Positions 1 through 33,599 of a stretch of DNA of 33,599 nucleotides are shown here, piece after piece (within the stretch, counting starts at the first letter, position 1; each line of letters opens with the position of its first letter). Made by a program: the position numbers and the translations under genes. The stretch is taken from positions 1-33,599 of the forward strand of contig NZ_LYVN01000032.1 of assembly GCF_001990265.1 (NCBI RefSeq). The letters run 5' to 3'. The stretch comes from Sphingopyxis sp. KK2 (GTDB lineage: Bacteria > Pseudomonadota > Alphaproteobacteria > Sphingomonadales > Sphingomonadaceae). The notes beneath the pieces were generated by a model that made no database searches, was not told where the DNA came from, and worked only from the letters and a program-made list of their open reading frames with translations.

Positions 1-34
1 GCTTCTCCCCTCCCGCCTGCGGGAGGGGAGAAGC
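1..34. terminator. Perfect hairpin downstream of the AI-2E permease gene
   Basis: Two perfectly complementary 16-base arms (1-16 and 19-34) are separated by two bases, giving a very stable G/C-rich stem. It lies 31 bases past the stop codon of the minus-strand permease gene, so it could end that transcript. The bases beyond the hairpin on the minus strand lie outside the window, so a T-run cannot be checked. Palindromes of this composition also occur as dispersed intergenic repeats in sphingomonads, so it may be a REP-like unit. Confidence 0.55.
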
Positions 35-64
35 AGATCAATCCTTTAATGTCGCCTTCCCGCC

Positions 65-1156
65 TTACCCCGCCGCCTTCCGCTTCCCCTGCGCCCGTGC
101 GTTACGCTCCGCCTCGCGCTCCAGCGCGACCTTGATCATCGCGACGATCGGGTCGGCGAGGAACAGTCCTAGGATGCCGAGCAGCGTGCCGAACAATATC
201 TGCGCGCCGAGGACGAGGGCAGGGGCGAGGTCGACGGTCTGCTTCGCCACCATCGGCACGATCAGGTAACCGTCGACGGTCTGAACGATGAAATAGATCG
301 CGATTGCGGCGAGCCCGGTGTCGGTCCCCGCCGAAAAGCCGACGAGGACGAGCAGCACGCCCGACACGATCGCGCCGATATTGGGGATGAAGGCGAGCAG
401 CCCGGTGAGCAGCCCCATCAGCGCCGCCATCGGCACCCCGAAGGCGAGGCAGGCGAGCCAGGTGCCGATGCCCTCGACGAGCATGCCGAGCAGGCGCCCT
501 GCCATCAGCCGGCGCAGCGTGAAGCCCATGCGCGCGGTGACGATGTAGAAATTCTCGCGGCTCTTCATCGGCAGCATCCACGCGACGCCGCGCTCATAGA
601 GCCGCGGCTCGATCGCGAGGAAGACACCGAGGACGAGGATCATCACCAGGCTGGTCAGCGCGCCGAGCACCGTCCCGACCGCAGCGGTGACGCGCCCGAC
701 GGTGCCGGCCAGATTCTCGGCGATCGTCTTGGTGTCGATCTGCAGATTGCCCATGCCATGTTCGCTGGCCCAGGCGGCGATGCGCTCGACCTGTCCCATC
801 ACCACCGTCTGCAGCGTCGCGGCCTGGTCGGCGATCTGTGAACCCGCGAACATCACGGTCCACAGCATGAAGGCGACGAGCGACAGGCAGACGATCATCA
901 ATCGCCACCCGCGCCCGATCGGCAGCACCCGGCCGAGCAGCCGCGTGCCGCCGTCGAGCATCGCGGCGACGACGATGCCGGCAAAGATCAGCAGGATCGG
1001 CTGGATCAGGATGATGCACACGCCGATCAGCAGCGCGAGGCCCAGCCACACCCCCGCTCGCATCAATTCGGTGCGAACGGCGTCGCTGCGGATTTCGGTC
1101 GGGCCGGGTTCGTCGGCGGCGGCCTTGACCCTGGCTTTTGCATCGGTCTCGGCCAT
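65..1156 (-). CDS. AI-2E family transporter (PF01594-type inner-membrane permease)
   Basis: This 363-residue protein has a hydrophilic N-terminus of about 30 residues and then roughly eight hydrophobic segments. Two lie close together near residues 35-65 and 85-105, and a Gly-rich cluster fills the C-terminal half with the family-like LAFIPNIGAIVSG stretch. This matches the AI-2E/PerM exporter-like family, whose members move diverse small molecules or sodium; the substrate cannot be told from sequence. The ATG at 1156 is preceded by GGGGAG at a good distance. The gene is the last of a minus-strand run behind lepB, but a 270-base mobile element lies only 17 bases upstream of its start, so its transcription may now depend on read-through or on a promoter in the element. 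In many alphaproteobacteria lepB is followed by rnc and era, which are not seen here. Confidence 0.85.
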   Translation of the reverse strand: MAETDAKARVKAAADEPGPTEIRSDAVRTELMRAGVWLGLALLIGVCIILIQPILLIFAGIVVAAMLDGGTRLLGRVLPIGRGWRLMIVCLSLVAFMLWTVMFAGSQIADQAATLQTVVMGQVERIAAWASEHGMGNLQIDTKTIAENLAGTVGRVTAAVGTVLGALTSLVMILVLGVFLAIEPRLYERGVAWMLPMKSRENFYIVTARMGFTLRRLMAGRLLGMLVEGIGTWLACLAFGVPMAALMGLLTGLLAFIPNIGAIVSGVLLVLVGFSAGTDTGLAAIAIYFIVQTVDGYLIVPMVAKQTVDLAPALVLGAQILFGTLLGILGLFLADPIVAMIKVALEREAERNARAQGKRKAAG

Positions 1157-1173
1157 GTGCGTCGCTCCCCTGT

Positions 1174-1206
1174 TTAGGACCCGTACCCGCTTACGGCGCC
1201 GTCGAG
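1174..1206 (+). repeat. Left terminal inverted repeat of the MITE
   Basis: These 33 bases are the exact reverse complement of 1411-1443. The repeat contains a short self-complementary core, ACGGCGCCGT, at 1192-1201. The outermost TTA includes the presumed TA target duplication. It lies 17 bases upstream of the start codon of the permease gene. Confidence 0.9.
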
Positions 1207-1410
1207 GTTTGAATCAAAATGGCTCAGTGCGAGGAAAGAAGGCGAAGAAATATGTCGATATTTCAAGACTTCTTGACGACGCAATGGGCCATTTTGATCA
1301 AATCCCTTTGGGACGCCCAAATGGCTTCCATCTCGACCCGAAAGCCGCTTGGAAAGGCAACCAGCCTTCCCGGCGCGTCTTTCGGCCCGATCTGTTCGCC
1401 ATTTGGGCGC

Positions 1411-1443
1411 CTCGACGGCGCCGTAAGCGGGTACGGGTCCTAA
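1411..1443 (-). repeat. Right terminal inverted repeat of the MITE, overlapping the lepB stop
   Basis: These 33 bases are the exact reverse complement of 1174-1206. Positions 1440-1442 (CTA on the plus strand) are the TAG stop codon of lepB on the minus strand, so the coding sequence now ends inside the element boundary. Confidence 0.9.
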
Positions 1444-2309
1444 CTGCCCTTACGTTCGGGGGTCAGGTCGGTTCCCGCGCGGCCCGAACGCAACGCCGTG
1501 AACCAGCTCAGCGGATTATACCATTTGGCGGTGCCGTCGGTCGAAAAGGTGATGATCTCGGCGCGTCCGGCGATCGAATCAAAGGGGACCGCGCCCTCGA
1601 GACCGGCCGCGGAGATGGGAAAACGGCTGTCGGCACTGCCGTCGCGGTTGTCGCCCATCAGGAAGACATGGTCTGCCTCCACCGTATAGGGGCGACCGTT
1701 CGGATGATATTCGTCGGCACTCGGCCGCTCGCCCATGTCGATCGTGTCGAAGGTCGCGCCGCCGGGCAATGTTTCGCGGATGATCGGGATGTCGAGCACC
1801 ATGCGGCCCTGCGCATCCTGTTTCGCGAAGATATCGAGCGCGCTGCCGCCGGCTTCGCCCCGCGACGGGGTGTTGGCGTCGACGGGTATGATCAGATTGG
1901 GCTGCTGCTCGCGTTTCACCGGCGTGCCGTTGATGATCAGCACGCCGCCGCGCACCTCGATCGTGTCGCCGGGCAGCCCGACCACGCGCTTGATATAGTC
2001 GGTGCGGTCGCCCGGATGCTCGAGCACCACGATGTCGCCGCGCTCGGGCAGGCGGGCGAAGATGCGGCCCGCGAATTTGGGCGCGAGGTGGAAGCTGACC
2101 GAGGCGTAGGACCAGCCATAGGGATATTTGCTGACGAGCAGCCGGTCGCCGCTGAGCAGCCCCGGCATCATCGAATCGGACGGGATATAAAAGGGCTTGG
2201 CGATGAAGCTGTGGATGCCGAGCACCAGCAGCAGGATCACCGCGATGTCGCGGAAGAACTTGCCCCAGCTTTCTTCCTTGGCTCCGCCCTTCGTTTTGTC
2301 CTTGGCCAT
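1440..2309 (-). CDS. lepB: Signal peptidase I
   Basis: Signal peptidase I (S26 family) removes signal peptides from exported proteins at the periplasmic face of the inner membrane. The 289-residue protein has a basic N-terminus, one membrane segment at about residues 20-37, the catalytic serine in PSDSMMPG (Ser46) and the general-base lysine in YIKRVVGLPGD (Lys107). The GDNRDGSADSR box follows near the C-terminal third. Length and box order are normal for a proteobacterial enzyme. The ATG is one base downstream of the acpS stop, so the two genes are probably translationally coupled. The TAG stop lies in the right inverted repeat of the adjacent miniature transposon. The empty-site reconstruction predicts the original stop was TAA at the same codon, so the protein itself is unlikely to have been changed. 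Confidence 0.97.
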   Translation of the reverse strand: MAKDKTKGGAKEESWGKFFRDIAVILLLVLGIHSFIAKPFYIPSDSMMPGLLSGDRLLVSKYPYGWSYASVSFHLAPKFAGRIFARLPERGDIVVLEHPGDRTDYIKRVVGLPGDTIEVRGGVLIINGTPVKREQQPNLIIPVDANTPSRGEAGGSALDIFAKQDAQGRMVLDIPIIRETLPGGATFDTIDMGERPSADEYHPNGRPYTVEADHVFLMGDNRDGSADSRFPISAAGLEGAVPFDSIAGRAEIITFSTDGTAKWYNPLSWFTALRSGRAGTDLTPERKGS

Positions 2310-2310
2310 G

Positions 2311-2712
2311 TCAGTCCTTGATTGCTTCGATGATGACGAATGCCTGCGCCCAGGGATGGTCGTCGGTCAGTGTCAGGTGGATGTGCGCGCTGTAACCTGC
2401 GGGGATCATAGCCGCGAGCCGTTCGGCCGCGCCGCCGGTCAGCGCCAGCGTCGGCGCGCCCGACGGCGCGTTGACGACGCCGATGTCCTTCATGAACACG
2501 CCGCGCTTGAACCCCGTTCCGACGGCCTTTGAAAAGGCCTCCTTGGCGGCGAAGCGCTTGGCGTAGGTGCCCGCGCGGGTGAACGGTCGCCGCGCCGCCT
2601 TGGCGCGCTCGACCTCGGTGAACACGCGTTTCTCGAAGCGCTCGCCGAAACGGTCGAGCGAATTCTGGATACGCTCTATATTACAAAGGTCGGAGCCGAG
2701 GCCGATGATCAT
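2311..2712 (-). CDS. acpS: Holo-[acyl-carrier-protein] synthase
   Basis: AcpS transfers 4'-phosphopantetheine from coenzyme A to a serine of acyl carrier protein, activating it for fatty acid synthesis. The 133-residue protein is of normal family length. It shows the two signature boxes: [12 protein letters not shown] at the N-terminus (Asp8, magnesium binding) and [16 protein letters not shown] at about residues 52-67 (Glu58, magnesium binding). It starts three bases after the stop of the preceding small exported-protein gene and ends one base before lepB, so it belongs to the pyrE-pdxJ-acpS-lepB transcription unit. This order is common in sphingomonads. Confidence 0.96.
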
Positions 2713-2715
2713 CGC

Positions 2716-3108
2716 TCAGACCTCGCATCTTTTCTTCAGCAGGTCGCGCAACCACGCCTCGGCGGGGGATTGCGCGCTGTACCGGATCGGCCCGTTCACG
2801 CTTTCCCGAACATCGGCGACCAGCAGGTCGGTGGACCCGTTCCAGTCGCATGCCGGCATGATCTGGCCCTTTTTCAGTTTGAGTTCGGTGGCGAAATAGC
2901 GGTCGACGACCGCCCGGACATAGCCGCGGCATTCGCCGGCGGTCTTGCGCGAGGCGGGGTCGGCGGACTGCTCGAACTTTTCGTCGCACATATATTGCAA
3001 GGTGGACACGCCCAGAAAGGGCGGCGGCATGGCCAGCGACCTTGCTTGCACAGGGTGCGACACGAGCAGGATCGCGCCGAACAAAGCGGTGCGCGCGCCC
3101 GGGCGCAT
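2716..3108 (-). CDS. Small exported protein, Rap1a/Tai-like
   Basis: The 130-residue protein has a signal peptide (basic start, hydrophobic core, probable cleavage after VQA at about residue 22). The mature part of about 105 residues holds four cysteines: in LQYMC, GECRGYV, MPACDW and at the very C-terminus in KKRCEV. A cysteine next to GYV, a second after a short helix, and a C-terminal RC are features I associate with the Rap1a/Tai immunity-protein fold (PF18602). That fold also occurs in many small periplasmic proteins unrelated to type VI secretion, and no T6SS gene is nearby. The gene starts directly against the pdxJ stop and ends three bases before acpS, so it is embedded in a housekeeping operon. 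The family call is tentative; export is better supported. Confidence 0.7.
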   Translation of the reverse strand: MRPGARTALFGAILLVSHPVQARSLAMPPPFLGVSTLQYMCDEKFEQSADPASRKTAGECRGYVRAVVDRYFATELKLKKGQIMPACDWNGSTDLLVADVRESVNGPIRYSAQSPAEAWLRDLLKKRCEV

Positions 3109-3837
3109 CTAGCGCGCCGCGTCCATCAGCTCGCGCATGCGGCGGACCGCATCCTCGAGCCCGGTAAAGATCGCCTCGCCAATCAGATAATGGCCGATAT
3201 TGAGCTCGGCGAGCTGCGGGATCGCGGCGATGGGGACGACATTGTCATAGGTCAGGCCGTGCCCGGCGTGCGGCTCGATGCCGTTCTTCCACGCCAGCGC
3301 CGCGGCGTCGGCGATGCGGCGCAGCTCGGCGGCGCGTTCCTCGCCCTCGACATGCGCATAGCGGCCGGTGTGGAATTCGACGACCGGCGCGCGCAGCCGC
3401 ATCGCGGCCTCGATCTGGCGCGCATCGGGTTCGATGAACAGGCTGACGCGGATGCCCGCGTCGTTCAGCCGCGCGACGATCGGGGCAAGGTGATTATGCT
3501 GCCCCGCGGCGTCGAGCCCGCCCTCGGTGGTGCGCTCCTCGCGCTTTTCGGGGACGATGCACGCGGCGTGCGGCATATGGCGCAGTGCGATTTCGAGCAT
3601 TTCCTCGGTCGCCGCCATTTCGAGATTGAGCGGCAGGTCGGTCGCCGCCTGGATGCGGGCGAGGTCGTCGTCGCGGATATGGCGCCGGTCCTCGCGCAGA
3701 TGTGCGGTGATGCCGTCGCCGCCGACCGCGGCGACGATCTCGGCCGCGCGCACCGGGTCGGGATGCTCGCCGCCGCGTGCGTTCCGGATCGTCGCGACAT
3801 GGTCGATATTGACCCCGAGGCGAAGCCGGCTGCTCAA
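3109..3837 (-). CDS. pdxJ: Pyridoxine 5'-phosphate synthase
   Basis: PdxJ condenses 1-deoxy-xylulose 5-phosphate with 3-amino-2-oxopropyl phosphate to give pyridoxine 5'-phosphate, the last step of the DXP-dependent vitamin B6 route. The product of 242 residues is of normal length. It begins [20 protein letters not shown] (Asn10, Asp12 and His13 in the active-site N-terminal strand), continues with [12 protein letters not shown] (His46, His53) and LNLEMA (Glu73), and has GHGLTYDN towards the C-terminus. I chose the TTG at 3837 as start: the family motif begins a few residues later, and the TTG overlaps the pyrE stop as TTGA, a typical coupling arrangement. The longer in-frame extension upstream lies inside pyrE and does not resemble PdxJ. 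Confidence 0.95.
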
Positions 3838-4418
3838 TTCGCGCGGCTTCCGGGCTTCACCGCCTGGGTCGCCGCCAGTTCGGGGGGCAGCTCGTCCTCG
3901 GCATAGGTCGGGAAGTTGATCGCGACGAGCGGGTAGAAGGGGACGCCGAGGTCGATGTTGCTGCCTGCCGAGCGGTCGACCAGCGCGGCTTCGGCCACGA
4001 CTTCGCCGCCCGCCGCCTCGACGCACGCCATTGCTTCGCGCGACGACAGGCCGGTGGTCACGACATCCTCGACCATCAGCACTTTCGCGCCCGGGGCGAT
4101 GGTGAAGCCGCGGCGCAGTTCGAAGGTGCCGGTCGGGCGCTCGACGAAGATCGCGGGCTTGCCGAGCGCGCGGCCCATTTCATGGCCGATGATGACGCCG
4201 CCCATCGCGGGCGACACGACGACGTCGATCGCCTGCTTCAGGTCGCGTGGCAGCTTGGCGGCGAGGGCGATCGCGAGGCGACCGGCGCGCTCGGTGTCCA
4301 TCAGCACGCGCGCGCACTGCAGATAATATTCGCTGTGGCGCCCCGAGGAGAGCAGGAAATGCCCCTGCAGCAGCGCGTCGGCGGCACGGAATTCGGCCAG
4401 GATTTCTTCGTCGGTCAT
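3834..4418 (-). CDS. pyrE: Orotate phosphoribosyltransferase
   Basis: PyrE joins orotate to PRPP to form orotidine 5'-monophosphate in pyrimidine synthesis. The 194-residue protein contains the PRPP-binding loop [14 protein letters not shown] at residues 113-126, and the conserved [11 protein letters not shown] near residue 24 and [12 protein letters not shown] near residue 69. The start is the ATG at 4418 ([10 protein letters not shown]), because the 37 in-frame residues further upstream are basic and unlike the family. It is the first gene of the minus-strand run and its stop overlaps the pdxJ start. A hairpin at 4444-4464 would lie in its leader. Confidence 0.96.
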
Positions 4419-4650
4419 GGGAGAATGGGTCTTTTGTTGATGGCGTCGTTCCTCGCGAACGACGGGGTTTCGACTGGTCGGATTTGCCAGCCGTAAAATA
4501 GTGTTAGAGATGCTTGAGGCAAGCGGCAAGCGGGTCTATAGCGCCCGCGAGATTCAGCCCGCCTCCCGGCTGCCGCGACGCATGTCCGGTATCCATGTGG
4601 CGGGGATGAAGCATCGATAAGAACAACAGGCAACGGGCGGCACTATCCTT
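4419..4650. promoter_or_regulatory. Divergent intergenic region between pyrE and coxB
   Basis: This 232-base gap separates the divergent pyrE and coxB genes and must hold both promoters. A hairpin with 8-base arms (CGTCGTTC at 4444-4451, GAACGACG at 4457-4464) would form in the pyrE leader about 25 bases before its start. It has no T-run, so attenuation is only a possibility. On the minus strand TTGCCT followed after 16 bases by TATTTT (about 4498-4525) is a possible pyrE promoter. I see no convincing coxB promoter and no gene in the gap. Confidence 0.4.
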
Positions 4651-5778
4651 ATGAAGAGCTTGAAAACCCTTGTAATCGCGGCGGTTTTGTCGCTTGGCTC
4701 GGTCAGCGCCGGTCAGGCGACCGCACCGGCGGCGGCGGCTCCTGCCGCAGCCCCCGCGGCGACGGCTGCGGCGAATCCGGCTCCCGCTGAGGCGGCGGCT
4801 GCGACGGCCGCTGCTCCGGCTCCGGCCGCAGCGACCACGGCGGCGGCTCCGGCCGGCGACGCGACCTATGTCCCGATGAAGCCGACCCCGGGCGTCGGTC
4901 AGCCGGTCGACGCTGGCTGGAATTTCCAGCCGCAGGTCACGCCGATCGGCGATCAGGCTTATGATTTTAACCATTATATCCTGCTGCCGGTGATCACCGT
5001 GATCTCGCTCTTCGTTCTCGGCTTGCTGCTGTGGGTGGTCGTCCGCTACCGCGCCGCAGCGAACCCGGTGCCGTCGAAGACGACGCACAACACCTTCATC
5101 GAAATCATCTGGACCGCGATCCCGGTGCTCATCCTCGCGCTGATCGCCGTCCCGTCGATCCGCCTGCTCGCCGCGCAATATGAGCCGCCGAAGAAGGAGG
5201 CGCTGACGATCAAGGTCACGGGATATCAGTGGTATTGGGGTTACGCCTATCCCGATCAGGGCATCGCCGAATATGTGTCGAAGATCCTGACCAAGGAACA
5301 GGCCGAAGCGGCCGGCGAACCCTATCACCTCGCCGTCGACAACCGCATGGTCGTTCCCGTCGGCCGCCAGGTGAAGCTCATCATCACCGGTGCCGACGTG
5401 ATCCACAGCTTCGCGGTTCCGGCCTTCTGGACCAAGATGGACGCGGTCCCGGGCCGTGCCAACGAAACGACGTTCACCGCCACCAAGGTCGGCCTCTATT
5501 ACGGCCAGTGCTCGGAGCTTTGCGGCGTCGACCATGGCTATATGCCGATCGCCGTCGAAGTGCTGCCGGTCGACAAATGGGAAGCCTGGGTCCGCTCGAA
5601 GGGCGGCAACCCGGCCGGTCCGGTGGTTGCGGCGCCCGCCGCAGCCGCGCCGGCTCCTGCTGCCGCTGCCCCGGCAGCCGCGCCCGCCGCCACTCCGGCT
5701 GCTGCGCCGGCCGCCACGACCGAAGCCGCACCGGCCGCAGCGGCTCCCGCCGCCGCCGCTCCGGCTGCCAAGAAATAA
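4651..5778 (+). CDS. coxB: Cytochrome c oxidase subunit II
   Basis: Subunit II of the aa3-type oxidase takes electrons from cytochrome c at the binuclear CuA centre on the periplasmic side. A signal peptide (residues 1-22 or so) is followed by an Ala/Pro-rich stretch to about residue 68, two membrane helices (about 108-132 and 150-173), the aromatic motif GYQWYWGYAYPD (191-202) and the CuA ligands His252, Cys287, Glu289, Cys291, His295 and Met298. After residue 325 the chain ends in a second Ala/Pro-rich tail of about 50 residues. At 375 residues it is longer than usual because of these two low-complexity flanks. It is the first gene of the cox operon; coxA follows after 15 bases. Confidence 0.97.
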   Translation: MKSLKTLVIAAVLSLGSVSAGQATAPAAAAPAAAPAATAAANPAPAEAAAATAAAPAPAAATTAAAPAGDATYVPMKPTPGVGQPVDAGWNFQPQVTPIGDQAYDFNHYILLPVITVISLFVLGLLLWVVVRYRAAANPVPSKTTHNTFIEIIWTAIPVLILALIAVPSIRLLAAQYEPPKKEALTIKVTGYQWYWGYAYPDQGIAEYVSKILTKEQAEAAGEPYHLAVDNRMVVPVGRQVKLIITGADVIHSFAVPAFWTKMDAVPGRANETTFTATKVGLYYGQCSELCGVDHGYMPIAVEVLPVDKWEAWVRSKGGNPAGPVVAAPAAAAPAPAAAAPAAAPAATPAAAPAATTEAAPAAAAPAAAAPAAKK

Positions 5779-5793
5779 CAAGGGGTCCGACAG

Positions 5794-7461
5794 ATGACCG
5801 ATATGACTGCAACCGCCCATGGCCATGCCGATCACGCGCATGACGACCATGACCACGATACCCCGGGCTTCTTCGTCCGCTGGTTCATGTCGACGAACCA
5901 CAAGGACATCGGCACCCTCTATCTGATCTTCGCGATCGTCGCCGGCATCGTCGGCGGTGTGATCTCGGGCATGATGCGCCTCGAGCTCGCCGAACCCGGC
6001 ATCCAGTATCTGACCGGCTGGGCCCAGTGGCTCGACCCGGCGGCGACCGAGACGCAGGGCAAGCATATGTGGAACGTGCTGATCACGGCGCACGGCCTGA
6101 TCATGGTGTTCTTCATGGTCATGCCCGCGATGATCGGCGGTTTCGGTAACTGGTTCGTGCCGCTGATGATCGGCGCGCCCGACATGGCCTTCCCGCGCAT
6201 GAACAATGTCAGCTTCTGGCTGACCTTCGTCGCGTTCGTCATGCTCGTCGGGTCGGCCTTCGTTTCGGGCGGCAACGGCCTCGGCGCGGGCACCGGCTGG
6301 ACGGTCTATGCCCCGCTGTCGACCAGCGGGTCGCCCGGGCCGGCGGTCGACATGGCGATCTTCTCGCTCCACCTTGCGGGTGCGGCGTCGATCCTCGGTG
6401 CGATCAACTTCATCACCACCATCTTCAACATGCGCGCGCCGGGCATGACCCTGCACAAGATGCCGCTGTTCGTGTGGTCGGTGCTGGTTACCGCCTTCCT
6501 GCTGCTGCTCGCGCTGCCGGTTCTCGCCGCCGCGATCACCATGCTGCTGACTGACCGCAACTTCGGCACCACCTTCTACGACGCCACCGGCGGCGGCGAT
6601 CCGGTGCTCTACCAGCATCTCTTCTGGTTCTTCGGCCACCCCGAAGTGTACATCATGATCCTGCCGGGCTTCGGCATCGTCAGCCAGATCATCTCGACCT
6701 TCAGCCGCAAGCCGGTCTTCGGTTACCTCGGCATGGCCTATGCCATGGTCGCGATCGGCGTCGTCGGTTTCATCGTGTGGGCGCACCACATGTTCACCGT
6801 CGGCATGAGCGTGAACCTCAAGATGTACTTCACCGCCGCGACGATGGTCATCGCGGTCCCGACCGGCATCAAGATCTTCAGCTGGATCGCCACCATGTGG
6901 GGCGGCTCGCTGAGCTTCAAGACGCCGATGGTGTGGTCGCTCGGCTTCATCTTCATGTTCACCGTGGGCGGCGTCACCGGCGTCGTGCTCGCGAACGGCG
7001 GGGTCGATACCAACCTGCACGACACCTATTATGTCGTCGCGCACTTCCACTATGTGCTGTCGCTGGGCGCGGTCTTCTCGCTCTTCGCCGGCTTCTATTA
7101 CTGGTTCCCGAAGATGTCGGGCCGGATGTACAGCGAAGCCCTCGGCCAGCTGCACTTCTGGGTCTTCTTCATCGGCGTGAACGTCATGTTCTTCCCCCAG
7201 CACTTCCTGGGCCAGCAGGGCATGCCGCGCCGTTACCCCGACTATGCGGAAGCCTATGCTTATTGGCACCACATCTCGTCGCTCGGCTATGTCATCATGG
7301 CAGTGGGCATGATCTTCTTCTTCGTGAACATCGCCTGGTCGCTGTTCGCGGGCAAGAAGGCCGCCGACAATCCGTGGGGCGAAGGCGCGACGACGCTCGA
7401 ATGGACGCTGTCGAGCCCGCCGCCGTTCCACCAGTTCAACGAACTGCCGCGTATCGCCTGA
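5794..7461 (+). CDS. coxA: Cytochrome c oxidase subunit I
   Basis: Subunit I carries heme a and the heme a3-CuB site where oxygen is reduced, and pumps protons. The 555-residue protein has twelve membrane helices and all metal ligands: His100 and His419 for heme a, His417 for heme a3, and His282, His331 and His332 for CuB, with Tyr286 positioned for the His-Tyr cross-link. Asp130 and Asn residues of the D-channel, Glu284 in GHPEVY and Lys360 in GIKIFSW of the K-channel mark it as an A1-type heme-copper oxidase. The N-terminus is unusually His/Asp rich (residues 9-22). An AAGGGG-like ribosome site lies 15 bases from the coxB stop. Confidence 0.98.
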
Positions 7462-7467
7462 TCGCGC

Positions 7468-7498
7468 ACGCCCCCTGCTGACATCCGGCAGGGGGCGT
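7468..7498 (+). terminator. Hairpin between coxA and ctaB
   Basis: Perfect 11-base arms (7468-7478 and 7488-7498) flank a nine-base loop. No T-run follows, so this is more likely a 3'-end stabiliser or partial attenuator that lowers expression of the assembly genes relative to the structural coxBA message than a full terminator. Confidence 0.55.
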
Positions 7499-7520
7499 CG
7501 CCCTCGGGCCTGGAGTTATC

Positions 7521-8432
7521 ATGGCGCATAGCCTGACCCACGGCGAAACGTCGCTTCCCGCCGACTGGCGCGACCTGTTCGCGCTGACCAAGCCGCGCGT
7601 GATGTCGCTCGTCGTGTTCACCGCGCTGTGCGGCCTGCTCGCGGCGCCGGGGACGGTCCATCCCGTCCTCGCTTTTTCGTCGATCCTCGCGATCGCGCTG
7701 GGGGCAGGGGCCTCGGGCGCGCTCAACCAATGGTATGAGGCGGGGCTGGACGCGAAGATGAAGCGCACCGCCGGGCGCCCGCTGCCCGCCGGACGGCTCG
7801 ACCCGCAGACCGCGCTGCAGTTCGGGGTCGGGCTCGCCGCCTTCTCGGTCTTCCTGATGCTCTTCGCATCGAACTGGCAGGCGGCGCTGCTGCTGCTCGC
7901 CTCGATCCTCTTCTACGTCTTCGTCTACACGATGTGGCTCAAGCCGCGGACGCCGCAGAATATCGTCATCGGCGGCGCCGCCGGCGCCTTTCCGCCGCTG
8001 ATCGGCTGGGTCGCCGCGACGGGCAGCATCGCGCCGCTGCCGGTGCTGCTGTTCCTGCTCATCTTCCTGTGGACGCCGCCGCATTTCTGGGCGCTCGCGC
8101 TGTTCGTGCGCTCGGACTATGCCGCCGCCGGCATCCCGATGATGCCCGTCGTCGCGGGCGAGAAATCGACGCGCCGCCAGATCCTCGTTTATGCGCTGAT
8201 CATGGCCGCCGCCGCGATCGCGCCCTGGCCGCTCGGCTATGCCGGCGCCCTCTATGGCTGGACCGCGGTGCTGCTCTCGGCGCTGTTCGTGATCCTGTCG
8301 GTGCAGGTCGGCACCCGCATGGCGCGCGAGGGCGACACGATGCAGCCCGAAAAGCGCCTCTTCGCCTATTCGATCGCCTATCTTTTCATCCTGTTCGGCG
8401 CGGTTGTCGCCGACCATTGGTGGCCACTATGA
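7521..8432 (+). CDS. ctaB: Protoheme IX farnesyltransferase (heme O synthase)
   Basis: CtaB attaches a farnesyl group to heme b to make heme O, the precursor of the heme A used by the oxidase. The 303-residue protein is of normal length with about nine membrane segments. It shows the UbiA-family Asp-rich motif around [19 protein letters not shown] (about residues 67-85), followed by GRPLPAGRL, and the second conserved region [17 protein letters not shown]. It is in the cox operon, and its stop overlaps the start of the next small gene as ATGA. Confidence 0.96.
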
Positions 8433-8584
8433 CCGAACCTGTGAACGATATCCCCGAACCCTTCGACGAGGCCGAATATCGCCGCCGCCAGCGCGCGCGC
8501 GCCAATCTGATGGCGCTGCTTCTCGGTGGGCTTGCGGTGCTGTTCTTCTTCATCACCATCGCCAAGCTGACGGTGCTCAAATGA
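8429..8584 (+). CDS. Small single-pass membrane protein of the cox operon (CoxF-like)
   Basis: This 51-residue protein has an acidic then Arg-rich N-terminal half ([13 protein letters not shown]) and one membrane helix at about residues 27-47, probably with the N-terminus in the cytoplasm. It overlaps ctaB by four bases (ATGA) and ctaG by four bases (ATGA), so it is tightly coupled to both. Small proteins of this kind occur between ctaB and ctaG in many alphaproteobacteria and have been called CoxF or are left hypothetical. A role in oxidase assembly is inferred from position only. Confidence 0.85.
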
Positions 8585-9150
8585 TCGCGCGGATGTCGCC
8601 GAACGCGAAGACCGCCAGCCTCGCGGGCCTGCTTGCGATTTCGATGGTCGGGCTGGGGTTCGCGGCGGTGCCGCTCTACAATCTCTTCTGCCGGGTGACC
8701 GGCTTCGGCGGCACGACGCAGCGCTACGACCCGGTCGCCGCCGCCGAAGTGCCGCAGGTATTGAGCCAGACGATCTCGGTCCGCTTCGACGCCAATGTCT
8801 CGCCGAAGCTGCCGTGGAAATTCTATCCCGAACATCCGACCGACACGGTCAGCATCGGCGCGCGCGACATGGCGATCTTCATCGCCCAGAATAATTCGCC
8901 GCACGCCGTCACCGGGACCGCCAGCTTCAACGTCACCCCCGACGCCGCGGGCAAATATTTCACGAAAATCCAGTGCTTCTGCTTCACCGAGCAAAAGCTC
9001 GAAGCGGGGCAGCAGGTGCGCATGCCGGTGCTGTTCTTCGTCGATCCCAAGATCATGGACGACCCCGATGCGCGCGATATTCAGGAAATCACCCTCAGCT
9101 ACACCTTCCACCCCGTGGAGCCAGTAGACGAGGGCAAAAAGGCCAGCTAA
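8581..9150 (+). CDS. ctaG: Cytochrome c oxidase assembly protein CtaG (Cox11 family)
   Basis: CtaG/Cox11 delivers copper to the CuB site of subunit I. The 189-residue protein has one N-terminal membrane anchor (about residues 12-34), the conserved FCRVTGFGG after it (Cys37), and the copper-binding CFCF motif (Cys132 and Cys134) in a periplasmic beta-rich domain that ends with LSYTFHPV. The ATG at 8581 overlaps the preceding stop as ATGA; in-frame sequence further upstream is coding for the neighbours in another frame. Length and motifs are standard. Confidence 0.97.
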   Translation: MIARMSPNAKTASLAGLLAISMVGLGFAAVPLYNLFCRVTGFGGTTQRYDPVAAAEVPQVLSQTISVRFDANVSPKLPWKFYPEHPTDTVSIGARDMAIFIAQNNSPHAVTGTASFNVTPDAAGKYFTKIQCFCFTEQKLEAGQQVRMPVLFFVDPKIMDDPDARDIQEITLSYTFHPVEPVDEGKKAS

Positions 9151-9231
9151 GGCCGCGATCAAGAGTCTTACCAAGACCGGCGGGCGATGGGGAATCGCGA
9201 TGCTGGGGCTGCTAAAAACGGGAAAAACGCC

Positions 9232-10107
9232 ATGTCCGGTGCCAAACATCATGACTATCACCTCGTAAACCCCAGCGTCTGGCCGCTGATCGGATCGTTC
9301 GCCGCGCTGGTGATGTTCTTCGGCCTCGTGATGTATATGCACCCCAATGATTTCGGCGGCGTCGGCAAATGGGTGCTCGGCCTCGGCTTCATGGGCGTCA
9401 TCGCCACCTTCTTCAGCTGGTGGTCGGACGTCATCAACGAAGCGCATGCCGGCGACCATACCCCGGTCGTCCAGCTCCACCTGCGTTATGGCATGATCCT
9501 GTTCATCGCCTCCGAAGTCATGTTCTTCGTTGGCTGGTTCTGGGCGTGGTTCGACTTCTCGCTCTTCCCGGTGCCGATCGAATATGCCGATGGCGCGGTG
9601 ACCTCGCTGTTCGGCCAGGACGGCGCCGCTGCGATCACCATGTGGCCGCCGAAGGGCATCGAAGTTATCGATCCCTTCTCGCTGCCGCTGCTCAACACGC
9701 TGATCCTGCTCTGCTCGGGCACCACGATCACCTGGGCGCACCACGCGCTGATCCACGGTGACCGCGAGGGGCTGAAGAAGGGCCTGTGGGCGACGATCAT
9801 CCTCGGCGGCATCTTCTCGATGATCCAGGCCTATGAATATATGCATGCGCCCTGGGGCTTCGGTCAGAGCAACTACAGCTCGGCCTTCTACATGGCGACC
9901 GGCTTCCACGGCTTCCACGTCCTCGTCGGCACGATCTTCCTGATCGTCTGCCTCGTCCGTACCTACAAGGGCCACTTCACCCCGACCCAGCATTTCGGGT
10001 TCGAAGCCGCCGCCTGGTACTGGCACTTCGTCGACGTGGTGTGGCTGTTCCTCTTCATCATCGTCTATGTCTGGGGCGGCTGGGGCGCGCCGATCGCCGC
10101 GCACTAA
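9232..10107 (+). CDS. coxC: Cytochrome c oxidase subunit III
   Basis: Subunit III stabilises the oxidase and sits beside subunit I. The 291-residue protein starts MSGAKHHDYHLVNPSVWPLI, typical of the family, and contains about seven membrane helices. It has the conserved SEVMFFVGWFWAWFDF, WAHHALIHGDREG and TGFHGFHV regions and ends in a Trp/Tyr-rich helix with HFVDVVWLFLFI. I prefer the ATG at 9232 because the family N-terminus begins there; an in-frame ATG at 9187 would add 15 residues without family resemblance. An 81-base gap with a short 5-base-arm hairpin (9165-9177) separates it from ctaG. Confidence 0.96.
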   Translation: MSGAKHHDYHLVNPSVWPLIGSFAALVMFFGLVMYMHPNDFGGVGKWVLGLGFMGVIATFFSWWSDVINEAHAGDHTPVVQLHLRYGMILFIASEVMFFVGWFWAWFDFSLFPVPIEYADGAVTSLFGQDGAAAITMWPPKGIEVIDPFSLPLLNTLILLCSGTTITWAHHALIHGDREGLKKGLWATIILGGIFSMIQAYEYMHAPWGFGQSNYSSAFYMATGFHGFHVLVGTIFLIVCLVRTYKGHFTPTQHFGFEAAAWYWHFVDVVWLFLFIIVYVWGGWGAPIAAH

Positions 10108-10500
10108 GTGACGCCAGACGTCCAGCATCAAAAGGGGCAGCCGCCGGTCTGGCGCGCTGCCCTTTTTGGCCTCTGCCCCGAATGCGGGGCGAAGGGGCTG
10201 TTTCAGGGCGTCGCCCATTTTCGCGCCCGCTGCCCGTCGTGCGGTTTCGAGGCGGCGCGCTATAATGTCGGCGACGGCCCTGCGGCCTTCCTGACCCTCA
10301 TCATCGGCGCGCTGCTCACCGTCGCCGCGATCCTGTTCGACATGGCCGTCGCGCCGCCGATGTGGGTGCATGTCGTCTTGTGGATGCCGCTGACCATCGC
10401 CGCGGTCATCTTTGGCCTGCGCATCGCCAAGGCGGCACTGCTCGCGAGCGAACATCAGCGCCAGGCGGCCGAGGGACGGGTGGAGACATCGCATGACTGA
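10108..10500 (+). CDS. DUF983 zinc-ribbon membrane protein
   Basis: The 130-residue protein starts with GTG directly after the coxC stop. Its N-terminal half has two CxxC pairs (CPECGAKGLF and CPSCGF) expected to bind zinc, and two membrane helices follow at about residues 60-80 and 85-105. The conserved ARYNVGDGPAAF sits between ribbon and helices. This is the DUF983 family, regularly encoded next to coxC and SURF1 in alphaproteobacteria. Its role is not established; an oxidase-assembly function is inferred from the neighbours. It overlaps the SURF1 gene by eight bases. Confidence 0.92.
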   Translation: MTPDVQHQKGQPPVWRAALFGLCPECGAKGLFQGVAHFRARCPSCGFEAARYNVGDGPAAFLTLIIGALLTVAAILFDMAVAPPMWVHVVLWMPLTIAAVIFGLRIAKAALLASEHQRQAAEGRVETSHD

Positions 10501-11161
10501 CGAGCCCGCAAAGCCCGCAAGCCCGGCCGCTACGACGCCCGCACGGGGCTGGCCGGTCATCCCGACGATCCTCGTCGTCGCCGCCGTCGCGACGATGATC
10601 GCGCTCGGCGTCTGGCAGCTCCAGCGCAAGGGCGAGAAGGAAGCGCTGATCGCGCTCTACCAGCGCAACAGCGCGATGTCGGCGACCGTCGCCTATCCCA
10701 AGCTGCCGCCCGTTCCCGACGCGATGCTCTATCGCAAGAGCAGCGTGACATGCCTCGAGCCGGTCCGCTGGGACCAGCGCAGCGGCACCGACCGCGCCGG
10801 CAAGACCGGCATCCGCATGGTTGCCGACTGCCGCACCGGCGCCGAGGGGCCGGGGGTGCTCGTCGATGTCGGCACCGCCGACGACTTCACCCCGCCCAAA
10901 TGGACCGGCGGTATCGTCGCCGGCACGATCGTTCCGGGTCCCGAACAGCCGACCCTGATCGAACGCCTGAGCGGCAAGGCGGTGCCCGCGCGCGCGATGC
11001 TGGTGGCCGATGTCCCGGCGCCGGGCCTCCGCCCCAGCGCGGTGCCTTCGGCGGCCGATACGCCGAACAATCACCTCGCTTATGCCGGTCAGTGGTTTCT
11101 CTTCGCGCTGGCCGCGGCGGTGATCTATATCCTTGCGGTGCGCCGCCGCTTGCGGGCTTGA
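10493..11161 (+). CDS. SURF1 family cytochrome oxidase assembly protein
   Basis: SURF1 (Shy1) proteins help insert heme A into subunit I. The 222-residue protein has an N-terminal membrane helix (about residues 22-40) leading into LGVWQLQRKGEKEALI, the family signature. A periplasmic domain follows, and the conserved NNHLAYAGQWFLFALAAA introduces the second, C-terminal helix. The ATG at 10493 overlaps the DUF983 gene by eight bases. Length is near the lower end of the family. It closes the oxidase assembly set before thrC. Confidence 0.93.
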   Translation: MTDEPAKPASPAATTPARGWPVIPTILVVAAVATMIALGVWQLQRKGEKEALIALYQRNSAMSATVAYPKLPPVPDAMLYRKSSVTCLEPVRWDQRSGTDRAGKTGIRMVADCRTGAEGPGVLVDVGTADDFTPPKWTGGIVAGTIVPGPEQPTLIERLSGKAVPARAMLVADVPAPGLRPSAVPSAADTPNNHLAYAGQWFLFALAAAVIYILAVRRRLRA

Positions 11162-11188
11162 CCGGACACCGCTAGGCGCTGGGCCGCC

Positions 11189-12586
11189 ATGGAATATATC
11201 AGCACCCGCGGCTCCGCGCCGACCCTCGACTTTCGTGCCGCCACGCTCGCGGGCCTCGCCGGCGACGGCGGCCTCTATGTCCCCGCGACCTGGCCCACGC
11301 TGAGCCAGGACGATATCCGCGCGCTGGCGGGGCTCGACTATGTCGAAACCGCGGTGCGGGTGATGACCCCCTTCGTCGCGGGCGTGCTGTCCGAGGACGA
11401 ACTGCGCGGCCTGTGCAAGGCCGCCTACGGCCGCTTCAGCCATGATGCGGTGACTCCGCTCGTTCAGCTCGACCATCGCCACTGGCTGCTCGAACTGTTC
11501 CACGGCCCGACGCTGGCGTTCAAGGATGTCGCGCTGCAACTGCTCGGGCAGCTCTTCGAAAAATTCCTCGCGGGCGGCGATACGAACATCACCATCGTCG
11601 GCGCGACCTCGGGCGATACCGGCTCGGCGGCGATCGAGGCGGTCGCCGGGCGCGAGCATATCCAGATTTTCATGCTCCATCCCGAAGGCCGGGTCAGCGA
11701 CGTCCAGCGCCGCCAGATGACGACGGTGCTCGCACCCAACGTCCATAATATCGCGATCGACGGCAGCTTCGACGATGCGCAGGCGATGGTGAAGCGGCTG
11801 TTCGGCGACGAGGAAGCGCGCGGCAAGGTGACGCTGTCGGCGGTGAACAGCATCAACTGGGCGCGGCTGATGGCGCAGGTCGTCTATTATTTCTACGCTG
11901 CGGTCCGTCTCGGCGGTCCCGACCGCCCGGTGGCGTTCAGCGTGCCGACCGGCAATTTCGGTGACGTCTTCGCGGGCTATGTCGCCTCGCGTATGGGCCT
12001 TCCCATCGCCCGCCTCCTCGTCGCGACCAACGTCAACGACATCCTCCACCGCGCTTTGACCAGCGGCGATTACAGCGCCGGCACCGTCAGCCCGACCGCG
12101 ACGCCGAGCATGGATATCCAGGTCAGCAGCAATTTCGAACGGCTGCTCTTCGACCTGTCGGGCCGCGACGGCGCTGCGATCACCGCGATGATGGGCGAGT
12201 TCGACCGCAATCGCGCGATGACGATTCCCGCCGACATGCTGAGCGGCGCGCGTGACCTGTTCTCGAGCGCCAGCATCGACGGCGACTCGATGTCGCTGGC
12301 GCTTCGCTGGGCGCAGGAAAAGGGCGGCCAGCTGATCGATCCGCACAGCGCGGTCGGCCTCGCCGCGGCGCGCCAGCTCGATCTCGACGCCGATATACCC
12401 ATCGTCACGCTCGCAACCGCGCACCCGGCGAAGTTCCGCGAGGCGGTCGAGCGCGCGACCGGCGTGCGTCCGGCGCTGCCCGCGCGGCTCGGCAATCTGT
12501 TCGAGCGCGAGGAACGCTATACCAAGCTCCCCGGCGACTATGACGCGGTGAAGGCCTTCGTTCTCGCGGAAGCCGCGCGTGGCTGA
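11189..12586 (+). CDS. thrC: Threonine synthase
   Basis: ThrC converts O-phosphohomoserine to threonine with pyridoxal phosphate. The 465-residue protein starts MEYISTRGSAPTLDFRAA, typical of the longer (class II) enzymes. It carries the PLP lysine in HGPTLAFKDVALQ (Lys112), the phosphate loop GATSGDTGSAA at about residue 142, and PTGNFGDVFAGY. It follows the SURF1 gene after 27 bases and overlaps the following methyltransferase gene by eight bases. The link of thrC to the cox operon is common in alphaproteobacteria and does not imply a shared function. Confidence 0.97.
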   Translation: MEYISTRGSAPTLDFRAATLAGLAGDGGLYVPATWPTLSQDDIRALAGLDYVETAVRVMTPFVAGVLSEDELRGLCKAAYGRFSHDAVTPLVQLDHRHWLLELFHGPTLAFKDVALQLLGQLFEKFLAGGDTNITIVGATSGDTGSAAIEAVAGREHIQIFMLHPEGRVSDVQRRQMTTVLAPNVHNIAIDGSFDDAQAMVKRLFGDEEARGKVTLSAVNSINWARLMAQVVYYFYAAVRLGGPDRPVAFSVPTGNFGDVFAGYVASRMGLPIARLLVATNVNDILHRALTSGDYSAGTVSPTATPSMDIQVSSNFERLLFDLSGRDGAAITAMMGEFDRNRAMTIPADMLSGARDLFSSASIDGDSMSLALRWAQEKGGQLIDPHSAVGLAAARQLDLDADIPIVTLATAHPAKFREAVERATGVRPALPARLGNLFEREERYTKLPGDYDAVKAFVLAEAARG

Positions 12587-13469
12587 CCTGCTTCCGCTCG
12601 TCACCCTCGTCGGCGAGGCGTGGGACGATTATGGGCTGGTCGACAGCGGGGGCGGGCGCAAGCTCGAACGCTATGGCCGCTTCCGCTTCATCCGCCCCGA
12701 ACCGCAGGCGATGTGGGCGCCCGCGTTGCCGCAGGACGTATGGGACGCCGCCGACGGCGAATTCATTCCGGCATCGGACGACGATGGCGGCGGCCGCTGG
12801 TATTATAACAAGCCGGTGCCGCAGGAAGGCTGGCCACTCGGCTGGCGCGAGACGCGATTCACGGCAAGCTGCACCCCGTTCCGCCACCTCGGTTTCTTCC
12901 CCGACATGGCGCCGGTGTGGGACTGGCTCCGCGATCAGGTCGCTGACAAGCCCGATCCGGCCTTCCTCAACCTGTTCGGCTATACCGGGGTCGGCAGCCA
13001 GGCGCTCGCCGCCGCGGGCGCGACGGTGACGCATGTCGACGCGTCGAAAAAGTCGGTGTCGCAGGCGCGCGAAAATGCTGCGCTGGCGGACATGGCCGAC
13101 AAGCCCGTGCGCTGGATCGTCGACGACGCCGGCAAGTTCACCGCGCGCGAGGTACGGCGCGAAAAGCGCTACGACGCGATCCTGCTCGACCCGCCGAAGT
13201 TCGGACGCGGGCCGAACAACGAGCGCTGGCAGATCGAGGAGGGGCTGGCGCCGCTGCTCGCCGACTGCCGCCAGCTGCTCGACGCCGACAGCCGCGCGCT
13301 GTTCCTCACCGTCTATGCGGTGCGCATGTCGGCGTTGGCGATCGGCGAATTGCTCGGCCAGTTTTTCGCGGACCTGCCGGGCAAGGTCGAATGCGGCGAA
13401 CTCGCGGTGCGCGAAGAGGCGAGGGGGCTGTTGCTCCCGACCGCGATCTTCGCGCGCTGGAGCCGCTAA
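12579..13469 (+). CDS. Class I SAM-dependent methyltransferase (rRNA methyltransferase-like)
   Basis: The 296-residue protein starts with GTG and overlaps thrC by eight bases. It has a Rossmann methyltransferase core: motif I FLNLFGYTGVGSQALAAAGA (about residues 128-147), the acidic end of strand 2 in VTHVDASKKSV, and motif IV DAILLDPPKFGRG (about residues 202-214). This DPPxF arrangement is found in RlmI/RlmK-type 23S rRNA cytosine or guanine methyltransferases (PF10672-like). The usual PUA domain is absent; the first 100 residues instead carry a WYY-containing region. The rRNA target is an inference. Confidence 0.87.
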   Translation: MADLLPLVTLVGEAWDDYGLVDSGGGRKLERYGRFRFIRPEPQAMWAPALPQDVWDAADGEFIPASDDDGGGRWYYNKPVPQEGWPLGWRETRFTASCTPFRHLGFFPDMAPVWDWLRDQVADKPDPAFLNLFGYTGVGSQALAAAGATVTHVDASKKSVSQARENAALADMADKPVRWIVDDAGKFTAREVRREKRYDAILLDPPKFGRGPNNERWQIEEGLAPLLADCRQLLDADSRALFLTVYAVRMSALAIGELLGQFFADLPGKVECGELAVREEARGLLLPTAIFARWSR

Positions 13470-13597
13470 GCTTCCACCGGACGATCCTTTGCGGTGAGCG
13501 GAGCAACTCTGTCGCTTGCGCCTCGTTGCTCGGGACAGGGGGCGGCGCTGGCCGACTCCCGTCCCGCGATCCGCCTCCGCCGCAAAGGAGACGCATC

Positions 13598-13969
13598 ATG
13601 GCCGACACCCTCGAACGCAGCGAAACGCATCGCCTCATTTCCTCGGACAAGGTCGAAGGGACTGCGGTCTATAATCCGCAGGACGAGAAGCTTGGCACCA
13701 TCGCCAACATCATGATCGACAAATATTCGGGCAAGGCGGATTACGCCGTGCTCCAGTTCGGCGGCCTCTTCGGGCTCGGCAGCGACCATTATCCGATCCC
13801 CTGGGATATGCTGGCCTATGACAAGGCGAAGGGCGGCTATGTCGTCGCGATCAGCAAGGAACAGGTGACCGGCGCGCCGCGCTACGGCGCCGACGATACC
13901 CCCGAATATACCGACGAATATGGCCGCACCGTCTATGGCTATTACGGGCTCAGCTATCCCGCGCTCTGA
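13598..13969 (+). CDS. PRC-barrel domain protein
   Basis: The 123-residue soluble protein has a PRC-barrel domain at about residues 10-85, with AVYNPQDEKLGTIANIMIDK and YAVLQFGGLFGLGSDHYPIPW as recognisable strands. A Tyr-rich tail follows (EYTDEYGRTVYGYYG). The ATG at 13598 has a strong ribosome site, AAAGGAG, at 13584-13590. PRC-barrel proteins are found in photosynthetic reaction centre H subunits, RimM and many small stress-related proteins; the specific role here is not known. It stands alone between the thrC unit and the sugar locus and is followed by a terminator. Confidence 0.9.
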   Translation: MADTLERSETHRLISSDKVEGTAVYNPQDEKLGTIANIMIDKYSGKADYAVLQFGGLFGLGSDHYPIPWDMLAYDKAKGGYVVAISKEQVTGAPRYGADDTPEYTDEYGRTVYGYYGLSYPAL

Positions 13970-13979
13970 TCCCTTTCCC

Positions 13980-14026
13980 GCGAACCGGCCGGCCGCCTAT
14001 CGGGCCGGGCGGTTCGCTGCTGCATT
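13980..14026 (+). terminator. Probable Rho-independent terminator after the PRC-barrel gene
   Basis: Arms GCGAACCG (13980-13987) and CGGTTCGC (14010-14017) enclose further G/C pairing, and ATTTT follows at 14022-14026. It begins ten bases past the stop codon and isolates the following TonB receptor promoter. Confidence 0.65.
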
Positions 14027-14036
14027 TTCCCCGCCG

Positions 14037-14054
14037 ATTGCATAGGAATGCAAT
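14037..14054. repeat. Short palindrome upstream of the receptor promoter
   Basis: Perfect 7-base arms ATTGCAT and ATGCAAT are separated by AGGA. It ends 12 bases upstream of the -35 element at 14066, a position suited to an activator, but no matching site was found elsewhere in the window. Confidence 0.4.
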
Positions 14055-14065
14055 GTCGACCCGCG

Positions 14066-14094
14066 TTGACAATGAGAACGTTCTCATTTAGATA
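14066..14094 (+). promoter_or_regulatory. Promoter of the TonB receptor gene
   Basis: A perfect -35 hexamer TTGACA (14066-14071) is followed after exactly 17 bases by TAGATA (14089-14094), a weak -10. The spacer is almost wholly taken up by a perfect palindromic operator, which is the classic layout for repression by blocking RNA polymerase. Confidence 0.65.
14071..14088. promoter_or_regulatory. LacI-type operator, perfect 18-bp palindrome
   Basis: AATGAGAACGTTCTCATT is a perfect 18-base palindrome with the central CpG and AACGTT core typical of LacI/GalR operators. It lies between -35 and -10 of the receptor promoter. The likely ligand is the LacI regulator encoded at 22101. Confidence 0.8.
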
Positions 14095-14104
14095 ACGTTC
14101 ACAT
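14091..14104. promoter_or_regulatory. Second LacI-type operator of the receptor promoter
   Basis: GATAACGTTCACAT shares the AACGTT core with the palindrome 14071-14088 and is identical over 14 bases to 24402-24415 upstream of the GH3 gene. It overlaps the -10 region and expected start of transcription. Confidence 0.7.
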
Positions 14105-14151
14105 TGGAGAAATGTCGCCGAAAATGAGCGACTAAACGGGAGGGAACAGGG

Positions 14152-17100
14152 ATGCAGGCTCCGCATAAGCTTTGGCTCGCGAAGATTCTGGCCGGCACGT
14201 CGGCGGTGGCGCTGATGAGCGTGGCGCAGGTGGCGATGGCGCAGGAAGCGCCGGCCGAAGACAGCGCCGTCGATGGCGACGAAATCGTCGTCACCGGCAT
14301 CCGGGCCAGCCTTTCGGCGGCCGCCGACATCAAGCGCGACGCGCAGGGCGTCGTCGACGCGATCTCCGCCGAAGACATCGGCAAATTCCCCGACACCAAC
14401 CTCGCCGAATCGCTCCAGCGCATCACCGGCGTGTCGATCGACCGCTCGAACGGCGAAGGCTCGCTCGTCACGGTCCGCGGCTTCGGCCCCGAATTCAACC
14501 TTGTGACCCTCAACGGCCGCCAGATGCCGACCGCAGTGATCGGCGACGGCGGCAGCGCGCCCTCCTCGCGCTCGTTCGATTTCGCCAACCTCGCGTCCGA
14601 AGGCGTTGCGGCGGTCGAAGTCTACAAGAGCGGCCGCGCCACGATCGAATCGGGCGGCATCGGCTCGACGATCAACATCCGCACCCCGCGCCCGCTCGAC
14701 AAGCCCGGCATGCACGGCAGCATTTCGGCCAAGGCCGTCTATGACTCGTCGCGCAACGAGGGCAATCCGGTCACGCCCGAAGTGTCGGGCATCTTCAGCA
14801 CCACCTTCGCCGACGACACGATCGGCGTCCTGCTGATCGGGTCGTATCAGAAGCGCAAGTCGAGCACCAATTCGGCGAATGTCGGCTGGCGCGACGGCTA
14901 TCTTGGTTCGGAAAACAATTGGGGCTCGCTGGCGCAGCCGGGCACCCCGGGCGCTGCGCGTATCACCAACCGCCCCGACCCGACCGACGTCTATCAGGTG
15001 CCGCAGAACGCCTCCTACGACCTCAACGACATCAATCGCGAGCGCATCAACGGCCAGGCGGTGCTGCAATTCCGCCCCAGCGACGATCTGACCGCGACGA
15101 TCGATTACACCTATTCGCGCAACACCGTCGAAACGCGCAACAGCAACGTCGGCATCTGGTTCAACCATGAAAATACGACGAGCTCGTGGACCGACGGCCC
15201 GGTTGCCGGCCCGATCTTCTATTCCGAAGCCTTCCCGGCGCCGCCCGCTCCGCCGAGCACCACCGCGCTCAACGGCGGCAAGGACCTGTCGTACAGCGGC
15301 TCGCTCACCGAGAATCGTGCCGAGAACAAGTCGCTCGGCGGCAATCTCCACTGGGACGCCCCCGGCGGCGTCACCGTCGACCTCGACTTCCACCATTCGA
15401 CCGCGACGGTGAAGCCGGTCAACCGCTTCGGATCGAGCACCTCGGTCGGCAACGCCATCTTCGGCATCGCCAACCAGACGATCAATTTCGAGAACGACCT
15501 GCCGGTCCTCTCCTACAACATGCATCCCGGGATCGACCCGCTGAACGCGGCGCTGATCCAGTCGACCGGCAACGCCTTCCGCGCTGCCTATTTCCGCGAC
15601 CGGATCGATCAGGTCCAGTTGCGCGGCACCTATGACCATGAGGGCGGTTTCCTCGACAGCATCGACTTCGGCGTCTCCTATGTCGACAACAAGGTCCGCT
15701 CGGCGTTCGGGACGATCCAGAACGACACCTGGGGCGGGGCGGGGCCGGCTTCGGACATTCCCGACGACATCTTCACCCTCGAAACGCTGCCCGACAAATT
15801 CCCGGGCCTCGCACAGCCGGGGATGATCCAGAGCTTCTACAAGTTCGATTACGAGCGCATGGCCGACCTGATCGAGGATCTGTACGACGTGTGCAGCGAT
15901 CCGCAGACCGGCTCGGCCGCGGTGCCGGGCACCTGCATCGCCGCGTACAACACCGATCGCCGCATCAGCGAACGGACGCTCGCGCCCTATCTGCAGGTCG
16001 CGACCAAGTTCGACCTGTTCGACAACCCGGCGCATTTCGTCGCCGGCGTCCGCTACGAGGTGACCGACGTATCCTCGGCCGCGCTGGTTCCGGTTCCGAC
16101 CGGCACCCGCTGGGTCGGCGACAATGAATTCAACATCGTCTATTCGGGCGACAGCGACTTCACGCGCTTCAAGGGCTCATACAACAACTGGCTGCCGGCG
16201 TTCGACTTCGACTTCTCGCCGATCGACAACGTCAAGCTGCGCGCATCGTACAGCCACACGATCACCCGGTCCGACTATGCCAGCCTGCAGGGCGGGCGCA
16301 CGCTCGACACGCTGTTCCGCGTCGGCGGCGGCGGCGGGGCGCAGGGCAATCCGGGCCTCGTTCCGTACAAATCGAAGAATATCGATCTTTCGGCCGAATG
16401 GTATTATGCGCCGGGCAGCTATGTTTCGGCGGGCTATTTCCACAAGGATGTCAGCAACTTCATCTCGTCGACCCGTGTCGATAGCGAGGCGTTCGGGCTG
16501 ACCACTCCGGTCGGCGGGCCGCGCTGGAACGCCGCGCTCGCAGCGCTCGGGCAGAATGCGACCGTGTCGCAGATCCGCCAATATATCTTCGCCAATTTCC
16601 CCAATTCGGTGACGATTACCGGGGGCGGGCCGGGCACTTATGTCGGCACGATCGACAGCATTCCGGGCGACCCGCTGCTGAACTTCGAGATTTCGACCCC
16701 GATCAACAGCGACCAGACGGCGTCGCTCAACGGGTGGGAATTCGCGCTGCAGCACAGCTTCTGGGATACGGGCTTCGGCGTGATCCTGAACTATACGATC
16801 GTCAACGGCAGCGCGACCTATGACAACACCCAGCCGTCAACGGTGCCGCAGTTCGCGCTCACCGGGCTCAGCGACAGCGCCAATGCGGTCGCCTATTATG
16901 ACAAGAACGGGCTTCAGGCACGTGTGGCCTGGAACTGGCGCGACGAATTCCTCCAGGGCTCGGGGCCGAACCCGACCTATATCGAGGAATATTGGCAGAT
17001 CGACGCCAGCGCGAGCTACGAGTTCATGCCCGGCCTCACCGGTTTCGTCGAGGCGATCAACCTGACGGGTGAGGGACGCCGCGGGCATCTGCGCCACAAG

Positions 17101-17166
17101 AATAATGTCACCTTCGTGCAGCCGGGCTTCGCCCGCTATGCGGCGGGGGTCCGGTTCTCCTTCTAA
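14152..17166 (+). CDS. TonB-dependent receptor (TIGR01782-type, probable glycan importer)
   Basis: The 1004-residue protein is an outer-membrane active importer powered by TonB-ExbBD. A signal peptide ends at about residue 26 (VAMAQ). A TonB box-like DEIVVTGIRASL follows at about 43-54, then the plug domain with GKFPDTNLAESLQRITGVSI and VTVRGFGPEFNLVTLNGRQM, and a long beta-barrel ending in the outer-membrane signature with terminal phenylalanine (AGVRFSF). Size and plug sequence match the Xanthomonas/Caulobacter class of receptors often linked to carbohydrate use. GGGAGGG at 14138 is the ribosome site. Its promoter is controlled by LacI-type operators, and the neighbours point to a beta-glucoside or oligosaccharide. 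It is monocistronic, judging from the terminator right after it. Confidence 0.95.
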   Translation: MQAPHKLWLAKILAGTSAVALMSVAQVAMAQEAPAEDSAVDGDEIVVTGIRASLSAAADIKRDAQGVVDAISAEDIGKFPDTNLAESLQRITGVSIDRSNGEGSLVTVRGFGPEFNLVTLNGRQMPTAVIGDGGSAPSSRSFDFANLASEGVAAVEVYKSGRATIESGGIGSTINIRTPRPLDKPGMHGSISAKAVYDSSRNEGNPVTPEVSGIFSTTFADDTIGVLLIGSYQKRKSSTNSANVGWRDGYLGSENNWGSLAQPGTPGAARITNRPDPTDVYQVPQNASYDLNDINRERINGQAVLQFRPSDDLTATIDYTYSRNTVETRNSNVGIWFNHENTTSSWTDGPVAGPIFYSEAFPAPPAPPSTTALNGGKDLSYSGSLTENRAENKSLGGNLHWDAPGGVTVDLDFHHSTATVKPVNRFGSSTSVGNAIFGIANQTINFENDLPVLSYNMHPGIDPLNAALIQSTGNAFRAAYFRDRIDQVQLRGTYDHEGGFLDSIDFGVSYVDNKVRSAFGTIQNDTWGGAGPASDIPDDIFTLETLPDKFPGLAQPGMIQSFYKFDYERMADLIEDLYDVCSDPQTGSAAVPGTCIAAYNTDRRISERTLAPYLQVATKFDLFDNPAHFVAGVRYEVTDVSSAALVPVPTGTRWVGDNEFNIVYSGDSDFTRFKGSYNNWLPAFDFDFSPIDNVKLRASYSHTITRSDYASLQGGRTLDTLFRVGGGGGAQGNPGLVPYKSKNIDLSAEWYYAPGSYVSAGYFHKDVSNFISSTRVDSEAFGLTTPVGGPRWNAALAALGQNATVSQIRQYIFANFPNSVTITGGGPGTYVGTIDSIPGDPLLNFEISTPINSDQTASLNGWEFALQHSFWDTGFGVILNYTIVNGSATYDNTQPSTVPQFALTGLSDSANAVAYYDKNGLQARVAWNWRDEFLQGSGPNPTYIEEYWQIDASASYEFMPGLTGFVEAINLTGEGRRGHLRHKNNVTFVQPGFARYAAGVRFSF

Positions 17167-17199
17167 GGCGGGCCTCCACCCCGCGGATTTCCTGGCGAG

Positions 17200-17232
17200 A
17201 GAGCCGCTCCTCCAAAGAGGTGCGGCTCTTTT
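17200..17232 (+). terminator. Rho-independent terminator of the TonB receptor gene
   Basis: Arms AGAGCCGC (17200-17207) and GCGGCTCT (17222-17229) carry a second inner pairing (CCTC with GAGG) and are followed by TTTT (17229-17232). It lies 34 bases past the stop codon. Confidence 0.85.
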
Positions 17233-17259
17233 GCGTGACGCGGGGCGGGAGAAGGCATA

Positions 17260-17269
17260 GGAACGTTCC
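17260..17269. promoter_or_regulatory. Possible weak LacI-type operator before halogenase 1
   Basis: GGAACGTTCC is a perfect 10-base palindrome sharing the GAACGTTC core of the operator at 14071-14088. Outside this core it does not match the TGA/TCA half-site ends. It ends two bases before the ATG of the halogenase gene, so binding would affect early elongation or a start site close by. Confidence 0.4.
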
Positions 17270-17271
17270 CA

Positions 17272-18792
17272 ATGACAAGCGCAGTGGAGAGGGTGGTCAT
17301 TGTTGGCGGCGGCACCGCCGGCTGGCTCGCGGCTGCGCGCCTCGCCGCGGCGCGGCCTGCGCTCGCGGTGACATTGGTCGAGGCGCCCGACATCCCGACG
17401 ATCGGCGTGGGCGAGGGGACGTGGCCGACGATGCGCGCGACGCTCGCCGCGATCGGTATCACCGAGGGCGAATTTCTCGCCGCCTGCGATGGATCGTTCA
17501 AGCAGGGCTCGCGCTTCGACGGATGGGTCAGCGGCGCGGCGGACGACCGCTATCTCCATCCCTTCACCTCGCCGCCCGCGCTGCCGATGCGCGACCTGCT
17601 CGCGGCGTGGCAGGCGGTGGAGCCCGATCGCTCCTTCGGCGCCGCGATGACCGCGCAAGGTTCGGTCTGCGATCTCGACCTCGCGCCGCGCCAGCGGACG
17701 ATGCCCGATTATCAGGGCGCCGCGAACTACGCCTATCACCTCGACGCCGGAAAATTCGCGGCGCTGCTCCGCGATCATGCGACGCGGCGGCTCGGCGTGC
17801 GGCACATCGCCGACCATGTCACCGGGGTGCGGCGCGGCGACGGCGACAGCATCGCTGCGGTGATCGCGCGCGAGCATGGCGAGATCGCGGGCGACCTGTT
17901 CATCGATTGCACCGGCCATGCCGCGCTGCTGATCGGCGGCGAACTCGGCGTCCCCTGGATCGATCGCAGCGACACCCTGTTCAACGACCGCGCGCTCGCC
18001 GCGCAGGTCCCCGTCGCCGAGGGCAGCCCGATCGCGTCGCAGACGGTCTCGACCGCGCATGCGGCTGGCTGGATCTGGGACATCGGCCTGCCGGGGCGCC
18101 GCGGCATCGGCTGCGTCTATGCCAGCCGTTTCGTCGATGACGATGCAGCCGAGGCGACGCTGCGCGCCTATGTCGCACGCGTCCTGCCCGATGCGCCTGA
18201 GGTGCCTGTCCGCCGATTGAGCTTCCCGACCGGCCACCGCGCCCGCTTCTGGCAGGGCAATTGCCTCGCCATCGGCCTGTCGGCGGGCTTCATCGAACCG
18301 CTCGAGGCTTCGGCGATCGTGCTCATCGAATTGTCGCTCGACGCGCTGGTCGACAATTTCCCCGCCAGCGCCGACGCGATGCCGATCCACGCCGATCGCT
18401 TCAACACGCTGTTCCGCTATCGCTGGGACCGCATCGTCGAATTTCTGAAGCTCCATTATGTGCTGAGCCGGCGCACCGAACCCTATTGGCTGGCGCAGCG
18501 CGATCCGGCGTCGGTGCCGCCGCGCCTCGCCGCGATGCTCGCGCTGTGGCGCGACCAGCCGCCGTCGGCATGGGATTTCCCGCAGGTCGACGAGATTTTC
18601 TCGGCCGCGAGCCACCAATATATCCTCTATGGCATGGGCTATCCGCTTCCGGCCGGCCCCGCTGCCAGCGACCGCGCCCGCGCGGCGCTCGCCGAACAGC
18701 GCCAGCGCGCCCGCTCGCTCGCCTCGGCGCTGCCGACCAACCGCGACTATCTCGACGCACTCACCGGGGCCGCCGCGACGGCGGCCGAATGA
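17272..18792 (+). CDS. Flavin-dependent halogenase 1 (tryptophan halogenase family, PF04820)
   Basis: The family uses FADH2, oxygen and halide to make hypohalous acid that a lysine delivers to an aromatic substrate. The 506-residue protein has the FAD-binding [14 protein letters not shown] at residues 8-21, [10 protein letters not shown] at 45-54, a lysine in SFKQGSRF (Lys77) where PrnA has Lys79, and Glu345 in EPLEASAI where PrnA has Glu346. The WxWxIP signature reads WIWDIGLP at 267-274, so the proline of the motif is replaced by glycine. It is first in a four-gene operon with SapC, an FIH-like protein and a second halogenase. The start at 17272 has no well-spaced ribosome site (GGGAGAAGG lies 16 bases upstream), so the true start could differ slightly. 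The natural substrate is unknown. Confidence 0.93.
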
Positions 18793-18802
18793 AGGACCCC
18801 GA

Positions 18803-19522
18803 ATGACCCGCCACGCCGCGCTCGATACCAACAGCCACCGCGACCTGCGCGTCCGCACCGACGCGGGCGCCGACCTCGGCGACGCGGTGATGGCGACGCT
18901 GACCGTGCCGAGCGAGTTTCGCCAGGTCCAGGCGCATTATCCGATCCTCTTCCGCCGCGAGACCGGGCAGGACAGCTTCATCGCGATGGCGCTGTTCGGC
19001 TTCGAACCCGGGGAAAATCTCTATCTCGACGGCGGCCGCTGGGACGCGCGCTATCGTCCGCTATCGGCAGCGATCCAGCCCTTCCTCGTCGGCCGTCCGG
19101 CGCATGGCGAGGGACCGGCGCAGGTGCATATCGACCTCGATCATGCGCGTATCGCGGCGGGCGGCGAAGGCGTGCGCCTGTTCGACGCCGATGGCCAGGC
19201 GACGCCCTATCTGGAGGATATCGCCGCCAAGCTCGGCGCGCTCGACGAGGGCTATCGTGCGAGCGCCGACTTTTTCGCCGCGCTGCGCGACCATGACCTG
19301 CTCGAACCCTTCACGCTCGAAGTCACGCTCGACGATGGCTCGGTCAATTCGCTCGTCGGCTTCCACATCATCGACGAGGCGAAATTGCAGGCGCTCGATT
19401 CCGAGACCGCCGGCAAGCTTCACGCCGCCGGCCATCTGATGCCGATCTTCATGGCGCTCGCCTCGCTGTCGCAGCTCGCGCCGCTGATCGAGCGCAAGAA
19501 TCGCAGGCTCGGCCATGGCTGA
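18803..19522 (+). CDS. SapC family protein
   Basis: This 239-residue protein matches the SapC family (PF07277), named after a Campylobacter surface-layer gene and widespread beside TonB receptors and tryptophan halogenases. Recognisable parts are FRQVQAHYPILFRR (about residues 34-47), the acidic GFEPGENLYLDGG, RPLSAAIQPFLVG, and the C-terminal GFHIIDEAKLQAL with a final helix. No signal peptide or membrane segment is visible, so it is probably cytoplasmic. The ATG at 18803 lies ten bases after the halogenase stop, and its end overlaps the next gene by eight bases. Biochemical function is not established. Confidence 0.9.
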   Translation: MTRHAALDTNSHRDLRVRTDAGADLGDAVMATLTVPSEFRQVQAHYPILFRRETGQDSFIAMALFGFEPGENLYLDGGRWDARYRPLSAAIQPFLVGRPAHGEGPAQVHIDLDHARIAAGGEGVRLFDADGQATPYLEDIAAKLGALDEGYRASADFFAALRDHDLLEPFTLEVTLDDGSVNSLVGFHIIDEAKLQALDSETAGKLHAAGHLMPIFMALASLSQLAPLIERKNRRLGHG

Positions 19523-20546
19523 ACGCGACGGCGCGATCTACGACCGCCTTGCGCTCGTGCCCGAGCGCGACCAGGAAAAGGGGGCAGGGCTCGACGCGTT
19601 GCTGGAAGGCGCGCGCGAGCCCTTTGTCCTGCGTGGCCTCGTCGCCGACTGGCCGCTGGTGCAGGCGGCGAAACGCTCGGCGCGCGCGGCGCGCCAGCAT
19701 CTGCTCGACCATGCCCGCGACCGGCCCTTTGCGGTGTCGATCGGCGCGCCGGGGCACGACGGGCGGCTCTTCTACGACGCCGACATGGCGATGAACTTCC
19801 GCTCGGGGACCGGCAAGCTGCCCGACATCTTCGCCGGCATCGACACCGCCGAGGAGCGCGGCGAAGATCGCACCGTCTATCTCGCCTCGATCGACATCCC
19901 GGCGCATTTCGACGGGCTCGACACCGCCAACCCGATCGACCTCGGCGACCGCAACCCGCTCAAGAGCATCTGGATCGGCACCAGGACGCGCATCGCCGCG
20001 CACAATGATTTCCCCGACAATCTCGCCTGCTGCGCCGCGGGCCGCCGCCGCTTCACGCTCTTTCCGCCCGATCAGTTCGCCAACCTCTATCTCGGCCCGA
20101 TCGACAACACCCCGGCGGGGCGCGCGGTCAGCATGGTCGATTTCGACGCGCCCGACCTTGCCGCTTTTCCGCGTTTCGTCGAGGCGATGGCGCACGCGAT
20201 GACGGTCGAGCTCGACCCCGGCGACGCGCTCTTCATCCCGTCGATGTGGTGGCACCATGTCGAGGGGCTCGAACCCTTCAACATCCTTGTCAATTACTGG
20301 TGGCGCAGCACCCCGGCTTTCCTCGGCCAGCCGCAGGAAGCGCTCAATCACGCGATCCTCGCGATCCGCGACCTGCCCGACGCCGACAAGACGATCTGGC
20401 GCGCCTTGTTCGACCATTATGTGTTCGAAAACGACGGCAGCGTCGCCGACCATATTCCCGAAGCCGCGCGCAGCATCCTCGCGCCGCTCACCCCCGAAAG
20501 CGCCGGGCGCCTCCGCGCCTTCCTCCTCAGGAGCCTCAGCCGATGA
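19515..20546 (+). CDS. Cupin-like / JmjC domain protein resembling FIH hydroxylase
   Basis: This 343-residue protein has a Cupin_8/JmjC-type double-stranded beta-helix. The iron triad is visible as His163 and Asp165 in AAHNDFPDN and His247 or His248 in IPSMWWHHVEGL. Between them stand LFPPDQFANLY and a VDFDAPD...FPRF segment. This succession closely resembles the asparaginyl hydroxylase FIH of animals, so a 2-oxoglutarate and Fe(II)-dependent hydroxylase is expected. Family members of this type hydroxylate protein or small-molecule targets; the target here is unknown. It overlaps SapC by eight bases and halogenase 2 by four (ATGA), so all three proteins are likely made together. Confidence 0.9.
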   Translation: MAERDGAIYDRLALVPERDQEKGAGLDALLEGAREPFVLRGLVADWPLVQAAKRSARAARQHLLDHARDRPFAVSIGAPGHDGRLFYDADMAMNFRSGTGKLPDIFAGIDTAEERGEDRTVYLASIDIPAHFDGLDTANPIDLGDRNPLKSIWIGTRTRIAAHNDFPDNLACCAAGRRRFTLFPPDQFANLYLGPIDNTPAGRAVSMVDFDAPDLAAFPRFVEAMAHAMTVELDPGDALFIPSMWWHHVEGLEPFNILVNYWWRSTPAFLGQPQEALNHAILAIRDLPDADKTIWRALFDHYVFENDGSVADHIPEAARSILAPLTPESAGRLRAFLLRSLSR

Positions 20547-22039
20547 CCGACAAGAAACAGCGCATCGTCATCGCGGGCGGCGGCACCGCCGGCTGGATGG
20601 CCGCCGCCGCGATCGCGCGCACCATGGGCGCAGCGGTCGACCTGACGCTCGTCGAGTCCGAAGCGATCGGCACGATCGGCGTCGGCGAAAGCACGATCCC
20701 GCCGCTCGTCAACTACAACCGGTTGCTCGGGATCAACGAGGCCGATTTCATGCGCGCGACGCAGGCGACCTTCAAGCTCGGCATCCTCTTCGACAATTGG
20801 AAGGAGCCGGGCCACCGCTATTTTCACAGCTTCGGGCTGACCGGCAAGGATCACTGGTCGGCGGGATTCCAGCATTTCTGGCTCCACGGCCGGACGCGCG
20901 GGCACGACCAGAGCTATGACGATTATTGCATGGAACTCGTCGCCGCGATGGAGGGCAAGTTCGCGCATCTGCCCAACGAAGGCATCAATTACGCCTATCA
21001 GCTCGATTCCGGCCTCTACGCCCGCTTCCTGCGCCAGATGGCGGAGGCCGACGGCACGAAGCGGATCGAGGGCAAGATCGCGCGCGTCGAACTCGACGGA
21101 GAGAGCGGCGACATCGCCGCGCTCGTCCTCGACGGCGACCGGCGGGTCGAAGGCGATCTCTTCCTCGACTGCACCGGCTTTCGTGCGCTGCTTATGGAGG
21201 GCGCGCTCCATGCCGGCTTCGACGACTGGACCCACTGGCTACCGTGCGACAGCGCGATCGCGCTCCAGACCCCGAACGTCCGCCCGCCGGTGCCCTATAC
21301 GCGTGCGATGGCGCATGACGCCGGCTGGCAATGGCGCATCCCGCTCCAGCACCGCACTGGCAACGGCCTCGTCTATTGCAGCCGCTACCTCGATCGCGAC
21401 GCCGCGCTCGAGCGATTGCTCGGCAATATCGAGGGCGAGGCGCTGACCGAGCCCAATTTCCTGCGCTTCACCACCGGGGTCCGCCGCCGCCAATGGTATC
21501 GCAACTGCGTCGCGGTCGGGCTGTCGAGCGGCTTTATGGAACCGCTCGAATCGACGAGCATCCACCTGATCCAGCGCGCGGTGCTGCGCTTCATCCGCAT
21601 GCTGCCTCTCGGCAAGGTCAGCGAACGCGACATCGCCGAATATAACGACCAGCAGATGCAGGATAATCTGCAGATCCGCGACTTCCTGATCCTCCATTAT
21701 AAGGCGACCGAGCGGCGCGACAGCGCCTTCTGGCGCCAGTGCGCCGACATGCCGATCCCCGACAGCCTCGAACAGAAGATCGAGCTGTTCCGCGAAACCG
21801 GTCGCGTCTTCCGCCGCAACGAGGAATTGTTCGCCGAGAACAGCTGGGTCCAGGTGATGATGGGGCAGGGGATCGAACCGCAGAGCCATCACCCGATCGC
21901 GACCAAGCTTGGCGATGAGGAACTCGCGCGCTTCCTCGGCGGCATTCGCGACAATGTCCGCGACACCGTGGCGAAACTGCCCGACCATCATGCCTATGTC
22001 GCGCGCTATTGCGGCGCGTCGGTGCCGCAGGCGGCGTGA
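20543..22039 (+). CDS. Flavin-dependent halogenase 2 (tryptophan halogenase family, PF04820)
   Basis: This 498-residue protein is the second halogenase of the operon. It has RIVIAGGGTAGWMAA at residues 7-21 for FAD, GVGESTIPPL near residue 47, Lys78 in TFKLGILF as the likely halogenating lysine, the intact WxWxIP motif (Trp262-Pro267, WQWRIP) and Glu336 in EPLESTSI. It is therefore closer to the classical motif set than its neighbour at 17272. Related enzymes from Brevundimonas (BrvH), Sphingomonas and Xanthomonas halogenate free indoles in vitro, with bromide preferred. Its physiological substrate is unknown. The ATG at 20543 overlaps the preceding stop. Confidence 0.94.
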   Translation: MTDKKQRIVIAGGGTAGWMAAAAIARTMGAAVDLTLVESEAIGTIGVGESTIPPLVNYNRLLGINEADFMRATQATFKLGILFDNWKEPGHRYFHSFGLTGKDHWSAGFQHFWLHGRTRGHDQSYDDYCMELVAAMEGKFAHLPNEGINYAYQLDSGLYARFLRQMAEADGTKRIEGKIARVELDGESGDIAALVLDGDRRVEGDLFLDCTGFRALLMEGALHAGFDDWTHWLPCDSAIALQTPNVRPPVPYTRAMAHDAGWQWRIPLQHRTGNGLVYCSRYLDRDAALERLLGNIEGEALTEPNFLRFTTGVRRRQWYRNCVAVGLSSGFMEPLESTSIHLIQRAVLRFIRMLPLGKVSERDIAEYNDQQMQDNLQIRDFLILHYKATERRDSAFWRQCADMPIPDSLEQKIELFRETGRVFRRNEELFAENSWVQVMMGQGIEPQSHHPIATKLGDEELARFLGGIRDNVRDTVAKLPDHHAYVARYCGASVPQAA

Positions 22040-22100
22040 TGGCTTGCATCGGGTCCCATGAAGCCGCTAGCAGGGCGCGTTACTGGAATATGGGGGAATA

Positions 22101-23159
22101 ATGGGGCGTCGGCGGCAGTCGGTGACGATCAAGCATGTGGCTGCCGACGCGGGGGTGTCGCTGCAGACGGTGAGCCGCGTCATCAACGACGAACCCAATG
22201 TGCGCCCCGAGATGAAGGAACGCGTCCAGGCGTCGATCGACAAGCTGGGCTATGTCCCCTCGATCGCGGCGCAGCGGATGAGCGGATCGCGTTCCTATCT
22301 GATCCTCGCGATCAACGACCGCGACCGCACCATTGCCGACTGGAACGCGCGCGAAGGCACCGACTGGGTCGACCAGATGCTCTTCGGCGGCATGCTCAAA
22401 TGCGCCGAGCTCGGTTACCGGATGATCTTCGAACTGGTCGATACCCACCACGACCATGTCGAGCGCGAACTGCGCGCGATCATCGCCGCGCTCCAGCCCG
22501 ACGGGGTGATCCTGACCCCGCCGCACTCGGACAATCCGCTGATCGTCGCGCTGCTCCACCAGCAGAAAATTCCCTTCGCGCGCATCGGCTCGCACGGCGG
22601 CGACGCCGGCATCGCGCTGACGATGGACGACGAAGGCTCGGCGGCGCTCGCGACGCGGCACCTCGTTGACCTTGGCCACAAGCGCATCGGCTTCATCTCG
22701 GGCTCGGTCGAATATGACCTCAGCCACTGGCGCATCGACGGCTGGCGCGCCGAGATGGCGGCGGCGGGGCTGCCGACCGACGACCTGCTCGCCGAGGGCG
22801 ATTTCAGCGCCGCTTCGGGTGCGATCGCCGCGCACCAGCTGCTCGCGCTCGCCGACCGCCCGACCGCGATCATCGCCAGCAACGACCAGATGTCGCTCGC
22901 GACGCTCGCCGTCGCGCGCGAACGCGGGCTCGATGTGCCGCGCGACCTGTCGCTGGTCAGCTTCGACAACACCCCGATCGTCCGCTTCACCCCGCCGGGG
23001 CTGACCGCGGTCGACCAGCCGATCGCCGCGACGGTGTCGCGCGCGGTCGAACTCATCATCGCCGCGCAGCGCGGCGAACCCCGGCCGCATGCCCCCACCG
23101 TCGTGAACGGCAGCCTGATCGAGCGCGGCTCGACCGCGCCGCCGCCGCGCCATGGCTGA
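22101..23159 (+). CDS. LacI family transcriptional regulator
   Basis: The 352-residue protein has the LacI helix-turn-helix at about residues 8-30 (VTIKHVAADAGVSLQTVSRVIN), the hinge segment near residues 50-62 (YVPSIAAQRMSG), and a periplasmic-binding-protein-like sugar-sensing domain with DGVILTPP, HLVDLGHKRIGFISG and DLSLVSFDNTPI. It is expected to repress the receptor and the GH3 gene, and perhaps the halogenase operon, by binding the AACGTT-core operators at 14071, 14091 and 24402, with relief by a sugar from the imported glycan. It starts 61 bases after halogenase 2 and overlaps the following MFS gene by eight bases. Confidence 0.95.
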   Translation: MGRRRQSVTIKHVAADAGVSLQTVSRVINDEPNVRPEMKERVQASIDKLGYVPSIAAQRMSGSRSYLILAINDRDRTIADWNAREGTDWVDQMLFGGMLKCAELGYRMIFELVDTHHDHVERELRAIIAALQPDGVILTPPHSDNPLIVALLHQQKIPFARIGSHGGDAGIALTMDDEGSAALATRHLVDLGHKRIGFISGSVEYDLSHWRIDGWRAEMAAAGLPTDDLLAEGDFSAASGAIAAHQLLALADRPTAIIASNDQMSLATLAVARERGLDVPRDLSLVSFDNTPIVRFTPPGLTAVDQPIAATVSRAVELIIAAQRGEPRPHAPTVVNGSLIERGSTAPPPRHG

Positions 23160-24345
23160 CGCGGCTGCGCCGCAGCGCCAGTCGTTCGGCTTCCTCCTGC
23201 TTTACGCGCTCGCCTGGGCGGGCGGCGCGATCGCCTATGTGCCCTTCCTGACCATATTGCTGCCCGTGCGGATGACCGCGCTCGCGGGGGCGAACGACAT
23301 TCAGGCGCTGGGTTATGTGACCTTCTTCGGCGCGATCGCGGCGAGCAGCGGCGGGGTGCTCTTCGGCTGGCTCAGCGACCGCACGCGGAGCCGGCGCGGG
23401 TGGGTGGTCGCGGGGCTGCTGCTCACCATCGCGTTGCTGCTCGCCGTGCCGCTGGCGAGCGACGTGCCGTCGCTGATCGCGATCATCATCGCCTGGCAAC
23501 TCGCGCTCAACATGATGCTCGCGCCGCTCGCCGCCTGGGCGGGCGACTGCGTGCCCGACGGGCAAAAGGGGCTGCTCGGCGGGCTGCTCGCCTTCTCGCC
23601 CGCGCTCGGCGCGCTGTCCTGCGCCTTCGTCACGATTCCGGGGCTCGCCGATGCCGACGGTCGCCTTGTGCTCGTCGCATTGCTCGTCGCCGGCGCGGTG
23701 CTGCCCGTGCTGCTGCTCGGCCGGCCGCGCGCCTTTCCCGAACTGAGCGCGCCGGTCGCGGTCGGGGCCGGGACCGACGAACAACGCCCCGCCTCGACCA
23801 TCGCGCGCATGTGGAGCGCGCGCCTGCTCGTCCAGATCGCCGAGGCGGCGCTCTTCGCCTATCTCTTCTTCTGGTTCCGCTCGATCGAACCGGCGATCAC
23901 CGACAGCGAGACCGCGCGGCTGTTCAGCCTCGTCCTCACCATCGCGGTGCCGCTGGCGCTGCTCGCGGGGCGCTGGGCCGACCGCAGCGGGCGCCCGATC
24001 CTGCCGCTGGTGATCTGCGCGGGCGTCCTCACCCTCGGCCTCGCCGCGATGGCGCTGTCCGAAACGCTGCTCGCAGCGAAGCTCAGCTATGTCGTCTTCG
24101 GCGTCGCAGCGACGATCTTCCTGTCGCTCCACAGCGGCCAGACCTTGCGCGTGCTGCGCCGTCCCGAGCGGCGCGGCCGCGACCTCGGGCTGTTCAACCT
24201 CACCAATACGGTGCCGTCGCTGATCATGCCCTGGCTCACCATCTCGCTGGTCCCGGGCTTCGGTTTCGACGCGCTGTTCCTGCTGCTCGCCGCGCTGGCG
24301 AGCATCGCCGTACTGCTCCTCGCCACGATGCCGCGGCTGCGCTGA
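23152..24345 (+). CDS. MFS transporter
   Basis: This 397-residue membrane protein has about 11-12 hydrophobic helices and the MFS signature between helices 2 and 3 (GWLSDRTRSRRGWV, about residues 70-83). A second related loop (GRWADRSGRPILP) sits halfway along. The pattern fits a sugar or GPH-like porter of the major facilitator superfamily. It starts inside the end of the LacI gene and lies in the glycan locus, so inner-membrane uptake of a glucoside or glucose product is likely, but the substrate cannot be read from the sequence. Confidence 0.88.
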   Translation: MADAAAPQRQSFGFLLLYALAWAGGAIAYVPFLTILLPVRMTALAGANDIQALGYVTFFGAIAASSGGVLFGWLSDRTRSRRGWVVAGLLLTIALLLAVPLASDVPSLIAIIIAWQLALNMMLAPLAAWAGDCVPDGQKGLLGGLLAFSPALGALSCAFVTIPGLADADGRLVLVALLVAGAVLPVLLLGRPRAFPELSAPVAVGAGTDEQRPASTIARMWSARLLVQIAEAALFAYLFFWFRSIEPAITDSETARLFSLVLTIAVPLALLAGRWADRSGRPILPLVICAGVLTLGLAAMALSETLLAAKLSYVVFGVAATIFLSLHSGQTLRVLRRPERRGRDLGLFNLTNTVPSLIMPWLTISLVPGFGFDALFLLLAALASIAVLLLATMPRLR

Positions 24346-24401
24346 TAGCGCAATCAAACGGACGCTTGATTTCATTCACATGCTATGCGACAGGAGATTT
24401 T

Positions 24402-24415
24402 GATAACGTTCACAT
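24402..24415. promoter_or_regulatory. LacI-type operator upstream of the GH3 gene
   Basis: GATAACGTTCACAT is identical over 14 bases to the second operator of the TonB receptor promoter (14091-14104). It lies about 33 bases before the GH3 start, linking this gene to the same regulon. No convincing -35/-10 pair could be assigned here. Confidence 0.75.
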
Positions 24416-24447
24416 AATGGTTCGTACAAAGAGGGATGGGAGAGACG

Positions 24448-26934
24448 ATGCGGCGTTCCGCACTTGCCATGACGACGGCTCTTTTGCTGGCAGGCACCGC
24501 CACCACGGCGGCTTCGCAGTCGACCGACACCGATAGCGCAAGGGTCCATCCCGAACTTTGGCCCGCGGCGAAAAGCCCCGCGGCGATCACCGACGCGGCG
24601 ACTGAAAAGCGCATCGACGCGCTGCTCGCGAAAATGACGATCGAGCAAAAGGTCGGCCAGCTCGTCCAGGGCGACATCAGCACGATCACCCCCAGGGATC
24701 TCGAAACCTATCCGCTCGGCTCGATCCTCGCCGGCGGCAACAGCGGCCCCAATGGCAATGAACGCTCGAGCGCCGCCGACTGGGCGAAACTCGTCGGCGA
24801 ATTCCGCGCCGTGTCGCTGAGGCCGCAGGCGAACGGCGTCGCGATCCCGATCATCTTCGGGGTCGACGCCGTCCACGGCCATAACAATATCCCCGGCGCG
24901 ACGCTGTTCCCGCACAATATCGGGCTCGGCGCGGCGCATGATCCCGAACTGGTCCAGCGCATCGGCGCGGTCACCGCCGCCGAAATCGCGGGCAGCGGCA
25001 TCGAATGGACCTTCGCCCCGACGCTCGCGGTGCCGCAGGATCTGCGCTGGGGTCGCAGCTACGAAGGCTATGCCGCCGATCCGAAACTCGTCGCCGACTA
25101 TGCCAAAGCGATGGTCGTCGGGCTGCAGGGCCAACTCGTCGCCGGCAAGGTTGTCGGCAAGACGCATGTCGCCGCGACCGCGAAGCATTTCCTCGCCGAC
25201 GGCGGCACCGACGGCGGCCGCGACCAGGGCGATGCCAAGGTCGACGAGGCCGAACTGATCGCCAAACACGCGATGGGCTATCCCGCCGCGATCGACGCCG
25301 GCACGCTCACCGTCATGGCCAGCTTCTCGAGCTGGCAGGGGATCAAGCATCACGGCAATCAGGGGCTGCTGACCGACGCGCTCAAGAAAAAGATGGGCTT
25401 CGACGGCTTCGTCGTCGGCGACTGGAACGGCCATGGCCAGGTCGCGGGCTGCAGCGTTACCGATTGCCCGCAGTCGATCAACGCCGGGCTCGACATGTTC
25501 ATGGCGCCCGACAGCTGGAAAGGCCTTTACGAAACCACGGTCAAACAGGCGAAGGACGGCACCATATCCGCTGCGCGCCTCGACGACGCGGTGCGCCGCA
25601 TCCTGCGCGTGAAGTTCAAGCTCGGACTGTTCGATGCCGATCATGGCGGCCGCGGCGATTTCGCGGCGGTCGGCGCGCCCGCACATCTCGCGGTCGCGCG
25701 CGAGGCGGTGGCGAAATCGCTCGTCCTTATCAAGAACAATGGCAATGTCCTGCCGATCAAGGCGGGCGCCCGCGTCCTCGTCACCGGACCCGGCGCCGAC
25801 AGCATGGCGATGCAGTCGGGCGGCTGGACGATCAGCTGGCAGGGCACCGACGTCACCCACGCCGACTTTCCCAACGGCCAGACGATCTGGGAAGGACTCG
25901 ACAAGGCGGTGCGCGAAGCCGGCGGCGTCGCGACGCTGTCCGAAGGCGGCGTCTACAAGGAAAAGCCCGACGTAGCGATCGTCGTCTTCGGCGAGGCGCC
26001 CTATGCCGAGTTCCAGGGCGACGTGCCGACGCTCGATTACCAGCCGAGCGATGCGACCGACCTTGCGACGCTCAAGAAGCTCAAGGCCGCGGGCATTCCG
26101 GTGGTCGCGCTGTTCCTGTCGGGTCGCCCGATGTTCACCAGCCCCGAAATCAACGCCGCCGATGCCTTTGTCGCCGGCTGGCTTCCGGGGTCGCAGGGGG
26201 CGGGCGTCGCCGACGTGCTCGTCGCGGGCAAGAACGGCAAGACGGCGCGCCCCTTCACCGGGACTTTGCCCTTCGCTTGGCCCGCCGACGCGCGCTCGCC
26301 GGTCGAAAAGCCGCTCTTCGCCACCGGCTACGGCCTCAAATATGGTGAGAACAAGCCCGTCGGACCGCTGTCCGAAGACATGGGCATCGACGTCGCCGCC
26401 GCGCTCAATGTCGAAACCTATTTCGCCGGCGGCCGCGCGCGCGCGCCATGGGTGCTCACCGTCACCGACGCGGGCGGCTCGCGCCCCGTCGAATCCGCCC
26501 CGGTATCGAGCCCCGGCGGGCTGATCGAGGCACGCTCGGTCGATGTGAAGGCGCAGGAGGACGGCAAGAGCTTCGTCTGGACCGGCCCCGCCGCCTTCCA
26601 TCTTTCGGGCCCCTATGCCGACCTGACGCGCCAGCTCAACAACAGCTTCGCGCTGCGCGTCGAGTGGCGCGTCGATGCGCCCGGCACCGGCCCGGTCACG
26701 CTCGCGATGGGCGGGCAGGCGTTCGACATCTCGGACTGGGTCAAGGCCGCGCCCAAGGGTCAGGTCAGTTCGTTCCGCATCCCGCTGCGCTGCTTCGCCG
26801 ATGCGGGCGCCAATCTGACCAAGCTCGACTATGCGCTCAGCCTCAGCGCCGACAAGGGTTTCGCCGCCACCTTGCTACATTCGAATGTGCAGGCGGTGGG
26901 CGAGAATCTGCCTTGCCCGCCAAAGGCGAAATGA
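24448..26934 (+). CDS. Glycoside hydrolase family 3, exported beta-glucosidase (glucan 1,4-beta-glucosidase-like)
   Basis: The enzyme releases glucose from beta-glucosides. From the ATG at 24448 it has 828 residues: signal peptide MRRSALAMTTALLLAGTATT, GH3 N-terminal barrel (about 45-370) with FGVDAVHGHNN and the nucleophile Asp325 in VVGDWNGHG, GH3 C-terminal domain (about 400-620), and a C-terminal beta-sandwich of about 170 residues like the galactose-binding-type domain of ExoP-type glucosidases. GGGAGAG precedes this start; an in-frame ATG at 24436 would add four residues and lacks a well-placed ribosome site. The signal peptide puts the enzyme in the periplasm or outer membrane, downstream of the TonB receptor. 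An AACGTT operator precedes it and an MFS sugar porter follows 44 bases later. Confidence 0.95.
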   Translation: MRRSALAMTTALLLAGTATTAASQSTDTDSARVHPELWPAAKSPAAITDAATEKRIDALLAKMTIEQKVGQLVQGDISTITPRDLETYPLGSILAGGNSGPNGNERSSAADWAKLVGEFRAVSLRPQANGVAIPIIFGVDAVHGHNNIPGATLFPHNIGLGAAHDPELVQRIGAVTAAEIAGSGIEWTFAPTLAVPQDLRWGRSYEGYAADPKLVADYAKAMVVGLQGQLVAGKVVGKTHVAATAKHFLADGGTDGGRDQGDAKVDEAELIAKHAMGYPAAIDAGTLTVMASFSSWQGIKHHGNQGLLTDALKKKMGFDGFVVGDWNGHGQVAGCSVTDCPQSINAGLDMFMAPDSWKGLYETTVKQAKDGTISAARLDDAVRRILRVKFKLGLFDADHGGRGDFAAVGAPAHLAVAREAVAKSLVLIKNNGNVLPIKAGARVLVTGPGADSMAMQSGGWTISWQGTDVTHADFPNGQTIWEGLDKAVREAGGVATLSEGGVYKEKPDVAIVVFGEAPYAEFQGDVPTLDYQPSDATDLATLKKLKAAGIPVVALFLSGRPMFTSPEINAADAFVAGWLPGSQGAGVADVLVAGKNGKTARPFTGTLPFAWPADARSPVEKPLFATGYGLKYGENKPVGPLSEDMGIDVAAALNVETYFAGGRARAPWVLTVTDAGGSRPVESAPVSSPGGLIEARSVDVKAQEDGKSFVWTGPAAFHLSGPYADLTRQLNNSFALRVEWRVDAPGTGPVTLAMGGQAFDISDWVKAAPKGQVSSFRIPLRCFADAGANLTKLDYALSLSADKGFAATLLHSNVQAVGENLPCPPKAK

Positions 26935-26978
26935 CGAGACTTTCGGCACAGACATAAAAGAATATCGGGGAGAGAGAC

Positions 26979-28472
26979 ATGGCATTGGCGCCGAACGTCG
27001 CGACGAGTGCGGGCCCGGATGCGGGCGGAACCGATGGCAGGAGCCGAGGCAGCACGCTGGTCGTGCTGGTCCTCGCCTTTGCGGTCTTTTTCCTGCTCGG
27101 CGGGGTGACCAACATCAACGACCTCTTAGTCGGCAAGTTCAAGTCGATGTTCCACCTGACGCACGCGCAGGCGAACCTCGTCCAGATGGCGTTCTTCATC
27201 GCCTATGGCGCCTTTTCGATCCCTGCCGGGATCATCATGTCGAAACTCGGCTATATCCGCACCTTCGTGCTCGGCTTCGTCATCATCGCGGCAGCCGCCT
27301 TCCTGTTCGTGCCCGCGTCGGCAGCCGCCTCCTACCCCGGCTTTCTCGCCGCGCTCTTCTGCATCGGCGCGGGGATCACCGTGCTCCAGGTGGCGATGAA
27401 CCCGGTGATCACCACGCTCGGCCCGGCCAGGACCTCGCACAGCCGGCTGACCTTCGCGCAAGCGTTCAATTCGGTCGGCGTCTTCCTGATGGTTTATGGC
27501 GGCGCGACCTTCCTGCTCGGCGACGGCAAGCCGCTCGACCCCGAAACCTCGACCGATGTGCAGATCCAGGCCTATCGCGTCGCCGAAGGGGCGTCGATCG
27601 GCACGGCTTACATGTGGCTCGGTATCCTGATGCTCGTCATCGCGGCGATCTTCTGGTTCAACCGCTCGGCGCTCGACCATGCCAAGGCCGATGCGATGAA
27701 GCTCGAGGGCACGTGGGACCTGCTCACCCACAACCGCCGCGTCCAGCTCGGTGCGCTGTGCATCTTCGTCTATGTCGGCGCCGAAGTCGCGATCGGCTCG
27801 AACCTCATCGCCTATCTCGGCGACCAGAGCGTGATGGGGCTGGGGCTCCAGGCCGCGGGCAAGCTCGTCGCCATCTACTGGCTCGGCGCGCTGATCGGCC
27901 GCATTCTCGGCGGCTTCATCCTCAGAACATCGGTCGTGAAAATGCCGTTTGTGATTCTGTCGGGAATTGCTGTTGGCGCGGCAGTAATAAATCTCATCAA
28001 CCAACAGAACTTTGGCGCACTCGCCATGCTGGCGGGCCTGTGCGCGATAATTTATGGGCTCTTTTTCGCGATCCATAGGCTTGAACAGCTACTACAGTTG
28101 GACAAGCAGGAAGCGGTGGCACCAGGCAAAATCCTGAGTGCATTCGCTTTGGGGGCAATTGGCTTGGTGGTTTTGTCGGCGGTGACGACGGGCGCATTGT
28201 CGGGCTGGGCGCTGATCCTCGTCGGCTTCTGCAACTCGCTGATGTTCCCGACGATCTTCAGCCTCGGGACCGAGGGGCTGGGCGATCGCACGCCGCAGGC
28301 CTCGGGCATCCTGTGCACCGCGATCATCGGCGGCGCGATCGTGCCCTTCCTGTTCGGGCTAGTCGCCGATATCGATCTCCGCCTCGCGCTCGCGGTGCCG
28401 CTCGTCTGCTATGCGATCATCGCGGGCTTCGGGCTGTGGGCGGCGCGCCAGCAGGCGGCCGCCTCGGCCTGA
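26979..28472 (+). CDS. FucP/GluP-type sugar MFS transporter
   Basis: The 497-residue protein has about twelve membrane helices. Its first helix and loop, GGVTNINDLLVGKFKSMF followed by QANLVQMAFFIAYG, are typical of the FucP/GluP sugar:proton symporter family. ITVLQVAMNPVITTLGP and the later SNSLMFPTIFSLGTEGL-like region (GFCNSLMFPTIFSLG) support this. It is longer than the common 410-440 residues because of an N-terminal tail of about 25 residues and an extended loop near residues 175-205. It follows the GH3 gene and probably imports the glucose or glucoside released. Bases 27921-28200 inside it have clearly lower GC and unusual codons (AGA, AGG, ATA, CTA, GTA, TTG), although the frame is intact. 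Confidence 0.93.
   Translation: MALAPNVATSAGPDAGGTDGRSRGSTLVVLVLAFAVFFLLGGVTNINDLLVGKFKSMFHLTHAQANLVQMAFFIAYGAFSIPAGIIMSKLGYIRTFVLGFVIIAAAAFLFVPASAAASYPGFLAALFCIGAGITVLQVAMNPVITTLGPARTSHSRLTFAQAFNSVGVFLMVYGGATFLLGDGKPLDPETSTDVQIQAYRVAEGASIGTAYMWLGILMLVIAAIFWFNRSALDHAKADAMKLEGTWDLLTHNRRVQLGALCIFVYVGAEVAIGSNLIAYLGDQSVMGLGLQAAGKLVAIYWLGALIGRILGGFILRTSVVKMPFVILSGIAVGAAVINLINQQNFGALAMLAGLCAIIYGLFFAIHRLEQLLQLDKQEAVAPGKILSAFALGAIGLVVLSAVTTGALSGWALILVGFCNSLMFPTIFSLGTEGLGDRTPQASGILCTAIIGGAIVPFLFGLVADIDLRLALAVPLVCYAIIAGFGLWAARQQAAASA
27921..28200. other. Low-GC patch inside the FucP-type transporter gene
   Basis: Hand counts of 60-base blocks give about 47, 60, 53 and 58 percent GC, against roughly 65-70 percent on either side. 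Codons rare elsewhere in the window (AGA, AGG, ATA, CTA, GTA, TTG) cluster here. The open reading frame and membrane topology continue through it. It looks like an intragenic recombination tract. Confidence 0.7.
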
Positions 28473-28481
28473 CGCTCAGGC
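28467..28481. terminator. Symmetric hairpin shared by two convergent genes
   Basis: GCCTGA (28467-28472) and TCAGGC (28476-28481) form a palindrome around CGC. The TGA stop of the plus-strand transporter and the TGA stop of the minus-strand membrane protein are themselves in the two arms, three bases apart. Flanking G/C-rich sequence extends the pairing imperfectly. No T-run is present, so termination strength is uncertain. Confidence 0.5.
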
Positions 28482-29003
28482 GGCGGCCGGTGCCGCCGCG
28501 GCCGCAGCGTTCCACCGGGTGAACAGCAGCGCCCCGAACAGCAGTTCGGCGGCGCCCACCGCCAGCGTCACATGCACCGGCAGCGCGCCCGCCTGCACCG
28601 CAAAGCCGGTGCCGATCAGGAACAGCGCGCCACCGAGCAGCCAATAGACGCGCTCGCGATAGAGCGTCGCAAAGGCGAAATAGCGCGCGCCAATGACGAT
28701 CGCTAGCGCTGCAAAGGCGAATTCCGGCGAACGGGGCGCAAGCACGAACGCGATCAGCAGCCCGGCGAAGAGCGGGATCGTCGCCTCGATCGCTAGCTTG
28801 TTCAGCGCATTGCCCTGCGACACGCGCGGCGCGCGGAACAGCCGCGCGACGAGCAGCGACAGCGGAAAGATCAGCATGCCGGCGACGAGCAGGACGAGGA
28901 AGGCGATAAAGCCGTCCATCACATACCAGGCCGCGTCGGCTATCAGCCACGCCAGCCCCGAAATCAAAACCCCCGGCGCGCCGCCCTGATAGGCTGCGCG
29001 CAA
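28476..29003 (-). CDS. Membrane protein of unknown function (DUF7010-like) with non-canonical start
   Basis: The protein has five or six hydrophobic helices, begins AAYQGGAPGVLISGLAWL and ends in an Ala-rich tail. The GGAPGxLxSGLxW opening resembles small membrane proteins I know as DUF7010, at low certainty. The only conventional start in frame is the TTG at 29003 (175 residues), but the AGGAGG before it is just two bases away. Nine codons upstream an ATC at 29030-29028 stands five bases behind a very strong AGAGGAGG, and the residues from there (IDIDRAQEEL) form a plausible N-terminal helix. No ATG or GTG exists in frame back to the upstream stop. The true start is therefore open. Confidence 0.72.
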   Translation of the reverse strand: MRAAYQGGAPGVLISGLAWLIADAAWYVMDGFIAFLVLLVAGMLIFPLSLLVARLFRAPRVSQGNALNKLAIEATIPLFAGLLIAFVLAPRSPEFAFAALAIVIGARYFAFATLYRERVYWLLGGALFLIGTGFAVQAGALPVHVTLAVGAAELLFGALLFTRWNAAAAAAPAAA

Positions 29004-29110
29004 TTCCTCCTGTGCCCGATCGATGTCGATGACCGCCTCCTCTGGATGATGATCCCGGGGCTAGGGCGAAATGCGCGGCGATTCAACGGGGTTGCGCGCG
29101 GCATCGCTGG

Positions 29111-30607
29111 TCAGGCCGCCAATATGCCGTTCGGTCCCATGCCGATATCGTCGCCATTCGCCCAGACGCTGTGCGTGCCGGCGCAGATGCGCTCGGGCAG
29201 GATGATCCGGCACACCGGTCCCGCCGCGATATCCCTGGCGTCGATCAGCACGCATTCGGATCGGTCGGCCTCGAGGTCGGCGACGAAGGAGACCAGATAG
29301 CCGTCGTCCTCCTGTGTGGCACCGATGCGCGGCGCGAAGGGCGCCTCGCTGCCGAAGCGGCCGGGGCCGAATTCATAGTCCTCGCTTGTCCGCGCCTCGA
29401 GGTCGTGCTTCACCAGCCCGCGAAACAGGAACCAGCCGGGCTCGGGGATCGCGCTATAGGCGTAACGATAGCGCCGCCCCGCGTGGCGCTGGTTCAGCAT
29501 CCCGAATTCGAGGTTGCGGTCGTCGAGCCGTTCCTCGGTCGTTGCGCCGGTCACCAGGTTGAAACGCCAGCGGTGGAGCCGCGGCCGGATCAGGTCCTGA
29601 TCGAGATAGGCCATCATCCGTTCATAGCCTGCGGGCGCGTCGGGCCGCGACTTCGGCATCGGTTCTTCCTGATAATAGCCGTCGAGGATGATCTCGTCGC
29701 CTTCCTCCCACGCGTTCAGCCAGTGCAGCGTGTAGGTCGGCTCGGCCTCGAACCAGCGGATATCCTCAGGCTGGCCTTGGCGCGGGATGATCGCGAAGCG
29801 CGTCTTTTCGTCGGGATGGAATTGCACGACGTGCAGCCGTTTTTCGAGCAGTTCGGGGCTCCAATAGAGCGGCATGTCGTTGAGGATCGCGTAATTTTCG
29901 GTGAAGGCCATGTCGTGCGGCAGGCGCGGTCCGGGCAGCGGCACCGGGATATAATGTTTGAGCCTGTTGTCCGCGCCGACGACGCCATAATGCATGAAGG
30001 GCGCGTGCTTCGAATAGTTGAAGAACAGCAGTTCGCCAGTCGCGGGGTCGACCTTGCAATGCGCCGAAATGCCGTCGAGCGGCACCCAGCTTTCGGTACC
30101 ATGCTGTTCGAGCGTGAAGGGATCGAGCCGATAGGCCTCGCCGCACTGGTAGAAGGTCGAGATGATCTTGCCCGCATGGATCGCGACGTCGGTCGACGAA
30201 CTGTCCTTCAGCCACTCCTGCGCGCCCCAGCCGTGGCGCGTCGATTTGTGCGGCGGCTCCATCAGCCCCGCCCATAGCGATCGGCCCGCTTCCTTCTCGG
30301 CCTCGAACCCCTTGGTCCGCACGAAACGGCTGCGATAGCTCGCGCGCCCGTCCTTGAACGATATCGCGTGGATGAACCCGTCGCCGTCGAAGGGGTGATA
30401 GCGCCCGATCGGCTCATGGACCTGGTTCTCGCCGGTGCGCACATAGACGCCGTCGATGTCGTCGGGGATCGTGCCGATCACTTCGGCATCGCCATTGGCG
30501 AAGATCGCATTCCATTCGTTGAACGTCGGCCGCCAGGCGCCCTGCATATAGGGGTGATCGTTCGGCTGGATGGTCGACTGGATCGTCTCGACGAGCTCGG
30601 CGGTCAT
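29111..30607 (-). CDS. Carotenoid oxygenase family protein
   Basis: Enzymes of this family (PF03055) cleave a C=C bond of carotenoids, apocarotenoids or stilbenes with a non-heme iron held by four histidines in a seven-bladed propeller. All four are visible in the 498-residue protein: His183 (ISAHCKVDP), His231 (LPHDMAFTENY), His295 (LHWLNAWEEGD) and His479 (AGTHSVWAN). The start is the ATG at 30607 (MTAELVETI), preceded by GGGGAGA; the 16 residues upstream are Arg-rich and unlike the family. There is no signal peptide, so it is cytoplasmic. It follows the sulfatase by 94 bases on the same strand and may be cotranscribed. Whether the substrate is a carotenoid or a lignostilbene-type compound cannot be told. 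Confidence 0.93.
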   Translation of the reverse strand: MTAELVETIQSTIQPNDHPYMQGAWRPTFNEWNAIFANGDAEVIGTIPDDIDGVYVRTGENQVHEPIGRYHPFDGDGFIHAISFKDGRASYRSRFVRTKGFEAEKEAGRSLWAGLMEPPHKSTRHGWGAQEWLKDSSSTDVAIHAGKIISTFYQCGEAYRLDPFTLEQHGTESWVPLDGISAHCKVDPATGELLFFNYSKHAPFMHYGVVGADNRLKHYIPVPLPGPRLPHDMAFTENYAILNDMPLYWSPELLEKRLHVVQFHPDEKTRFAIIPRQGQPEDIRWFEAEPTYTLHWLNAWEEGDEIILDGYYQEEPMPKSRPDAPAGYERMMAYLDQDLIRPRLHRWRFNLVTGATTEERLDDRNLEFGMLNQRHAGRRYRYAYSAIPEPGWFLFRGLVKHDLEARTSEDYEFGPGRFGSEAPFAPRIGATQEDDGYLVSFVADLEADRSECVLIDARDIAAGPVCRIILPERICAGTHSVWANGDDIGMGPNGILAA

Positions 30608-30701
30608 GCACTGTCTCCCGCGCTGCGGCTCTGCCCGGCCGCGTCGCGGGGGCATGCTAACCCAAAATCAGCCGGTGGGCGAGGGGCGCCGCGGCGCGGC
30701 C

Positions 30702-32348
30702 TCAGTTGGTCCAATAGACATAGTCCTGTCCGTCCTTCCACGGCGCATTGAGCGGCACGTCGATGCGCACCGGCCCCTCGATCAGCCCCGGCCAGATCGG
30801 CTTCGCCATGTCCTTGTTCTGCGCCTCGATCATCGCGCGCAATTGCGCGACGCGCTGTGGCTCGCGCGCCGACAGGTCGGTCTGCTCGGTGGGGTCGAGC
30901 GCGAGATTATAGAGGCGCGTCTTCACTGGCCGCTTGGTCACATGCAACTTCCAGTCGCCCGCGCGCACCGCGCGATAGTCGCCCGACCGCCAGAACATCG
31001 CCGGCCGCTTCGCGGGCCCCGCCAATATATCCTCGCTGTCGATCTGCCGGCCCGCCGGCAGCTTCGCCCCCGCCGCGGCGGCGATGGTCGAGAAGATGTC
31101 GAGATGCCCCGTCGGGTCGGCGCGCGTCGATCCCGCCGCGATCGCGCCCGGCCAGCGCATGAAGAAGGGGGTGCGGATGCCGCCCTCGAAGAAAGTCGCC
31201 TTCCACCCGCGATAGGGCGCGTTCAACCGGTCGATCCCGGTGTACCAGGCGCCGCCATTGTCGCTGGTGAAGATCACCAGCGTGTTGTCGTCGATGCCGA
31301 GTTCCTTGAGCTTCGCCATCACGTCGCCGATCCGCCGGTCGAGCTGCGCGATCATCGCGCCATAGACGCGCGTCTTCTCGTCCTTGATCTGCGGCAGCCG
31401 GTCATACTCCTCGCGCGTCGCCTGCAGCGGCGTGTGCGGCGCATTGAACGCGAGATACATGAAGAAGGGCCGGTTGCGGTTCGCCTCGATCGCCCGCGTC
31501 GCTTCGGCGGCGAAATAGTCGGTCATATGCCCCTTGGGGTGGAAACGCTGGCTGCCGTTGAAGCTCACCGCATGGCGCAGGTTTGCCCACAGGAAACGGT
31601 CGATGCGGTCCCATGGGAGCTTGGCGTTGACGACGTCGGGATCGTCCTCGGGCAGGAACATCGCCGCGCCGCCGAGCACCGCGAGGCTCTCGTCGAAACC
31701 CTGCGCGTGCGGTTGCAGGGCGGGGGCCTCGCCCAAATGCCATTTGCCGATGTGCAGCGTGTGGTACCCCGCCGCCTTCACCGCCTCGGCGATCGTCACC
31801 TCGTTCGCGGGCACCCCCATGTCGGGATAGTCGGGCACGTCGGGGGTGATCAGTTCCTTGTGAAAGATCGTGTTCAGCGGTCCGATCCCGTCGCCATGCG
31901 CCATATTCTCGGCGAACTGCACCGGCACCGCGGTAAATTCGAAACCGAAGCGCGTCGGGTAGCGCCCCGTCATCATCGCCGCGCGCGACGGCGAACAGGT
32001 CGCGTTGGCGGCATAGGCGGTGGTGAAATTCATCCCCTCGCGCGCGAGCGCGTCGATGTTCGGGGTCTTGACGATCCCGCCCGCGACCCCGCCGCCGTTG
32101 AGGCTGATGTCGTTGAAGCCGAGGTCGTCGACGACGATCAGGATGATGTTCGGCGGCCGCTTGCTCCCGGGCGGAAGCGCCGGCGCGGTCGCGGGTCCCG
32201 CCTCCCACGTCACCGGCCGGTTCGGCTGCACGGGGTCGCGCCAGTCCGAAATCAGCCCGGGCAGGCGGTATGTATTGGCTTTATAAGCCCAATATCCCCC
32301 CGCACCGAGCAGTGCGAGCACGCCGAGCGCCACCCATCTTTTCTTCAT
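30702..32348 (-). CDS. Sulfatase, type I (formylglycine-dependent arylsulfatase family)
   Basis: Sulfatases hydrolyse sulfate esters with a formylglycine made from a cysteine or serine. The 548-residue protein has one N-terminal hydrophobic segment (about residues 6-22) that lacks an obvious cleavage site and may anchor it on the periplasmic side. It has the metal-binding Asp74-Asp75 in IVVDDLGFND and the modification motif CSPSR (Cys118, Pro120, Arg122) followed by AAMMTGRYP. HIGKWHLG and FTSDNGGAW add the usual later boxes. It is divergent from a TetR gene with a palindrome between them, and a formylglycine-generating-enzyme relative lies just beyond that regulator. The substrate is unknown. 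Confidence 0.95.
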   Translation of the reverse strand: MKKRWVALGVLALLGAGGYWAYKANTYRLPGLISDWRDPVQPNRPVTWEAGPATAPALPPGSKRPPNIILIVVDDLGFNDISLNGGGVAGGIVKTPNIDALAREGMNFTTAYAANATCSPSRAAMMTGRYPTRFGFEFTAVPVQFAENMAHGDGIGPLNTIFHKELITPDVPDYPDMGVPANEVTIAEAVKAAGYHTLHIGKWHLGEAPALQPHAQGFDESLAVLGGAAMFLPEDDPDVVNAKLPWDRIDRFLWANLRHAVSFNGSQRFHPKGHMTDYFAAEATRAIEANRNRPFFMYLAFNAPHTPLQATREEYDRLPQIKDEKTRVYGAMIAQLDRRIGDVMAKLKELGIDDNTLVIFTSDNGGAWYTGIDRLNAPYRGWKATFFEGGIRTPFFMRWPGAIAAGSTRADPTGHLDIFSTIAAAAGAKLPAGRQIDSEDILAGPAKRPAMFWRSGDYRAVRAGDWKLHVTKRPVKTRLYNLALDPTEQTDLSAREPQRVAQLRAMIEAQNKDMAKPIWPGLIEGPVRIDVPLNAPWKDGQDYVYWTN

Positions 32349-32373
32349 AGCCCCACCCGTTTTCGATTCTGGT

Positions 32374-32406
32374 CGATATTATGGCACTATTTGTGTCATT
32401 ATATCG
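32374..32406. promoter_or_regulatory. Candidate TetR operator covering divergent promoters
   Basis: Two 16-base arms (32374-32389 and 32391-32406) around one central base match at 13 of 16 positions. The outer CGATAT/ATATCG and inner ATG/CAC blocks are exact. The left arm contains TATTAT (32377-32382), a -10-like hexamer reading towards tetR, and the right arm contains a perfect TATAAT on the minus strand (32403-32398) reading towards the sulfatase. Binding of the adjacent TetR protein here would block both. Confidence 0.78.
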
Positions 32407-32460
32407 CGTCGCGCGCAAGATCGCATTGACCCCGGCGCCAAGCTGGGCCAGCGGGGAGAT

Positions 32461-33066
32461 ATGGCAGCCAGGGCAAAAGCGAAGATCGAGGCCGAAGCGG
32501 CACCGCGCGTCGACGGACGCCGCGAGCGCAGCCGGTCGAGCCGCGCGCGCATCGTCGCCGCGATGCTCGACCTCATCGACCGCGGCGACCTGTCGCCCAG
32601 CGCCGCGCGCGTCGCCGAGGAGGCGGGGGTCGGCCTGCGCACGGTGTTCCGCCAGTTCGACGACATGGACACGCTCTACCGCGAAATGTCCGAAACCATC
32701 GCCGAGCGCGTGATGCCGATCGTCAGCGCGCCCTATGCGGGCAAGGACTGGCGCGACGACATACGCGACATCGCCGCGCGCCGCGTCCGCGTCTTCGAAA
32801 CGATGCTGCCCTTCCGCCTCGCGGCCAATATCAAGCGTTACCAGTCGCCCTTCCTGATGGGCCAATATGGCCAGGTCGTCGCGCTCGAACGCGACCTGCT
32901 GTTCCGGCTGCTCCCCGACGAAGTGCTCGCCGACCGCGTCGCGCGCGAGGCTTTGTGCGTGACGCTCTCGTTCCAGACCTGGCGCGCGCTGCGCCACGAC
33001 CAGGGGCTGACCGTCGACGAAGCCGGGGCGGTGGTCGCAAAGATGGTCGAGGCGCTGATCGCATGA
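32461..33066 (+). CDS. TetR/AcrR family transcriptional regulator
   Basis: The 201-residue protein has a TetR-type helix-turn-helix at about residues 27-73 (IVAAMLDLIDRGDLSPSAARVAEEAGVGLRTVFRQFDDM, split here as a three-helix domain). The rest is an all-helical ligand domain without clear family features. GGGGAG precedes the ATG. The gene is divergent from the sulfatase, with a 33-base imperfect palindrome in the 112-base gap. Its stop overlaps the start of the formylglycine-generating-enzyme-like gene as ATGA. It probably represses itself with that gene on one side and the sulfatase-oxygenase unit on the other, sensing a substrate or product of that pathway. Confidence 0.93.
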   Translation: MAARAKAKIEAEAAPRVDGRRERSRSSRARIVAAMLDLIDRGDLSPSAARVAEEAGVGLRTVFRQFDDMDTLYREMSETIAERVMPIVSAPYAGKDWRDDIRDIAARRVRVFETMLPFRLAANIKRYQSPFLMGQYGQVVALERDLLFRLLPDEVLADRVAREALCVTLSFQTWRALRHDQGLTVDEAGAVVAKMVEALIA

Positions 33067-33599
33067 AGCGCGCGACGCTGCTCGTCATCGTCGGCCTGCT
33101 CGCCGCCTGCGCCGACAAGCCCGAGGAGACGCCCGCGGTCGCGGCAAAGACGACATGCCCCGCGATGCCGAAGGCCGACTATGTCTGGATCCCCGGCGCG
33201 ACCTTCGCGATGGGCGCCGACGCGCATCTGCCCGAGGAGGGGCCCGAGAAGCGGGTCACCGTTGCGGGCTTCTGGATGGCGACGCACGAGGTTACCAACG
33301 GCGAATTTGCCGAATTTGTCCGCGCCACGGGCTACAGGACGATCGCCGAACGCGATCCCCCGAAACTGCCCGGCGCGCCGCCCGAGATGCTCGTCCCCGG
33401 CGGCGCGGTGTTCACCGCGCCCACCGACGGCAACCCGAACTGGTGGCGCTGGGTCGTCGGCGCGCAGTGGCGCCACCCCGCCGGCCCCGACACCGCGATC
33501 GCCGGGCGCGACCGCGAACCGGTGGTGCAGATCGCCTATGACGACGCGCTCGCTTACGCCAGATGGGCGGGCAAGGCGCTGCCGAGCGAGGAGCAATGG
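33063..33599 (+). CDS. Formylglycine-generating enzyme family lipoprotein (partial, runs off the window)
   Basis: The first 179 codons are present. The start MKRATLLVIVGLLAAC is a lipoprotein signal with the lipobox cysteine at residue 16. The mature part opens with YVWIPGATFAMGADAHLPEE and continues with RVTVAGFWMATHEVTNGEFA, the hallmark beginning of the SUMF1/FGE domain (PF03781). This domain oxidises the active-site cysteine of sulfatases to formylglycine. The sequence ends in GKALPSEEQW, a conserved part of the same domain, at the window edge. The C-terminal cysteine pair needed for true FGE activity is beyond the window. The ATG overlaps the tetR stop. Adjacent sulfatase and maturase-like genes support a functional pair, although relatives with other roles exist in this domain family. 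Confidence 0.92.
   Translation, partial: MKRATLLVIVGLLAACADKPEETPAVAAKTTCPAMPKADYVWIPGATFAMGADAHLPEEGPEKRVTVAGFWMATHEVTNGEFAEFVRATGYRTIAERDPPKLPGAPPEMLVPGGAVFTAPTDGNPNWWRWVVGAQWRHPAGPDTAIAGRDREPVVQIAYDDALAYARWAGKALPSEEQW

Follow-up and report, generated by a model that had tools for sequence, protein, structure and literature searches.

A gene quartet of two flavin halogenase-like proteins, SapC and an FIH-like hydroxylase inherited with one TonB receptor subfamily: a possible receptor-maturation cassette

Introduction

In environmental Proteobacteria, numerous PF04820 genes carry the name tryptophan halogenase, and we know of no product for them. Enzymes of this family classically halogenate small aromatic compounds. 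Carbohydrate-utilisation (CUT) loci generally combine a TonB receptor, a LacI regulator, a transporter and a glycoside hydrolase. The stretch of DNA analysed here (33,599 nucleotides in all, referred to as the window) has a locus with these same four components, and inside it lie two halogenase genes, a sapC gene and a gene for a putative Fe(II)/2-oxoglutarate hydroxylase. What could such enzymes do in a sugar-import locus? In a term search, the main text of a paper on CUT loci with TonB receptors names no halogenase, SapC, Pass1 or hydroxylase (PMC1790865).

Organisation of the locus

The quartet lies directly downstream of a TonB receptor gene of the TIGR01782 subfamily and is followed by regulatory, transport and hydrolase genes. 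All features are on the plus strand:

14073..14103, +: a pair of LacI-type operators in the promoter region of the receptor gene, at 14073-14086 (a palindrome) and 14090-14103 (pattern search; AACGTT conservation)
14152..17166, +: TonB-dependent receptor, TIGR01782 (TonB-Xanth-Caul) subfamily, proposed substrate of the cassette (Pfam, TIGR01782, clade membership)
17195..17234, +: strong hairpin ending in a T run in the receptor-hal1 gap, possible attenuator (z -3.7 for the whole gap)
17272..18792, +: hal1, PF04820 flavin halogenase-like protein of the 9ltb/2pyx group (Pfam, structure-sequence matches, motifs)
18803..19522, +: SapC family protein, PF07277 (Pfam; high-confidence model)
19515..20546, +: cupin8, FIH-like putative Fe(II)/2-oxoglutarate hydroxylase with HND...H (Pfam, FIH match, motif alignment)
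20543..22039, +: hal2, PF04820 flavin halogenase of the Xcc4156/BrvH group (structure-sequence matches, motifs)
22101..23159, +: LacI-family regulator (Pfam; LacI-like gene above 400 bits in 76/80 related loci)
23152..24345, +: MFS sugar transporter, its orthologue often swapped between loci (Pfam; orthologue above 300 bits in 37/80 loci)
24401..24414, +: third LacI-type operator, 5' of GH3 (pattern search)
24436..26934, +: GH3 beta-glucosidase-type hydrolase with Exop_C domain (Pfam; orthologue above 600 bits in 39/80 loci)
26979..28472, +: second MFS transporter, FucP/GluP-like (Pfam and NCBIfam profile matches)

The four genes had been described as tightly packed, and the coordinates agree: 10 bases separate the end of hal1 (18792) from the sapC ATG (18803), the sapC and cupin8 frames share 8 bases (19515-19522), and the hal2 ATG at 20543 overlaps the cupin8 stop by 4. 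The families assigned to them were likewise borne out, each Pfam match lying above its cut-off: 393.5 bits for hal1 and 618.8 bits for hal2 (ORF 20540-22039) against PF04820 (cut-off 21), 218.7 bits for SapC against PF07277 (cut-off 28.9) and 227.8 bits for cupin8 against Cupin_8, PF13621 (cut-off 27.4). The receptor scores 641.5 bits against TIGR01782 (cut-off 310). Neither a core enzyme nor a precursor peptide of a RiPP or other natural product was found in the quartet, where no gap exceeds 10 bases, with 20 window proteins scanned.

The operator pattern WGAKAACGTTCWCA was built from the window's own sites. Exact copies are found upstream of the receptor, at 14073 and 14090, and upstream of GH3, at 24401. 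Allowing at most two mismatches gives 6 matches distributed over 4 places (two of them palindromic, both strands counted), versus 0.37 expected in shuffled sequence. Genome-wide, a 13-base form recovers only these three sites without mismatch and 8 matches in all with one mismatch, versus 1 for the reversed control. AACGTT is present at the receptor start, inside a 460-base stretch, in 72/75 related loci (background 0.07 per stretch). Together these matches and their conservation make predicted LacI control of the receptor promoter well supported. The probable LacI control proposed in the initial annotation is thus supported for the receptor promoter, but not for a site directly before hal1 (17262): AACGTT occurs in the 250 bases between receptor and hal1 in only 3/66 related loci, and control of hal1 through a site of its own was rejected. 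The C45 halogenase has an operator-like site at its start codon, with one mismatch, which was taken as chance.

Between receptor and hal1 lies the hairpin, because of which the enzymes may be expressed at a lower level than the receptor. A hairpin followed by T residues was seen after the receptor in 47/77 related loci, as counted by a home-made rule with no control; a terminator scan of the sequence did not list 17195-17234 among its terminators.

The four proteins

Hallmarks of PF04820 halogenases are GxGxxG, WxWxIP and a catalytic lysine and glutamate, and the halide site is formed by the S-T pair that follows EPLE. The hal2 protein keeps the full canonical set, including the catalytic lysine and EPLEST; among its 60 relatives EPLEST occurs in 49, EPLEAT in 10 and EPLEPT in 1. 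It aligns almost end to end with Xcc4156 (PDB 6y1w, 693.7 bits, lysine and EPxEST motifs kept) and BrvH (6frl, 466.3 bits), orphan halogenases that brominate indoles in vitro (PMC5945002, PMC7336383). Their native substrates are stated as unknown, their active sites are open, and action on peptides has been proposed (PMC7336383). The BrvH gene likewise adjoins a second halogenase gene (PMC5945002), and a term search of the main text of both papers returned neither SapC nor TonB.

The hal1 protein has GxGxxG, the lysine, EPLE and WxW, but its counterparts of WxWxIP and EPLEST read WIWDIG and EPLEAS; the alanine is found in 97% of 61 aligned sequences. EPLEAS is shared with the 'tryptophan halogenase' structures 9ltb and 2pyx, which hal1 matches at 736.6 and 465 bits. 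No function for 9ltb or 2pyx was found in the literature, among the matches listed, where 9ltb, 9lu2 and 9luq were absent. The best NCBIfam match of hal1 is QhpG, at 43.9 bits and far under the equivalog cut-off of 240 (29 bits for hal2), which places neither enzyme in the QhpG-type peptidyl-tryptophan monooxygenases. QhpG is a halogenase-like flavoprotein, as is hal1, and is described as dihydroxylating tryptophan in a protein in the cytoplasm, prior to export (PMC7876137). The qhp operon differs from the present locus in that no radical SAM or amine dehydrogenase family was detected among the 20 window proteins scanned. The source genome also has a hal1-type halogenase without a receptor within 18 kb.

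The metal triad of Fe(II)/2-oxoglutarate hydroxylases is HxD...H. In cupin8, HND and the distal histidine are kept in 61/61 aligned sequences, and the earlier label of FIH-like proved right at sequence level, the match to human FIH having an E-value of 2.6e-20 and including the triad. Unlike FIH/JmjC-type hydroxylases, cupin8 sits in a bacterial operon, and its role as a hydroxylase is predicted. The SapC model is of high confidence and found no Foldseek match in the PDB (best E 0.15). Elsewhere SapC can adjoin giant exported-type proteins (RTX, haemagglutinin, LEPR-XLL), with halogenases absent there; outside receptor loci an ORF of more than 2,500 aa lies next door in 3/47 cases, and most have no obvious surface protein alongside.

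Co-inheritance of quartet and receptor

A survey of co-occurrence had been set beforehand as the refuting test, and it showed that the set is not sporadic but receptor-linked and conserved across proteobacterial families. Anchored on SapC, and so favouring SapC's near neighbours, the near sample comprised the 80 nearest SapC loci, 59 of them with full flanks. A receptor is present in 77/80, the remaining three being cut at contig ends. In the 59 full-flank loci the receptor and cupin8 are each found 59 times, hal2 58, the LacI gene 58 and hal1 50 times, as compared with 31 for the orthologue of the window's GH3 and 29 for that of its MFS transporter. Association with the receptor is thus closer for the enzymes than for the sugar-processing genes, and retention of LacI is as firm as that of the enzymes. 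Some GH3-like match is nevertheless present in 50/59 loci and some MFS-like match in 51/59, and the sugar genes therefore appear to have been mostly replaced, not lost. Those found beside the cassette include GH3, GH1, GH16, agarase, galactosidases, melibiase, GH20 and GH95.

Among 60 SapC loci from other families, 13 have a halogenase of at least 550 bits, in every case with a receptor in the same run of genes; cupin8 occurs in 10 of the 60, always with receptor and halogenase. Two sub-modules share SapC, one consisting of hal1 and the other of cupin8 with hal2, and each occurs with or without the other. From the receptor side, a profile run over 299 genomes gave 32 strong matches, 27 with SapC alongside; the other five have no cassette nearby, and four of their five genomes carry one elsewhere (L414, L192, L194, L412). 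Of 40 TIGR01782 receptors examined, 32 had no halogenase or SapC. SapC counts were taken from other scans where a non-overlap rule had hidden SapC in some loci.

On the receptor tree, receptors of cassette loci form one clade with a support of 100 and one exception; the rows L163 and L209 have the cassette, L221_13538 is a tandem mate, and L131_14361 and L313 have no SapC alongside. SapC-linked hal1 proteins form one clade (22 rows, support 98), as do SapC-linked hal2 proteins (27 rows, support 92), both separate from 32 halogenases without SapC seen nearby. Locus L201 combines a divergent SapC and a clade receptor with no halogenase. The four genes form a coherent unit that is inherited along with a single receptor subfamily.

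Receptor residues and the enzymes

The receptor (structure model pLDDT 83.1) was searched for columns that follow the enzymes. None tracks hal1, the top column being S428. The best tryptophan column, W862, holds W in 75% of 71 near-locus receptors with hal1 and 18% of 11 without, and is split 50/50 among distant loci; residue tracking with hal1 was therefore rejected. W527, D378 and Q615 separate 48 hal2 receptors (L114 left out) from 8 without hal2 (L201 included); the comparison also had 40 control receptors, a few of them from outside TIGR01782. The five cassette-less receptors nonetheless retain both W527 and D378. The change can be placed on one deep branch, in rough agreement with loci of the beta-glucan type, and is confounded by phylogeny. 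W336 and W401 are conserved in clade receptors with hal2 present or absent; W929 is conserved regardless of hal2, except that four basal receptors (L158, L162, L201, L412) have lost it. All 57 clade receptors, a set that includes L201, L114 (no halogenase) and the tandem mate, have N928 and R924, which are changed in 4/5 solitary receptors; as these four have further changes in common and resemble a single lineage, the two residues were not used as proof.

Discussion

The initial annotation suggested an aromatic or protein target such as receptor residues. Such a target fits the data better than a role in sugar catabolism, but the residue tests are negative or confounded by phylogeny. Sugar halogenation was set aside on general chemical grounds. 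Our preferred reading, held tentatively, is that the glycan TonB-receptor operon may carry its own receptor-maturation cassette. In such a scheme hal1, hal2 and cupin8 would work in the cytoplasm, and SapC, as a shared adaptor, would hold and present the unfolded receptor or another exported surface protein. Before Sec export, exposed tryptophans or other aromatic residues would be oxidised or halogenated by the halogenases, and Asn, Asp or His hydroxylated by the FIH-like enzyme; the modified receptor might then fold, bind glycan or withstand attack better.

An unlikely alternative is that the enzymes act on a small aromatic molecule (a signal, an antibiotic or the aglycone of a glucoside from plants or algae) that passes in or out with the glycan. 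The classical substrates of PF04820 and the indole bromination by relatives of hal2 speak for this, as do the GH3 beta-glucosidase-type gene in the locus and the frequent presence of GH3, GH1 and GH16 in full-set loci. The sugar enzymes, however, vary from locus to locus while the quartet or its hal1-SapC half persists, a scan of 20 window proteins turned up no family of biosynthesis or aromatic degradation, and an FIH-like enzyme and SapC would have no obvious role in such a pathway. Quite improbable is modification of another envelope protein common to such loci (TonB, ExbD, a porin or a secreted hydrolase), the receptor being merely linked; SapC beside giant proteins without halogenases and the five solitary receptors are consistent with it, but receptor phylogeny agrees with the cassette and the receptor is the constant neighbour. 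We also give little credence to the idea that the halogenase folds are flavin monooxygenases or redox sensors that, with SapC, regulate receptor assembly: EPLEAS, WIWDIG and the QhpG match of hal1 point that way, against which the lysine and both EPLE glutamates are invariant (61/61) in each enzyme and hal2 is canonical. That passenger genes without linked function have settled in an ordinary carbohydrate-utilisation locus, for which the standard set of LacI, MFS, GH3 and receptor might be cited, is very improbable given that the quartet is retained across families and co-inherited at clade level.

A post-translational modification system of the proposed kind for TonB receptors was not found in the open-access literature, among the matches listed; one paper, as far as its text was available, names no SapC and speculates on a halogenase in virus-receptor interactions (PMC11337851). 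The wider claim, that Proteobacteria halogenate and hydroxylate outer-membrane sugar receptors before export by a SapC-guided cassette and that this is the native role of Xcc4156/BrvH-type halogenases, is more doubtful than the maturation cassette itself. The receptor linkage and the SapC partner provide a concrete, testable target for orphan PF04820 halogenases. Should the receptor prove to be modified, nutrient uptake would routinely involve protein halogenation, with SapC as the adaptor for it.

Conservation of the cassette

The genes considered here lie on a complete contig (C32) of a draft genome of 4.34 Mb, and its nearest named relatives are Sphingopyxis, both in a profile scan of named genomes and in the receptor tree. 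The gene calls and overlaps that the initial annotation had given for the quartet of hal1, sapC, cupin8 and hal2 were borne out by a Pfam scan and by reading of the sequence.

14152-17166, TonB receptor
17272-18792, hal1, flavin halogenase-like protein (PF04820)
18803-19522, SapC protein (PF07277)
19515-20546, cupin8, FIH-like Cupin_8 hydroxylase (PF13621)
20543-22039, hal2, flavin halogenase-like protein (PF04820)
29111-30655, minus strand, RPE65-type carotenoid oxygenase gene, adjoining the sugar locus

The receptor scores 641.5 bits in TIGR01782 (cut-off 310), and the genome has 70 receptor matches. No obvious signal peptide was seen by eye in any of the four cassette proteins, which are therefore taken as cytoplasmic.

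The gene content of the best 80 of 557 confirmed SapC loci, found by the scan of named genomes, was determined with HMMER. Besides SapC, present in all 80 by construction, these near loci contain cupin8 (79), hal2 (77), the receptor (77), LacI (76), hal1 (68), the GH3 orthologue (39) and the MFS orthologue (37). All absent receptors, the absent cupin8 and two of the three absent hal2 genes are contig-end cases; locus L114 is genuinely without hal2. Genuine absence of hal1 was found in 11 near loci, L114 among them, with the order receptor-SapC-cupin8, and a twelfth, L126, begins at a contig end. Among the 59 near loci of at least 20 kb, the receptor and cupin8 are present in 59, hal2 and LacI in 58, hal1 in 50, and the GH3 and MFS orthologues in 31 and 29; GH3-like matches of any strength occur in 50 and MFS-like matches in 51. 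Receptor, cupin8, hal2 and regulator therefore remain together and the sugar-processing genes are often swapped for more distant ones, in a comparison that is inherently biased to the near neighbours of SapC by its anchoring on that protein.

Within the window's family, 147 of 149 genomes have a SapC-like match, and SapC is present in 104 of 299 genomes of the phylum. A distant set of 60 SapC loci was picked to spread over families other than the window's, with one to three per genome. A halogenase of at least 550 bits was found in 13 of these, and all 13 also carry a receptor within that gene run; L181 has a weaker halogenase match (233 bits) and no receptor. The ten distant loci with cupin8 all have a halogenase and a receptor as well. 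With a broader profile, a receptor match was also obtained in six SapC loci of the distant set that have no halogenase; the match in L201 is strong and divergent, those in L165, L167, L169, L193 and L208 are weak or distant. On plasmids, receptor and halogenase accompany SapC in five of the eight records opened, from 38 carrying SapC, and are absent in three.

Gene combinations at SapC loci
Full set: L192, L194, L198, L200
SapC-cupin8-hal2 without hal1: L168, L209, L210, L211, L223, L224
hal1 and SapC only: L195, L196, L221

Over the near 80 and distant 60 loci, cupin8 beside SapC is accompanied by hal2 wherever the contig allowed, except in L114. There are thus two sub-modules with SapC in common, and the cassette is almost certainly a real conserved unit.

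Receptor and halogenase clades

A FastTree tree of 91 receptors, in which 23 of the near 80 loci are represented, puts cassette receptors from several families into one clade (support 100, 48 rows); none of the cassette-free controls, drawn from 40 TIGR01782 loci, lies in this clade. L201, with SapC and no halogenase, falls inside it; L196 is the sole cassette receptor outside. The 40 loci are made up of all listed over-cut-off matches of three genomes, 8 of the 14 in a fourth and one from the window's own genome; the full set is present in four, a halogenase but no SapC in another four, and neither in the other 32. Because the earlier sampling was by SapC, the 299 genomes were also searched with a receptor profile, still biased in being built from 12 cassette receptors. 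With at most two candidates scored per genome and matches assigned by score (some being placed on the tree), 32 matches reached at least 620 bits, the next dropping to 361. SapC adjoins 27 of the 32; 20 of these, the window included, were read as loci with halogenase and seven rest on SapC coordinates from the genome scan. The other five (L404, L406, L407, L408, L411), here called solitary, lack both SapC and a halogenase over a distance of about 7 kb.

A tree was built of 81 halogenases, six near loci being represented; in it, SapC-linked hal1 (22 rows, support 98) and hal2 (27 rows, support 92) each form one clade. The remaining 32 fall outside both, most of them classed as without SapC since none was seen in a 1.5-kb flank. 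Halogenases without SapC often adjoin receptors too. Besides the window's hal2, 29 PF04820 loci were fetched; four were weak matches unscored by the hal models, and the other 25 comprise 14 with a receptor ORF within 1.5 kb, three cassettes, three halogenase runs and five with nothing within 1.5 kb. L313 has a different arrangement, with two hal2-type halogenases and a cupin8-like gene coming after a receptor, and without SapC. The window's own genome encodes a third halogenase (L013 10751-12391, contig C45), 43% identical to hal1 and with EPLEST kept; no receptor, cupin8 or credible SapC occurs in the 18 kb read. Two hal2-type halves at the ends of two contigs of this genome (L015 1-843, C199; L016 1-783, C232) are probably one gene split by assembly. 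C199 also encodes proteins that we take to resemble phage terminase and portal.

Enzyme motifs and regulation

The closest structures to hal2 are Xcc4156 (6y1w, 693.7 bits), 9luq and BrvH (6frl), those to hal1 9ltb (736.6), 2pyx (465) and 9lu2. In alignments of each window protein with 60 relatives, hal2 keeps GxGxxG, WxWRIP, TFKLG and EPLE.T (EPLEST in 49 relatives, EPLEAT in 10, EPLEPT in one), and hal1 keeps GxGTAG, FK, WxWDI and EPLE.S, with A in 97%; the GxGxxG, WxW, K and EPLE motifs are presumably those of halogenases. The HND motif and distal H of cupin8 are present in 61 of 61 aligned sequences, and the protein matches human FIH (E 2.6e-20). A sequence search of the PDB gave no relative of SapC, the best matches, to haemoglobin (E 0.042), being taken as chance; its confident structure model (pLDDT 95.8) had no Foldseek match in the PDB (best E 0.15).

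Exact operators occur three times in the window, and the pattern was derived from these sites; the genome has no other exact one. The sequence AACGTT is found at the receptor start in 72 of 75 related loci and precedes hal1 in 3 of 66. A strong hairpin (z -3.7) lies 3' of the receptor, and by a home-made rule, applied without control, 47 of 77 related loci show a hairpin-plus-T. The predicted hairpin would be compatible with much receptor and little enzyme.

What the cassette acts on

Twenty flanking proteins, a subset of the neighbours, were scanned, 16 from cassette loci and four from SapC loci without receptor. Loci of the full or hal2 type yielded GH3-Exop_C, GH1 or GH16 (L168, L192, L194, L198, L200, L223), or a peptidase, transporters, histidine kinase, DNA polymerase or nothing (L209, L210, L224, L405, L410, L097). 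The hal1-SapC loci yielded agarase, melibiase or GH20 (L195, L412, L196), and plasmid loci of this type carry galactosidases, agarase or GH95. The hal1-SapC half thus serves more than one kind of glycan, and this speaks against the glycan being its substrate.

Receptor residues were compared among 57 clade receptors, five solitary receptors and 40 controls. The 57 show no variation at N928 and R924, both of which are altered in four of the five solitary receptors (N928 to A or S, R924 to K). W527, D378 and Q615 occur in all 48 receptors accompanied by hal2 and in none of the 8 that lack it, a split that tracks one deep branch; W527 and D378 are kept in all five solitary receptors. No receptor column tracks hal1. 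In the receptor model (pLDDT 83.1), W527 lies in a long lower-confidence loop, whereas W336 and N928-W929 are at the ends of strands, with longer connections after them. These residues may thus be extracellular; they are candidate sites, not evidence of modification.

SapC, whose family name presumably derives from Campylobacter S-layer sapC, also occurs elsewhere. The window's genome has a second, stand-alone copy (L014 4233-5063, C198), near a gene that we take to resemble an FAD-linked oxidase. In Rhodospirillum, SapC lies 5' of ABC transporter genes. Without halogenases it is found near giant exported-type proteins, an annotated haemagglutinin (plasmid L159) and an LEPR-XLL protein (plasmid L164), and RTX repeats occur in giant ORFs near SapC in L180 and L205. 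A very large ORF lies directly beside or near SapC in L181. By ORF size, a giant neighbour is present in 3 of 47 SapC loci outside the cassette set, so that this pattern is only a hint.

In conclusion, receptor maturation is the preferred reading of the cassette, because the receptor is its constant partner, because proteins are the targets of FIH-type enzymes, and because SapC without halogenases can adjoin giant exported-type proteins. It is also preferred because the solved hal2 relatives have open sites and do not accept free tryptophan, and were proposed to take peptides (PMC7336383). A further reason is the precedent of QhpG, a halogenase-like flavoprotein which modifies a protein Trp in the cytoplasm, before the protein is exported (PMC7876137). 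That the cassette acts on the receptor is put forward tentatively, at somewhat less than an even chance.
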